From Pseudomonadota bacterium (lineage in GTDB: Bacteria; Pseudomonadota; Gammaproteobacteria; Magnimaribacterales; D2472), in NCBI GenBank assembly GCA_028404565.1, contig JAOOBR010000001.1:62001-126000 (forward strand): 64,000 nucleotides of DNA, written 5' to 3'. Positions 1 through 64,000 of this stretch are shown here, piece by piece. The notes under the pieces are model-generated. The model saw only the letters and a list, made by a program, of their open reading frames with translations, made no database searches and had not been told where the DNA came from. Positions within the stretch are counted from its first letter, which is position 1. Every line of letters starts with the position of its first letter. The translations under genes were made by a program, and so were the position numbers.

Positions 1-2
1 AA

Positions 3-95
3 AAATTGAATTCGTCAGTAAGCTTGGCGGCAGTTGCCGAAGAAAAGGCATTTCCCCCAGAGAAGATATTAATTTTTAAATTTGACACTTATTAA
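3..95 (+). CDS. C-terminal fragment of an unidentified protein (truncated by window start)
   Basis: Frame 3 reads KLNSSVSLAAVAEEKAFPPEKILIFKFDTY* without stops from the window edge; convergent with uvrB. Confidence 0.35.
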   Translation, partial: KLNSSVSLAAVAEEKAFPPEKILIFKFDTY

Positions 96-152
96 AGATT
101 TAAAAACCTTAATACAATTATAGGATAAAAACTTTGCTCAAACAGTAGCAAT

Positions 153-2162
153 CTAGACTTCTATTAACTTTCTTTTAAGTTCTTTAATTTTATCTCTGCA
201 ATAAGCAGCTTTTTCAAACTCAGTTTGATTTGCATACTTATACATCTGCTCTTCAAGCTTATTAATTGATTTTGAGATTTCATCAGGATTTGATTCTTCG
301 ATTCTAAATTTCAAATCTTTCGAATAGTCTTGTGGTCTATTTTTGGAGGCTCTTTTATTGACCCTAGCTCCTTCCATAATATCTTTTACTTCTTTCTTAA
401 TGGACTGAGGTTTAATATTATTTTTTTCATTGAACTCAAGCTGGATATCTCGCCTTCTTGAAGTTTCAGCTAAAGCTCGCTCCATTGATCCAGTTTTTTT
501 ATCTGCATAAAGAATTGCTTTCCCTCTTAAGTTTCTAGCTGCTCTTCCTATAGTTTGGATAAGGGTTGTTTCAGATCTTAAAAAACCCTCTTTATCTGCA
601 TCAAGAATTGCTACAAGACTAACCTCAGGAATATCGAGCCCTTCTCTTAGTAAATTAATTCCTACTAAAACATCAAACTTGCCAAGTCTAAGATCTCGAA
701 TAATTTCTACCCTTTCAACAGTATCAATATCTGAATGCATATATCTTGTTTTGATATCATTCTCATTAAGATAATCTGTCAGATCCTCTGCCATTCTTTT
801 GGTCAAAGTTGTTATGAGCACCCTTTCCTTGAGCATTGCTCTCTCATTACATTCACCAATCACATCATCAACCTGAGATGTAGCTGGTCTTATTTCAACT
901 TCTGGATCAGTTAAGCCAGTTGGTCTAACAAGAAGTTCGACTAAGTTGTCATTCTTTTCTGATTCATACTTATTAGGGGTAGCAGAGACATAAATTCTTT
1001 GTGACGCAAGTAACTCCCACTCTTCAAATCTTAGAGGCCTATTATCTACAGCAGATGGTAGCCTGAAACCATACTCAACAAGAGTTTCTTTTCTTGACCT
1101 ATCACCCTTATACATTGCGCCTATTTGCGGAACTGTTACGTGAGATTCATCGATAAAAACTAAGGCATTTTTTGGAACATAATCAAATAAGCAAGGTGGT
1201 GGTTCTCCTGACTCTCTTCCTGAAAGATATCGAGAGTAATTCTCGATTCCTTGACAATAGCCAAGCTCCCGCATCATCTCTAGATCATATTGTGTTCTCT
1301 CTTGAAGTCTTTGAGCCTCAACTAATTTATTATTTTCCTTTAAAAAGGCTAGTCTATCTTTTAGCTCTTCTTCAATTTGAGGAATGCATGCATTAATTTT
1401 CTCTCTTGGAGTTACATAGTGAGTCTTAGGAAAGATAGTAGCTCTTGGTGTTTCGGAGATAATCTCGCCTGTAAGAGAGTCGATCCACAGAAGACTTTCA
1501 ATTTCATCTCCGAACATCTGAATACGTAATGCTTCTCTCTCTGAGTCAGCTGGATATACATCTATAGTGTCGCCCCTGACTCTAAAAGTTGATCTTCTAA
1601 AATCAAGGTCATTTCTGGTGTACTGCATAACAGATAGCTTTTTTAAAAGCTGTCTTTGATCAACTTCATCACCTCTGTCCAAATGCATGACCATCTCTAA
1701 ATAAGATTCTGGCGCTCCTAATCCATAAATGGATGAAACTGTTGCAACAACAATTGCATCTTTTCTTTCTATCAGAGCTTTTGTTGCAGATAATCGCATC
1801 TGTTCAATATGCTCATTAATTGATGCATCTTTAGCTATATAAGTATCTGAAGCTGGGACATAAGCCTCAGGCTGATAATAATCATAGTAAGAAACAAAAT
1901 ACTCAACAGAATTATTTGGAAAAAAATCTCTAAATTCACCATAGAGTTGAGCCGCAAGAGTTTTGTTATGGGCCATGATTATTGCAGGACGCTGTGTCTC
2001 CTCAATAACTTTTGCCATAGTGTATGTTTTACCAGAACCCGTTACACCCAAAAGAACTTGATGGAGCAAACCGTTATCTATACCTGATACCAGACTTTTA
2101 ATTGCCTCAGGTTGAGTTCCTGCTGGATCAAAGTTACTTACTACTTTAAGAGGCTTAGTCAT
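153..2162 (-). CDS. uvrB: Excinuclease ABC subunit B
   Basis: [17 protein letters not shown] Walker [21 protein letters not shown]-terminal UVR motif; 669 aa. Confidence 0.98.
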
Positions 2163-2596
2163 TGTTGCAAAAAAGTCTCGTCATATATATCTTGTGTAGA
2201 GGGGTCTCCTTGTGATGAGAAGATTCCTGTTTCTTCATCAAATGAGATAATTTTATACATTAATTTGGTATTTGGTTTGAACCACTCTGCTTCTCTAGCC
2301 TCTCCATGTATTTCTCTTTTTGGTTTACAAAATATTACCCAAAATCGTGAATTTAGATTTTCAATACAATACTTAATAATTTCTTTTCTCTCTCTATTAC
2401 CATATGAGTTTTGCCAAAATTGAAGACCAGTATCTGGTACCTGTGTTCTATAAAATTTTCCTTCACGGCACCACTTTCTCTCATCTGTCCAAATTGTAAT
2501 AGCAACAATGCCTTCCTCTTTATTTATTCCAGACCAACTTTGACGAGGATTTGAAACTTCAATATTAAAGGTTCTGAAGGCTTCTTTTTTATTCAT
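2159..2596 (-). CDS. Conserved hypothetical protein, ATGA-overlapped with uvrB
   Basis: 145-aa ORF whose stop overlaps the uvrB start; same strand. Confidence 0.65.
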
Positions 2597-2640
2597 TTTT
2601 AATCAAAAATTTTTAAAATCCATTATAATGCTTTTCACGC

Positions 2641-2715
2641 TCCCCTGTAGCTCAGCGGTAGAGCAGTTGACTGTTAATCAATTGGTCGTGTGTTCGATCC
2701 ACACCGGGGGAGCCA
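2641..2715 (+). tRNA. tRNA-Asn (anticodon GTT), CCA encoded
   Basis: TCCCCTG...CGGGGGA acceptor stem, CTGTTAATC anticodon loop, GTTCGATCC T-loop, GCCA 3' end. Confidence 0.95.
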
Positions 2716-2736
2716 TAGTTGATTTATACTGCTACC

Positions 2737-3243
2737 ATGAAAAAAATTCTATCGCTTTTACTACTTATTATATCTATGAGCACTTTTTCTGATATTTCAA
2801 ATAATCCCTCCAGTTGGTATATCGTTACTGATCAAGTTATGGGGGGAAAGTCAGAATTGGAAGCCGGTTTTGATGATGGTGTATTCAGTCTAAAAGGATA
2901 CGTAACCACTGTTAATAATGGTGGTTTTGTAAGATTAGCCCACAGACCAGATAGCGTTGAAAAAGAGGTTAAAGGTATTCGCTTTATGGCAAAAGGAAAT
3001 AATGAAACTTATGAGGTTCATGTAACAATGCAGGGCTTAAGGATGCCTCCTTGGGCATATCACAGCTCGACTTTTGATGTTACTTCTGAATGGCAAATGT
3101 TTGAAATCAATTTCTCAGATTTTGAAAAGAAATCTGGTATGTCACCGCGGCTTAACCCCAAGAACATTAGAGATCTGAGTTTTGCTGGTTACGGAAGAGA
3201 CTTTGAAGTCGATCTAATGGTAAAGGAAGTTAGCCTCTACTAG
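2737..3243 (+). CDS. CIA30 (complex I intermediate-associated protein 30)-family protein with signal peptide
   Basis: WYIVTDQVMGGKSE...F.L.G.V.TVNNGGFVRL pattern typical of CIA30; ATG at 2737 preferred over the upstream TTG. Confidence 0.8.
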   Translation: MKKILSLLLLIISMSTFSDISNNPSSWYIVTDQVMGGKSELEAGFDDGVFSLKGYVTTVNNGGFVRLAHRPDSVEKEVKGIRFMAKGNNETYEVHVTMQGLRMPPWAYHSSTFDVTSEWQMFEINFSDFEKKSGMSPRLNPKNIRDLSFAGYGRDFEVDLMVKEVSLY

Positions 3244-4058
3244 ATTAAATTATTTTCTCTCATGCCTTCAAAGAGAACAAAATTCTCGCATGGTTTATCG
3301 CCTTTTGGGCCATATCCGCTTTGCGAATGATCTGGACATGAGTCTTGAAGCAAACAAGATTTTAAATCAGTAAGTGTCTTTGATACCCAAGAATCATCTG
3401 AAACATATTTAATTAATTGAACATCAAACGTCATTTTACCCTTATCAGGATTTCCTAAAAGCATTCCATCTTCAAAGTGCTGGTCGCCATTTACATAAAC
3501 AAAATAACAATCTTTGCTGACATTAAAACCATTTCTTCTCATTATCCAAGAATAAATATCCATCTGCCTCTTATAGCCTTCTTTATAAGCTCCTTCGAGA
3601 ACTACTTTTTTTAATCCATCACCCTCTTCATTTTTTGCCGAAGCCGTACTTTTGTAGTCCACGACATGAATTTCATTAGTTTCTGGATTGTGCCAAACAT
3701 CATCTAGACCTCCGCCAACAATGAGATTTTGCTCATCAAAGTCTGTTCTCAAACCAAGTTGAAGTGATTTAGTCCATGTTTCAAAATCATCATGATTATA
3801 GGGAACCAAGTGGCCAAGTCCATGCTTTTCCATTAACGGATGAGGCTTACCAATAGCTCTATATTTATCGAAATCTTTTTTAAGCAGAGTATCTGTTGCA
3901 GTATTTAATAAAAATCCAGGCATACCTGGAAACTTTATACCTTTCACGATCTTCATCCAAAAACAAGCAGGACATTTAATAAACATATCAATCCCGGATC
4001 TACTGATCTCAAAGGGTTCCTCTCTTGTAGGATCAAATCTCCATCTATGTCTTTTCAT
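3240..4058 (-). CDS. PD-(D/E)XK superfamily nuclease (RecB/Cas4-like)
   Basis: GGGLDDVWHNPETNEIHVVDYKSTAS matches GxxD...(D/E)xK catalytic core; several Cys residues (CPAC near the N-terminus, C-terminal Cys) could form an Fe-S site. Confidence 0.75.
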   Translation of the reverse strand: MKRHRWRFDPTREEPFEISRSGIDMFIKCPACFWMKIVKGIKFPGMPGFLLNTATDTLLKKDFDKYRAIGKPHPLMEKHGLGHLVPYNHDDFETWTKSLQLGLRTDFDEQNLIVGGGLDDVWHNPETNEIHVVDYKSTASAKNEEGDGLKKVVLEGAYKEGYKRQMDIYSWIMRRNGFNVSKDCYFVYVNGDQHFEDGMLLGNPDKGKMTFDVQLIKYVSDDSWVSKTLTDLKSCLLQDSCPDHSQSGYGPKGDKPCENFVLFEGMRENNLI

Positions 4059-4918
4059 TACTTAAGAGTATACACATTTTTATTTCCTTCAAATCCAAGA
4101 TCAGGGAAGAATTTCTTAAAATCATTGAAAAGCTGTTTATATTTCTTCTTAGTTAAGGCTACTTCAAGTATGTTTTTACCGCCTTCCTCTGGTGGTTTAA
4201 AGACATCTCTAAGTGTCATTTCACCCATGTTGTAAGGCATAGAAAGAAGGAATGCATGTTGTCGAACACCACAAAGCATGTTGTTATCTGTAAAATGAAC
4301 TGCTACTGGTTGGGGTTTTGTTGAACTCTTTCCTTGCCTCAAATATATCTGATCTAAAAGCTTTATATTATTTATATCATATGCTGTAGGAACTGAACTT
4401 TTTGTGGGAATCTTCATAAAGATATTTTCAATCGCATCTAGCTTTATACCTCTTTCATGATCAGCAGAATCTAAGAGTATTGAAAACTTGGTATTTTCAT
4501 TAGCTCTTGTTTTTTTTGATTCTTGTAATTTAAAAGTAAATACATCATCTACTTTTTGTTTTAAAAAAACTGATCTTACTAGGCCCTCCTCGTCTTTGCT
4601 ATCTTCAATATGAACTTGTTTTTTTTGATTATCAAGCTTCATAAGACCGCGCATAAATTTCTTGTTATCTTTAAATTTGCTGCTACCAAGAAATAGGGTT
4701 TCATGATGAAAATCATCGCCAAAATATCCATTCTCGTCATGAAAAAAAATGAGTGTATGTCTATCAGTTCCCATAATATTTATGCCATGGCCACTAGACC
4801 ATATCAGAATGCCGCCCTCTCTCCATGGATCATCAGCAGATTTCGCAACCTTATAAGCTCTTCCAAGCATTTCAGCATTTATTGATATATAGTTCTTTTT
4901 ATCCATATCATTCACCAT
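4058..4918 (-). CDS. Putative DNA sliding clamp (DnaN)-like protein
   Basis: LGRAYKVAKSADD...GILIWSSGHGINIMGTDRHTLIFF resembles the DnaN N-terminal repeat (..ATDGHRL..); C-terminal QHAFLLSMPY resembles the clamp ending. Confidence 0.45.
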   Translation of the reverse strand: MVNDMDKKNYISINAEMLGRAYKVAKSADDPWREGGILIWSSGHGINIMGTDRHTLIFFHDENGYFGDDFHHETLFLGSSKFKDNKKFMRGLMKLDNQKKQVHIEDSKDEEGLVRSVFLKQKVDDVFTFKLQESKKTRANENTKFSILLDSADHERGIKLDAIENIFMKIPTKSSVPTAYDINNIKLLDQIYLRQGKSSTKPQPVAVHFTDNNMLCGVRQHAFLLSMPYNMGEMTLRDVFKPPEEGGKNILEVALTKKKYKQLFNDFKKFFPDLGFEGNKNVYTLK

Positions 4919-6081
4919 CCTGATTCTGTTGAGATTCTAACAACCTCTCCAAAAGGAAATCCATTTGTCTCAAGTCCATCTTTGCAAACTAGCCACATTG
5001 TTGGATTATCTGGTTCCTGTTGAGGAAAATCTCCAAATCCATCTGTAAAGTAGATAGACAATTTATTATTTCCTAAAAGACTATTTTCTTCTCCATGCTT
5101 TTTTAAGTAATCAAAAAATGGAACGAAGCTTGTTCCACCTCTGCCAATTGCTTTTGGCATCTGTTCAATTCTATCTATTTCATAAGGTCCTGCGAGATCA
5201 GTATCAGCGAAAAATAAACTGCATTTTACGTTTGGATATGATCTAAGAATTCCTTTTAACTCTCCGGTGAATTGCATTAATAGTTCATCTGACACTGATC
5301 CGCTTGTGTCAATGCAAACCGAAACCTCTACTGCCTCCGTGAGAAGACTCTCTAAATAAAGTCCTTTATAAATGAATCTTCTATCTAAATCATCAAAATC
5401 AGCTGGTGTTTTTCCAACATATTTCCAAAGGGCATGACGCCAATCAACTTCTGGCTCAAGAATAGTTGAAATTTCTTGTTCAATGCCTGCAGGCAAAGAA
5501 CCTTTTCCATTACTAAGATTATGCTCTGATGAGTTTTTAAGAATCTCCATTTTATCTTTCCAAAAAGATTCAATCTCATCAGTTTCCTCTTGAGACAAAG
5601 GTTCTGATAAGTTTGTATCTCCTTCATTTTGTTCTGAATTTCCAGGTTGCAAGATATCATTTATAACTAATTTATATTTTTTTTCAGACTTTAAAAGCGC
5701 CTCATAAATATATTCAACTGACTTATCTTGAAATCTTGTATCAGTAATTGCTCCTTGGGGAAGAGGAAACGATGTATTTCTTTCAATCAGATCATTGACG
5801 ACAATATCTGCAGCAATGTTCCAAATGTGAGGATCACGATTTTGTCTTCTTGTAACATGCAAAAGAGCCATATGAAGAACCTCATGAAGCATTAATGCAT
5901 TTTGCTCTTTTGATGATAAAGAGTTCAAGAACTCTTCATTAAAAAAAATCTTGCGGCCATCTGTTGCAGCAGTAGGTAGTTTTTTTGTTGTCTCAATTTG
6001 AGCAAATAACATTAAAGAGCCAAAGAAACTGCACTCTCTTCTGACTTGCAAAATACATTTTTGGATAATTTCTTCAAACAT
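4912..6081 (-). CDS. Putative metallopeptidase + VWA-like domain protein (DUF2201-like)
   Basis: LMLHEVLHMALLHVTRRQNRDPHIWNIAADIVVN (HExxH-type) and VEVSVCIDTSGSVSDELLMQF (MIDAS-like DTSGS). Confidence 0.85.
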   Translation of the reverse strand: MFEEIIQKCILQVRRECSFFGSLMLFAQIETTKKLPTAATDGRKIFFNEEFLNSLSSKEQNALMLHEVLHMALLHVTRRQNRDPHIWNIAADIVVNDLIERNTSFPLPQGAITDTRFQDKSVEYIYEALLKSEKKYKLVINDILQPGNSEQNEGDTNLSEPLSQEETDEIESFWKDKMEILKNSSEHNLSNGKGSLPAGIEQEISTILEPEVDWRHALWKYVGKTPADFDDLDRRFIYKGLYLESLLTEAVEVSVCIDTSGSVSDELLMQFTGELKGILRSYPNVKCSLFFADTDLAGPYEIDRIEQMPKAIGRGGTSFVPFFDYLKKHGEENSLLGNNKLSIYFTDGFGDFPQQEPDNPTMWLVCKDGLETNGFPFGEVVRISTESGW

Positions 6082-6082
6082 A

Positions 6083-7090
6083 CTAAGCAGCTAAGAGTTT
6101 CTGCATTCTTTCAGCAACTTGCATTAACCTATCATTGGCAACAAGCATATCAACAAGTTTTTCAGTATCACTTTTTGATTTCCAAATTGTACAGACATCA
6201 TAGGTGCATTGATTCAGCCACTCCATCCCAGCTTTTTTATCTAAATATAAAAAAGCATTTTCCACTTCTTTAGCTGTCTTTGCTCTAACTGCAAGCGCAC
6301 AAGTCAACGCATATTTAGCTGATAAATCTTTTGGGAAGCTAGGGTTAGCCTTTCCAGATAGGATTGGCTCTATATCTGGAAGAGTTTTATAGACTTTACA
6401 AAAGCTTCTAAATTCAGATGCACATCCTTTTCCAATAGCTGGATCTACGTCAAGCCCTGCACTTAATAAACTATTAGCTATATCCCAGCTTCTTGGTGAA
6501 GGCCAAGATGGAGAGTTTTTATCAATTTTATGAAGATGCTTGGGTCTAAAATTTAGATAAGAAATTATCCTATCATCAATATTGTTATGCAAAGCATAGT
6601 CTTTAAATTCATCAAGGCTTGTTTTTACCTCAAGATGTATAAATCTATTAGCTAATGGTGCTGGCATATCGAAAACCGCAGCAAAGTCCTCTTTTCTGTT
6701 ACCTGCACTCCAGATGAACCAACCATCTGGAACTTTATAGCTTCCAACCTTTCTGTCTAAAATAAGTTGTTGAGCAATTCCTTGAACAGCTGGTGGTGCC
6801 ATATTTATCTCATCCAAAAATAAAATACCCTTTCCAGAGGTTGGAAGAAAGTCTGGGGGAAGCCATGATGCAGAATCTTTCGATGGTACTGGTATACCTC
6901 GGAGATCTGTTGGTGCAAGCTGACTAATTCGCAAATCAATGAGTGTTAAATTATTTTTATCTGCAATGGATTGCACAATTGAAGACTTGCCTATTCCAGG
7001 AGCTCCCCAGATCATCAGCGAGTTATGCAATTTATGTTTTACAATCTTTGTTAAAAATTTTTCTAAGTTTTTCATTCCTAAGGTTTTCAT
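6083..7090 (-). CDS. MoxR-like AAA+ ATPase
   Basis: MIWGAPGIGKSSIVQSIA Walker A, GILFLDEINMAPPAVQ Walker B; SD aaaaggag upstream of the start. Confidence 0.9.
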   Translation of the reverse strand: MKTLGMKNLEKFLTKIVKHKLHNSLMIWGAPGIGKSSIVQSIADKNNLTLIDLRISQLAPTDLRGIPVPSKDSASWLPPDFLPTSGKGILFLDEINMAPPAVQGIAQQLILDRKVGSYKVPDGWFIWSAGNRKEDFAAVFDMPAPLANRFIHLEVKTSLDEFKDYALHNNIDDRIISYLNFRPKHLHKIDKNSPSWPSPRSWDIANSLLSAGLDVDPAIGKGCASEFRSFCKVYKTLPDIEPILSGKANPSFPKDLSAKYALTCALAVRAKTAKEVENAFLYLDKKAGMEWLNQCTYDVCTIWKSKSDTEKLVDMLVANDRLMQVAERMQKLLAA

Positions 7091-7125
7091 AATGTTTCTC
7101 CTTTTTTTAAATTATCTTTCATTAA

Positions 7126-7144
7126 TGCGTCAGTATGTGTCAGA
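7126..7144 (-). promoter_or_regulatory. Copy 1 of 19-bp putative WYL operator (TCTGACACATACTGACGCA on minus)
   Basis: 14/19 match to copy 4; lies upstream of the MoxR gene and overlaps the stop codon of the preceding ORF. Confidence 0.6.
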
Positions 7145-8231
7145 AAGGAATGTCGTCATATTGTTCTCTACATGAATAAGAACAAATTGTTGGATATATA
7201 TAACTAAAATTTGGAATCTTTTTTGTATGTTTTTTAAAGAAAGCCAACTGAAGGGATGTGAAATAGTCTATTTCATGATATTCGAGCACTTGAATAATCT
7301 CTAAGAAATTACACATATCCTCTTTATCTAGCTTTTCAAAAAATTCTATATTAATGCTACTAAAAAAATCAGAATGGTTATCAAGGGATGCTTTTATCTC
7401 CTGTTTTGACTCGGTTTCGTCATAACTACATTCGCAATAAATGTCATTGATAGAGTCTAGCAAGTAGTGCAGTGATGGCAGAATTGCTTTCTGAATCCTT
7501 GGAGAATTCTTGATCATTTTTGGATAGTCATTAAATCCAGTAACTAACTCTGGAACTGCTTGGACCTGCATTATTTCTAAATAGAATAAAAATTTCGATT
7601 CATCTTCCCAATAGCTTTGATTTTTTCTGAAAGACCATTCAAAGAAGTTGTTAAGAAGATTTTCATCAACTTCAAATTTATCTTGATTCATTAGTACAGA
7701 TAAAAGTAAATCACAAAACTCTTTATTATCTTGGCATAACTTTTTCAGAACCTTCTTAGGAATTTTATTAAAGGTCGAATTGGAGATAATTTTTCTACCT
7801 TTAATCCACTTAAAGCAAGCTTCTTCATTCCTATATTCTGCAGGCAAAAAAGGGAATATTTTATCTTTCTGTTCTCCAAAAAAATCATCCCATGGTATGG
7901 TTTTTTTTACTTTCATGGTGAAGGTATGTAACCCAAACTCAATAAAATCAATGAGATCTTTTCTTTTTTTAAAAGCTTTTTTCATAAGATCAAAATTAAT
8001 AAGTTCAGGATAATTAGTTTGTAAATCCTTCAATTGCGATATGTCTCTTGAAATGAAAATCAGGTTAAGCATTGATGCTAATGCCTCTAGCCTATTTTCC
8101 TCTGCTTTTTGAAAATGATTATTAGCTTTTTGAAGAAAATTATTAGTTGGATAAGTGATTTCTGAAAGCTCAGTACCCTTCAGAATTTTTAAGATTTCTG
8201 GATGGTATGTGCCTTTTATTTTTTTAGTCAT
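7140..8231 (-). CDS. Hypothetical protein (orphan, island block A)
   Basis: ~363-aa ORF; ATG at 8231 (MTKKIKG) preferred over the TTG at 8249; no family recognised. Confidence 0.75.
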   Translation of the reverse strand: MTKKIKGTYHPEILKILKGTELSEITYPTNNFLQKANNHFQKAEENRLEALASMLNLIFISRDISQLKDLQTNYPELINFDLMKKAFKKRKDLIDFIEFGLHTFTMKVKKTIPWDDFFGEQKDKIFPFLPAEYRNEEACFKWIKGRKIISNSTFNKIPKKVLKKLCQDNKEFCDLLLSVLMNQDKFEVDENLLNNFFEWSFRKNQSYWEDESKFLFYLEIMQVQAVPELVTGFNDYPKMIKNSPRIQKAILPSLHYLLDSINDIYCECSYDETESKQEIKASLDNHSDFFSSINIEFFEKLDKEDMCNFLEIIQVLEYHEIDYFTSLQLAFFKKHTKKIPNFSYIYPTICSYSCREQYDDIPF

Positions 8232-8236
8232 ATTGT

Positions 8237-8346
8237 TTATTGCTTCCAAACGTATTCTTTTGGGATATCAAATTTTTTTAAGAATTCTTCTCATTTTTTT
8301 CAATTTGTGTTTTGGCTTTGTTTCTCCATAAGGCTTTGATTTTCAT
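8237..8346 (-). other. Possible small ORF disrupted by two A7 runs, directly upstream of the block A first gene
   Basis: MKIKALWRNKAKTQIEK / MRRILKK / FDIPKEYVWKQ* lie in three successive frames; removing one A from each of two A7 runs gives one 35-aa ORF ending 5 nt before the next ATG. Confidence 0.3.
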
Positions 8347-8393
8347 TAAATTTATACCTTTACAATCAATTGATGACTAATGTAATCTTTGTA

Positions 8394-8412
8394 TACGACA
8401 TTTTGTGTCATA
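8394..8412 (-). promoter_or_regulatory. Copy 2 of 19-bp putative WYL operator (TATGACACAAAATGTCGTA on minus)
   Basis: 15/19 match to copy 4; ends 6 bp before the WYL gene ATG in the divergent intergenic region. Confidence 0.65.
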
Positions 8413-8418
8413 TAGATT

Positions 8419-9423
8419 ATGAAAAAAGTTTCCAGTACAGAGGCGATAAGACGAGGATTTAGTATTCTTGGAACAGTCAGCCGAACTCCAATGAGCTCTA
8501 GAGACATATTTCAAAGACTTCATGATAAGGGCTTCAACGTTAGCGTAAGAACTGTAGAAAGGGATTTAAGCAGGTTGCCGGATATTTTTCCCTTTCTAAT
8601 AGAGGTCGATGATAGATCAAAGCCTTTTACTTATAGGCAACCCATTAACGCAAGAAAATACTCAGCTATGAATCCAACAGAAGCTATCTGTCTTGAGCTC
8701 GCTTTTAGTTTCTTAAATCCAATACTGCCAAAGAAGACACTAAATCCAATAAATCCATATCTTAAAGAGGCAGATGCAGTGCTTAATGAGCAGCATGCAA
8801 AAAAATATAAAAATTGGAAAGATAAAGTTTTAACAGTTAATGAAGGGCTTCAGCTGCAGTCAGCTAATGTAAATCAAAGGGTTATAAATAATATTCATGA
8901 AGCCCTTTGGGATGAAAAAGTTGTGATTGCAAAATATCAGTCAAGAACAAAGAAATTTGCTGATAGTTATAAAATTCATCCAGCAGGACTTGTGTATAGG
9001 GGAAGAATAATCTATCTAATATGTTCCTTTGATGAAAATCACGAGAAAATTATCTATCTTCCGTTGCAAAGATTTAAGTCGGTTGAAATTCTTCATGAAG
9101 AAAAAAGTATTCACCAAGGTAAAAAAGTATCGAGTCTTGTTAAAGATCTGCTTGGTTTCAAATTAAATAGTAAAAAATTAAAAGTTAAATTAAAATTCTC
9201 GAAAATGGCTGGTGCTCATCTATTCGAAACACCTTTGAGCAAGAATCAATCAATTAAAGAAACAAAAGATGGTTTCTTCGTTGTTGAAGATGAAGTTGTC
9301 GATAATATGGAATTGAGATATTGGATCAGAGCCTTTGGCGATGAGGTTGAGGTGATACTTCCAAAAACTCTTAGAGATGAATTTGCAAAGTTATCAAAAA
9401 GGTTAAGAAAAAAATATGACTAA
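8419..9423 (+). CDS. WYL-domain transcriptional regulator with N-terminal HTH
   Basis: MSSRDIFQRLHDKGFNVSVRTVERDLSRL HTH; KIHPAGLVYRGRIIYLI WYL-domain core. Confidence 0.9.
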   Translation: MKKVSSTEAIRRGFSILGTVSRTPMSSRDIFQRLHDKGFNVSVRTVERDLSRLPDIFPFLIEVDDRSKPFTYRQPINARKYSAMNPTEAICLELAFSFLNPILPKKTLNPINPYLKEADAVLNEQHAKKYKNWKDKVLTVNEGLQLQSANVNQRVINNIHEALWDEKVVIAKYQSRTKKFADSYKIHPAGLVYRGRIIYLICSFDENHEKIIYLPLQRFKSVEILHEEKSIHQGKKVSSLVKDLLGFKLNSKKLKVKLKFSKMAGAHLFETPLSKNQSIKETKDGFFVVEDEVVDNMELRYWIRAFGDEVEVILPKTLRDEFAKLSKRLRKKYD

Positions 9424-9808
9424 TATCAAACCAAACTCAATTGAGGCAGTAATGTTTTTTGCATTGTATATATGCGCACAAGATAAAAAAATTGCTAAAG
9501 AAGAAAAAAAAGAACTAATTCTCGATATCCAGGTAATGAGAAAACTCTATTTTGATATTTATGGTGAATTTATAGATGATAATTTCAAAGAAGTTATAAA
9601 CTCTATTGATATTGATGATAAAACACTAAAACCTTTTATTTCGAAAACCATTATTGAAAAAGAGAAAGTATTTATCTCAAACCTGCTCACTGATCCAAAA
9701 ATTCAAGATATTGCAATTCTTGCTGCTCGACATTCAGCATCTGCTGATGGATTTCATAAACTTGAAAAGAAGAAATTTGACTACTGGTTAGAGACTTGGG
9801 ATCTATAA
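9416..9808 (+). CDS. TerB-like helical protein (putative)
   Basis: 130 aa, overlaps the WYL gene by 8 bp; AVMFFALYICAQDKKIAKEEKKEL and ARHSASADGFHKLEKKKF resemble TerB-type helical repeats. Confidence 0.5.
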   Translation: MTNIKPNSIEAVMFFALYICAQDKKIAKEEKKELILDIQVMRKLYFDIYGEFIDDNFKEVINSIDIDDKTLKPFISKTIIEKEKVFISNLLTDPKIQDIAILAARHSASADGFHKLEKKKFDYWLETWDL

Positions 9809-9810
9809 GA

Positions 9811-9829
9811 GGGAGAGCAAAAGTCTCCC
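9811..9829. terminator. Possible bidirectional terminator hairpin
   Basis: GGGAGA-gcaaaag-TCTCCC stem just after the TerB-like stop, between convergent units; weak T-tracts. Confidence 0.35.
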
Positions 9830-9850
9830 CCCTATATTCAGCATGCTAGA

Positions 9851-10060
9851 TTAACGCTGTATGAAAGAGTTGTTACTCTGAGCCTTAAGCGTGTCACTCA
9901 CATCTAGCTCGATTACGCCTCTGCTGAAAGAAGCTTTGAGATAAAAGGCTCTTTTAATTTCTTATTCAGCATGATTGTAAAATTCCGTTTCATTTTTTGA
10001 AGCAATGAATTTGTAAGTATTTATGTTGGGAAGTTCTAGTTGAATTTCAGGTCTTTGCAT
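9851..10060 (-). pseudogene. Small ORF interrupted by an in-frame TAA (or two tandem segments)
   Basis: SD aaggag then MQRPEIQLELPNINTYKFIASKNETEFYNHAE*EIKRAFYLKASFSRGVIELDVSDTLKAQSNNSFIQR* in a single frame; first segment 9962-10060. Confidence 0.45.
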
Positions 10061-10108
10061 TGATCTCTCCTTTGCTAAATATTTCATAGCTCAATAATAT
10101 GCTTACCT

Positions 10109-10127
10109 TGCGTCAATAAGTGTCGCA
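10109..10127 (-). promoter_or_regulatory. Copy 3 of 19-bp putative WYL operator (TGCGACACTTATTGACGCA on minus)
   Basis: 16/19 match to copy 4, near-palindromic; upstream of the 1053-aa gene and of the small minus-strand ORF. Confidence 0.7.
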
Positions 10128-10143
10128 AATAAATAATCTCATG

Positions 10144-10162
10144 TACGACACTTAATGACGTA
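10144..10162 (+). promoter_or_regulatory. Copy 4 of 19-bp putative WYL operator (TACGACACTTAATGACGTA)
   Basis: Inverted relative to copy 3, 35 bp centre-to-centre; 21 bp before the 10184 ATG. Confidence 0.7.
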
Positions 10163-10183
10163 ACAAACCATTAAAGTGTAGAT

Positions 10184-13100
10184 ATGAAATTTTTAACAGA
10201 GATAAGAAATATAAAAGCTAGAATCTTTTTAAATAAGAATTTAGATGATAATGAAATTTTTAGTGTCGCAATCAATGCAAAAAATTGCTCTGATCAAAAG
10301 TCTTTTGATGAGGCTTTTAAGCTTTTATCTAAACCGCTCTCAAAACAAAGTAATATTCTTCTTCTGGAGTTATTCAGAATATCTATAAATAACAACGATA
10401 GTAAGCTAGCAAATAAACTTTTAAAAATTTTGTTAAGAAAAACAAATCAATCATTTGTTATACATACAGTCTTAAAATCTAAAAATTTTAGTCTTCGGGC
10501 AAACCTTATTGAATGCATTAAGCAAAACAAAAAACTTAAAGTTAATAATAAAATTTATCTACTGTTTATGTTGTGGAAAATGAAACGCATTCCCAGGAAA
10601 TTACTTTATAAGGAAGTTAAGACTGACCTAGATAAGCTACTAGTAAAGTATCAATCTGATATTAATAATAATATTGATTTTGATAACTGGGATTGGGAGT
10701 ATGAGCAAGAACTTATAAGAAAGAGATTTCTTTTACAAGTGATGAGAGCAACAATTTTTCTAGCAAAAATTGGATATAGCGGAAAAGCGATTAAATTCTT
10801 TAAAAAAGCTTTTGGCCTTTTTAAAAGTTCCAATCCGCACAATTATCAAGATTATTTTAAAAATAATAACTGGGGATGGGGTGATTTTAATAGAGAAAGA
10901 AGGTTCACTGATGGCATTTGTAATTTTGATGATATTACTCAGTATCTTGATACTGACTTTGAAGCTTTCTTTAAAACTCCTTTCAACCAAAATGAATTGG
11001 AGATTGCTAGATTAAAGACTACTAATGCTCTTAATTTTGCAACTGAGTTTGCAAAGTACTCTAACAACATAAATATTCTGAAAATAATGTTCCCTATTCA
11101 CCATTCCCAATCATTCATACATAAAAATATTTTTGGATATATATCTTTAATTGAAAGAGTTAACAAGAATGATTTTGATCAAGATTGGGCAGAGAAAATC
11201 AATAACTACTTTTTTAATACTCACCAGCATTACAGCTCGAAAATAGCATTCTTGGGTCTTTCAAAAGAAATTAGACAAAAAAATAATATAAACGAAAATA
11301 AAATAAAAGATCTTTTTACAAATAGAGTTCTAAGAGGCAGATTGCAAGGTCTATTTTATTACTCAAGTTATCAAAAAAAGATTGAATATTGGGGGGGATG
11401 TAGTAATTCAATTGCATTTAAGTTTGTTTATGAAAAAGCTGACAAAGAAATAAAAAACTGGTTAGAGGACCTATTTATTGCAAAGAAACTTACAGATAGG
11501 AGCGGAGAATTTTCAGAATCAAAGCTTGATACACAAGAAGTTATTTATTTTAAAAAAATGTTCTCTAAAGAAATAGGTGATGATTTTTATATGAGCATCA
11601 AAGAAAAGATAAGCAGATTAAGTCATCAAGGCATTTTAACCCAAACAAATTTAGTGAATGAAATGAGCGTGAATTCTGCATGTCTTCTATTAAAGGATGC
11701 AAGAAATTCTAAAGACTTTAAGGAAGCAATAAGTTTTTTAAAACAAATCACACTATACTCAGGTAAAAAAGTTTATTATCGAAATAAGTTAAGAAAAGAT
11801 TATGTTGTTGAAACAGGTAAAAAAGACTATTTAAGCTCAAAAATATTTAGAGCAGAGATGAGTAAGTTTTTCCAAGCCTTTCTTGAGCTAAAGCTTAAAG
11901 ATCAAAGAAAATTCTTCCCGCATTTTCTGCAGCCCTTGAATAGTTTTATAGTGCCCTACTGCGATAGAAAAACTTTTGCCAAGTATCTGCGTCAAGATCC
12001 ATACAGCCTGTTTAGATCTTTACGAAGTCAAACAGTGCTTGAAAGTGTAAGAATTAAAAAAGGGCTCGAAAGAATGAGATCACTTAGTGACAAGGATTTT
12101 GATAAAGATTATAGAAAATATGTTTCAAATATTATTAAAAAAGATTATTTCGGTGGAGATGAAATTTCAAGAATGATATATTTTCTTGAAGAGGCTAAAA
12201 GAAGATATTCTATAGCTGACTTTGAAAATAAATTTGTTGATGATCTTAATAAAATTCCTTGTAAAGCTCGCAAATTAATAGTCATTCATAGGATTCTGGC
12301 GGGCGATAGGTGGTTTAATGCTGGCAAGAAGCCCAATCAAACTGTTACAAGTTCTTTGAATGATTTGAAGAATAAACTCATTGAAAATATTAAGGAAATG
12401 TCTATAGGAGAGCTGGAAAAATCATTTGATAATAAAGCAATAGGAAATCTCTTTCGTATTTGTGACGCCCTGAATGGTTTTTTATTAGAGAAGATTCCTA
12501 ACAAAGTCATTCACAGATTAATAGATGATCATAAGATTTTCCAAAATCATGCAAATCCTCAAACTTTATATGATGGTCTTGAAAGATCAGCAGTTAAGGA
12601 TGCAATAAGAGATGCATGTACTGATTTAAGTATTACAAATACGTTTCATTTTAATAATTCTCAGTTTGCTAAATCCATTTTTAGAAAATTTGGAGGTGAT
12701 TCGATCTTGGATAGTTTTCTTCATTGGGATAAAGAATGCTTACAGATTATTGAAGAATCAGTTGCATCTATTTATCAAAATATGGCGAATGTCAGTCTAA
12801 ATGGCCTAAAAAGCCTTAACTTTAAAAATAAAAAGCAAGCTGAATCCTTTGCTAATTGTATTAAAAAAGTAATTTCCATAGAGCAGGATTTAGAAACTGT
12901 GAAAGATTTTAGAAAAAGACATATTAAAATTTATGATGCCATCGAGACAGCCGCTGAGAAATTGCTTAAAAAAGATAAGATTGGTAAATTTACAGGTAAT
13001 ACTTTTTTAAATCTTATAGACTATCTATTTAGATTTGAACAAGATGCTGCAAAAGCATATTTAAGTAAAACCAAATTCAAGCAATTTAAGAAAATTTTAA

Positions 13101-13345
13101 AAAATTGTGCTTTACACATCATTAAGGTTAATGAAATTTATGTGTCTTCAAGTAAAAGTTTATATTTACATGATAACGAATTAAAACTTGAAATTATGAA
13201 AAATTATCTTCAATCTATGGATGCATTTGACCCTGAGTACAAGAGAACATTAAATAATTTGCCTCTATCAAGAGATATAGTTCAATATAGTAGAAAATAT
13301 AATGCACCCTACTGGGCTAATTCATTAAAAATTTATTGTTATTAA
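10184..13345 (+). CDS. Large hypothetical protein, predicted mostly helical (orphan, first gene of block C)
   Basis: 1053-aa uninterrupted ORF; no recognised motif; downstream gene starts 14 bp later. Confidence 0.85.
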   Translation: MKFLTEIRNIKARIFLNKNLDDNEIFSVAINAKNCSDQKSFDEAFKLLSKPLSKQSNILLLELFRISINNNDSKLANKLLKILLRKTNQSFVIHTVLKSKNFSLRANLIECIKQNKKLKVNNKIYLLFMLWKMKRIPRKLLYKEVKTDLDKLLVKYQSDINNNIDFDNWDWEYEQELIRKRFLLQVMRATIFLAKIGYSGKAIKFFKKAFGLFKSSNPHNYQDYFKNNNWGWGDFNRERRFTDGICNFDDITQYLDTDFEAFFKTPFNQNELEIARLKTTNALNFATEFAKYSNNINILKIMFPIHHSQSFIHKNIFGYISLIERVNKNDFDQDWAEKINNYFFNTHQHYSSKIAFLGLSKEIRQKNNINENKIKDLFTNRVLRGRLQGLFYYSSYQKKIEYWGGCSNSIAFKFVYEKADKEIKNWLEDLFIAKKLTDRSGEFSESKLDTQEVIYFKKMFSKEIGDDFYMSIKEKISRLSHQGILTQTNLVNEMSVNSACLLLKDARNSKDFKEAISFLKQITLYSGKKVYYRNKLRKDYVVETGKKDYLSSKIFRAEMSKFFQAFLELKLKDQRKFFPHFLQPLNSFIVPYCDRKTFAKYLRQDPYSLFRSLRSQTVLESVRIKKGLERMRSLSDKDFDKDYRKYVSNIIKKDYFGGDEISRMIYFLEEAKRRYSIADFENKFVDDLNKIPCKARKLIVIHRILAGDRWFNAGKKPNQTVTSSLNDLKNKLIENIKEMSIGELEKSFDNKAIGNLFRICDALNGFLLEKIPNKVIHRLIDDHKIFQNHANPQTLYDGLERSAVKDAIRDACTDLSITNTFHFNNSQFAKSIFRKFGGDSILDSFLHWDKECLQIIEESVASIYQNMANVSLNGLKSLNFKNKKQAESFANCIKKVISIEQDLETVKDFRKRHIKIYDAIETAAEKLLKKDKIGKFTGNTFLNLIDYLFRFEQDAAKAYLSKTKFKQFKKILKNCALHIIKVNEIYVSSSKSLYLHDNELKLEIMKNYLQSMDAFDPEYKRTLNNLPLSRDIVQYSRKYNAPYWANSLKIYCY

Positions 13346-13359
13346 TATAAAATGTATTA

Positions 13360-14940
13360 ATGAAAATATTGCCGCCCTCTGGTAGTCGAAGTAAGGCTGA
13401 AAATATAATAAGAGATTGCATAAAGAATCTCCCTTCAAAAAGCAGTGAGATTGCTCTTTGGTCTGTGCATGTGCCAGAACATGCAACGAAAGAATTCTCA
13501 GAAGTTGATTTTATTTTATTAACTCGAAAAGGCATTTGCTGCATAGAGGTTAAAGGTGGGAGAGTTGAATATACAAATGGGTCATTTATTTTCATAAATA
13601 GATTTGGGGATAAAAATGTAAAACATGAAGGTCCAATTCAACAAGTTGCAGGCAATAAAAAAGAATTACAAAGAAAGCTAAGAGATAAATTTCCTGATTT
13701 GAATATTTGTCTCGCTCACTGTGCTATTTTTCCACAATGTGTTTTTGAGGCAGATGATGATGCTTTTGAGGATGAGCCTTATCTTATTTTGGATAATAAG
13801 AACTATTCAGATGATCCTAATCTTTGGTTTGAAAATTTTATCAAGAAGGTTTTTAAACGGTTTAAGGAACACAGATCCTATAAACATTCAAAAGATCTCT
13901 CTGATGATGATTTGAAAAGAATAAGGAAATATTTAAGACCGAACATAATTGGTATCAGGCCGTTAGCAAATATTGCTAAAGAAATAAATGCACATATTCA
14001 TAAAGCTACCGAGGAACAATTAGATTATTTAGAGAGCATTACTGATCCTCTTAATCGAAGGGTGCTTTGTAGAGGACCAGCTGGCTCAGGTAAAACAATT
14101 CTTGCATTAAAAGCTACTGAAGTTTGTTATCAGAATGGTGAAAAAGTTTGTTTTTTAGTAAGGAATAAGGCTTTTAAACAATATATAAAAAGATATTTGA
14201 GTGAAGAAATTGAAATCCTATGCATCGAAGATGGCTTTGATTCATCAGATAAGTTCGATTCCGTTGTGGTTGATGAAGGTCAAGATATGCTGAATGTTGA
14301 ATGTATGGATAAATTTGAATCCATACTAAAAGATATCAAGAAATCAAAGGTTTTTTGGTTTATGGATATGAATAATCAGAGTCATTTATACGATGACTTC
14401 GATGAAAGTTGGTTAACTTATTTTCAAGATGGCTTTTCTTCAATCAACTTAACTCGAAATTGTAGAAATCCAATTGAAATAATTAACTCAACAAACTCAA
14501 TTGCTGGAACTAATCTTAAAGGAAATCTTGAAGCAAAATCTGAAGAAACAAAAATATCTTTGGTAAACAGCAATCAAAAGATTAAACATGCTGAAGCGTT
14601 ATTGGAGATGATTGGATTCTTTTTTGAAAAAGATATTGCGCCAGATCAAATTACAATAATCACATTTGAAACTCTCAGAAATAGCTGTGTATATGAGTTA
14701 GATGCCTTGTCAAAACAGATAAATAAACCAAATTGTGTTGATGCTAACCTAAAGAAGATAAACTTTTTTGATGTCTTGAGCTATAAGGGACAGGAGAATG
14801 ACTTTATTATATTAATTGACCTATATAGCGACAATGATGCAAAAATTTTGGGAAACCAATTTTATACTGCACTTACTAGAGCTAAAGTACAAGGCGCAAT
14901 AATTAAACATGAGAATTTGAACTTGGACTTCAATGTATAG
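13360..14940 (+). CDS. NERD nuclease domain fused to SF1 (UvrD-like) helicase
   Basis: EVDFILLTRKGICCIEVKGG (NERD), RGPAGSGKTILALKA (Walker A), VVVDEGQDM, QFYTALTRAKVQGAI (SF1 C-terminal motif). Confidence 0.85.
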   Translation: MKILPPSGSRSKAENIIRDCIKNLPSKSSEIALWSVHVPEHATKEFSEVDFILLTRKGICCIEVKGGRVEYTNGSFIFINRFGDKNVKHEGPIQQVAGNKKELQRKLRDKFPDLNICLAHCAIFPQCVFEADDDAFEDEPYLILDNKNYSDDPNLWFENFIKKVFKRFKEHRSYKHSKDLSDDDLKRIRKYLRPNIIGIRPLANIAKEINAHIHKATEEQLDYLESITDPLNRRVLCRGPAGSGKTILALKATEVCYQNGEKVCFLVRNKAFKQYIKRYLSEEIEILCIEDGFDSSDKFDSVVVDEGQDMLNVECMDKFESILKDIKKSKVFWFMDMNNQSHLYDDFDESWLTYFQDGFSSINLTRNCRNPIEIINSTNSIAGTNLKGNLEAKSEETKISLVNSNQKIKHAEALLEMIGFFFEKDIAPDQITIITFETLRNSCVYELDALSKQINKPNCVDANLKKINFFDVLSYKGQENDFIILIDLYSDNDAKILGNQFYTALTRAKVQGAIIKHENLNLDFNV

Positions 14941-17900
14941 AGAAGAAATCCTAGGTTATATCGAGGACCAATTTATGGGGCCCTCTTATGGAGAGCCCCA
15001 TTTTTTAAAACATAATAAAGATTACTTACCCTATCAGCATCTGATTACTGGAATGCTTTTCCCACAAGAATCTGATCTATCTGAGGAAGCAATTGCTGAT
15101 CAAAATTCTACTGCGAGTATTGTTGATACAAATGAGGATCCATTAAGTCTATCCTTTACGTATTTAACTGCAAGTGTTGGGATGAGTTTGCATGTACCCA
15201 ATGATGTAAAAGAAATTCTTATAACCACTCGTGCCTGTGTTTATGAAGAAGAAAGCGAGAATGAGTTGCCTGATGATAATGAAAAAAATGACTTTAGATG
15301 GTCTCGCAAAGATCTGCCAGAAGAAAATTCAGTTTTAGAAATTAAAACTCAAAAAGTAGAAATTTTCAGTGGAAAAGCAGAGATTGATCTGAGGGTTTTT
15401 GATTCAAGAGGAAAAAAGCTCCTTACTGTGACCCTAATTAATAATTCAAAAAAGGAGAGTCGGTCAAAAATAGATCAAAAAGATGTTCTATGCAGAGTTA
15501 GCATGGAGTGCTCACTAAAGGATGATAACTTTTTACCTTATCCTAAAGTTTTTAGGAAAACCGCAGATGGTGAAGAGGAAGAGCAGCAGATTTTATATAA
15601 GGATGAACATATTTTTGGAGTTGGTCATGCATGCTCAGTTAATTGGACATTTAAAGAAAATACTAATGACTGTGCAAAAGTCTCCCTAGACTTTATTCCT
15701 AAAGAAATAACAATTGGATCTAAAAGCGAGCTAGATGAATATAACGGATCTGAGAGTATTAATATGGAGTATCTTGCAAACCCAGAAAATACTGAATCGT
15801 TGATAAAAAGTTTAATAAAATTCGTTGAGCCATATGAAAGTTGGGTTGATAAAACTTGTCTGGAACTTAAAAAGCTTAAAAAAAATACTGATAGTTTAGA
15901 TTATTTCGAAATAGGCGATGCTCATAAAAAAACTATTGATAGATTAATTAATAAGTTGAATTATGCAGTTGAAAGGATTCATGATGGCATTAATTTTATC
16001 TCTAATGACAATAACGCCTTAAAAGCATTTCAATTTGCTAATAAAGCCGTCTTGATGCAGATGGTTCATGCTGTTAAATATAATCAGCTAATTGAAGAAA
16101 ATAATCTTGATTATATGAAGTTCCAAATGGATCATGAGTTTGTCGATGATTTTCAAAATATTAATTACTTTGATCTTAAAAGCTTTTTTGGCAAATCCTA
16201 TAAACCTTTTAATTGGAGGCCATTTCAACTTGCCTATTTCCTAACAACATGTAAATCAGTAGTTTTAGAGGATGATGAAAATAGAAGTATGGTTGATCTT
16301 ATCTGGTTTGCAACAGGTGGTGGTAAAACTGAAGCATATCTTTTTGTTTCTGCTTTTCTTATTTTCTATAGGAAGTTAATTGATAAAAATCATGATCAAG
16401 TTGAAATTTTAATGCGCTATACATTAAGGCTCCTCACTCAAGATCAGTTTGTAAGATCATCTAGATTAATAGCAGCATGTGAAAAAATTAGAAGGGAAAA
16501 TGAGGACATATTTGGAAAAAATGAAATTTCATTAGGTTTATGGATTGGAGGAAGTTCAAGTCCAAATAAGTTTGTTGGTAGTCAGTACATGCAGGGTTCA
16601 AGCGAGCAATATATAGAACTTCTTAAAAATGATAGTCCAAATAGTGAGTCGCCTTTTAGCATATCGATGTGTCCTTGGTGCAGTACAAATCTAGTTCCAG
16701 ACAAACAGTCTGATGAAAAGTGTTATGGCTTCAAATCTTCAGATATGAGTTTTGAGCTTTACTGCCCAAGTCAAAGTTGTGAATTTCATGAAAAACTTCC
16801 AATTCAGGTTGTTGATCAGGCTATATATCAAAAACCACCTACTTTTTTATTAGCAACAATCGACAAATTTGCTCAATTAGCTCAAGTTGCTGAGAGCGGA
16901 AAAATTTTAAATAAAGACCTTGGCTCCTCATTAAGCTTGATAATTCAAGATGAATTACATCTTATATCAGGACCCTTAGGAACTGTTACAGGTGCCGTAG
17001 AAGCTGTTTTCGATGTTTTGTTAAAACATTTTGGAGCAAAACCAAAATATATTGCTGCAACAGCAACAATTAGAGGAGCAAAAGATCAAGTTGAAAGACT
17101 ATATGCAAGGGATGTAAATATTTTTCCTCCATCTGGAATTAACCACAAGGATAGATTTTTTTCTAGAGAAGATACTAAAGATCCTGGTAGATTATATGTA
17201 GGTGTAATGTCTCAAGGGCATACAGCAATTACTACAAGAGTCAGAATTGCGAGTGCTTTATCTCAGTCTGTTGAAGAAATTCCAGGAGATAAAGAGGTTG
17301 TTGATGGATACCATACTCTTGTTATTTATCACAACTCAAGAAATGAAAAATCTAAAACAAAAACCTTAGCTGTTCAGGATATTCCAGAAAGGATTAAACA
17401 AATAGCTTCACTAAATGATGATTTTTCAAAGGAAAATATTCCACCTAGATTGTTTGGAGAAAATGGAATTGGGGAGTTATCTTCAGATGTACAGCATGAG
17501 CTTTTTGAAACGAGAAAAAGACTGGAATTAATGAAAGGCCAAGATGATGCTATTGATATTGTTTCTGTCACCAATATTATCCAAGTTGGAATTGATATCC
17601 CCAGACTGGCTTTAATGCAAGTAACTGGTCAACCTAAAACTACTTCAGAATTCATTCAAGCAACATCAAGAGTAGGAAGAGGGAAAAATAAGGGTTTGGT
17701 AGTTGTAAATTATCTTGCAACAAATCCTAGAGACAGATCTCACTATGAGCAATTTAAAGGCTATATTTCCTCAGTAAACAGATTTGTAGAGCCAACATCT
17801 GTGACACCTGCAGCAGAACCATGCTTGAGGAGAGTATTGCCAACATGCCTATTAATATTAGCTAAACATGGTTTGGGTCTTAAACAAAATATAGATGCTC

Positions 17901-18199
17901 AACATTTTGATGCGAGCAGCAATGAAGCAAAGGAACTTATTGAAATGTTTAAAGACCGTATGATCAATGCTGATAAAACTGAAAAGGCAAATATTGAAAA
18001 ATTGATTGATAGCTATATAGATGATTGGGAAAAATTATCTAATGGAGATAAAGTTCTTACTTATCATGCTAAATTTGGAGTAGAGTCCAATAAAAAGGCT
18101 CTTACTAGAGACTTTGGTGATGAAAAGAATGAAGCTGAATGGGAGATCCTAACATCAATGCGTCATGTAGATACAGAGGTGGGAATAAAAATAGAGTGA
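14933..18199 (+). CDS. drmA: DISARM DrmA-like SF2 helicase
   Basis: N-terminal GPSYGEP...YLPYQHLITGMLFPQ, WFATGGGKTEAYL, IIQDELHLISGPLG, TNIIQVGIDIPRLALMQVTGQPKTTSEFIQATSRVGRG; CPWC/C..C cluster. Confidence 0.8.
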   Translation: MYREEILGYIEDQFMGPSYGEPHFLKHNKDYLPYQHLITGMLFPQESDLSEEAIADQNSTASIVDTNEDPLSLSFTYLTASVGMSLHVPNDVKEILITTRACVYEEESENELPDDNEKNDFRWSRKDLPEENSVLEIKTQKVEIFSGKAEIDLRVFDSRGKKLLTVTLINNSKKESRSKIDQKDVLCRVSMECSLKDDNFLPYPKVFRKTADGEEEEQQILYKDEHIFGVGHACSVNWTFKENTNDCAKVSLDFIPKEITIGSKSELDEYNGSESINMEYLANPENTESLIKSLIKFVEPYESWVDKTCLELKKLKKNTDSLDYFEIGDAHKKTIDRLINKLNYAVERIHDGINFISNDNNALKAFQFANKAVLMQMVHAVKYNQLIEENNLDYMKFQMDHEFVDDFQNINYFDLKSFFGKSYKPFNWRPFQLAYFLTTCKSVVLEDDENRSMVDLIWFATGGGKTEAYLFVSAFLIFYRKLIDKNHDQVEILMRYTLRLLTQDQFVRSSRLIAACEKIRRENEDIFGKNEISLGLWIGGSSSPNKFVGSQYMQGSSEQYIELLKNDSPNSESPFSISMCPWCSTNLVPDKQSDEKCYGFKSSDMSFELYCPSQSCEFHEKLPIQVVDQAIYQKPPTFLLATIDKFAQLAQVAESGKILNKDLGSSLSLIIQDELHLISGPLGTVTGAVEAVFDVLLKHFGAKPKYIAATATIRGAKDQVERLYARDVNIFPPSGINHKDRFFSREDTKDPGRLYVGVMSQGHTAITTRVRIASALSQSVEEIPGDKEVVDGYHTLVIYHNSRNEKSKTKTLAVQDIPERIKQIASLNDDFSKENIPPRLFGENGIGELSSDVQHELFETRKRLELMKGQDDAIDIVSVTNIIQVGIDIPRLALMQVTGQPKTTSEFIQATSRVGRGKNKGLVVVNYLATNPRDRSHYEQFKGYISSVNRFVEPTSVTPAAEPCLRRVLPTCLLILAKHGLGLKQNIDAQHFDASSNEAKELIEMFKDRMINADKTEKANIEKLIDSYIDDWEKLSNGDKVLTYHAKFGVESNKKALTRDFGDEKNEAEWEILTSMRHVDTEVGIKIE

Positions 18200-20028
18200 G
18201 TGATGGCAAATTAAGAAAATCTCAATTGCTTACAAGTTTTGGTGTAGGGGCAATTGTTGAGATTAATGATCAAAGTCTGATGGGAATGGATATTTCTAGA
18301 TGGAGTCCATCAATAACCAAGAATAAAAAATATCGGATTTCTCCAATTCCTAGACTTGAGAAGATGCTCAAGAAAAGCTTTTTTATTTCACCGCCTACTG
18401 CGCCCTCTGAAATTTGGAAAGATGCGTCCCAAACTGCTTCTATACCCTATCATAGATTTCCGAAATGGCTTGAGTGTAGAAAGTGCAACTCCCTAAGAAA
18501 CTATCAATCTCAAAGGTTTACTGCTTATAAAGATCTTTCGTGCCTTAAATGCGGAGCAAATAGCAAATTCCTATCTCCCATTCGATTCATTTACTCAGGT
18601 GATAATGGTTATCTTGATGATATAAATTGGGTTTATTTGCTTCATTACGGAGAAACATCAGGTTGTAGAGAAAATCATCTTACCAAAAAAACGCTGGGGG
18701 GAAGAGGCGGTGGATTATCAGCAATTGAAATTAGTTGTGATAAATGTGGTGTAAAAAAGAATTTGAGTCAGATTAAGCAATTAATTTATTTGCAAAGTCC
18801 AAGATCAAGTCATCCTTGGGAGCAAAGAATAAATGCCAAAGTTGAAAAAAAAGATCATCAACCATTTCAGCAAAGAGGTGCAACGTCTTTATATCAGCCA
18901 AGAATAGTCTCTGCACTTGATTTGAGTGGATCTGATTACGAAGATGATATTGGAAGTGAAGTTGATCAATTTTTGCAAGATCATGAGGATATTCTTGATG
19001 CTAGAAAATTTCTAAGTGACGCAAAAGAAATGAATATATGGGACCAAAACATAGATGATAAAAAAATCAAGCAAGCATATGAAAAAATAAATAGTGATCT
19101 GCCATTAGATTTTGAAAAAATACCTCTTGAAAAAATAAAAAGCTCAATTCATGAAGAAAAGACAGATGTTAGCGAAAAAAATGAAGAGGTAAACTTAGAT
19201 GATGTGGACTCAGAGTCTTTAAAAATAGCTGAATATGCTCTATTAAATGATGATGGAAGGCAAAAAATAAAAAACTATGATGGAGAGAAATATTTTATAT
19301 CTGACAAAATCCTTTCAAAGTATATAAGATCAGTAACAAAAATAAGAAGATTAAGAGAAGTCAGGGTTTTATCTGGTTATACAAGACACTTTTATCCCAC
19401 AATTCATAATATCAATGCTAGTGAAAAAGTTTTGCCATGGTTACCTGGTTATGAGGTTTTTGGAGAAGGAATTTTTATAGATTTTAATTCAAGTTCAATT
19501 AAATCTTGGGTAAAAAAGAATTCTAAGGCAATTGCATCCAGATTATCAGTTATGCAAAAAAGGAGAGATGAGAGTGCTACAAATCTACCCTTTCCATCTG
19601 CAAAATTTGTTCTTCTTCATACGTTTTCACATCTAATGATCAAACAACTATGTTTTGAATCAGGTTATGGTTCTTCTGCTCTAAAAGAAAGAATATACGT
19701 GGGAGATGATCAAAATGAGATGCAAGGGATTCTTATTTATACTGCTGACGGTGATACTGAAGGCTCTCTTGGAGGGCTTGTCAGGATGGGAGAGGAAGAT
19801 AGACTAATGAATTCAGTAGAGTCCATGATTAGTTCTGCCAAATGGTGCTCATCAGATCCTGCTTGCCTTGAAATAGGATCTCCTGGAACAAGAGGATTGA
19901 ATAAGGCTTCATGTCATGCATGCTCTTTAATTTCAGAAACTTCCTGTGTTCACATGAATGCTCTTTTAGACAGAGGATTAATAGTTGGTTCTGAAAAAGA
20001 AAATTTGCAAGGATTTTTTGATCTATGA
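18196..20028 (+). CDS. drmB: DISARM DrmB-like DUF1998 protein
   Basis: LRKSQLLTSFGVGAIVEI N-terminus, paired CxxC zinc motifs, LLHTFSHLMIKQLCFESGYGSSALKERIY...GILIYTADGDTEGSLGGLV DUF1998 signature; GTG at 18196 overlaps the drmA TGA. Confidence 0.85.
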   Translation: MSDGKLRKSQLLTSFGVGAIVEINDQSLMGMDISRWSPSITKNKKYRISPIPRLEKMLKKSFFISPPTAPSEIWKDASQTASIPYHRFPKWLECRKCNSLRNYQSQRFTAYKDLSCLKCGANSKFLSPIRFIYSGDNGYLDDINWVYLLHYGETSGCRENHLTKKTLGGRGGGLSAIEISCDKCGVKKNLSQIKQLIYLQSPRSSHPWEQRINAKVEKKDHQPFQQRGATSLYQPRIVSALDLSGSDYEDDIGSEVDQFLQDHEDILDARKFLSDAKEMNIWDQNIDDKKIKQAYEKINSDLPLDFEKIPLEKIKSSIHEEKTDVSEKNEEVNLDDVDSESLKIAEYALLNDDGRQKIKNYDGEKYFISDKILSKYIRSVTKIRRLREVRVLSGYTRHFYPTIHNINASEKVLPWLPGYEVFGEGIFIDFNSSSIKSWVKKNSKAIASRLSVMQKRRDESATNLPFPSAKFVLLHTFSHLMIKQLCFESGYGSSALKERIYVGDDQNEMQGILIYTADGDTEGSLGGLVRMGEEDRLMNSVESMISSAKWCSSDPACLEIGSPGTRGLNKASCHACSLISETSCVHMNALLDRGLIVGSEKENLQGFFDL

Positions 20029-22172
20029 GACATTTCCCTAAAAATACAGACCTGTCAGATGAGCAAAAGATAATTTACTCAGAACATTTAGATAAAGCAT
20101 TATTGATAACAGGGCCTCCTGGAACAGGTAAAACTGTAATGGCAATAATGCGTGCATTAAGAATGGGTAAAGAAATGGAAGATATCAATGCAAAAGTTCC
20201 AATATTGATGCACAACAAAACTTTATATGAATTTACTTCAACTCAAGCCTCTGTTAATAAAAATATTAAAGTCCAAACGCTTATGAGTTACCTTCTTCAA
20301 AGAACAAATTTGCGTATGCTTAATGATGGGCAGAATATATCTTTTCCTTGGGGACAGTTGTATAGGATGATAGATAGTAAAAATCCTGATGAAATAAAAA
20401 AACTCAATCTTTTTCCAAAGTTTGTTATTCTTGATGAAGGTCAAGACTTCCCTAAAACTCTGTGGAAAGTAATTTCAAATATATGGATGAAACTAAGATC
20501 AGTTGATATAAATTTTGTTCCATCAATTATGGCTGATGAAAACCAAGCTCTAAATGTAGATGAGAATAGTACAATAGATGATATAAGGCATGGTCTCTCA
20601 ACAACTGATTGTTTTGGGAGTTTCAAGGAATCGAAATTAACAAAAAACTATCGAAATACAAAAGAAATTGCTGCATTTGCTGAAAAATTCTATGTTGGCA
20701 ATCAAACCGAAAAAGCTGATTCATCCCAGTGCAGATCTGGAGTTAAGCCTAAACTTTTTTGGCACAGAGGTTATAAAAATAATAGGCTTATTGAAAGAAT
20801 CGTAAATTATAAAAAAAGTAATCCCAATAAAAGCGTTGGTGTAATAATTGTAAATAGAAATTCGGCAAGCAGAGTAAAAACTCTTTTTAAAGGTATAGAG
20901 AATTATGTCAGAATAAATAATCTTGATATAAAAGTTCAATACTATCTTTCCAGTGATAGACAACGTCTTCAAGCTTTAGATTTTGATAATCCAAAAACTA
21001 TTACGGTTATAACAAGACAAAGTTGTAAAGGACTTGAGTTTGATTGTGTTTTTGTTCCAAAAATAAATGACCTTGAATATGATAATTTAGGTTTTGAGTA
21101 TTCAAGAGACTTATATGTAGTATTTCATAGGGCACGAGATCAACTCTTTATAACTGCAGGTATGAGTGCTGATGAAGAAAAAGATAATATATTTACAGTC
21201 CCCCCAATTTTAAAAAATCACCTCAAAACTAGGGACTATAGGGGCAAAACTATTGATGTAGGCTTCAGAGATGAAGATGAACTTTTATCCTATATTGATG
21301 TCGATAGAAATCTTGATAGAGAACAAAGATCAAAAGCAGAGGAAATACTTAAGCAAAGACAAAGAGAAAAACTTTTAAGTGATGAAAATATAGAGTTACA
21401 AAAAGAGCAAGTTAAAGAGAATACTAATTCAATAAAAATTAAGGCAGAAGAAAAAAATATTAGAATCCAAAAAATTTATAATGCAGCCTCGCTTTTCATT
21501 GAAAAAAAGAAATGGACAATAGCTAATGATAAATTATTGAGAGAGAACATTTCTGCACTTGCAGGCGGGGACCAAGGTATATTGCTAGCAAAATGGGAAA
21601 GAAAAGGTCTAAAAGATAATCGTCTTCCCAAAATAAAGATTGCCAGTAAAAAAACAAAGAAAAAAATAAAGTCTCCTCTTTTAGAGCTTGATTTTGTAAC
21701 TGGCTCAGATGGTACATTTTTGAGACTACTAGATATTATAAAAGAAACTTTATCAAACGATGATCATGAAATAATTCAAATAATCTCATCAAAAAAGAAA
21801 CCAAAAAGGATTTTTAAAAAGGTATCAAACCTTCTTACCAACAATAAAGCTGGTATCAGTGACCAGATTATGCCGAACATGTCTTCGAATACCATTCATT
21901 TTTTTTATAAAGGTCAAAAAAGATTTATTAAGATTATTTCACCAAATGATGAGGTAGATTGGTTTCAGAAAATTATTTTACTTGGCGTTGAAGATCTTAA
22001 ATCAGAAGATATATCTGAAGATATTCAAGAACTTTTACTAAATTTATTTTTAAAGCCTGCACATGACACATGCATAATCCATCCAAATACAGATGAAGAA
22101 ACACCTGGTGTAAAATACATGTATGAAAAGAATGATGATGGTAACTTAATAACAAGATATTATGAAAAATAA
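20025..22172 (+). CDS. SF1 (UvrD/Rep-like) helicase with C-terminal extension
   Basis: LLITGPPGTGKTVMAIMRAL, FVILDEGQDFPKTLW, TRQSCKGLEFDCVFVP, LYVVFHRARDQLFIT; ATGA overlap with the upstream gene. Confidence 0.85.
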   Translation: MRHFPKNTDLSDEQKIIYSEHLDKALLITGPPGTGKTVMAIMRALRMGKEMEDINAKVPILMHNKTLYEFTSTQASVNKNIKVQTLMSYLLQRTNLRMLNDGQNISFPWGQLYRMIDSKNPDEIKKLNLFPKFVILDEGQDFPKTLWKVISNIWMKLRSVDINFVPSIMADENQALNVDENSTIDDIRHGLSTTDCFGSFKESKLTKNYRNTKEIAAFAEKFYVGNQTEKADSSQCRSGVKPKLFWHRGYKNNRLIERIVNYKKSNPNKSVGVIIVNRNSASRVKTLFKGIENYVRINNLDIKVQYYLSSDRQRLQALDFDNPKTITVITRQSCKGLEFDCVFVPKINDLEYDNLGFEYSRDLYVVFHRARDQLFITAGMSADEEKDNIFTVPPILKNHLKTRDYRGKTIDVGFRDEDELLSYIDVDRNLDREQRSKAEEILKQRQREKLLSDENIELQKEQVKENTNSIKIKAEEKNIRIQKIYNAASLFIEKKKWTIANDKLLRENISALAGGDQGILLAKWERKGLKDNRLPKIKIASKKTKKKIKSPLLELDFVTGSDGTFLRLLDIIKETLSNDDHEIIQIISSKKKPKRIFKKVSNLLTNNKAGISDQIMPNMSSNTIHFFYKGQKRFIKIISPNDEVDWFQKIILLGVEDLKSEDISEDIQELLLNLFLKPAHDTCIIHPNTDEETPGVKYMYEKNDDGNLITRYYEK

Positions 22173-23820
22173 AAAATCACTATATATTTACTCAAATAGT
22201 TCTGATCTCAGCCTTTTCTTTGCTTCAAGTATAATTGCACCATCAGGAACGTCAAAAGGACTAAAGAGTTCTGCATACTTTGAAATTGATCATTCTGTTC
22301 AACTGTTTAATTCTGTAAATAGTGATTATGCATCTTATTTTGATAAAAATAGAGAGGAGAATCTTGTACCAGTTGTCCTTGAAATAAATCCAGCAGTGCT
22401 AAATTCCTTCTATAGCATAGATGAAAAAAAGAGCCTCATTAAAACGAACTCACTTGAGTTCTATTTACTGCCATTTGTTCCAATTTACTTTGTTAAAAAT
22501 ATACATTTTGCATCAAGAGATGATTTAGAGCATTTCAATCAAATTAAATTTGGTAATGTAAATAATTCTGTTATCGATAATAAAATTGTTAGTCCAAACT
22601 TTTTTGATGGGTCATATAAAAAATGTAAGCATATGGACATAAATGAAAGTCCTTTAATTCCTATATCAAAGACAAGCTCAATAGACTCTCTTTTAGGAAG
22701 CATCCAAATTCTAATATATGTTGCTAAAAATGAGACATCAACAACAAAAACAAGACAATATCTTGATTTCATTAAAAGATTCATAAACCGGGAGGATCTT
22801 TATGAACTGGGTGAACGCTATTCGCTGGATATATTAGAAACTTTTGATAAGGGTATATCAGATATTAAAGAACGAGATTCTCTTGAAGTAAAAGTATTTA
22901 AAGCTAGTCTTCTCAAACTTTCAAGTGAGGCATTTCAGGATAAAACTATGGATGCAGACTTTATTGAAGACATAGTTGACCTTATTCCTGGATCAATTCT
23001 TTCAAAAGAAGAAGAGGAGCAGATAGAGCAGTTTTTGGATTTAATTGAAGATATATCTTCAGGGGAATTTCCTTTAAAAGATGATTTTTTTACTGAGGAA
23101 AAAAGAGTAACTATTTGGTCATCCTTAATTCTATTAATGACTCAAATTGGTTCAAGAGAAGCACTTGATATTATTGAAATGTTTAAAAAAGGTAGAGTAA
23201 GAGAAGATATTTTTATAATGTCATTAATGTTATTTGGTTTATTTAGAAATTACTCATCCTTGGACTTATTTTTTAAAGAGGCCGATATGAGCTATCTCAG
23301 AAATATATCTCTATTATCAAGTCCTCTTCTCTCTGATTTTCAAGATGGGCTGCCTGTTGAGCTAATAGATAAAACAAGCCCAGATAATATAAGTAAATGG
23401 ATAGAATTAAAGGTAAGTAACGAAACAGTTACCAATGTCAGTATTGATGATCCTTTCTATACTTCTATTGTTGCCCAAGCTAATGAGGCTGGATTTAGCT
23501 TTGAAAGTTATGGCGATGATATTTATGTTCATAAAGACCTCGATAAAGATGTGCCAGATCTCTTCCTTATTAAAGGAGCTAAAAATAATTTTAGGTTAAA
23601 AACTGAGCCTGTAAGCAAGAATCTTTCTAAACTCAAAAAAGAAAATCTTATCGAGATTTTGCAGGCAGCCAGTGACTTTGATTTTAGATCCTCAGTGATT
23701 GTTGAAAAAAATATGCTTTTTTTAAAACGTGATCAACTATCCTCCACTCTCGATATTGAAGAAATGCAACTCATGGTTAATGATTTAAAAGAGAACTTTA
23801 AAACGCTTAAAGATCTCTAA
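22162..23820 (+). CDS. Hypothetical protein (orphan, block C)
   Basis: 552-aa ORF overlapping both neighbours in the operon; no recognised motif. Confidence 0.8.
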   Translation: MKNKKSLYIYSNSSDLSLFFASSIIAPSGTSKGLKSSAYFEIDHSVQLFNSVNSDYASYFDKNREENLVPVVLEINPAVLNSFYSIDEKKSLIKTNSLEFYLLPFVPIYFVKNIHFASRDDLEHFNQIKFGNVNNSVIDNKIVSPNFFDGSYKKCKHMDINESPLIPISKTSSIDSLLGSIQILIYVAKNETSTTKTRQYLDFIKRFINREDLYELGERYSLDILETFDKGISDIKERDSLEVKVFKASLLKLSSEAFQDKTMDADFIEDIVDLIPGSILSKEEEEQIEQFLDLIEDISSGEFPLKDDFFTEEKRVTIWSSLILLMTQIGSREALDIIEMFKKGRVREDIFIMSLMLFGLFRNYSSLDLFFKEADMSYLRNISLLSSPLLSDFQDGLPVELIDKTSPDNISKWIELKVSNETVTNVSIDDPFYTSIVAQANEAGFSFESYGDDIYVHKDLDKDVPDLFLIKGAKNNFRLKTEPVSKNLSKLKKENLIEILQAASDFDFRSSVIVEKNMLFLKRDQLSSTLDIEEMQLMVNDLKENFKTLKDL

Positions 23821-25028
23821 TGAAATACATTAGTCTGTTTACTGGTATTGGAGGTTTTGAATCTGCAAAACATGATCCAATCTTGATGTGTGAAAAGGAC
23901 AAACACTGTCAAGAGTTTCTATCAAGAAAATATACTGATATTGAAATTATTGATGATGTTAACACGCTTGCATCAAAAAAAAATAAATTACCCAAAGTTG
24001 ATGTAGTTGCTGGAGGTTGGCCGTGTCAGGACCTCAGCGTTGCTGGGAAACAAGAGGGTTTTAATGGCAAACAAAGCATTTTATTTTATAAACTTTTAGA
24101 GATTGCAATAAAATCTAGATCGGACACTATAGTTGCAGAAAATGTACCAAATCTTTTAAATATAGAGCAAGGTCGAGTCTTTGTAGATGTCTTGAATGAA
24201 CTAAAAAATGCTGGTTTTTGTCATATTGCGTGGAGAATCTTAAATACAAGAGAATTTAATATTCCGCAACAAAGAAGAAGATTATTTATTGTTGCATCTA
24301 AAGATAAACAAATTGCAAAAAATCTATTTAATAAGGTCAATGTAAAGATATCTTCTCCAAAAAATAAAACAAAAGTTTCTGGATTTTATCAATCTGCTGG
24401 AACTCACTCTATTTGTTATAGCGAAAACTTTGTTCCAACAATTAAGGTTTCAAATGGGCCTGCTATCCACTATAAAAATATAATGAGAAAGCTTACTGCA
24501 AAGGAGTCGTTAAAATTACAAGGGTTCAAGATAAATGATTTCAAGGATATTGCTGATAGCCATATTTATAAAATGACTGGTAATGCAGTAACTAAAAAAG
24601 TTGGAAATTTTATTTTCAATTGCCTTGAAAAACTAAAATTAAACCTTGATATGAATCCGTTACAGCGTGGCTCAAACTTCTTTTCATCTGATATCAATAA
24701 GATTTTATATAAGCCAGAAAATGGTTTTTTTTCTGAAGATGTAATCTATGAAGTTATATTGCCTAAAAAAGAGCTTTGCTCTAATCTTGCAGACTTCATT
24801 GAACTAAAGAGTAATTCATTTATGAGTGATACTGCCCTTCTTGGCATGCTAAGAAGAGCTAAAAAGGCAAAAAAACCTATTAACAGAGATCTATTCAATT
24901 CTATTTTGCTAACTGTCGAATCTAATAGTCTAATTAATGAAATAGGAGAAGATGGGATAAGAGACTTTAAGCATGGAAAGTTCTCAGAAAATCCAAATGG
25001 AGAGTTATTTGAAGAAATACTTTTTTAA
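23820..25028 (+). CDS. C5-cytosine DNA methyltransferase (DrmMII/DruM-type position)
   Basis: ISLFTGIGGFE motif I, GGWPCQDLSVAGK motif IV, VAENVPNLL motif VI, QQRRRLFIVA motif VIII, IYKMTGNAV motif X; extra C-terminal region. Confidence 0.93.
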   Translation: MKYISLFTGIGGFESAKHDPILMCEKDKHCQEFLSRKYTDIEIIDDVNTLASKKNKLPKVDVVAGGWPCQDLSVAGKQEGFNGKQSILFYKLLEIAIKSRSDTIVAENVPNLLNIEQGRVFVDVLNELKNAGFCHIAWRILNTREFNIPQQRRRLFIVASKDKQIAKNLFNKVNVKISSPKNKTKVSGFYQSAGTHSICYSENFVPTIKVSNGPAIHYKNIMRKLTAKESLKLQGFKINDFKDIADSHIYKMTGNAVTKKVGNFIFNCLEKLKLNLDMNPLQRGSNFFSSDINKILYKPENGFFSEDVIYEVILPKKELCSNLADFIELKSNSFMSDTALLGMLRRAKKAKKPINRDLFNSILLTVESNSLINEIGEDGIRDFKHGKFSENPNGELFEEILF

Positions 25029-25041
25029 ATGAACTATTAAA

Positions 25042-25959
25042 TTAATTTAACTTTAGTATTTTTTCTTTTATGCCAGCTCCCGAATAAAGCTCAAGATCAA
25101 TTTTAGGCTCACCGCATATTAGTAGAGAAAAATTTGCTCTGTTTATTAAGACTCTTATCAAGCAAGACTCTTCAAAGTTTTTAATTTTTTGTATTCTTTC
25201 AATGGATTTAGATTCTCGTGAGTGAACTTCTTGGAAAAAAAGATAATAAAGCTTCATAACATCCCCAAAGCTGCTAAAAAGCATCCTAATATGATCAAAA
25301 TAGTTTTCGGTTGTTGTTTTGATGTTAGGTTGCAAAATCTTAGAATCTAAGAATTGAAGTTCGTTAAAAACATACTTTTTATAAATATCATTTGAAACTC
25401 CCTCATCAGCTAAATCAATTGCACGCCTTATGCTCCCAAAGATTTTCGAATTTAATTCTCTGTATGCCTCTTCAGTGTTTGGATCAAAGAAGCCTGTAAG
25501 AAGTTCCAGTGATGCTTTTTCAGCTCTAAATCTATATAAAGATATTTCGTGAAGAGCATGGGTTGGATTCTTAGGATCTAACTTATCCATCATATTTTTT
25601 GAGTAAGCTATCATCTCATTGAGATCATTCATCAGTGAAGTCATTTGAATATCTTTACACTCGTTAACAGCATAATAACTTTCAGGAGTTACAGAGTTGA
25701 TATAACTAAAAACATGATCCTTTGTTATTTTTAGGATCTCACTTTCAGTAGAATCTTCCAATAATGATCTTTCATTTGCTTTATTAAAATACAGAAAAGC
25801 TTTTTCCATATTCTCTGCAATTAACTCTTTACTCAAAGGCTCTTGATCCTCATGCAAATCACAAAAACTAATATCAATATCTGCAATAATTGATTGAGCA
25901 ATTTGTAAATAAGCTGCTGCTATTAAATACTCTTTCTTATTTTCTTGAAATTTATTCAC
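25042..25959 (-). CDS. Hypothetical helical protein (block D)
   Basis: 305-aa ORF, 8-bp overlap with the upstream DruA-like gene. Confidence 0.75.
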   Translation of the reverse strand: MNKFQENKKEYLIAAAYLQIAQSIIADIDISFCDLHEDQEPLSKELIAENMEKAFLYFNKANERSLLEDSTESEILKITKDHVFSYINSVTPESYYAVNECKDIQMTSLMNDLNEMIAYSKNMMDKLDPKNPTHALHEISLYRFRAEKASLELLTGFFDPNTEEAYRELNSKIFGSIRRAIDLADEGVSNDIYKKYVFNELQFLDSKILQPNIKTTTENYFDHIRMLFSSFGDVMKLYYLFFQEVHSRESKSIERIQKIKNFEESCLIRVLINRANFSLLICGEPKIDLELYSGAGIKEKILKLN

Positions 25960-27910
25960 TTTCTATGCTCTCAATCTTATGACTTAATAGTTGTTCTTTT
26001 ATTTTTGCTGTTTTCATTTGCTTTTGAATCTCTTCTCGATGAATTCTTTTTTCAAGCCATCTTTTTCTCCATGCTTTTGAGATTTGGTTTTGTGAAATAT
26101 TTCTTGGTTTAGAACTTTTTAATCCAAATATTTCATGCGGTGTACTCTCATAAAGATCACACAAGTATGTGATTCTTTTGTTTTGATGTTGAAAAAAACC
26201 ATCTGATCTAAATCCCAAATTAGACATTGATTCCCTTAATCTTCTCATTCTTGGACTTGTTCCCTCTCCAAACTCATAATTAATTCGAGTAGTTTTACCT
26301 GTAAGGTTCAAATATTTATCAAGGTAATCTTGTGTATCATCGGAGAAATGATAGGTACCATACCCCATGGATTCTCCTAAGTTTTCCCAGTTAATTCTTT
26401 GCTCCTTCTTTCCTTTGAGAATATTTATCTTAAGTCTGTTGTATTGAGATGAGCCTACTCCATAAATACTTGTGGTTGTTATACATCTTAAAGTTGAAGA
26501 TTTCCTGATATTTCTTCCAGCCATCTTTCTAGCAATCTCTCTTTCAGAATTCTTGTATCTATTGTGAAAAATATCTCTGGCTTCATTGGAAGCCATAAGA
26601 AGCGCAACTAATTTTCCTGAAATAAGGCTGTTATATGGGAATATACCCCCACAAACACTAAGATCCATTACATCAGAATCCATTACTGATGTTCTTTTAG
26701 CAGTTATAAACCCTCCAAGCAAATCCAGAAATTTGGAATTTTTGTCAACATCTTCTAACTTTAAGTCGAACTTCTTTTTATCTTTTTTTAACTCGTTCAA
26801 GGTAATTTTTCTTTTTACAAGTTTGCTCAGTTTATCCGCCCTCTTAGCTTTAAAAAGAAGGAAGTCCATTTCACCTTTGAGTGAATCAAATTTCTTATTC
26901 TTTATGGTAGCTGTATCCCAACTAGCATTTAAATTCCTGAATTTGCTTCCTAGTATTTCCCAGTGCTTTTTAGCTTCTTTACTCTCTTCAATAAGTTCCA
27001 AAATATTTGTCTCTTTAGGCATCCTCCAGTTAATTTTTGGAAGGTCATCTATTTTTAGGGCTTTTAAACTTTTGTTTATGTCTTCGCCTATCCAAATGAT
27101 AATTTGATCTAATGAAATACTTTCTTCATGAGCAAATTCTAAAAATGATTCTTTAGTAAGTCTAAGACGCTTATCCCTTGGTCCTAATCCAATAACTGGG
27201 CTTGCCATCATTGCAATTCCCATTATGGGATGATTTGGTCTTGCCTTATTTCTAATAAGAAAAGGCAGGGATCTGCCCGGATTGGTCTTGTACTCTAATG
27301 ACCAGGTAAGCCTAAAATATCTCCAAATTTCTGTAAGTTTAATGTTGGTAAATTGATCTTTTAAATCTGATCTTACTTCTTGAAGATAAGGATCAATCAC
27401 GGGTTTAAGGCAATCATCCTTATTTTCATCAAAGCTAATTAAGCAATCCTCTATTAACGTTTTAGGATCATCGATCAAAAGCTCAATTGTTTCTCGTGTT
27501 TTGGTTGCAGTATGCATTCTTTGGATAAAGTTCCTTACTGAACTCTTTGTAAATTGTTTATTTGCTCCAATTAGATGACCCTCTCTAATCCTTCCCTTTG
27601 CTTGGCTTAGACTCTCTGACTTTCTTTTGAGTTGCGGTGGTGAAGCGTGAATCTCCTGCCTTTCATTAATATCTTCTTCCTCAACATTGTCTCTTACTTT
27701 GATGTCCCACCCTTGATCTGTAAGGTCAGCTATAACTGAAAATATAGTTAGCTCTCTTAGGTTTTTGTTTGTTTGTTTCTGAGTTGATAAATATCTTCGA
27801 ATAGCACTCGCTAAAGAATTTTTCTCTTTAGATTTTAAGCTTTCAGCTTTAATTAGCTCATAGCGAGAGGCTAACTTATTATTGATTTCTTTTGGTATTT
27901 CTATTCGCAT
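25952..27910 (-). CDS. DUF4338 / Druantia DruA-like protein
   Basis: GRSLPFLIRNKARPNHPIMGIAMMASPVIGLGPRDKRL and CGGIFPYNSLISGKLVALLMASNEARDIF...STLRCITTTSIYGVGSSQYNRLKI...GYGTYHFSDDT resemble DUF4338/DruA. Confidence 0.7.
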   Translation of the reverse strand: MRIEIPKEINNKLASRYELIKAESLKSKEKNSLASAIRRYLSTQKQTNKNLRELTIFSVIADLTDQGWDIKVRDNVEEEDINERQEIHASPPQLKRKSESLSQAKGRIREGHLIGANKQFTKSSVRNFIQRMHTATKTRETIELLIDDPKTLIEDCLISFDENKDDCLKPVIDPYLQEVRSDLKDQFTNIKLTEIWRYFRLTWSLEYKTNPGRSLPFLIRNKARPNHPIMGIAMMASPVIGLGPRDKRLRLTKESFLEFAHEESISLDQIIIWIGEDINKSLKALKIDDLPKINWRMPKETNILELIEESKEAKKHWEILGSKFRNLNASWDTATIKNKKFDSLKGEMDFLLFKAKRADKLSKLVKRKITLNELKKDKKKFDLKLEDVDKNSKFLDLLGGFITAKRTSVMDSDVMDLSVCGGIFPYNSLISGKLVALLMASNEARDIFHNRYKNSEREIARKMAGRNIRKSSTLRCITTTSIYGVGSSQYNRLKINILKGKKEQRINWENLGESMGYGTYHFSDDTQDYLDKYLNLTGKTTRINYEFGEGTSPRMRRLRESMSNLGFRSDGFFQHQNKRITYLCDLYESTPHEIFGLKSSKPRNISQNQISKAWRKRWLEKRIHREEIQKQMKTAKIKEQLLSHKIESIESE

Positions 27911-27937
27911 CTTTATCTCTTAAGGTTAGCAAGAATG

Positions 27938-27967
27938 GTTGGAGTAAGGTTAAGAACCCACTCCAAC
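27938..27967 (-). promoter_or_regulatory. Intercistronic hairpin between the GHKL and DruA-like genes
   Basis: GTTGGAGT-gGGTT-ctt-AACC-tt-ACTCCAAC on minus: 8-bp outer and 4-bp inner stems, no T-run. Confidence 0.55.
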
Positions 27968-27990
27968 TCATCATTGCGTTTCAGTTATTA

Positions 27991-29784
27991 TTAGCTTGCT
28001 TTGGATAACTCTTTCTTAAGTTTTTTGAATGAGTCATTCATCATAGAGGACCAAAAACTGATTTCACGAGCATAAAAAGCCTCGTTCATATCATTGATAT
28101 AGTACCTCTCAGCAAGTGTCATCAAGAAAGCCTCAATGTATTGTCTAATATCACCATTCGAAGATGGATTCATATAGAAGTCTTTGTAGAAAACATGAGC
28201 TGTATTAAGATCAACTCTAAGCTCATTCCCAAAAACCGAGATGAATATGAAATCACCGCCAGGAACATTTATCGTTCCATGTCTGAACACCCTCTTTTTA
28301 TTAGTTTGTTCGCCAGTAATATCTTTCTTCTTTGATTCAATATTTTCTTCAGTCAATTCCTGATTCTGGTCAAGAAGTTGCTTCTTGGCAGCTTCAGTAA
28401 CTTTCTCATCACCTATTTTCAATATGTGCTCTTCTTCGACTGGAAGAGGATTTTGAAAAGAAGATGCTTCAGCTGACGCAATTTCAGATGGCCTTGGACC
28501 ATCGTCATCAGATCTATCATTCTCGTCTCTCAAGATATCTGACTCTTCAGTGCATCTTTTCCTCAAATCACTTAGCATTGGAAAAAACATCTTCGAATTC
28601 TCCAAGATGTCCCAAACCTCTGCCTTAGGCATAGCCTGTTGTTTAGTTGTTGTTATGCTAAACAAGTTATCAAGCGACGCATCGAAGTCAAGAACCACTT
28701 TAAACCAAGCATCATTGTTCCCAAAGACTTTTACTAAAGGTCTCTTTGGAGCATTTGGCCAAATTGACGCAGGTATCCTTGAAATGCAATCAATTATCCT
28801 GCCATTTCTAGAAATGATAAAACCGTTGTATTCTCTAGTCACACGGCCTCTAACCTTTGTAGTATCGATTTCTTTACTAACAAATTTGGGTCCTAAGTAA
28901 GCAAAACTGACTCTAAGTTTCCCCTTTTGTCCTGTAATTTCATCGGTTAGAGTAAATTCCTGAGAAGGCAATTGAACTGCTTTAGAACCACCTATGTCAT
29001 AAGCTACGCCCTTAGGATCAGAGAATGTTGGATCAATTGGTAAAACCATCTCTTCACACACACTCATACTAATCCTATCTAGATACTTATGAAATGTTGC
29101 ACCTAAGTGATGTATAAGATGAGTTTTAAGTCCATTCAATGACTTATTGGTTAAGCAATGTCTATTGAGATCAGACATGACAACAATAGTTCCAGACTTG
29201 AAGCCACCAAAATCATCGTCAGTGATTTTCTGAAGATGTTTTGGCAATGCTTTAATAGAGGTTGCCTCTGGCATTAACATATCACCTGTCTTCTTGTCAG
29301 TGTATTCTCCTTTCGAGCAAGCATTAAGATCAAATGACAATTCATAGATTGGCTTGCCAGGTTCCTTAGAGTACACCGTCATAACATTGCCCTGACTCAT
29401 GCATGATGCAGGCAAGCCAAAACCGTATCTTCCAAATAAATCAGAAGAGCCTTCTCTGTCTGTACCTCCAAAAGTCATTGCATATCTTAGAGTTACATCA
29501 TCCATACCAAATCCATTATCAGCAAAGATTAATTCGGTTATTTGGTTTTTGTTATCACCATAACGGATTTCAATAGATACCTTGGATGCATTAGCTTCAA
29601 TACTATTGTCAATAATTTCTGCAGCTGCTGAGCCGGTACTTTTATATCCAATACTTTGAATTGATCTCACAAACGCATCATTAGCTGCGATTGTGAACTT
29701 AGTTTTACTATCAACAAGTTTTTTGACAAAAGCTGCTCTTCTGTCTTTTTGCTTGTTTGTTGCTAAATTATTTACGTTTACCAT
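27991..29784 (-). CDS. GHKL (Hsp90/MutL/MORC-type) ATPase
   Basis: AAAEIIDNSIEANA (N-box), FADNGFGMD (G1), GRYGFGLPASCMS (G2). Confidence 0.9.
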   Translation of the reverse strand: MVNVNNLATNKQKDRRAAFVKKLVDSKTKFTIAANDAFVRSIQSIGYKSTGSAAAEIIDNSIEANASKVSIEIRYGDNKNQITELIFADNGFGMDDVTLRYAMTFGGTDREGSSDLFGRYGFGLPASCMSQGNVMTVYSKEPGKPIYELSFDLNACSKGEYTDKKTGDMLMPEATSIKALPKHLQKITDDDFGGFKSGTIVVMSDLNRHCLTNKSLNGLKTHLIHHLGATFHKYLDRISMSVCEEMVLPIDPTFSDPKGVAYDIGGSKAVQLPSQEFTLTDEITGQKGKLRVSFAYLGPKFVSKEIDTTKVRGRVTREYNGFIISRNGRIIDCISRIPASIWPNAPKRPLVKVFGNNDAWFKVVLDFDASLDNLFSITTTKQQAMPKAEVWDILENSKMFFPMLSDLRKRCTEESDILRDENDRSDDDGPRPSEIASAEASSFQNPLPVEEEHILKIGDEKVTEAAKKQLLDQNQELTEENIESKKKDITGEQTNKKRVFRHGTINVPGGDFIFISVFGNELRVDLNTAHVFYKDFYMNPSSNGDIRQYIEAFLMTLAERYYINDMNEAFYAREISFWSSMMNDSFKKLKKELSKAS

Positions 29785-29793
29785 ATTATCCTC

Positions 29794-30162
29794 CTATGCT
29801 GATAAAGCAGTTTGTTCAAGTGAGTTTTGGATATGTGCTGGTAATGCGCATGGGCTATCACTTGAGATTAACATTCTATCCTTTGAAAAAAAGATACCCT
29901 GGTTAGATGTAAAAAATAACAATCCCTTACACTTAATATTGCCTAGTAGTTTGTAGGTTTTATTGAAGCCAAATTCAATTTTTTTTGCAGCCTCACTAAT
30001 ATTACATCCTTGATAGACCATATAATCAAATAACAAATATTCATCATCAGTTAATTGATCAGAAAATTTCATTAGTAGATTTTTATCTACAAATGAAAAT
30101 AAGTTATATGTTTGAAGTACGTATTTAGACAATACGCCTTCGCTCGTTTTGTTGTTATACAT
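29794..30162 (-). CDS. Small HTH-like protein, first gene of block D
   Basis: LTDDEYLLFDYMVYQGCNISEAAKKIEFGFNKTYKLLGNIKCKGLL resembles a winged HTH; 9-bp gap to the GHKL gene. Confidence 0.6.
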   Translation of the reverse strand: MYNNKTSEGVLSKYVLQTYNLFSFVDKNLLMKFSDQLTDDEYLLFDYMVYQGCNISEAAKKIEFGFNKTYKLLGNIKCKGLLFFTSNQGIFFSKDRMLISSDSPCALPAHIQNSLEQTALSA

Positions 30163-30329
30163 AATTTTATCTCCATGTATAAAGTTAATATTTATACCAG
30201 GAGTAAGTTAGATAGAAATTGTTTTTCTAACCAGTCGATTTTAGACCAGTACAACCAATTCCTGGTGACCTTGAAAGAAATAAATTCCTTCAACGTCTAT
30301 ACTAGCATCTTTTTTGTTAGAATTCTCCG

Positions 30330-30671
30330 ATGGAAGTGAAAAATATTTTTATAGTTTTCAATAATCATGATTTTAAACCTATATTCTTAGGTAGTTCTAA
30401 ATCAAAATCTGCTGAATGTATTAGATCTATTTTTGCCGATGCAATGAGTAATAAAAAGGATGTGCTTTCTAAATGGGTGAATGAGCAATGGGATAATGAC
30501 ATTGAAGTTTTGTTTCATGAACTACATTCTGAGTTGACTGATGAGCAAGTAAAGCATTACGAAAAAGAATGGAGACAAACCCTAAGCGGACTAATTGTTG
30601 GTAAATGCATGAAGTCATCAACTGAAAAGGAAGTAAAACTCATCGAAGGATTAAAAGAAATCTACGAATAA
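30330..30671 (+). CDS. Hypothetical protein at the right island edge
   Basis: 113-aa ORF, no recognised motif. Confidence 0.5.
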   Translation: MEVKNIFIVFNNHDFKPIFLGSSKSKSAECIRSIFADAMSNKKDVLSKWVNEQWDNDIEVLFHELHSELTDEQVKHYEKEWRQTLSGLIVGKCMKSSTEKEVKLIEGLKEIYE

Positions 30672-30673
30672 GA

Positions 30674-31090
30674 TTAAGAATTCTCAATAAAAAATTTCTT
30701 CAACAACTTAAATATATTTTCTCTGGTTCTTCGGAATTCTTTTTCTAATTGTTGATCTGAATAACTGTCGTTATCTGGATCTTCATTTGCCCAATGGATT
30801 TTTTTTGCTTTGTTGTTAAGAGTTGGGCAGAATTCCTCAGCACATAAAGTTATTATGAAATCAACATCATTCATAAACTCCTTTTCAAGATCTTCTAAAC
30901 TCTTAGATTCATAATTTGAAATATCAATTCCTATTTCTTTCATAGTACTAATAGCATTTTTATGCACTGATCCACTTGGTTGAGACCCTGCACTTTTAAT
31001 GTTGTGTTCTGAGCCCATCATCGATTTTGCAAGTCCTTCGGCTATTTGACTTCGAGCTGAGTTGCCAACACAGAGAAACAAGATATTCAT
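30674..31090 (-). CDS. arsC: Arsenate reductase / low-molecular-weight tyrosine phosphatase family
   Basis: ILFLCVGNSARSQIAEG (CX5R loop), FIITLCAEEFCP, HWANEDPD. Confidence 0.88.
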   Translation of the reverse strand: MNILFLCVGNSARSQIAEGLAKSMMGSEHNIKSAGSQPSGSVHKNAISTMKEIGIDISNYESKSLEDLEKEFMNDVDFIITLCAEEFCPTLNNKAKKIHWANEDPDNDSYSDQQLEKEFRRTRENIFKLLKKFFIENS

Positions 31091-31127
31091 AGTTAAATTT
31101 GGGCAGGGTTAACCTGCCCAATGAGAG

Positions 31128-31559
31128 TTATTTAAAGTTTACTTTTCTTAAAACAACAAGGTCTACGATTTCTCGCATATCTCCATAGCCGCCAGCTATT
31201 TCACTTTGCTCTTCTTCAGAAATCTTTTTTCTCCATGCTTCAACAAACTCCTCATATTTTTCTTTATCAGGACCCATTGCAGCTAGGTTTTCATAGGTTA
31301 TTGTTAAAAATACATTTGGATCTGTGCCCGCAGTGCTTGCTGTATAAACGGCACAACTCACAATATGTCCAAGCTCTTTTTGTATTTCACAAGAATCTAC
31401 CCAAGTACTTTTTATCCCCATTAGGTAATCATCAAGCATGTTTGGTTTTACTTTAACTACAGTCATTTCTGTAACTTGCTCAGCAGGCTCATAATCTACC
31501 CAGATTTCAGCAAGGCTAAAGAAAGGAACAAGTAGTGACAAAAATAGAATTTTTTTCAT
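31128..31559 (-). CDS. Hypothetical secreted protein
   Basis: Signal peptide MKKILFLSLLVPFFSLA; 143 aa. Confidence 0.65.
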   Translation of the reverse strand: MKKILFLSLLVPFFSLAEIWVDYEPAEQVTEMTVVKVKPNMLDDYLMGIKSTWVDSCEIQKELGHIVSCAVYTASTAGTDPNVFLTITYENLAAMGPDKEKYEEFVEAWRKKISEEEQSEIAGGYGDMREIVDLVVLRKVNFK

Positions 31560-31645
31560 AATTTCCTCCTAAATTTCTAAGTAACTACGATACCACTAGA
31601 CTCAAAGAAATTGAAAAAATATTTTGATACCATTAATGAGTAGAA

Positions 31646-32749
31646 ATGAAAATATCAAAAGAAAAGCTGCTAAATAAAACTACCTCTCATGAACCTGAAT
31701 TTATTGAGGCATTGGAACTTTTAGTAGATGACATTAATGCAAATAAAGAAATAAATATGTTTGGCATTATTGCTTTTATGCATCAATTGCATAATCGAAT
31801 GAATGTTAGAGAGAAGATTTATAAGTTTGCAGCAAATAAAGATATGCCTGATCCAGCAGCACCTATTATCGTAACAGGCCTTCCTAGATCAGGAACTACT
31901 TTTCTCTTTGATATTCTCTGTAATGATGAAGATCATAGAAGTCCGCTTTACTGGGAAATAACTAGACCCCTTCCATGGCTAGAAAAAGGAAGTTGGCGAG
32001 AATCGCTTAGGATTTTTGCAACTGATGCTGAGCTTCGTTTTGCCAGGCTTGTAGTGCCCATGCTCGATACCATGCACAAGTTGCGAGCTCTATCTCCTGA
32101 GGAGTGTGAGCAATTTAATACAGTAACTGCAAAGAGTGTTGTCTATATTTATATGTCTCATCTTCCAAACTATAAAAAGTTTCTAATGGAAACAGATTTT
32201 ACAAATGTATTTGAGTGGCATAAAAAGTTTTTCCAAATCTTAGAACTCTCAGGAAGACCTACAAACTGGCTATTCAAAGATCCATCGCATATTGAACACA
32301 TTCCTGAAATCTTAAAGATTTATCCAAAAGCAAGATTCATTCACATATTTAGAGATCCTATAAAATCAATTACCTCAACTTGCAGTCTTACTGAAAAACT
32401 TTGGAATGGATTGTGTAATCAAATCGATAGAGAACTTATTGGGAAACAAACGATTGAGTTTTGGGAGAATGCAATATTAAAAAATAAAGAAGGCAGGACT
32501 TTGCTCGATTCAACAACAAACCTTGATATCGATTATGCTGATTTCATTAAAGACCCTATTGCGACAATGGAGAATATTTATGATTTTATTGATAAGCCCT
32601 TTGAGGAAAGCATAAAAACCAAAATGGAATTTTATATAAAGAATCATAAGAAACATAAGCATGGAAAGCACCACTATGAGCTCAAAGATTATGGTTTGAC
32701 TGAGGAAATTATAGAAGATCGCATTGCCTCTAAATGGCAAATAAACTAG
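31646..32749 (+). CDS. Sulfotransferase family protein
   Basis: [22 protein letters not shown]-binding loop; [17 protein letters not shown]. Confidence 0.9.
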
Positions 32750-32777
32750 TATTAATAAACATTTAAATTTAAAAGGT

Positions 32778-33299
32778 ATGAGTATGACAAAAACAGTTAT
32801 TGCAGTGGTTATTTCAACTTCCCTTGGTGATATTAGTTTAGAGCTTGATAAAGAAAAGGCTCCAGGTACAGTTGAAAATTTTATTAATCTTGTTGAATCT
32901 GGATACTACGATGAGACTATCTTTCATAGAGTAATTGATGGTTTTATGGTTCAAGGAGGAGGCTTAACAGCTGATATGAGAACCAAGCCTTCTGGTACTC
33001 AACCAATTCAAAATGAAGCTAATAATGGCTTACCAAATGATAGAGGAACTATTGCTATGGCAAGAACTGGTGACCCTCATTCAGCTACAAGTCAATTTTT
33101 CATTAACCATAAAGACAATAGTTTCTTAAATCATTCATCAGAAACTATGCGTGGCTGGGGATATGCAGTATTTGGTAAGGTAACAGATGGAATGGATGTT
33201 GTTGATGCAATTGCTGTGGTTGATACCGGTAACTTTCAACAGTATGCTGATGTTCCAGTTGAGCCAATTATGATTCAATCGATATCTGTTATGGAATGA
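32778..33299 (+). CDS. ppiB: Peptidyl-prolyl cis-trans isomerase (cyclophilin)
   Basis: [34 protein letters not shown]. Confidence 0.93.
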
Positions 33300-34024
33300 A
33301 TCCAATATACTTCATTTCAGATCTACATCTAAGTTCAGTTGAGTCACCTACTACTAAATCATTCTTTGATTTTTTAGATAACAAAATATCTACTCCTACC
33401 AGTCTTTATATACTAGGTGATTTATTTGAGGTTTGGATTGGAGATGATGATGATAGTGAGCTTGCAGAAGTTATTCATTCTAAGCTGAGTGATTTTGCGA
33501 GCAAAGGGAATAAGCTATTTTTTATTGCTGGCAATAGAGATTTTCTGCTTGATAAAAGTTTCGCAGCTTCAGCAGATGTTGAAATCCTTGAGGACCCCTA
33601 CACAATAACCTTTAACGAAATGAAAATTATCATCAGTCATGGTGATTTTTTGTGCACTCATGACTCAGAATATATGGACTTTAGAACACAAGTCCGATCT
33701 CAGGCTTGGAAGGATGACTTTCTCAGCAAACCCCTAAAGGAGAGAAAAAAAATTGCTGACGATATGAGGGATGCCAGTAAATCTGCTAGCAAAAATAAAT
33801 CCTCTGAAATAACTGACGTAAATTTAGATGATGTAGATTCGTTTCTTCAAAAAGAAAGGCCAAATCTTTTCATTCATGGCCATACTCATCGACCTGATCT
33901 TCATGATTTAGATTATGGAGATTATTCAACCCAGCGAATTGTTTTGGGAGATTGGGACACTTTCGGATGGTGCTTAAAACTTGATGCCAATGGTCCTGAT
34001 TTATTTAAATTCAAGATTGAATAA
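33296..34024 (+). CDS. lpxH: UDP-2,3-diacylglucosamine diphosphatase
   Basis: [48 protein letters not shown]. Confidence 0.93.
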
Positions 34025-34046
34025 AGCGTTGAAACCTCTTTAAAAG

Positions 34047-34066
34047 TACTGTATATTTATACAGTA
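34047..34066. promoter_or_regulatory. LexA (SOS) box upstream of umuD
   Basis: TACTGTATATTTATACAGTA: exact CTGT-N8-ACAG palindrome 20 bp before the ATG. Confidence 0.93.
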
Positions 34067-34085
34067 TTTTTAGCACTCCTATATT

Positions 34086-34517
34086 ATGAAAATTAATTAC
34101 ATCGGTACGGTGATTGCAGATAATTTATCTGAACTAATGCTGCCATATTTCCAGGATATGGTGCATGCCGGATTCCCCAGTCCTGCAAGTGATTTCATAG
34201 AATCGCCTATAGATCTAAATGAATATTTAATAAAGAATAATGCTGCTACCTTTCTTGTGAGAGTAAGTGGAAAATCTATGATAGGTGCAGGCATTAATGA
34301 TGGTGCAACTCTCATAATAGACAGAAGTATTAAGCCCTCTCATAACAGCATCATAGTGGCAGCAGTTGATGGTGAATTTGTTTGTAGAAGACTTAAAACT
34401 AAGCCTAAATTATGCCTAGTCGCTGAAAATAAAGGCTATAAACCAATCTATATAAATAGCCAAATAGACTTTGAAGTAACTGGGCTAGTAACTTCGGTCA
34501 TTAATCAATTTACATGA
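34086..34517 (+). CDS. umuD: UmuD, S24/LexA-like autoprotease of Pol V
   Basis: GFPSPASDF cleavage region, VSGKSMIGAGINDGATLIIDR. Confidence 0.92.
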   Translation: MKINYIGTVIADNLSELMLPYFQDMVHAGFPSPASDFIESPIDLNEYLIKNNAATFLVRVSGKSMIGAGINDGATLIIDRSIKPSHNSIIVAAVDGEFVCRRLKTKPKLCLVAENKGYKPIYINSQIDFEVTGLVTSVINQFT

Positions 34518-34538
34518 AAATATTTTTAAGAAAGAGTT

Positions 34539-34922
34539 ATGTCTGAATTAGAAATGTTGGCAATGTTTTTCATACAAATTATTGTTGGCTTAGGGATACT
34601 AATTTTTATAAGTGCAATCTTTTATTGTATTGGTATTCTTTTGGGTGGTGCTTTGACTATCATATATTTGCTCTTATATATGTTCTTAATGTATCCAGTA
34701 ATAGAGTCTTTTAGAGGTTTATTTTGGAGGATAAAGGATTTTTTTTTTCCAACACCAACACTACCTTGTTGGGTTCAAACTAAGGTCCTTAAAGAAGCAG
34801 CTGAGTTTGTTCATTCAAAGCATAGGCCATGGGATGACGATAATTTATTTGGAGAATACATTTGGGTTGCGCATGAAAGAATGTGCATTAAATGGGATAA
34901 AGCATTTGGGGATGTAATATGA
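34539..34922 (+). CDS. Membrane protein inserted between umuD and umuC
   Basis: 127 aa with two or more hydrophobic segments; 4-bp overlap with the umuC start. Confidence 0.75.
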
Positions 34923-36178
34923 GCATAGCCCTAGTAGATTGTGATAGCTTTTATGCTTCATGTGAAAGAGTGTTTCGTCCTGATCTTAAGAGTAGACCTA
35001 TCGTTGTCCTCTCTAATAATGATGGCTGTGTAATTGCAAGGAGCGCAGAGGCAAAAGCGATGGGTGTAAAGATGGGAGTTCCTTGGTTTAAGATCAAAGA
35101 TAGGTATATCAGAAAAGGCGGTATTGTTTTCTCATCTAATTTTGCTTTCTATGGAGATATGTCCAGAAGAGTTATGAATATTTTAAATTCCATTTCTCCA
35201 AAAACAGAAGTCTATAGCATTGATGAAGCATTCTTAGATTTCTCAGGTACCGAAAAAAATATAGGTTGTTTCGACTTTGGCTTACGTCTAAAAAATACTG
35301 TAGGAAGATGGACAGGAATACCTGTACGAATAGGTATAGGGCCTACTAAGACGCTAGCTAAGATTGCTAGCTATCAAATAAAAAAAAGGGATCTTCAATC
35401 AAGAGTTTTAGTGCTGGATAGCCAGAGAGATATAAGTGAAGCCCTTAAAAGCACCCCAGTTGGTGAGATATGGGGAGTTGGCAGAAGATTAAATAGAAAA
35501 CTATCAATGGCAGGTATTAGAAATGCTCTGCAACTATCATATGCCCCACCTCAGGATATAAGAAAAAGGTTTAGTATTGTTTTAGAGCGTACAGTTAGAG
35601 AGCTTAATGGTGAAAAATGTTTGGATATCGAAGATGTTTCTCCGACTAAAAAACAAATTGTGGTCAGTAGAAGTTTTGCAAAAAAGATTACTAATTTAGA
35701 AGTCCTAAATACTGTTGTTAATGATTATGTGGTGAGAGCAGCTGAAAAATTAAGATCTGAAAAACAAAAAAGTTCAAGAATATCAGTATTTATCAGAACT
35801 AGTCCTTTTGATGCTAATGAAAGTTACAGGGCTATAAAAAGCTACTCATTCACTTACCCAACAGACGATTCAAGAGATTTTTTATATGCTGTAAGAAAAA
35901 TTCTACCTAAAATCTACAAACCTAATTATAGATATTCAAAAGCTGGAATTATGCTAAGTTCATTTTCAGATATTGGATATGTACAGAATTCTTTATTTAA
36001 TGAAAGTCATACTTACAAGATGGATTCAAAGTTAATGAAAGTAATTGATCAATTAAATTTAAATCAAAAGCAGATCTATATTGCTTCACAAAACATAGGC
36101 AGATTTAAGCCCATACAGAGGAATATGATATCTCCAAGATACACTACTAGATGGAGTGACTTACCTACGGTTAAGTAG
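34919..36178 (+). CDS. umuC: UmuC, Y-family DNA polymerase V
   Basis: [48 protein letters not shown]. Confidence 0.96.
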
Positions 36179-36620
36179 CCCGATTAAAGAATTTATAATA
36201 ATGAGCTTCTGATAGTTGAAGCATTTCTTGATTAATCAAATCCCGAAGCTCTATAAGTGAAAGATCAGAAAATGCTGGCAATATTTCAACCCCAAAATCA
36301 TTTACATTTAAGTCTTTATTGCTGGAAGCTCGAAGTAAGTCAAAAATCCAAGTAATAGGCTCAAGAGAGCTATTGAAGTTAATAGAAAATTCATTCATCT
36401 TACTTTCGAAGAGATCGCTATCAGAAATAGTAAACTTTTCTTCAAGAATAGTTGTCTTAAACTGCTCAAGCCTAGAATTAACAACCGCTCTCTCGTCAGT
36501 CGAGAACTTACCCCAATTAGTAATTTCATGTGAAAACCTTTTACATCCCTTGCAAACATCGTCTCCAAAAGTTGTAGAGCAGATACCAATACAAGGTGTT
36601 GATGAACGATTTTTTTGCAT
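36171..36620 (-). CDS. DUF1289 domain protein
   Basis: N-terminal [28 protein letters not shown] Cys motif. Confidence 0.8.
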
Positions 36621-36696
36621 GTATCAAATAATACAATATTATTTAATTTTTGTAATTTGGTTGGAAAGTTTATCTTAAGAGAAGTAAAATAGGCGC

Positions 36697-39273
36697 GTGT
36701 TAGAGGACTATAAAAAGCATTGTAAAGAAAGAGAGGAGATGGGCATACCGCCTCTTCCATTGAGTGCTGAACAAACAGCAGATGTTGTAAATCTTCTTAA
36801 AAAAGAGCATCAAGATAACGAACTTTTATTACATTTATTAAAAGAAAGAGTGCCTGCAGGAGTAGATGATGCAGCATATGTTAAGGCAGGATTCTTATCT
36901 GATTTAACAAAGGGAGAAACGGAAAGTCCATATATTTCTAAAGAGGATGCTGTTGCAATATTAGGAACAATGCTTGGTGGCTACAATATTCAACCTCTTA
37001 TTGACTGCCTTGAAATAGAGGGATTGGCAGATGATGCTGCAACTGCTCTAAGTAATACACTCCTAATTTTTGATGCCTTTAACGATATCTACGAACTTTC
37101 GAAGACTAATGAACATGCAAGAACAGTAATTGATTCATGGGCAAATGCAGAATGGTTCACCAGTAAAGAAGAAATATCTGAAAGTATAAAGCTTACTGTT
37201 TTTAAGGTACCAGGTGAAATCAATACTGATGATTTATCTCCTGCTCCTGATGCGTGGTCAAGACCAGATATTCCTCTTCATGCCCTCGCAATGTTAAAAA
37301 TGCCAAGAGAGGGAATAGAAAACCCTCTAGAAATCATAGAAGAATTAAAGCAGAAAGGAAATCCTGTTGTCTTTGTGGGAGATGTTGTTGGAACAGGCTC
37401 ATCTAGAAAATCTGCTACTAATTCAGTCTTATGGCATATGGGAGATGAGATTCCAGCAATTCCAAATAAAAAAGAAGGTGGCTTTTGTTTTGGAGGAAAG
37501 ATTGCACCTATTTTCTACAATACTTTAGAGGATTCTGGAGCCTTTCCTGTTGAATGTGATGTTTCAAAATTAGAGATGGGCCAAGAGATAATTTTTGAGC
37601 CATTCAAAGGAAGAATTAACGATGCTAAAACTAATGAGTTACTCAGTGAGTTTAAATTAAAAACGGAGGTACTGCTCGATGAGGTTAGAGCTAATGGCAG
37701 AATTCCTCTTATCATTGGAAGACAGTTAACAGATAAAACAAGAGAAGTTCTGGGATTAGAACCTACTGACGTCTTTAGAAGACCAAATCAAAATGATACC
37801 TCTAGCAAAGGATATACCTTGGCACAAAAGATGGTTGGAAAAGCATGCGGAGTTGAGGGAGTAAGACCAGGTGACTACTGCGAACCTAGGATGAGTACGG
37901 TTGGATCTCAAGATACCACAGGACCAATGACCAGGGATGAATTAAAAGAACTTGCTTGTCTTGGCTTCTCAGCAGATTTAGTAATGCAGTCTTTTTGTCA
38001 TACTGCAGCTTATCCAAAACCAGTGGACATTGATACTCAACATTCTCTTCCAGAATTTATTAAGACAAGGGGTGGAGTATCTCTTAAGCCTGGAGATGGA
38101 ATTATCCACTCTTGGCTTAACAGAATGCTAATTCCTGATACCGTAGGAACTGGTGGAGATAGTCATACAAGATTCCCAATTGGTATAAGCTTTCCAGCGG
38201 GCTCTGGATTAGTTGCTTTTGCAGCGACCCTTGGTGTTATGCCTTTAGATATGCCTGAATCAGTTCTGGTTAGATTCAAAGGTGATATGCAACCTGGTAT
38301 CACTCTCAGAGACTTAGTTAATGCAATACCATATGCTGCAATCCAACAAGGCCATCTCACTGTTGCTAAAGAAGGCAAAAAGAATATCTTCTCAGGAAGA
38401 TGCCTAGAGGTTGAGGGGCTTCCTTATTTAAAAGTGGAACAAGCTTTTGAAATCTCTGATGCTTCAGCAGAGAGGTCTGCATCAGGATGCACAATCAGAT
38501 TGGACAAAGAACCTATTATTGAGTATTTAAACTCAAATATAGTTATGTTGAGATGGATGATTACCAATGGATATGGCGACCCTAAAACATTAGAAAGAAG
38601 AGCAAGTGCTATGGAAGATTGGATTAAGGATCCTAAATTGTTAGAGCCAGATAAGGATGCTGAATATGCAGCAATAATTGAAATTGATTTAAATGAGATC
38701 AAAGAGCCTCTTCTAGCTTGTCCAAACGACCCAGATGACATTAAACCTCTATCAAAAGTTCAAAATACTAAAATTGATGAGGTCTTTCTTGGATCTTGTA
38801 TGACAAATATTGGACACTTTAGAGCTGCAGGACATCTGCTTAAAAAACACAATGGTACAAAAGCAAGATTTTGGGTTGTGCCACCGACAAAAATGGATGA
38901 ACAGCAGTTGATGGAGGAAGGCATCTACAATATATTTGGCGTCTCGGGTGCGAGAACAGAGATGCCTGGTTGCTCACTGTGTATGGGTAATCAAGCAAGG
39001 GTTTTAGCAAACTCTACTGTAGTGTCTACCTCAACAAGAAATTATCCAAATAGACTTGGCGATGGAGCAGATGTTTTTCTTGCTTCTGCAGAGCTTTCAT
39101 CTGTTGCAGCAGTTCTTGGAAGATTGCCTACTCCAGAAGAGTATCTTGAGTTCATGAATGAGATCAATCCTTTATCGGAAGAAATATATAGATACTTAAA
39201 CTTTGATCAACTGCCTGAATATTTAAGTGATGCTAAAAAAGCTGAAATTTCAGCAGTTAATATTGTTTCTTAG
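36697..39273 (+). CDS. acnB: Aconitate hydratase B
   Basis: 858 aa; [76 protein letters not shown]. Confidence 0.97.
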
Positions 39274-39276
39274 GAC

Positions 39277-40755
39277 TTAGCTTTCTTTTTTTGACATTTT
39301 AATGATGTCACTTCTTTCCTCTTCTAGATTTTCAAGGTATCCATCATCAATTTCTGTTGGGTATTTTCCTGTGAAGATTGATGTTTCAAAATCTTTTATT
39401 TCAGGATTTCCTTCTTGAACGGAGCTAATTAGATCTTCAAGGGTTTGATATATCAACTCGTCTGCTCCTATTGCATCTGCAATTTCATTTTCTGTTTTAT
39501 CATGAGCCACTAATTCTTTAGTTGCCGCCATATCAATTCCATAAAGATTTTGATACTTGACTGGAGGAGATGCAGAAGCAAATAAAACTTTTTTTGCACC
39601 AGCCTCCCTTACCATTTCGATTATCTGTCTACTAGTTGTTCCTCTGACAATTGAGTCATCAACAAGCAAGACATTCTTATCCTTAAATTCTAGGTCAAGA
39701 ATATTCAACTTTCTTCTGACAGATTTCTTTCTCTCCTCTTGAAGAGGCATTATGAATGTTCTCCCAATATATCTATTCTTAACAAAGCCCTGACGGTAAG
39801 GCTTTTTTAAATCTGCAGCAAGTTGAAGTGCAGCAGTTGTTGAGCTATCAGGTATTGGAATAACTACGTCTATTTCGTCAACTAGATTAAGTTTTCTTAT
39901 TCTATTAGCTAACCTCAACCCCATTCTCATTCTAGATCTATAAACTGAAATCTCATCGATAGTTGAATCTGGTCGAGCTAGATAAACATACTCAAATATA
40001 CAAGGATTTTTTTCACTGTCTTGAAAACATTGTTGAGTGAATATCTTGCCTGAGTTATCTATAAAAACAGCCTCGCCTGGCTCAACATCTCTAAGTACTT
40101 TGAAACCTGTAGCTGAAAATAATGCTGTTTCAGAAGAAACTACATATTCATTTCTATTTTTACCCTTTCTAACTCCAATAGTTAAAGGTCTTATCCCTAG
40201 AGGATCTCTAAAAGCAACGATTCCATATCCAGTTATTAATGCTACGACAGCATATGCACCATTTATTCGTAAATGTGTTTTTTCAACAGCTGCAAAAAAG
40301 TCTTTTGGTTTAGGAAAAACTGCTTCTTGCTTAGAAAGCTCAAGTGCAAAAATATTCAACAATACTTCTGAATCAGAATCTGTGTTTATGTGGCGTCTTT
40401 CTGCATGGAAAAGCTCTGCGGCTAATTTTTTGGAATTTGTTAAGTTTCCGTTATGGGCTAAGCTTATGCCATAAGGAGTATTAACATACATTGGCTGAGC
40501 AAACTCCTTGCCTATACCTCCAGCAGTTGGATATCTTACATGCCCTATTCCAAAATTTCCTTGAAGATTGCTCATATGATTCTGCTGAAACACATCTCTT
40601 ACATAACCTTTTGACTTCCGACTATTGAGTTTACCACTAGGTTCGCACACAACCATACCAGCTGCATCTTGTCCCCTGTGTTGCAGCATAAGCAGAGACT
40701 CGTAAATCTCCTCAGCTACATTATTTTCTGCAGAAATCCCTATTATTCCGCACAT
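39277..40755 (-). CDS. purF: Amidophosphoribosyltransferase
   Basis: MCGIIGI, LQHRGQDAAGM, VLLVDDSIVRGTTSRQI. Confidence 0.98.
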   Translation of the reverse strand: MCGIIGISAENNVAEEIYESLLMLQHRGQDAAGMVVCEPSGKLNSRKSKGYVRDVFQQNHMSNLQGNFGIGHVRYPTAGGIGKEFAQPMYVNTPYGISLAHNGNLTNSKKLAAELFHAERRHINTDSDSEVLLNIFALELSKQEAVFPKPKDFFAAVEKTHLRINGAYAVVALITGYGIVAFRDPLGIRPLTIGVRKGKNRNEYVVSSETALFSATGFKVLRDVEPGEAVFIDNSGKIFTQQCFQDSEKNPCIFEYVYLARPDSTIDEISVYRSRMRMGLRLANRIRKLNLVDEIDVVIPIPDSSTTAALQLAADLKKPYRQGFVKNRYIGRTFIMPLQEERKKSVRRKLNILDLEFKDKNVLLVDDSIVRGTTSRQIIEMVREAGAKKVLFASASPPVKYQNLYGIDMAATKELVAHDKTENEIADAIGADELIYQTLEDLISSVQEGNPEIKDFETSIFTGKYPTEIDDGYLENLEEERSDIIKMSKKES

Positions 40756-40790
40756 TTTTATTCCCCGTTTTTAATTAAATCCTCTATGTC

Positions 40791-41279
40791 TTATTCTTTT
40801 AATAAATCCTTTATGTAACTTTCTAAAACTGGCAAAAGATCCTCGAAAAATGGTGATACCTTTGATTCACTAAAGATTTCAGCTTCCTTTAAATTCGAGG
40901 GTAAAAGAAAGTAAACAGCCAAAATTACTACTAATCCCCTACTTACTCCAAATAATACACCCATAAATTTATCAAAGCCAGACATTCCAGACCATTTGAC
41001 TATTCTTGAAATTAAATTAGTCAAAAATCCACCAATTACAATGGAAACTAAAAAAATAAGAACAGATGCGATGATTTTTGAAACCTCTGGATTTCCAACA
41101 ATTTCTAGAACTTTTGGTGTTACATATCCCTCGAAGCCAACTGCAGCAAAGAAAGCAAAGATCCATAGCAAAAGTGATAAAAATTCCTTAGTAAAACCCC
41201 TAAAAAGTGAAATGATTCCGGAGGAACCTATAACAAATAATATAATTAGATCTGTAATATTGAGACCTAGGGTTTCCAT
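40791..41279 (-). CDS. cvpA: Colicin V production family membrane protein
   Basis: LNITDLIILFVIGSSGIISLFRGFTKEFLSL; adjacent to purF. Confidence 0.93.
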   Translation of the reverse strand: METLGLNITDLIILFVIGSSGIISLFRGFTKEFLSLLLWIFAFFAAVGFEGYVTPKVLEIVGNPEVSKIIASVLIFLVSIVIGGFLTNLISRIVKWSGMSGFDKFMGVLFGVSRGLVVILAVYFLLPSNLKEAEIFSESKVSPFFEDLLPVLESYIKDLLKE

Positions 41280-41650
41280 AAAACAACCTCACCAGAATCT
41301 GTTTCTGAAATTTCATAAATAAATTCAATATTTTTTTCTATATCTTCTTTCGTTCTAAAAGGGCCGACATAAACAGCAGTTAAAACGTCATTGTTTGGTA
41401 AGGCTTCAGTATATGCTGGAAAATAATTATTGATATTCTTTTTAAGAGCTTTTGCATTTTCTTCATTTTCGAAAACATTAACTCTAACCACATACATTTC
41501 AAAATCATCTTTACTCAACCCTCTAGCATTTGGTGCCAGTTGGTAACTAATTGAATCCTGATATTTTGGCTGAGGAGATAACACAAAGATAAAGATTATT
41601 AATCCCATAAGGATTATAAAGATTAAGCCAACGAGTTTTTCTAAATTCAT
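41267..41650 (-). CDS. SPOR-domain protein (DedD-like)
   Basis: TM helix plus YVVRVNVFENEENAKALKKNI...AVYVGPFRTKEDIEKNI. Confidence 0.8.
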   Translation of the reverse strand: MNLEKLVGLIFIILMGLIIFIFVLSPQPKYQDSISYQLAPNARGLSKDDFEMYVVRVNVFENEENAKALKKNINNYFPAYTEALPNNDVLTAVYVGPFRTKEDIEKNIEFIYEISETDSGEVVLWKP

Positions 41651-42498
41651 TTTGATATTTTATCTAAAATCCCGATTATTTTACTTCTTATTTCTGATCT
41701 ATGAACAATCATATCTATAGCTCCGTGTTCAAGTAAAAATTCTGACTTTTGAAAGTCTTCAGGCAACTCAACTCTTACAGTTTGTTCAATCACTCTTCGG
41801 CCTGCAAAACCAACAAAAGCCTTTGGCTCTGCTATGTTTATATCACCTAACATTGCTAAGCTTGCTGATACTCCTCCAAATATTGGATCAACCATTACAG
41901 AAATATATGGTAGTTTGTTTGATTTTAATTTCTGAATTGCAGCAGATGTTTTTGCCATTTGCATAAGAGAAACCATTGATTCCTGCATTCTTGCCCCGCC
42001 ACTTGTTGAAAAACAAATAAATGGTGTCTTGTTCTCAATTGCTTGCTCGACGCCTTGAACAAATTTCTCACCAACGACACTTCCCATCGAGCCACCCATA
42101 AACTTAAATTCAAATGCTGCAACTGTAACTAGTCTTCCATCAAGCTTCCCAAATCCGACCAATAGAGCCTCACTCTCTCCAGTATTTTTCTTAGCTTCTT
42201 TAATTCTTGCAGGATATGATTTGACGTCTCTAAAACCAAGAGGATCTTCAGTTTCGATATTTGATGCAATTTCAGTGAAATTCCCATTATCTAAGAAAAT
42301 ATTGAATCTAGTTCTAGCACCAATCCTTAAGTGATGATCACATTTTGGACACACATATAAAGTTTTTTGTAATTCAGGTTTGTAAAGTGCTGATTCGCAT
42401 GACGGACAGGATGTCCAAACACCATCAGGAATCTTACTTTTTTTTGATTTTGAGGAACTTTTTCCTATTGACGGAATTAATTTTGTAAGCCAATTCAT
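41647..42498 (-). CDS. accD: Acetyl-CoA carboxylase carboxyltransferase subunit beta
   Basis: Zinc finger CPSCESALY...YVCPKCDHHLRI; SGGARMQESMVSLMQMAKTSAA. Confidence 0.97.
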   Translation of the reverse strand: MNWLTKLIPSIGKSSSKSKKSKIPDGVWTSCPSCESALYKPELQKTLYVCPKCDHHLRIGARTRFNIFLDNGNFTEIASNIETEDPLGFRDVKSYPARIKEAKKNTGESEALLVGFGKLDGRLVTVAAFEFKFMGGSMGSVVGEKFVQGVEQAIENKTPFICFSTSGGARMQESMVSLMQMAKTSAAIQKLKSNKLPYISVMVDPIFGGVSASLAMLGDINIAEPKAFVGFAGRRVIEQTVRVELPEDFQKSEFLLEHGAIDMIVHRSEIRSKIIGILDKISK

Positions 42499-43283
42499 TA
42501 TCTAATTGCATCTTTCATATTACTAATATAATCACTTACTTCATGAAAGTCTTTATTTTCTGAATTTTTATGAATAAGCTCAACTATTGAGGATCCAATG
42601 ACTATGCCATCAGAAAAAGATGAAAGAAGCTTAGCATCATCTTTTGTTTTAATACCAAAACCTGCCATTACTGGAGTCATTGAAATAGATTTTATATATT
42701 GAATATTTTTTTTAATCTCGTTTCCATCAAGATTAGATGATCCTGTCACCCCTCTTAAAGTTACATAATAAATAAAACCCGAACTATTTGCTGCAATTTG
42801 CTGAATTCTCTCTCTTGAAGTGGTTGGTGATACGAGTGAAATAATATCTAAATTTTTATTATCTATCCCAGAATCTTTAAGTGAAAATTCCCCAGGAATA
42901 TCAACTACCAAAACCCCATCAACTCCTAATTCATCAGATCTGTTTATTAGGTCTGTATACATTAAGAAATTATTTATGTAGCCCATTAAAATAATCGGCG
43001 TTTCAGTATCTTTTTTTCTAAATCTCCCAATCAGGTCTAAAATTTTTTGGAGATTAGTATCATTTTCTAAGCTTCTATCATGAGCTTGTTGGATTGTCGG
43101 ACCTTCAGCTATTGGATCAGTAAAAGGAACACCAATTTCTAAGATATCTACTCCTGAATCAACACATAAATGCATTAATTCAAGTGAAGTTTCTAAATCG
43201 GGGTCTCCTGCAACTATATAACCAACAAAAGCTTTTTGGTTATCTTGAGAAAGCTCTTTTAACTTCTTTTCGATCCTTTTCAA
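42498..43283 (-). CDS. trpA: Tryptophan synthase alpha subunit
   Basis: [42 protein letters not shown]. Confidence 0.97.
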
Positions 43284-44476
43284 AGCTTGATATCCTCTAT
43301 TTCAACAACACTATTTAAATCTTTGTCTCCTCTTCCTGAGACGTTGATAACGATGTGCTGATCTTTTTTCATTTTTGGCATTAGCTCATCTAGGTGAGCA
43401 AACGCATGAGCTGTTTCTAGTGCAGGCAATATTCCCTCCATTTTATTTACCATATGAAAAGCTTTCATAACCTCATCATCTGAAACTGCAACATACTTAG
43501 CTCTTTTAATATCTTTTAGCCATGAATGCTCAGGCCCTACACCTGGATAATCTAAGCCTGCTGAGATAGAAGCTGTTCCTTTTACTTGTCCACTTTCATC
43601 TTGCATCAAATAACTTTTTGCACCATGAAGTACTCCAGGGGTTCCATCATTTAAAGGAGCTGCATGTTCACCTGTTTCTATACCTTTACCTGCTGCCTCA
43701 ACACCTATGAGCTCTACATTATCCATTTTAATAAAAGGATAAAAAATACCCATAGCATTTGATCCACCTCCAACACAGGCAATTATTGAATCTGGCATTC
43801 TTCCAAATGATTCCTGTGATTGGTCAATTAACTCATATCCTACGACTGCATTGAAATCTCTTACAATCATTGGATAAGGATGAGGCCCTGTAACACTGCC
43901 TATGATGTAGTATGTATCTTCAATATTAGTAACCCAGTCTCTTAAAGCCTCATTGAGAGCGTCCTTAAGAGTTGCTGATCCAGAATTTACTTCATGGACT
44001 TCAGCTCCTAAAAGCTTCATTCTATAAACGTTAAGCGATTGTCTCCTCACATCCTCAGATCCCATGTATATATGACAATCTAATCCAAGCCTAGCCGCAA
44101 CCGTAGCAGTTGCAACTCCATGTTGACCTGCACCAGTTTCTGCAATTATCCTTTTCTTTCCCATATATTTAGCTAAAAGGATTTGTCCAACTGTATTATT
44201 TATTTTGTGAGCGCCGGTATGATTTAAATCTTCCCTTTTTAACCAAATTGAAGCGGTGTTGTAATGCTCAGTGAGCCTTTTTGCAAAGTATAAAGGAGAT
44301 GGTCTTCCGACAAATTCAGCTAGATCTCTATGAAACTCGGCATTAAAATCATTATTATCCTTTAGAGTCTTATAAGTCTGTTCTAATTCATTAAGGGCAT
44401 ACATGAGAGTTTCTGGAACAAACTTCCCTCCATATTCGCCGAAGAATCCATCTTTATCAGGTAAATTGTCTTTCAT
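43280..44476 (-). CDS. trpB: Tryptophan synthase beta subunit
   Basis: [19 protein letters not shown] motif; [20 protein letters not shown]. Confidence 0.98.
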
Positions 44477-45087
44477 TTTTTTATCAAGCTTAGTATTTCA
44501 ATAATCTTTGAGTGGTCTTTTAAGCCCGGAGAAGATTCTACCCCAGAATTAAAATCTAGACACCATGGATCTATTTTTAAGGCATTTTCTAGATTTTCAA
44601 TAGACAATCCTCCTGAAAGAATTATCTTTTTATCAAGAAATAAATCTTGATTAAGTATTTTCCAATCAAAGCTGCTTCCAGTTCCTCCATAAACACCTTC
44701 TCTAAAGGTATCACATAAAATTGCTTCAGCATTTTTGAAGTGTTTCATGTCTTCAAGAGACTTAGAATCTTTTATTCTTAATGCTTTCCAAAATTCGCAA
44801 TCAAATAATTTACAAAAATCTTCTGATTCGTCACCATGAAATTGAATGATTGGATTTTCAAAGTAACCTAATGAAGAGCTAACAAATGATTTTTCAGGAT
44901 TAGCAAATACGCAGACAGGCCTAGTTTTTTGGAAATCTGTATTTTTTATCTCATTTATAAATGCATGAGTAACATTTCTAGGACTATTTTCATGAAAAAT
45001 AAAACCAACATAGTCAACTCCATTTTCAATAAGAAAATTTAATGTTTCTATTTCTGTTATTCCACAAATTTTTATTTTCATATTCAA
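44473..45087 (-). CDS. trpF: Phosphoribosylanthranilate isomerase
   Basis: [39 protein letters not shown]. Confidence 0.95.
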
Positions 45088-45854
45088 ATTAAAGGGCTCT
45101 TTTCCGGCTTAAGCTTTGTAATATTTTCATAACTCGGGCCAAGAAAAATTAATCCTCTGGGATTTATAGTTGTGCCAGCATTATTCCTATCCTTGCTTTC
45201 AAGTATTTCTTTTAATGAAATTTTAATTTGGTATTTACCAATCTCTAATAAAGTCCCGACAATTATTCTAACCATATTTTGTAAAAATGCATTTGCAGTT
45301 ATTTTTATTTCGATGATATCCCCTAATTTATTAATTTCTATTTCTTTTATATTCCTTTCAGGATTATTAGATCCGCAACTTAGACTCCTAAATGATGTGA
45401 AATCATGTTTTCCAATTAGGTACTTGGACTCCTCTTTCATTTTATTAATATCTAGCTCTGCCTGCTCCCAATAATAAAAATCATCAAGTAAAACATTTCT
45501 AGATGGGCTATTAAAAATTAGATAAGAGTATGTTCTATCAATTGCATCAAATCTTGAATGAAATGAGTCTTCTACTCTTTCTAAATCAGCTACAGATATA
45601 TCATTTGGAAGATTTGAATTTAGGCCATTGATCCATTGCATATCTGATCTATCTTGACTTACAACTACATCAAAAACCTGACCAAGCGCATGAACACCTT
45701 TATCAGTTCTCCCTGAGTAATTCATCTGCAAGTTATCAACAGAAATTCCTTTGAAAGCTTTTATAAGCTCATCTTGAATAGAGTTAGCATTTTTTTGAGA
45801 TTGAAAACCGGAATAATTAGTCCCTTTATATTGAATCTTGAAGGCTATTTTCAA
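45084..45854 (-). CDS. truA: tRNA pseudouridine(38-40) synthase
   Basis: YKGTNYSGFQSQ, SGRTDKGVHALGQV, AFLQNMVRIIVGTLLEIG. Confidence 0.96.
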   Translation of the reverse strand: MKIAFKIQYKGTNYSGFQSQKNANSIQDELIKAFKGISVDNLQMNYSGRTDKGVHALGQVFDVVVSQDRSDMQWINGLNSNLPNDISVADLERVEDSFHSRFDAIDRTYSYLIFNSPSRNVLLDDFYYWEQAELDINKMKEESKYLIGKHDFTSFRSLSCGSNNPERNIKEIEINKLGDIIEIKITANAFLQNMVRIIVGTLLEIGKYQIKISLKEILESKDRNNAGTTINPRGLIFLGPSYENITKLKPEKSPLI

Positions 45855-45864
45855 CTTTAACCCC

Positions 45865-47073
45865 CTATATTTTTGATCTCAGATCAATCGCCTGCTGAAT
45901 AAGTTTTTGATTTTTTGCTTTATCGATAATTTCATCTAATAAAGTTTTGGCTTTTTCATAATCCTTCATTTCATATAGGGTTATAGCTAAATCAAACTGC
46001 TGAATGAAAGGATCATTTTTGATACTAAGTCCCTTAGGCATTGATGATAAAGCATCATCTGTTTTAGATTCACTTTTAGCATTAACTAAATTCCTTCTAA
46101 TTAAGAAAATTGCTATTAGAAATCCTACAGCTAGGCTCACTAAACTCACTATAAGTAGTTGCAAAATATTTACTCCAGAATTAATTTCTTCATTTAAAAT
46201 TTCTGTTTCCTCATTTCTTTCAATTTCAATTATTCTTGTTTGGGATTCAATTATAGCTTGAGGATCTGGAGTAGTTGGTTCTTGATTTTGGATATCAAAA
46301 TTTTCTATTTTCTCCTCCTGAATTACTTCAATTTCCTCTTGAATAATTGCTTCTGGTTCTGGAGCTATCAATGTGAGCATTTGCTGTGTCTCAAAAGTAT
46401 TAGTATCTATCATCTCCCTGATACTAAACTTTGCATAAGACTTATCAATTTCTCTAATTGACTGTAATTCGGGAACAAGAATATCCATATCATTTCTAAT
46501 TAAATTAATATTATCGTCAATGAAGGCATCTCTATTATTCTCAAAAATACTCCACATTACTTGATAAATACTTAGATCATCGTAATTAAGCGATTTAGCC
46601 ATAGACCAGACGGTAGTAATTTCATCAGCTAATATGACAAGCTCGCTATAGGTTTCTTCTTCCTTAATAATTTGAGGACTAGAATCCTCTGCAGTTTCAT
46701 TTTGAAGAATAGAGGTATATGAATCATCTGAAAGAAAAATAAAAAAGTCTTTTCTGTAATCTTGTATTTCAATTGTAAATAGAGCATAAGGGCTATCAGT
46801 ATCTTTTAGTTTCTCAAAACTTAAATTGTATTCACTGATATTTTCTTTACTTAAACTCAAATTAAAAAGTGAATCTTTTATTGAAGATGATGTTTGATAC
46901 TCAAAAATACTGATATCGCTTTTATCAATTTCTTCCGAAGAATTAATTGATATTACTATCTGTACAGCATTTTCATCTTGAAAAGTTTTTGAAGATATAT
47001 AGGTAATTTCTGAAGATAAAATTGATGAAAAGGTTATGAAAAAAAGAAAAAAGCTAATCTTTTTAATTTTCAT
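45865..47073 (-). CDS. FimV-like protein (short)
   Basis: LysM-like SMAKSLNYDDLSIYQVMWSIFENNRDAFI, TM helix, C-terminal YEMKDYEKAKTLLDEI; truA-asd synteny. Confidence 0.8.
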   Translation of the reverse strand: MKIKKISFFLFFITFSSILSSEITYISSKTFQDENAVQIVISINSSEEIDKSDISIFEYQTSSSIKDSLFNLSLSKENISEYNLSFEKLKDTDSPYALFTIEIQDYRKDFFIFLSDDSYTSILQNETAEDSSPQIIKEEETYSELVILADEITTVWSMAKSLNYDDLSIYQVMWSIFENNRDAFIDDNINLIRNDMDILVPELQSIREIDKSYAKFSIREMIDTNTFETQQMLTLIAPEPEAIIQEEIEVIQEEKIENFDIQNQEPTTPDPQAIIESQTRIIEIERNEETEILNEEINSGVNILQLLIVSLVSLAVGFLIAIFLIRRNLVNAKSESKTDDALSSMPKGLSIKNDPFIQQFDLAITLYEMKDYEKAKTLLDEIIDKAKNQKLIQQAIDLRSKI

Positions 47074-48061
47074 CAGTTTTTTTCATTAATTCTAAGATTT
47101 GAACTGCATTTAAGGCAGCACCTTTTCCAAATACATTATCAGCTACAATCCAGCAGGATATCCAATCTTCATTATTAATTTTACTTGCACGAATTCTTCC
47201 AACATAAACGTCACTTGTTTTATTTGCATTTTCAAGAGCAGTTGGAAAAGCTTCTTTTGATGGATCATCAATTACTTTTATGCCCTCTTTGCCTTCGAGT
47301 AATTTTATTATGCTTGATCTTGAGGCCTCATTTCTTACTTTTATAAAAACTGATTCAGAGTGTCCATTTATTACCGGCACTCTTACGCAAGTAGAAGTTA
47401 CGTGAATTTTTTCATCTAATATTTTTTTTGTTTCCCAGTCGAGCTTCATTTCTTCTTTCGTAAAACCATTATCTAAAAATTTATCACATTGAGGTATAAC
47501 ATTTCCTGCTATAGTTTTAGAAAATATATTGGATATAGTGGAGATTGACTGAGACTGATTTTCAAGCTCTTTTATACCCTGCTCACCTGCACCCGATACT
47601 GCTTGAAAAGTAGTTATCATTACACTCTCGATACCAAATTCTTTATGGATGTGATCGAGGATCATCAAGAGCTGAGCTGTTGAGCAGTTCGGATTAGCAA
47701 CTAGATTGGTTTTCTTACTAATTATATTCCCATTAATTTCTGGGATTATAAGAGGTACATCATCTTCATATCTAAAGTAGGAAGACATATCTAAAACCTT
47801 ACAATCGGATTCAATAAACTTATTCGCATAATCCCTTGCTACTTCAGAACCAGCAGACAATATTGCATAGTCAGGCTTATTAAAATCAAATTTATCAATG
47901 TCTTCAATAATGCAATCTTTATTTAAAAAATTTATTGAAGAGCCAGCTGATTTTTTGCCTAATAAGAAAATCTCATCTATTTTGAATTCTCTTTTTTGTA
48001 GTTGTTCTAGTAAATTTCTCCCAACTAATCCGGATGCTCCAACTATAGCCAACTTAGACAT
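47063..48061 (-). CDS. asd: Aspartate-semialdehyde dehydrogenase
   Basis: [35 protein letters not shown]. Confidence 0.93.
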
Positions 48062-49139
48062 CAGATTTTTCCTTGATTATTGGAATTAGTTCAGATGCAA
48101 CCTCACCAGTCTTTAAGAAAGATGTATCTTCTGTTAAATCTTGTGTTCTAAAACCTCTTGAAATAAATTCTTTTACAGATTCTTCGATTATGTTTGCTAC
48201 TTCGTGATTTTCAAGAGAGTACCTAAAAGCCATTGCTAGAGAGAGGATCATTGCTAAGGGATTTGCTAAGTTCTTGCCAGCTATATCAGGTGCGCTGCCG
48301 TGACACGGTTCATACATTCCTTGAGAAGAACTGTTGAGTGATGCGGAAGGCAGCATACCTATAGAGCCAGTTAGTGTTGCAGCAATATCAGATAAAATAT
48401 CACCAAATAGGTTACTAGAAACAATTACATCAAACTGATTGGGATCAAGCACTAATTGCATTGCAGTATTGTCAGCAAGCTGATGTGTCAATTCAACATC
48501 AGGATACTCCTTTGATAGGTTTGTAATTATTTCTCTCCAAAACTTTGAAACTTCAAGAACATTTGCTTTTTCTACTGAACATAGTTTTTTATTTCTTTTT
48601 TGAGCTGATTCAAATGCTACTCGACCAATTCTTTCAATCTCTTTTTCGTCATAAATCATGGTATTAAAAGCATGTGGAGGGTTTGAAGAAGTTTCAATTC
48701 CTCTTGGCTCTCCAAAATAAATACCGCCTGTTAACTCTCTTACTATTAAGATATCTAAATCATTGATAATTTCCTCTTTTATTGGTGAAGCTGAAGCAAG
48801 CTCATTAAAAAGGAAGGCAGGCCTGAGGTTAGCAAATAATCCAAGCTCTTTTCTTAATCCTAACAATGCTTGCTCTGGTCTTTTATCCCAATCTAAATCC
48901 TCCCATTCTGGACCACCTACAGCTCCGAAGAGAATAGCATCAGATTTTCTGGCTATCTCCAAAGTCTTATCGGGAAGAGGATGACCAGTCTTATCATAGG
49001 CTGCTCCGCCAACATCATGAATTTCAATATCAAGATCAAGAGAGTATAGATCTTTAATAAATCTTAATATCTCCATTGCAGAACTTGTTACTTCAGGACC
49101 GATGCCATCACCCGGCAAAATAAGAATTTTTTTATTCAT
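48054..49139 (-). CDS. leuB: 3-isopropylmalate dehydrogenase
   Basis: [34 protein letters not shown]. Confidence 0.98.
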
Positions 49140-49765
49140 TCAAAAATCCATGGATTATTTTCTTTTCTATGTTCTTCAAATTTCTTAATTAATTCTGAAT
49201 CTTTAAGAGTAATATCGATCTCATCAAGGCCATAAATGATTCTTTCAGCTAAATTATTATCAAGTACAAAATCAATAGAGAGTTTATCTTTAAAAAGTAT
49301 AACTTTATCTTTTATATTTACTGAAATAGATACTGGATTATCTGTAGACAATGAAAATAGTTTGTCTATTTCAGTTTTTTTGAGCTTTAATGGTAAGACA
49401 CCATTTTTGAAACAATTATTATAAAAAATATCGCCAAATGAGCTTGCTATAACAACTTCAATACCAAAGTCTCTGAGAGCCCAAACTGCATGCTCTCTAC
49501 TTGAGCCGCATCCAAAATTATCTCTTGTAAGCAAAACTTTAGATTCATCATAAGGCGCATTGTTAAGAATGAACTCATGATTGATTTTTCTTTCAGTCTT
49601 TTTCATTCCAAGACGACCCTGATCTTTATATCTCCAGCCATCAAAAAGATAATCCTCGTATCCAAATTTTTTAATAGATTTTAAATATTCTGTTGGGATA
49701 ATTTGATCAGTATCTATATTATCTCTATCAATTGGAGCTACAATGCCTTCAATAAAATCTTTCAT
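49136..49765 (-). CDS. leuD: 3-isopropylmalate dehydratase small subunit
   Basis: [32 protein letters not shown]. Confidence 0.97.
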
Positions 49766-49766
49766 C

Positions 49767-51167
49767 TTAAATCTCTTTTACAATCCTTCCGTTTATTGCA
49801 GTTAGAGCAGCCATCTTTGGGCTCATTAAATGCGTTCTACCTAAGTTACCCTGACGACCCTCAAAATTCCTATTTGAAGTTGAAGCACATCTTTCATAGG
49901 GACTTAATTGGTCAGGATTCATGCCTAAGCACATAGAGCAACCCGGTGCCCTCCACTGAAATCCAGCATCAATAAATATTTTATGAATTCCCTCCTTCTC
50001 AGCTTGTTCTTTAACCATTCCAGACCCTGGAACAACAATAGCTTCTTGGATATTTTCAGAAACCTTTTGACCTTTTAAAACTTCTGCGGCTTCTCTTAGA
50101 TCTTCAATTCTAGAATTAGTACATGATCCAATGAATACTTTATCGAAATCTAAATCGCTCAATTCCTGATTATCTGACAATCCCATATAATTTTTAGCTA
50201 GATCTAAGCTTTTTCTTTTTTCAGCAGAAAAAATTGAGCTCGATGGAATCTTTTCGTTGAAATCAATTACCATTTCTGGTGATGTGCCCCAAGAAACTTG
50301 AGGATTAATCTTTGATACATCAATATCAATTTCTTTATCGAACATTGCTTCTTTATCAGTTGTTAAATTTTTCCATTTTTTAATAGCATCATTTATTAAA
50401 TTAGCTTCAAGGTTTGAATGTTTTTTAACGTATTCAATAGTTTTATCATCAACAGACACTAATCCTACTTTAGCTCCTGCCTCAATAGACATATTGCATA
50501 TTGTCATTCTGGCTTCCATAGAGATATTTCGTATATATGATCCTGCAAATTCAACTGCATATCCTGTTCCACCTGCAGTTCCTATTGTCCTAATTAAATA
50601 TAAAATAATATCTTTCGAGGATACTCCTTCTTGTATCGACCCCTCAAAATTTATTCTCATATTTTTAAGCTTCCTTACTTTTAAACTTTGAGTGGCAAGA
50701 ACATGCTCCACTTCAGATGTTCCAATTCCCATTGCAAGACAACCAAAAGCACCATGAGTTGAAGTATGAGAGTCGCCGCAAACAATACTCATTCCAGGAA
50801 GCGTTAAGCCTAATTCTGGTCCAATTACATGAACTATACCTTGATTATTTGAGTTGATATTAAATTGTTTTATGCCGAAATCATTACAATTTTTGTCTAA
50901 CTCAACAACCTGCAACTTTGAGATATTGTCCTCAATGCTCTCAATGCTAAATTTGTTATCCCTTGTAGTTGGAACATTGTGATCTGGAGTAGCAATGTTT
51001 GCATTAATTCTCCATGGTTTGAGTGATTTTTTTTTGAGGCCCTCAAAAGCTTGAGGAGATGTTACTTCATGAAGAAAATGTCTATCAATATAAATTAGTG
51101 AGTCTCCATCATCATAGGATCTTATTAAGTGCTCATTCCAGAGCTTGTCATATATGGTGTATCCCAT
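49767..51167 (-). CDS. leuC: 3-isopropylmalate dehydratase large subunit
   Basis: [36 protein letters not shown]. Confidence 0.98.
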
Positions 51168-52255
51168 TATTCCGTTACAAATGGGAGTTTTTGATCAACA
51201 TCACCGCACTGTGCCTGGTTTCTTAGAAAATGGTCAATTAAAACAAGATTCACCATTGCCTCCGCAATTGGTACTGCTCGAATTCCAACACAAGGATCAT
51301 GTCTTCCTTTAATTTTAAGCTCAACCTCATTTCCATCTTTATCTATGGATGTGGTAGCTTTACTTATGCTAGATGTGGGTTTAATTAAAAAACTTATATC
51401 AATATCATCACCATTTGAAATTCCACCAAGGATTCCACCAGAATTATTTGAATCGAATCCGGTCTTGGTAATTTCATCTCTTAGCTCAGATCCTTTAGAA
51501 AATGGAATCTTGTCAGAGTTGCCAATAGAAACTGATTTTACAGCATTGATACTCATTATGGCTTTTGCTAAATCAGCATTTAATTTATCGAAAACAGGTT
51601 CTCCAAGCCCAACCGGGCAGTTTTGAACTTTAACATTTAGCTTGGCGCCTATTGAATCGCCTTCTTTGATGAGTTCTTCAAAAAACTCTTCAAGTGAGCT
51701 AATTTTTGATCTATCAGGAAAGAAGAATTTATTTTCATTTACAAATTCAAGATCAACTGCGTCAGCAGAAATACTTCCGATTTGTGATACAAAGCCCTTA
51801 GTTATAATTCCATGTGTATTTAAGTACTTTTTAGCAACTGCTCCTGCAGCAACTCGCATTGCAGTCTCTCTTGCACTTGATCTGCCACCACCTCGGTAAT
51901 CTCTAATACCATACTTTCCTTGATATGTGAGGTCAGCATGATTTGGCCTAAATGTATCTTTAATATTTGAATAATCTTTTGAAATCTGATCTTCATTTTT
52001 AATTAACAATGCTATGGGAGTTCCAAGGGTTTTTCCTTCAAAAACTCCTGACATAATTTCAACTTTGTCATCTTCTTTCCTCTGGGTAGTAACATCTGAT
52101 TGGCCAGGCTTTCTTCTATCAAGCTCCATCTGAATATCTTCATTTTTTATTTCAAAATTAGGTGGACATCCGTCAATTATGCAGCCCATAGCTTCGCCAT
52201 GACTTTCACCAAAAGTCGTCACAGAAAAGGTTTTTCCAAATGTGTTACCTGACAT
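51167..52255 (-). CDS. aroC: Chorismate synthase
   Basis: [50 protein letters not shown]. Confidence 0.98.
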
Positions 52256-52305
52256 AGCGGATTATTATATGCTATTTTTTAAAAAACGCTTGGATTATAA
52301 GTGTT

Positions 52306-53751
52306 TCAGAGAGATAGAAGCTTTTGAAAATCAACTACACTCATAGATGTAAGCTTATCGAAATCTAGGAACTCTTTATAAATCTGCTCTGATTTCTCAT
52401 CGTCAAAAACAGTTTTTAGATTACTTAAAAACTTTTTCTCAAGCACAGGAATGCCTTCATTTCTTCTTCTTCTATGGCCAATAGGATACTCAACCTCAAT
52501 TTCTTGAGTGGAAGAACCATCTTTGAAAAGTACTCTCAATTTGTTAGCTATTGATCTCTTTTCAGGATCAAGATAATCCACAGAATATTTTTTATTCTCG
52601 GTAACAACCATTTTTGATCTTAATTCATCAATTCTTGGGTTCTGTGCGACTTCATCTTCATAGTCCTCAGCTACTAAATCACCTTTAAGAAGACCAATAG
52701 CAACCATATATTGAAGACAATGATCCCTATCTGCAGGGTTATTGAGTTCGCCAACTTTGGAAATGATTCTTATTGCTGACTCATGTGTTGTTATCTCAAT
52801 TTTATCAATTTCATCAAGCCTATCGATAATTTCAGGATGTATGCTCACTGCTGCCTCAACTGCTGTTTGTGCGTGGAATTCAGCAGGAAAACTAATCTTA
52901 AATAAAACATTTTCCATAACATATGAACTAAAGCTTTGTGGAATTCTTAAAGACTCACCTTTAAAAAGGACATCTTCAAACCCCCATGTTTTTGCAGTTA
53001 AAACACTTGGATACCCCATCTCTCCTGATAAGGTAATCATTGCTAGTCTTACTGCGCGACTTGTCGCATCACCGGCAGCCCAGCTTTTTCGTGACCCTGC
53101 ATTTGGAGCATGTCTGTATGTTCTCAAGCTTTGTCCATCCAACCATGCATGAGTTAGAGCATTGATAACATCTTCTTTATTTCCACCTAAAATTTTTGTT
53201 GCTACTGCAGTTGATGCTACTTTGACAAGAACTACATGATCTAAACCAACTCTGTTGAAGCTATTTTCGAGAGCTAAAATGCCTTGGATTTCATGAGCTT
53301 TAATCATCATTTCCAGAATATCCAATACTTTTAGTGGTTCTTTACCAGCTTCAATGTTCTTTTGAGAGACATAATCTGCGCAAGAAAGTATTGCACCAAG
53401 ATTATCTGATGGATGTCCCCACTCAGCTGCAAGCCAAGTATCATTAAAATCAAGCCATCTTATGATACATCCAATATCAAATGCTCCCTTTACGGGGTCT
53501 AATAAATTAGAGGTTCCTGGAACTCTAACGCCATATGGTACTTCTGTACCTTCAACAACTGGCCCAAGTAATTTTGTACAAGCTGGAAAACTTAATGCTA
53601 GCAAACCACATCCTAAAGTGTCTATTAAACAACTTTTTGCAGTTTCATAGGCTTCATCTGATTGGATCTCATAATCCATTACATAATCAGCAATTTTAAT
53701 TATTAATTCATCAGGGTCTGGTCTTGAGTTAATATCAAAAAATTGCGACAT
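52306..53751 (-). CDS. prpD: 2-methylcitrate dehydratase
   Basis: MmgE/PrpD family; [32 protein letters not shown]. Confidence 0.95.
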
Positions 53752-54182
53752 TACCTTACCTCTATAATCAATTCATCAGAGATTATTGGGTCTTCATGAG
53801 GAATATGTGCGAAGTTTCCAAGAACTAACCTTAATTTGTGAACTCCTTTTGGTAACTCGATAGTGTCTGAAGTTTGTCCTTTGCCGTAATGTATGTGATT
53901 TTCATCTGAAGGGATTGGCCTAGTTAAATCAGGAAGTGGAACATTGATAAGAAGATGATGGTGTCCGGAATCACAAGCCATTTGTCCAGCTGGTGCAATA
54001 TTAAAATTTTTAATACCAAACTCCAAATTAATTACTCCTGTCGAGGTTACTAAATCTTCATTAGGGGTAATAAAAAATACTTCTGGCTTGCCCTCTCTGC
54101 ATTCTAATGAATCAAAATCATTAGAGGTAGTTTCTAAAGAAAAAAATAGAAATGAGATAATTAAACTAAAGATTTTTAGCAT
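53751..54182 (-). CDS. DUF4399-family secreted protein
   Basis: [24 protein letters not shown]...GHHHLLINV...[32 protein letters not shown]. Confidence 0.85.
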
Positions 54183-55310
54183 TTAATCTCTATCTTGAAG
54201 ATCGACCCAAGTCGCAGATTCGGGTCCAATATATTCTTCACTAGGTCTTATAATTCTATTATCTGCTCTTTGCTCCATCACATTGGCAGCCCATCCAGAG
54301 GTTCTACCAATTACAAAAAGTGGAGTAAAGATTGGTGTTGGTATGCCTAAAAAATTATATGTAGATGCCATATAAAAATCTGTATTTGCAAAGAGATTTT
54401 TTTCTTCGCTCATTACCTTTTCAATTTCTTCCGAAACCTCATAAATGACAGGGTTGGATGCACTTGAGCTAAGTTTCTTTGCCCAGGCTTTTACAATCTT
54501 GTTTCTAGGATCCTCATCTGAATAAACTGCATGACCGAAACCCATAATCTTTTCTTTGTTTGCTAGCATATTCTTCACACCAACATTAGCATCTTCCCTT
54601 GAAGAAAATCTTTCTATCATTTCCATAGCTGCTTCATTAGCGCCACCATGAAGTGGTCCTCTTAATGTTCCTATTGCCGCAGTAATACATGAATGCATAT
54701 CAGACAGTGTTGATGCACACGTTCTAGCTGTAAATGTCGATGCATTAAAGCCATGTTCTGCATAGCATACAAGAGAAGTATCAAGTGCTCTAATGTGTTC
54801 ATCGCTTGGCTCGCTTCCTGTAAGTAAACTTAAAAACTGGCCGCCCATAGTTTTATGATCTGTAAGAGTATCTATATCTTCACCAAAATGAGATGCTCTA
54901 TACCAATATGTCATTATTGAAGGCATGGCAGCAAGAATTCTATCAGCTGTATCATTTTGATTAGTGAAATCTCCTTCTGGCTCTAGATTTCCTAACATAG
55001 AAGTACCAGTTCGAAGCACATCCATTGGATGAGTTTCTTTTGGTATTGCTGTTAAAACATTTTTTAACTCTCTTGGTAAATCTCTATAGTTCCTGAGCTT
55101 CGAAGTATAAGAGTCGTATTCATCTTGATTAGGTAATTTTCCATAAAGAAGCATATAGGCAACTTCTTCAAAAGTTGCTTTCTCCGCTAAATCTTCAATC
55201 GCGTAACCTCTGTAAGTCAGGCCTTTACCCTCTTTACCTACAGTTGAAAGTGCAGTTTCTCCTGCAACTTGACCTCTTAATCCGGCTCCTTCAAGCTTCT
55301 TTCCCATCAA
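54183..55310 (-). CDS. prpC: 2-methylcitrate synthase
   Basis: Citrate synthase family: LTYRGYAIEDLA, GPLHGGANEAAMEM, GFGHAVYSDEDPR. Confidence 0.94.
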   Translation of the reverse strand: MMGKKLEGAGLRGQVAGETALSTVGKEGKGLTYRGYAIEDLAEKATFEEVAYMLLYGKLPNQDEYDSYTSKLRNYRDLPRELKNVLTAIPKETHPMDVLRTGTSMLGNLEPEGDFTNQNDTADRILAAMPSIMTYWYRASHFGEDIDTLTDHKTMGGQFLSLLTGSEPSDEHIRALDTSLVCYAEHGFNASTFTARTCASTLSDMHSCITAAIGTLRGPLHGGANEAAMEMIERFSSREDANVGVKNMLANKEKIMGFGHAVYSDEDPRNKIVKAWAKKLSSSASNPVIYEVSEEIEKVMSEEKNLFANTDFYMASTYNFLGIPTPIFTPLFVIGRTSGWAANVMEQRADNRIIRPSEEYIGPESATWVDLQDRD

Positions 55311-56185
55311 TGATCCTCCATATTCTTTATGTACTCATCCAGATTCTTTTCAAAGTTCAAGTAATCTAGTCTGTCATAAAGTTCGTCACGCGTTTGCATT
55401 ATATCTAAAACATTTTCCTGCGTCCCATTTTTTAGTATTGATTCATATACTTTTTCAGTGGCCTTAGAGGAAGCTCTAAAAGCAGATAAAGGAAATAGCA
55501 TCATATCTACACCAGCATCCATTAATTCGTGATCTTTAAAAAGAGGTGTTTTACCAAACTCAGTAATATTTGCAAGAATTGGTTTTTGAATAGCTTCTTT
55601 TAGCTCTTTATAGTCTTGAAGAGAGGTTATAGCTTCAAGAAATATTCCATCAGCTCCTGCATTAATATATTCTTTTGATCTTTGGATACAACCTTCAATA
55701 CCCTCTGAGGCGAAAGCATCCGTTCTTGCAATAATAAAGAAATTTGGATCAGTTCTTCCTTCAACTGCGCTTTTAATTCTTTCACACATCTCTTTTGATG
55801 AAATCAACTTTTTATTTGGTCTATGTCCACATCTTTTTGCTTCGATTTGATCCTCTAAGTGAACAGCAGCAGCTCCAGCTTCAATCATTTTTTCAATACT
55901 ATTTGAAATGTTAGTTCCATCACCCCATCCTGTATCTATATCTACCAATAATGGTAATGAAGTTGATTTAGAAATCCTTTTAACATCTACCAATACATCT
56001 TCAAGAGATGTTAAGCCTAGATCAGGAATACCATATGACGCAGAAGCTACTCCACTTCCTGATAAATAAATACATTTATGACCCGATCTCTCTGCAAGAA
56101 TTGCAGAATATGCATTTATAGCACCAACAATCTTTAAGGGATTGTTTTCTTCAAGTGCTTCTCTAAATCTTTTTCCTGCCGACAT
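55307..56185 (-). CDS. prpB: 2-methylisocitrate lyase
   Basis: IYLSGSGVASASYGIPDLGL, DQIEAKRCGHRPNK, ARTDAFASEG. Confidence 0.96.
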   Translation of the reverse strand: MSAGKRFREALEENNPLKIVGAINAYSAILAERSGHKCIYLSGSGVASASYGIPDLGLTSLEDVLVDVKRISKSTSLPLLVDIDTGWGDGTNISNSIEKMIEAGAAAVHLEDQIEAKRCGHRPNKKLISSKEMCERIKSAVEGRTDPNFFIIARTDAFASEGIEGCIQRSKEYINAGADGIFLEAITSLQDYKELKEAIQKPILANITEFGKTPLFKDHELMDAGVDMMLFPLSAFRASSKATEKVYESILKNGTQENVLDIMQTRDELYDRLDYLNFEKNLDEYIKNMEDH

Positions 56186-56187
56186 TT

Positions 56188-56868
56188 TTATGAGTAAAAC
56201 TTTACTCCTCTTATAATTCTGTCTCTATTATTTTCCCTTCTCCATCTATTTGTATCTCTGAGACTATAGACACATCCGCAATACTCTTGCTGATAAAACT
56301 TTTCACGTTTTGAGATTTCTATCATTCTTGAGGAGCCACCATCTTTTCTCCAATTGAAATCCCAGTAACTTACATCTTTATACCTCTCTGCAGCTCGTTT
56401 TCCAGAGTCATTTATTTGATTCATATCTTTCCATCTTGAGATACCCAGTGTTGTGGCGAAATAGTTGAAATTATTCTCATGAGCATAAAGTGCTGATCTT
56501 TCAAATCTCATATCAAAGCAAACTGTACATCTTTTTCCTCTTTCGGGTTCATTCTCTAAGCCTTTTACTCTTTGAAACCAGTTATCCTTATCATAGTCTG
56601 CATCAATAAAATCAAATCCAAGCTTCTCGCAGAATCTTTTATTTTCTTCCTTTCTTATTTCATATTCTTCCAACGGATGGATATTTGGATTATAAAAGTA
56701 AACCGTAGTTTTAATATTTGCTGCTGCAACAGCCTCCATAATTTCACCTGCACATGGCGCACAACAGCTGTGCAAAAGAAGATTATTTTCTCCTTCGCTT
56801 AACTCAAGATCAGGTCTTATATATTCTTTCAAGGACAGTTTATTCATGCTGGTAAATAGAATTTTCAA
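56188..56868 (-). CDS. queH: Epoxyqueuosine reductase QueH
   Basis: [42 protein letters not shown]. Confidence 0.92.
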
Positions 56869-57451
56869 AAAGTTTGGCTTCTAGGTCATTATAGTCTTTT
56901 ACTACCTCTATTTCAGGATGCTTAGATGTAACTTTCTCTGGAGCATTTATAAAAAAACCTTTTTCACAAACTTCAAACATCTGAATATCATTGAAAGAAT
57001 CACCAGCAGCAAAACATCTATATCCTAAACCTTGAAATGATTTAATGGCTTCTTGTTTAGCTTTTTCTTGCCTAAGTTTATAAGAAGAAATCATACCATC
57101 TTTAACATTTAGGGTATGACAGAGTAATAGAGGAAAGCCTAACTTCTCCATAAGCGGAGAAGCAATTTCATGAAATGTATCAGATAGTATTACTACCTGA
57201 AAATTTTGTCTTAGGTTATCTAAAAAATCTCGCGCGCCATCAAGAAGTTTTACTTTTGAAGATGACCTTTGAATATCTTTTAAAGTTATCCCTTCTTGCT
57301 CCATAACCACAAGGCGAGCATCCATTAAATCTGAGTAGCTGGGAATATCTCTGGTAGTTTTTGCAAAATCTTCTATTCCTGTATCTTCAGCAACCTGTTG
57401 CCAAATTTCTTCGGTCAACGTACCTTCCATATCTAAACATACAATTTCCAA
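56840..57451 (-). CDS. thrH: Bifunctional phosphoserine phosphatase/homoserine phosphotransferase
   Basis: [53 protein letters not shown]. Confidence 0.93.
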
Positions 57452-58351
57452 TTACTTTACCTCGTTTTTTACACCATAAGGAACATGAGCTGAAGTAATT
57501 TTACCCGATGCGTCTTGAATATTCTTCAACTGATCATCAAAAAAGATGTCGGCTTGAAATGATTTTAAAAAATCTTCTTTTGACATACCTCCTAGAAAAA
57601 GAGATTCGTCAATTCTTACTCCCCATTCACGAAGAGTTTTAATTACTCTTTTATGAGTTGGAGCTGATCTAGCAGTTACCAGCGCAGTCCTTATTGGACA
57701 CTCATCAAGAGTAAACTCTCTTTGAAGTCTATTTAATTCCATCAAAAAAGGTTTCATTGGTCCTGGCTCTAAGCTAATCTTCTCGCCCTTAGTTTCATTC
57801 TTTATAAATGCTGAAATCCCTTTTTCATGATAGATTTTCTCAGATTCATCTGAAAAGATCACAGCATCTCCATCAAAAGCAATTTTTAATAGATGACTGT
57901 CTTGCTTGAAGTTACTTTTACCAGAAATTATCGTTGCAGAAGCAACATTGCTTTCGATAGCCATCCTTACATCTTCATTGCTACTTGAAAGAAAGAGGTC
58001 AATGTTGAAATCTTTCACATATTTATGAGGGCTTTCTCCACCACAAAAAACGGCTCTTGAAATATCAAGACTATGAGCTTCAATAGAATTGAAAACTCTC
58101 AAGCCTGTGTCTGCTGAGTTTCGAGATAACAAAATGACTTCTACTCTATCTTTGGATTTATATAAATTATTTATTTCAAGGATTTTCTTGACTAGCCCAA
58201 AAGCATTGCCAGGGTTTAAGATCTTTTCTTCATTGAGGATTTGATATTCTCTATATGCATCGACACCATCTCTTTCAAAAATTTTATGGCTTTCATCAAG
58301 ATCAAACAATGCTCTAGAGGAGATACCAATTACTAATTTTGATTTTTTCAT
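57452..58351 (-). CDS. 5'-nucleotidase (cytosolic NT5C1-like family)
   Basis: VIGISSRALFDLDESHKIFERDGVDAYREYQ; VEVILLSRNSADTGLRVFNSI. Confidence 0.88.
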   Translation of the reverse strand: MKKSKLVIGISSRALFDLDESHKIFERDGVDAYREYQILNEEKILNPGNAFGLVKKILEINNLYKSKDRVEVILLSRNSADTGLRVFNSIEAHSLDISRAVFCGGESPHKYVKDFNIDLFLSSSNEDVRMAIESNVASATIISGKSNFKQDSHLLKIAFDGDAVIFSDESEKIYHEKGISAFIKNETKGEKISLEPGPMKPFLMELNRLQREFTLDECPIRTALVTARSAPTHKRVIKTLREWGVRIDESLFLGGMSKEDFLKSFQADIFFDDQLKNIQDASGKITSAHVPYGVKNEVK

Positions 58352-58382
58352 TTCAAGTTGATTATAAAGTAAATATTATTTA

Positions 58383-58402
58383 TACTGTATATATATTCAG
58401 TA
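58383..58402. promoter_or_regulatory. LexA (SOS) box, lexA autoregulatory site
   Basis: TACTGTATATATATTCAGTA (CTGT-N8-TCAG, one mismatch) 5 bp before the lexA ATG. Confidence 0.85.
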
Positions 58403-58407
58403 AAATT

Positions 58408-59016
58408 ATGAAAGAACTTACAATTCAGCAAAAGAAAGTACTTCAATGTATTAAATTTTATATTAAAAAGACTGGTTTCCCACCAACTAGAGCGGATATT
58501 TGTAGAGAGCTAGGCTTTAAATCCCCTAATGCAGCGGAGAGCCACCTAAGAGCTCTTGAAAAAAAGGGCTATATAACGATTGAGAATGGAGCATCTAGGG
58601 GTATAAATCTGACAGAAAACACTGCTGAAAAATCTCAGACAATTCCTGTTATTGGTTTAGTCGCTGCAGGATCACCAACTCTTGCAGATGAAAATATTGA
58701 AAAGCATATACCATATCAAGAGTCACTTTTCTTATCTGACTTCGATTACTTTTTAAGAGTAAAGGGTCTTAGTATGAAAGATGCTGGAATCATGGAAGAT
58801 GATCTTGTTGCCATTAAGAAGACATCAGAGGTTAGAAATGGGGATATAGTTGTAGCGAGGATAGATGATGAAGTAACGCTAAAATACTTCCAGTCATCGG
58901 GTAATCAAATAAAACTTATCCCGGCAAACGATGATTTCGATGAAATATACATTAACAAAGAAACAGAAGGATTCTTTATAGAGGGAAAAAGCGTAGGTTT
59001 AATTCGAGAAAATTAG
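58408..59016 (+). CDS. lexA: LexA repressor
   Basis: MKELTIQQKKVLQCIKFYIKKTGFPPTRADI, IPVIGLVAAGSPTLA cleavage site; start set downstream of the SOS box rather than at 58339. Confidence 0.96.
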   Translation: MKELTIQQKKVLQCIKFYIKKTGFPPTRADICRELGFKSPNAAESHLRALEKKGYITIENGASRGINLTENTAEKSQTIPVIGLVAAGSPTLADENIEKHIPYQESLFLSDFDYFLRVKGLSMKDAGIMEDDLVAIKKTSEVRNGDIVVARIDDEVTLKYFQSSGNQIKLIPANDDFDEIYINKETEGFFIEGKSVGLIREN

Positions 59017-59270
59017 TGTAGAGTAACTTCTTTTTTCTTTATATTATCTAACTGCGAATCAAAAAATTCATCAAAATCGGAAACATTGCCGCTTATAGAT
59101 TCAATGCCAGCTCTTATCATCTCTTTAGCAATATGAAGTTCTTGTCCTTGAAGTAGCTGCTTTGACTCACCCGAAAACTTAATTTTAACCAAGGGATTTT
59201 CCTTGTCATCAGACCTTCTTAGGACAATTGTGCCGTCTGATAATTGGGCTAATTCAAGGTAATTATTCAT
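59013..59270 (-). CDS. Conserved hypothetical protein between lexA and topA
   Basis: 85-aa ORF. Confidence 0.65.
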   Translation of the reverse strand: MNNYLELAQLSDGTIVLRRSDDKENPLVKIKFSGESKQLLQGQELHIAKEMIRAGIESISGNVSDFDEFFDSQLDNIKKKEVTLH

Positions 59271-59358
59271 TTTTTTTGGTTTTGTTCAGCGTAACACCAA
59301 CTTCATAAAAAGCAAGCTACTATTCTTATTTAATGAGTTTTAATAAGATTTCAAGTGG

Positions 59359-61959
59359 TTATTTTTCTTTTCTCTGCCAACTACCCTCCTCGAAGAAGTA
59401 GTTATTTCCAGTCCTCTTGCCATCTTTTTCTGCAGAAAGATAATGAATGTCTAAATTTTTGTTATATCTAATTACCAAGGGTGATCCATCCAGGTCATTA
59501 TCAGGACCATCTATAAGGTAATGATGCTTTTCAGGTAGAAGTTCCTTTACTTCATCAATAACTTTTAATTCAGCTGACTTTATTGCTCTTGTTTCCCTAT
59601 TCTTTGGAAATTGACTAGCTGCCAAGAAAAGTCCTTTTAAGCTATCTCTTAGAAGGAATATATCTTCAACCTTTTCACATGCAATGTTTGTATTTATTGG
59701 ATCCATAACAATTGGTTTGGGTTCACCGTTTCTCATTAACTGTCTTGTTGCTCCGCAATTATCATTTTGACAAAGGAAATATTTACCAAACCTTCCAGTT
59801 TGTAATTGCATTTCTGCTCCGCACTTATGACACTCAAGAGTTGGGCCGTCATATCCCCTAATCTTAAATTTACCATCCTCTAAAAGAAATCCTGAACATT
59901 CAGGATTATTTGCACATACATGAATCTTTCTGTTTTCATCTATTAAATAGTTATCCATACTTGTTTCACATATATGACATCGTTTTTTGATAAAAAGATT
60001 TGAGGCTTCCTCTTGGTCATCAACGCTTATTGCCTCATCTCCACTTATGAGATTCATGGTGTGCTTACATTGCTCATCACCGGACTTGTGATAACCCTCA
60101 CAACCCAAAAATACTCCATTTGCTGAGTTTCTTATGAGCATATTACTTTTGTTACATGAGGAACAAACTATATCGGTCTTCGTTGGATCATTTGGTTTCA
60201 TTCCATCCTTAGCCGATCCTGCACTATTAAGATCATCTTGAAATGTTTGATAAAACTTATTTAAAACTGATTTCCACTCAAGATTGCCAGACGCAATTTC
60301 ATCAAGTTCATTTTCTAAATTAGCTGTAAAGTCATAATCCATAATTTCATTGAAACTTTCTATAAGCCTGTCAGAAACAATCAAGCCAATTTTATTTACA
60401 AAGAATCTTTTATTTTCAAGCTTCACATAACCTCTAGCCTGAATTGTAGAAATAATTGCTGCATATGTTGATGGTCTTCCTATTCCTTTGCTTTCAAGCT
60501 CCTTTACAAGTGCTGCCTCGGAGAATCGAGCAGGAGGCTTCGTAAACTTTTTTTCATTCTTTACTTCGACCAATTTTAAAACTTGCCCTTCTTCTAAACT
60601 TGGAAGGTTTTCTTCATCTGATTTTTTGGCATTTTGTGAAGATATTTTTGTATAACCATCAAAAATTACTTCTCTTCCTCTTGCACTGAAAACATAATCA
60701 TCAAGAACAACTTTTGCATTAATTGATAAATATTTTGCATCTGGCATTTGGCATGCAATAAACTGTCTCCAAATTAAGTCGTATAATTTTACTTCTTCTT
60801 CTGAGTGACCGCTGAGCTTTTCGGGAGTTAAGCTTGCGCTTGTAGGTCTTATTGCCTCATGCGCCTCTTGAGCATTTTCTTTCCCTGAATATATTCGCGG
60901 TTTTTGCGTTAGGTATTCTTCAGCAAGAGTATCTTTAATAAATAATCTTGCATCTTCAATTGAATCATTACTTAAGCTAGGAGCATCGGTTCTCATATAG
61001 GTGATTCTTCCAGCTTCATAAAGCTTTTGGGCAACTCGCATTGTTCTTGAGACCCCAAAACCCAACTTCGAGCTAGCGGCCTGCTGAAGAGTTGATGTTA
61101 TAAAGGGTGCTTTTGGTTTAACTGTAGTTGGTTTTTTAGTGATTTCAGATATTTCTAAACTTGAACTACCTACTAGCTCCTCTATTTTCTTCGCTTCACC
61201 CTCTTTTAGAAGAGGATCGCTTTTTTTTCTATTTAACTTAAATAAGATTTCTTCATTATTAAAATCTTTTAAAGTTGCTGAAACTTCCCAAAATTCCTCT
61301 GGTTGAAATTGTGAAATTAATTTTTCTCTTTCGCAAAGCAATCTTAATGCAACAGATTGAACTCTTCCTGCAGATAAACCTCTTGCAATTTTTTTCCACA
61401 ATAATGGAGACAGTTCAAAGCCTACCACCCTATCAAGAAATCTTCTTGCTTGTTGGGCATTTACTAGATCTTGATCTATTTCCTTAGGATCTGAGAAAGA
61501 TTCTAATATTGAACTTTTTGTAATTTCATTAAATCTTACTCGGTGATATTCAAATTTATTTTTTCCTAAAGCTTCTTTCAAATGCCAAGCTATAGCCTCT
61601 CCCTCTCTATCAAGATCAGTAGCAAGATAAACTTTTTCTACTTCCTTTGAAGCTTTCCTTAAATCTTTTATTACCTTTTCTTTATCAGGGATAATTTCAT
61701 AATTGGCAGACCATCCATCGTCAGGATTTACACCCATTCTCCTAATTATCCTTCTTCTTTCTTGCTCTTTTTTTAATCTAGCCTTTTCTTCAGGACTAGC
61801 GTCTTTTGGGATTGAATTTTGTCTCTTAGCTTTTGATTTTCCCTTTGGTAAATCTCTGATATGACCTACACTTGATTTAACAATATATTCGTTACCAAGA
61901 TATTTTGATATCGTCTTTGCCTTTGCAGGGGACTCTACAATTACAAGTGATTTTGACAT
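59359..61959 (-). CDS. topA: DNA topoisomerase I
   Basis: LVIVESPAKAKTISKYLG Toprim, ITYMRTDAPSLS, multiple CxxC zinc ribbons. Confidence 0.98.
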   Translation of the reverse strand: MSKSLVIVESPAKAKTISKYLGNEYIVKSSVGHIRDLPKGKSKAKRQNSIPKDASPEEKARLKKEQERRRIIRRMGVNPDDGWSANYEIIPDKEKVIKDLRKASKEVEKVYLATDLDREGEAIAWHLKEALGKNKFEYHRVRFNEITKSSILESFSDPKEIDQDLVNAQQARRFLDRVVGFELSPLLWKKIARGLSAGRVQSVALRLLCEREKLISQFQPEEFWEVSATLKDFNNEEILFKLNRKKSDPLLKEGEAKKIEELVGSSSLEISEITKKPTTVKPKAPFITSTLQQAASSKLGFGVSRTMRVAQKLYEAGRITYMRTDAPSLSNDSIEDARLFIKDTLAEEYLTQKPRIYSGKENAQEAHEAIRPTSASLTPEKLSGHSEEEVKLYDLIWRQFIACQMPDAKYLSINAKVVLDDYVFSARGREVIFDGYTKISSQNAKKSDEENLPSLEEGQVLKLVEVKNEKKFTKPPARFSEAALVKELESKGIGRPSTYAAIISTIQARGYVKLENKRFFVNKIGLIVSDRLIESFNEIMDYDFTANLENELDEIASGNLEWKSVLNKFYQTFQDDLNSAGSAKDGMKPNDPTKTDIVCSSCNKSNMLIRNSANGVFLGCEGYHKSGDEQCKHTMNLISGDEAISVDDQEEASNLFIKKRCHICETSMDNYLIDENRKIHVCANNPECSGFLLEDGKFKIRGYDGPTLECHKCGAEMQLQTGRFGKYFLCQNDNCGATRQLMRNGEPKPIVMDPINTNIACEKVEDIFLLRDSLKGLFLAASQFPKNRETRAIKSAELKVIDEVKELLPEKHHYLIDGPDNDLDGSPLVIRYNKNLDIHYLSAEKDGKRTGNNYFFEEGSWQRKEK

Positions 61960-62014
61960 AAATTTTGCTCTCCCTTTTTAGAAATAACATGTTTCTAATA
62001 ATTTTGGCAAGAGA

Positions 62015-62455
62015 TTATATAGAAAAATTCTTTAATTGTTTCTCAATTTTTTCCAATTCATCAATGCCAAGGTTCTCATTCCATAAAAACGATATGTATG
62101 AATCATTAAAAATAATTTCAAGTATTGAGCCAGGTAAATTCGATATTTTATTTTCTATTTCTTCAAAATTTTCATCGAATTTTAGTTTTATTGGGTCATA
62201 CAAAGTAAGAGAAGATTCTTTAATAACATAGTGTGCATTTTTTAAATTGCTTATATTTTTGAGCGAGTAACAAACAAACTTAACATTTTTTGTAACAAAC
62301 TTTTGCTTTGATGTTAGGGATGAGATTTGGAATCCCTTTTTTCTAGCTCTGAGTCTCAAATCTGAAAGCATGCGAGTTTGTTTGGTAGGAACTACTAAAT
62401 TTATTGAGCCCACTAAAAATAGTATCACCAAGCCTATGATGATGAAGGTATTCAT
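62015..62455 (-). CDS. Hypothetical membrane-anchored protein
   Basis: N-terminal TM segment; 4-bp overlap with pyrD. Confidence 0.7.
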   Translation of the reverse strand: MNTFIIIGLVILFLVGSINLVVPTKQTRMLSDLRLRARKKGFQISSLTSKQKFVTKNVKFVCYSLKNISNLKNAHYVIKESSLTLYDPIKLKFDENFEEIENKISNLPGSILEIIFNDSYISFLWNENLGIDELEKIEKQLKNFSI

Positions 62456-63435
62456 CTAGATAAGATTTTTTTTACGATTGCAGGTCCCTCGTAAATGAAC
62501 CCAGTATAAATCTGCACCAAGCTAGCACCTAACCTTATCTTGTTTTCATAATCCTCTTTTGTGAAAACTCCGCCAACGCCAACTAAGAAAATATCTTTAT
62601 CAAATTCATGTATCCTTTTTAAAAGTTGGGTAGATTTTTTAAATAAGGGTTTGCCAGAAATCCCACCTTTATGAAAGCACCCCTCAAGAATATCCTTGTC
62701 AATTGAAGTATTTGTAACTATCAATCCATTAATTTTTAAAGTTTTATATATGTTAATAATTTTAAGAATTGTCTCTTCGTCTTCATCTGGTGATATTTTT
62801 AGAAAAACTGGAATCTCAGTTTTATTTGTTGATTTGATTTCATTAATTCTTTTAAAAATCTTTTCAAGCTCATCTGGATTATGGAGTTTCCTTAATTTTG
62901 GAGTATTAGGCGAGGAGATATTTACTGTGACGTAATCACAATATTTGTAAACTTTTTCAAAGCAGAAGACATAATCCTCTATCCTTTTATCATTTGTGCT
63001 TTCTTTATTAGCTCCAATATTGACTCCAATTACTGCATCATATTTTTTATTTTTTATTTTAGAAACTAAATAATTAACTCCTTTATTATTAAATCCAAGC
63101 CTGTTGACAACTGCTTGCTGGTTTAAATATCTAAATACCCTAGGTTTTTGATTTCCCTCTTGGGGTTTTGGTGTAACTGTTCCAAGCTCAACAAATCCAA
63201 ATCCAAGCGATTCAAGCTCATCAACATAATCGCCATTCTTATCAAGACCAGCTGCTACGCCCAGCGTGTTTCTAAATTTAAGATTGAAATATTCTTTAGG
63301 ATTATCAAAATCTTTATTTTCAGGAAAGAAAAGCTTCAAAATCCTAACTTTATTTAAAATTTTTAAACTTAATAAAGCTAAATGGTGAGCGGTTTCCGGT
63401 GGGAAGAATCTAAAAATCTTTATAAAAGCTTTCAA
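62452..63435 (-). CDS. pyrD: Dihydroorotate dehydrogenase (quinone)
   Basis: GVAAGLDKNGDYVDELESLGFGFVELGTVTPKPQ, NISSPNTPKLR. Confidence 0.97.
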   Translation of the reverse strand: MKAFIKIFRFFPPETAHHLALLSLKILNKVRILKLFFPENKDFDNPKEYFNLKFRNTLGVAAGLDKNGDYVDELESLGFGFVELGTVTPKPQEGNQKPRVFRYLNQQAVVNRLGFNNKGVNYLVSKIKNKKYDAVIGVNIGANKESTNDKRIEDYVFCFEKVYKYCDYVTVNISSPNTPKLRKLHNPDELEKIFKRINEIKSTNKTEIPVFLKISPDEDEETILKIINIYKTLKINGLIVTNTSIDKDILEGCFHKGGISGKPLFKKSTQLLKRIHEFDKDIFLVGVGGVFTKEDYENKIRLGASLVQIYTGFIYEGPAIVKKILSR

Positions 63436-63436
63436 T

Positions 63437-64000
63437 CTATTTTTCTATAATGCTTTTGTATTTATCTATACTTAAAGCCCTATCAATAATTGCTGAAATA
63501 TATCCTTCTTTGCTTCCGCAATCAAATCTTCTGCCTTCAAACTCTAATGCAAAAACATCTTGGTTTGAAATCAAGTCTTGAATTGCATCTGTCAGCTGTA
63601 TTTCATTATTGAGACCAGGTTTTGTTTGTTCAATATTTAAGAAAATATCTTTTGACAATATATATCTTCCAAACACAGCTAAATTTGAAGGAGCATCAGC
63701 AGGTTTTGGTTTTTCAACTATGCCATCAACTTTTTCTATACCATCAATATTTTTTGAGCTAATAACTCCATAATTTGATACTTGATTTTCGGAAGCAGAA
63801 AAAACTCCAAGAACCGAGGACTCGGTTTTCTCATGAATTTCAAGGAGTTGCTTTAAGCAGCCCGGTTCAGACAAAATTAAGTCATCTGCAAGAATAATCC
63901 CAAAAAAATCATCTGTAATAATATGTTTTGCTTGAAGAATTGCATGCCCCAAACCATTTGGCTCACTTTGTCTTATAAATGAAAATTTAATTTCATCTAA
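63437..64000 (-). CDS. galU: UTP-glucose-1-phosphate uridylyltransferase (truncated by window end)
   Basis: FIRQSEPNGLGHAILQAKHIITDDFFGIILADDLIL; frame stays open to position 64000. Confidence 0.9.
   Translation of the reverse strand, partial: LDEIKFSFIRQSEPNGLGHAILQAKHIITDDFFGIILADDLILSEPGCLKQLLEIHEKTESSVLGVFSASENQVSNYGVISSKNIDGIEKVDGIVEKPKPADAPSNLAVFGRYILSKDIFLNIEQTKPGLNNEIQLTDAIQDLISNQDVFALEFEGRRFDCGSKEGYISAIIDRALSIDKYKSIIEK

What the first reader, a model, noticed from the sequence alone, without database searches (positions are those of the whole stretch)
25042..30162. GHKL ATPase paired with a DUF4338/DruA-like protein in a convergent operon
Block D encodes HTH - GHKL ATPase - DruA-like - orphan. 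DruA is known as a Druantia type I component, there with DruB-D and the large DUF1998 helicase DruE. Here DUF1998 is in the adjacent DrmB, so DrmA+DrmB could functionally replace DruE. The GHKL-DruA pairing is not one I recognise.
Basis: partly seen in the sequence, partly recalled or inferred. Interest (0 to 1): 0.68.

Follow-up and report, generated by a model that had tools for sequence, protein, structure and literature searches.

The report
Conserved MORC-like ATPase plus long DruA
A DNA-clamp-type ATPase, related to the MORC proteins that silence genes in animals and plants, sits next to the phage-defence protein DruA in bacteria of many phyla; the two genes are inherited as one unit, here in a small defence cassette of an ocean bacterium that lacks the helicase usually found nearby.

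Summary
In detail: window 25042-30162 (minus strand) encodes a small HTH-like protein, a GHKL ATPase, a full-length DruA (PADLOC DruA1, E=2e-137) and an orphan. The GHKL-DruA pair is a real, widespread unit: 78 of 87 "long" DruA proteins have a same-strand GHKL gene directly upstream, and GHKL and DruA distances correlate at 0.97, against 0.73 for DruA and DruE. The GHKL is MORC-like by fold and profile. Long DruA carries an insertion of about 150 residues inside DUF4338 that short DruA lack. I found no paper naming the pair. Between the two SAR86 copies HTH-GHKL DNA is far more alike than DruA and the orphan, which suggests that DruA-orphan is the variable (specificity) half. Defence function and the clamp mechanism are inferred; nothing has been tested at the bench.

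The parts
29794..30162 (-). first gene of the operon: 122-aa protein, probable sigma-70-region-4-like HTH; Shine-Dalgarno-like GGAG upstream
   Evidence: no Pfam or NCBIfam match; 73% identical in L027; a sigma-70 r4 protein in the same slot in L028
27991..29784 (-). 597-aa MORC-like GHKL ATPase (N-box E56/D59/N60, G1 D89-x-G-x-G, G2 G118-R-x-G-x-G, S5-domain Lys381)
   Evidence: HATPase_c_3 1e-19; motifs invariant in 71 sequences; AF2 model best matches MORC2/MORC4/SMCHD1, E 6e-14; profile best hit MORC2 9e-15 against MutL 7e-8
27938..27967 (-). intercistronic hairpin between GHKL and DruA (11-pair stem), not followed by a clean T run; unique in the genome
   Evidence: a hairpin of different sequence at the same place in L027, L028, L050, L029
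25952..27910 (-). 652-aa long-form DruA: DUF4338 domain split by a helical insertion (about residues 262-402)
   Evidence: PF14236 3e-30; PADLOC DruA1 1.9e-137; AF2 pLDDT 88; insertion absent from six short DruA
25042..25959 (-). 305-aa orphan, overlaps the DruA gene by 8 bases; seen only in SAR86; 29% identical between its two known copies
30330..30671 (+). 113-aa divergent gene sharing the promoter region with the operon; possible degenerate GIY-YIG-fold protein, homologous to divergent neighbours of GHKL-DruA in L027, L022, L023, L028
   Evidence: 26-bit phmmer match between the L022 and L027 proteins; alignment; profile hits only beside GHKL-DruA (profile built from these); GIY-YIG E=0.011 for the L027 copy only, below its cut-off

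Best explanation
The block is a self-contained MORC-DruA defence cassette. The MORC-like GHKL ATPase and the long form of DruA work as one unit: the ATPase dimerises on ATP binding and closes on DNA as a clamp, as MORC and MutL do, and DruA, docked on it through its extra N-terminal and inserted helical parts, supplies recognition and/or chemistry on invading DNA. In most lineages this unit sits beside the Druantia I proteins DruD, DruE and a 956-aa protein, where the DruE helicase can be recruited. In SAR86, and in some alphaproteobacteria and Bacteroidota, it stands without DruE. The small HTH protein and the divergent gene are probably regulatory, and the fast-changing orphan plus DruA form the specificity half. 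Shown by computation: the pairing, its co-inheritance, the MORC-like fold, the DruA insertion, independence from DrmAB, absence of DruE in several genomes. Inferred: physical complex, DNA clamping, defence activity, roles of orphan and HTH.
For: 76 of 85 DruA relatives have a same-strand GHKL gene within about 100 bases upstream; 78 of 87 with added loci; pairing seen independently in plasmids and in viral-collection contigs. Distance correlation GHKL-DruA 0.95 over 70 loci; 0.97 over 37 loci with DruE, against 0.73 DruA-DruE; partial correlation GHKL-DruA given DruE 0.94, DruA-DruE given GHKL 0.22. MORC-like fold and profile, all ATPase motifs intact. Long DruA has an insertion that short DruA lack, and no GHKL neighbour was found for the short DruA loci checked. 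Cassette stands alone in L027. No DruE in genomes of L050, L049, L044, L095, with positive controls ringing. Context: PADLOC DruD 1e-127/1e-149 and DruE beside it elsewhere; defence hotspot shared with a DISARM-like operon. Mosaic identity.
Against: No experiment is known to me for any member. The DruA model has no significant PDB match (best E 0.66), so its chemistry is unknown. The distance correlation also reflects shared descent of adjacent genes, and DruE lies farther away. Seven long DruA use a DndF-like ATPase instead of GHKL and two have neither, so GHKL is not obligatory for long DruA. The survey patterns came from four GHKL-paired DruA, which biases towards paired ones. Host genomes are incomplete (the window genome is 79% complete), so DruE could be missed there.
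Confidence: 0.5

Rival explanations
1. One reading: DrmA+DrmB of the neighbouring operon replace DruE, so the whole 13-30 kb block is one hybrid Druantia-DISARM system.
For: DrmAB and DruE are homologous YprA helicases (PMC12458937). DruE is convergent downstream of DruA in 27 of 37 loci, the place of the DISARM-like operon here. The window genome shows no DruE; only DrmA rings, weakly.
Against: Each cassette occurs alone at the same hotspot in relatives (L027/L115 and L114). No DrmA/B within the held flanks of 85 DruA loci. Only the window has both among 203 genomes. L027 keeps the four genes without either helicase.
Confidence: 0.1
2. A decayed Druantia I locus: a GHKL-DruA-DruD-DruE system that lost its helicase part and is now non-functional.
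For: Most relatives have DruE or the 956-aa Druantia gene nearby.
Against: All four ORFs are intact in two SAR86 lineages; GHKL motifs are conserved; DruE-less versions occur in several unrelated genomes; the orphan is added, not lost.
Confidence: 0.15
3. GHKL and the HTH act as a regulatory pair (sigma-like protein plus its ATP-dependent partner) that switches on DruA, the sole effector, during infection.
For: Sigma-70-like or other small DNA-binding genes recur directly upstream of GHKL; hairpin between GHKL and DruA; HTH and GHKL share the same recent exchange tract.
Against: The GHKL fold is MORC/Hsp90-like with an S5 domain, not anti-sigma-like; GHKL-DruA co-inheritance is very tight; in many loci the upstream gene is unrelated.
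Confidence: 0.15
4. Toxin-immunity or abortive unit: DruA is a toxic enzyme held by GHKL or by the orphan until infection.
For: Overlapping, fast-evolving small partner gene; weak GNAT-like hints for DruA, a fold used by some toxins (PMC10853773).
Against: The orphan is confined to SAR86 in this survey; no toxicity data; the fold match is insignificant.
Confidence: 0.1

Closest known systems
Druantia type I (DruA-DruB-DruC-DruD-DruE)
   Same: DruA with DUF4338; relatives of this pair lie beside DruD and DruE
   Different: here no DruB-E; DruA is the long form with an insertion; a GHKL ATPase is added, which no held description of Druantia I mentions
Prokaryotic MORC / paraMORC ATPases in restriction-modification operons (Iyer et al. 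2008, PMC2292703)
   Same: GHKL + S5 ATPase in a mobile defence context, often near an SFII helicase; MORC S5 motif matched at 10 of 11 positions
   Different: the described helicase classes (Rad25-like, SNF2, a DThhQXuRhFG type) do not include DruE (motif absent in 47 DruE); the parts of the paper that I read do not describe a DruA partner
DISARM (DrmA, DrmB, methylase)
   Same: sits next door in the window; DrmAB are YprA-family relatives of DruE
   Different: separate operon and separate cassette; not part of the GHKL-DruA unit
MZA system, MzaB
   Same: nearest named GHKL model (PADLOC 4e-13; NCBIfam 2e-17)
   Different: only the N-terminal ATPase region matches, 62.6 bits against a cut-off of 850; no MZA partner among the neighbours scanned
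DruA + DndF/SspF-like ATPase + DndH/FtsK-like translocase loci (L025, L026, L055, L066, L074, L096, L103)
   Same: same long DruA next to, or fused to, an ATPase
   Different: the ATPase is a DndF-like P-loop protein, not GHKL; a large translocase is present instead

Membership tests
Druantia type I | DruA with DUF4338 | tested here: met
   PF14236 3e-30, PADLOC DruA1 1.9e-137
Druantia type I | DruE, the ~1800-2100 aa DUF1998 helicase | tested here: not met
   no DruE in the window genome (79% complete); only DrmA rings weakly
Druantia type I | DruB, DruC, DruD | tested here: not met
   no PADLOC match to DruB/C/D in the nine proteins of the region
MORC family (Iyer 2008 definition) | GHKL motifs plus S5 domain with a basic finger residue | tested here: met
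   motifs and Lys381 invariant in 71 sequences; fold matches to MORC2/3/4 and SMCHD1
MORC family (Iyer 2008 definition) | S5 signature GhXhhpXXRhl | tested here: inconclusive
   10 of 11 positions in 69 of 71 sequences; position 5 is Ser in the window and in the rows shown
DISARM | DrmA+DrmB core as part of the same unit | tested here: not met
   DrmA/DrmB lie in the adjacent operon, but the GHKL-DruA cassette occurs without them
MZA | MzaB ATPase above the family cut-off | tested here: not met
   62.6 bits against 850
Druantia type I | protection against phage | not testable with these tools
   needs plaque assays

The most novel reading that the evidence does not exclude
A widespread, so far unnamed defence module in which a MORC-type ATP-gated DNA clamp is the regular partner of long-form DruA; it can act without any helicase, and DruA (with a variable third protein) is its exchangeable target-recognition half.
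Probability: 0.35. Interest if true: 0.75.

Novelty: new variant of a known kind. Interest (0 to 1): 0.52.

Why it matters
To my knowledge DruA has no assigned mechanism, and prokaryotic MORC ATPases were assigned to restriction systems on genomic context in 2008 (PMC2292703). A tightly co-inherited MORC-DruA pair gives each of them a concrete partner, makes the biochemistry testable with two proteins, and links a bacterial defence unit to the ATPases that silence transposons in plants and animals. It also suggests that detection tools which score DruA only as a Druantia I gene overlook part of the system.

Tried and rejected
DrmAB as a stand-in for DruE: rejected on hotspot and co-occurrence evidence. 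DruA as a DDE transposase relative (Pfam DDE_Tnp_IS1595 E=0.022): no fold support. DruA as GNAT-like: concordant weak hits only (E 3-7; PMC10853773), not claimed. Insertion in DruA as a mark of GHKL pairing alone: rejected, because the DndF-type DruA also have it. The window GHKL in phage records and IMG/VR: only two weak, partial phage matches and no IMG/VR match. Hairpin as a dispersed repeat or recombination site: rejected, one place in the genome. E. coli Druantia I by DNA similarity: no match. GIY-YIG for the 113-aa gene: only a sub-threshold hit for the L027 homologue. Viral structure library: DruA-like folds in giant-virus proteins (E 1.5e-9), not followed.

Full report
What is there. 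On the minus strand the window carries, in order of transcription, a 122-aa protein (29794-30162), a 597-aa GHKL ATPase (27991-29784), a 652-aa DruA (25952-27910) and a 305-aa orphan (25042-25959) whose start overlaps the DruA gene by eight bases. The four genes end 13 bases from the stop of a plus-strand C5-cytosine methylase, the last gene of a DISARM-like operon (NERD-helicase, DrmA, DrmB, helicase, 552-aa orphan, methylase). DruA is beyond doubt: PF14236 at 3e-30 and PADLOC DruA1 at 1.9e-137 over almost the full length. The GHKL hits HATPase_c_3 at 1e-19. The orphan and the 122-aa protein match nothing in Pfam, PADLOC or NCBIfam. The genome is 1.08 Mb in 31 contigs, 79% complete; its closest relative in the survey is an uncultured SAR86 bacterium.

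The pair is real. tblastn on plasmids found Roseivivax, Leisingera and Paracoccus records with both genes adjacent. A scan of about 85,000 species genomes with a four-sequence DruA alignment gave 80 loci. Of the 85 loci then in hand, 76 have a GHKL gene on the same strand directly upstream of DruA. With the window and one further locus, 78 of 87 do, across Pseudomonadota, Actinomycetota, Acidobacteriota, Bacteroidota, Myxococcota, Verrucomicrobiota, Gemmatimonadota and Thermodesulfobacteriota. Of the nine exceptions, seven have a DndF-like P-loop ATPase next to or fused to DruA, with a large DndH/FtsK-like translocase, and two (L038, L057) have neither. The scan patterns came from GHKL-paired sequences, so the fraction is biased upward. 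The family-level sample of 399 phylum genomes gave one more long DruA with GHKL (G071; coordinates) and several short DruA with no GHKL in the 1.5-kb flanks.

Long and short DruA. A Druantia I plasmid locus of Nitrosococcus has a 410-aa DruA followed by a 955-aa protein, a DruD-like protein and a large helicase, and no GHKL. Aligning short and long DruA shows that in the long form the two halves of DUF4338 are split by about 150 residues (window residues ~262-402) that all six short forms lack. AlphaFold2 (pLDDT 88) makes this stretch mostly long helices. The DndF-type DruA also have the insertion, so it marks partnership with an adjacent ATPase rather than with GHKL alone. The DruA fold has no significant PDB match (best E 0.66); the many weak hits to GNAT/MYST acetyltransferases (E 3-7) fit the remark in PMC10853773 that DUF4338 is GNAT-like, but they prove nothing.

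The ATPase is MORC-like. All GHKL motifs and the S5-domain lysine (Lys381) are invariant in 71 sequences. The AlphaFold2 model (pLDDT 85) matches MORC2, MORC4, SMCHD1 and MORC3 best (E down to 6e-14), then Hsp90. The sequence profile hits MORC2 at 9e-15 and MutL at 7e-8. The S5 signature that Iyer et al. 2008 (PMC2292703) used to define MORCs is met at 10 of 11 positions in 69 of 71 sequences; in the window and the other rows printed the failing position is the fifth. That paper placed bacterial MORCs in restriction operons with three classes of SFII helicase. The motif of its third class is absent from the DruE proteins here, and the parts read do not describe a DruA partner. No held paper contains DruA/Druantia together with GHKL or with MORC.

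Co-inheritance. GHKL and DruA identity matrices correlate at 0.95 over 70 loci, with a permutation maximum of 0.20. In the 37 loci with a complete DruE, GHKL-DruA is 0.97 while DruA-DruE is 0.73; the partial correlations are 0.94 for GHKL-DruA given DruE and 0.22 for DruA-DruE given GHKL. GHKL-DruA is therefore the unit, and DruE, DruD (PADLOC 1e-127) and the 956-aa protein (46 loci) are looser neighbours. In 27 of those 37 loci DruE is convergent downstream of DruA. A DruE search in the genomes of DruE-less loci found none in those of L027, L044, L049, L050 and L095, while the positive controls rang.

Is DrmAB a substitute for DruE? The idea is reasonable because both are YprA-family helicases (PMC12458937), and the window genome has no DruE. 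But in 203 genomes of the order, DruA occurs in the window genome and one other, DrmB in the window genome and two others, and only the window has both. The other DruA genome is the SAR86 genome of L027 (same 46,544-base contig), where neither DruE nor DrmA was found. L027 and the window share the flanking host genes (LMW phosphatase, sulfotransferase, PpiB, LpxH, UmuDC on one side, uvrB on the other): L027 carries only the four-gene cassette there, and L114, which shares the phosphatase-sulfotransferase side, carries only the DISARM-like operon. The window therefore has two cassettes in one hotspot.

Mosaic. Along the cassette, window and L027 DNA are 72-84% identical in and just before the HTH, up to 97% in the first part of GHKL and about 80% in its second half, then fall at the GHKL-DruA junction to 54-76% in DruA and about 43-62% in the orphan. 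Third-base identity at four-fold sites is 0.77-0.81 for HTH and GHKL, 0.32 for DruA, and mostly 0.3-0.5 for host genes. Every other locus pair with GHKL above 75% identity has DruA within about 0.12 of it; here the gap is 0.30. HTH-GHKL was exchanged recently between these lineages and DruA-orphan was not. The simplest functional reading is a generic motor and a variable recognition half, but neutral recombination would look the same.

Other parts. A divergent 113-aa gene (30330-30671) shares the promoter region; homologues lie in the same divergent place in L027, Roseivivax, Leisingera and Erythrobacter. A strong hairpin fills the 80-base GHKL-DruA gap (27938-27967). It is unique in the genome, and hairpins of different sequence lie at the same place in L027, L028, L050 and L029 (z -2.4 to -6.2 against mononucleotide shuffles), which fits RNA-level control of the GHKL:DruA ratio. 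Small DNA-binding genes, sigma-70-like or excisionase-like, often lie directly upstream of GHKL.

Verdict. The block is not a member of Druantia I (DruB-E missing) nor of DISARM. It is a new variant of a known kind: the proteins are known, the two-protein unit is not. Defence function and the clamp mechanism are inferred.

Noticed in passing
window 8419-25028: DISARM-like operon: WYL-type regulator, 130-aa and 1053-aa orphans, NERD-UvrD helicase, DrmA, DrmB, a second UvrD-like helicase, a 552-aa orphan and a C5 methylase; DrmC not seen. The 1053-aa/NERD/DrmA/DrmB core recurs in L114.
   Followed up: partly
L055, L066, L074, L096, L103, L025, L026: Long DruA next to or fused to a DndF/SspF-like ATPase, with a ~1500-aa DndH/FtsK-like translocase: another DruA-based system, without GHKL.
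   Followed up: partly
L029, L034, L039, L041, L044, L045, L063 and L071, L095: Variants with two GHKL ATPases plus a sigma/HTH gene before DruA; in the Bacteroidota loci a full sigma-70 factor starts the set and a TIR-like protein follows DruA.
   Followed up: partly
L028, L029, L050, L027 and window, GHKL-DruA gap: Hairpin conserved in structure but not in sequence between the two genes; it coincides with the identity break between the two SAR86 copies.
   Followed up: partly
L028 5756-6808, L050 5733-6902, L044 4159-5244, L071 3580-4599, L055 19813-20811: A ~330-390 aa protein family (start like 'SSxxRxxYxxDIxxxLxLPxGxxxxFRYxxxW') recurs beside DruA loci of different kinds; function unknown.
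   Followed up: no
AlphaFold model of window 25952-27910: Giant-virus proteins (Faunusvirus A0A3G4ZXG3, E 1.5e-9; Yasminevirus A0A5K0UAJ3, E 3e-8) share the DruA fold.
   Followed up: no
L077 11780-13018 and L060 11809-13005: A Cas4/DruK-like PD-(D/E)XK nuclease gene (scanned in L077 only) lies between DruA and DruE; a gene of similar size and start holds the same place in L060.
   Followed up: no
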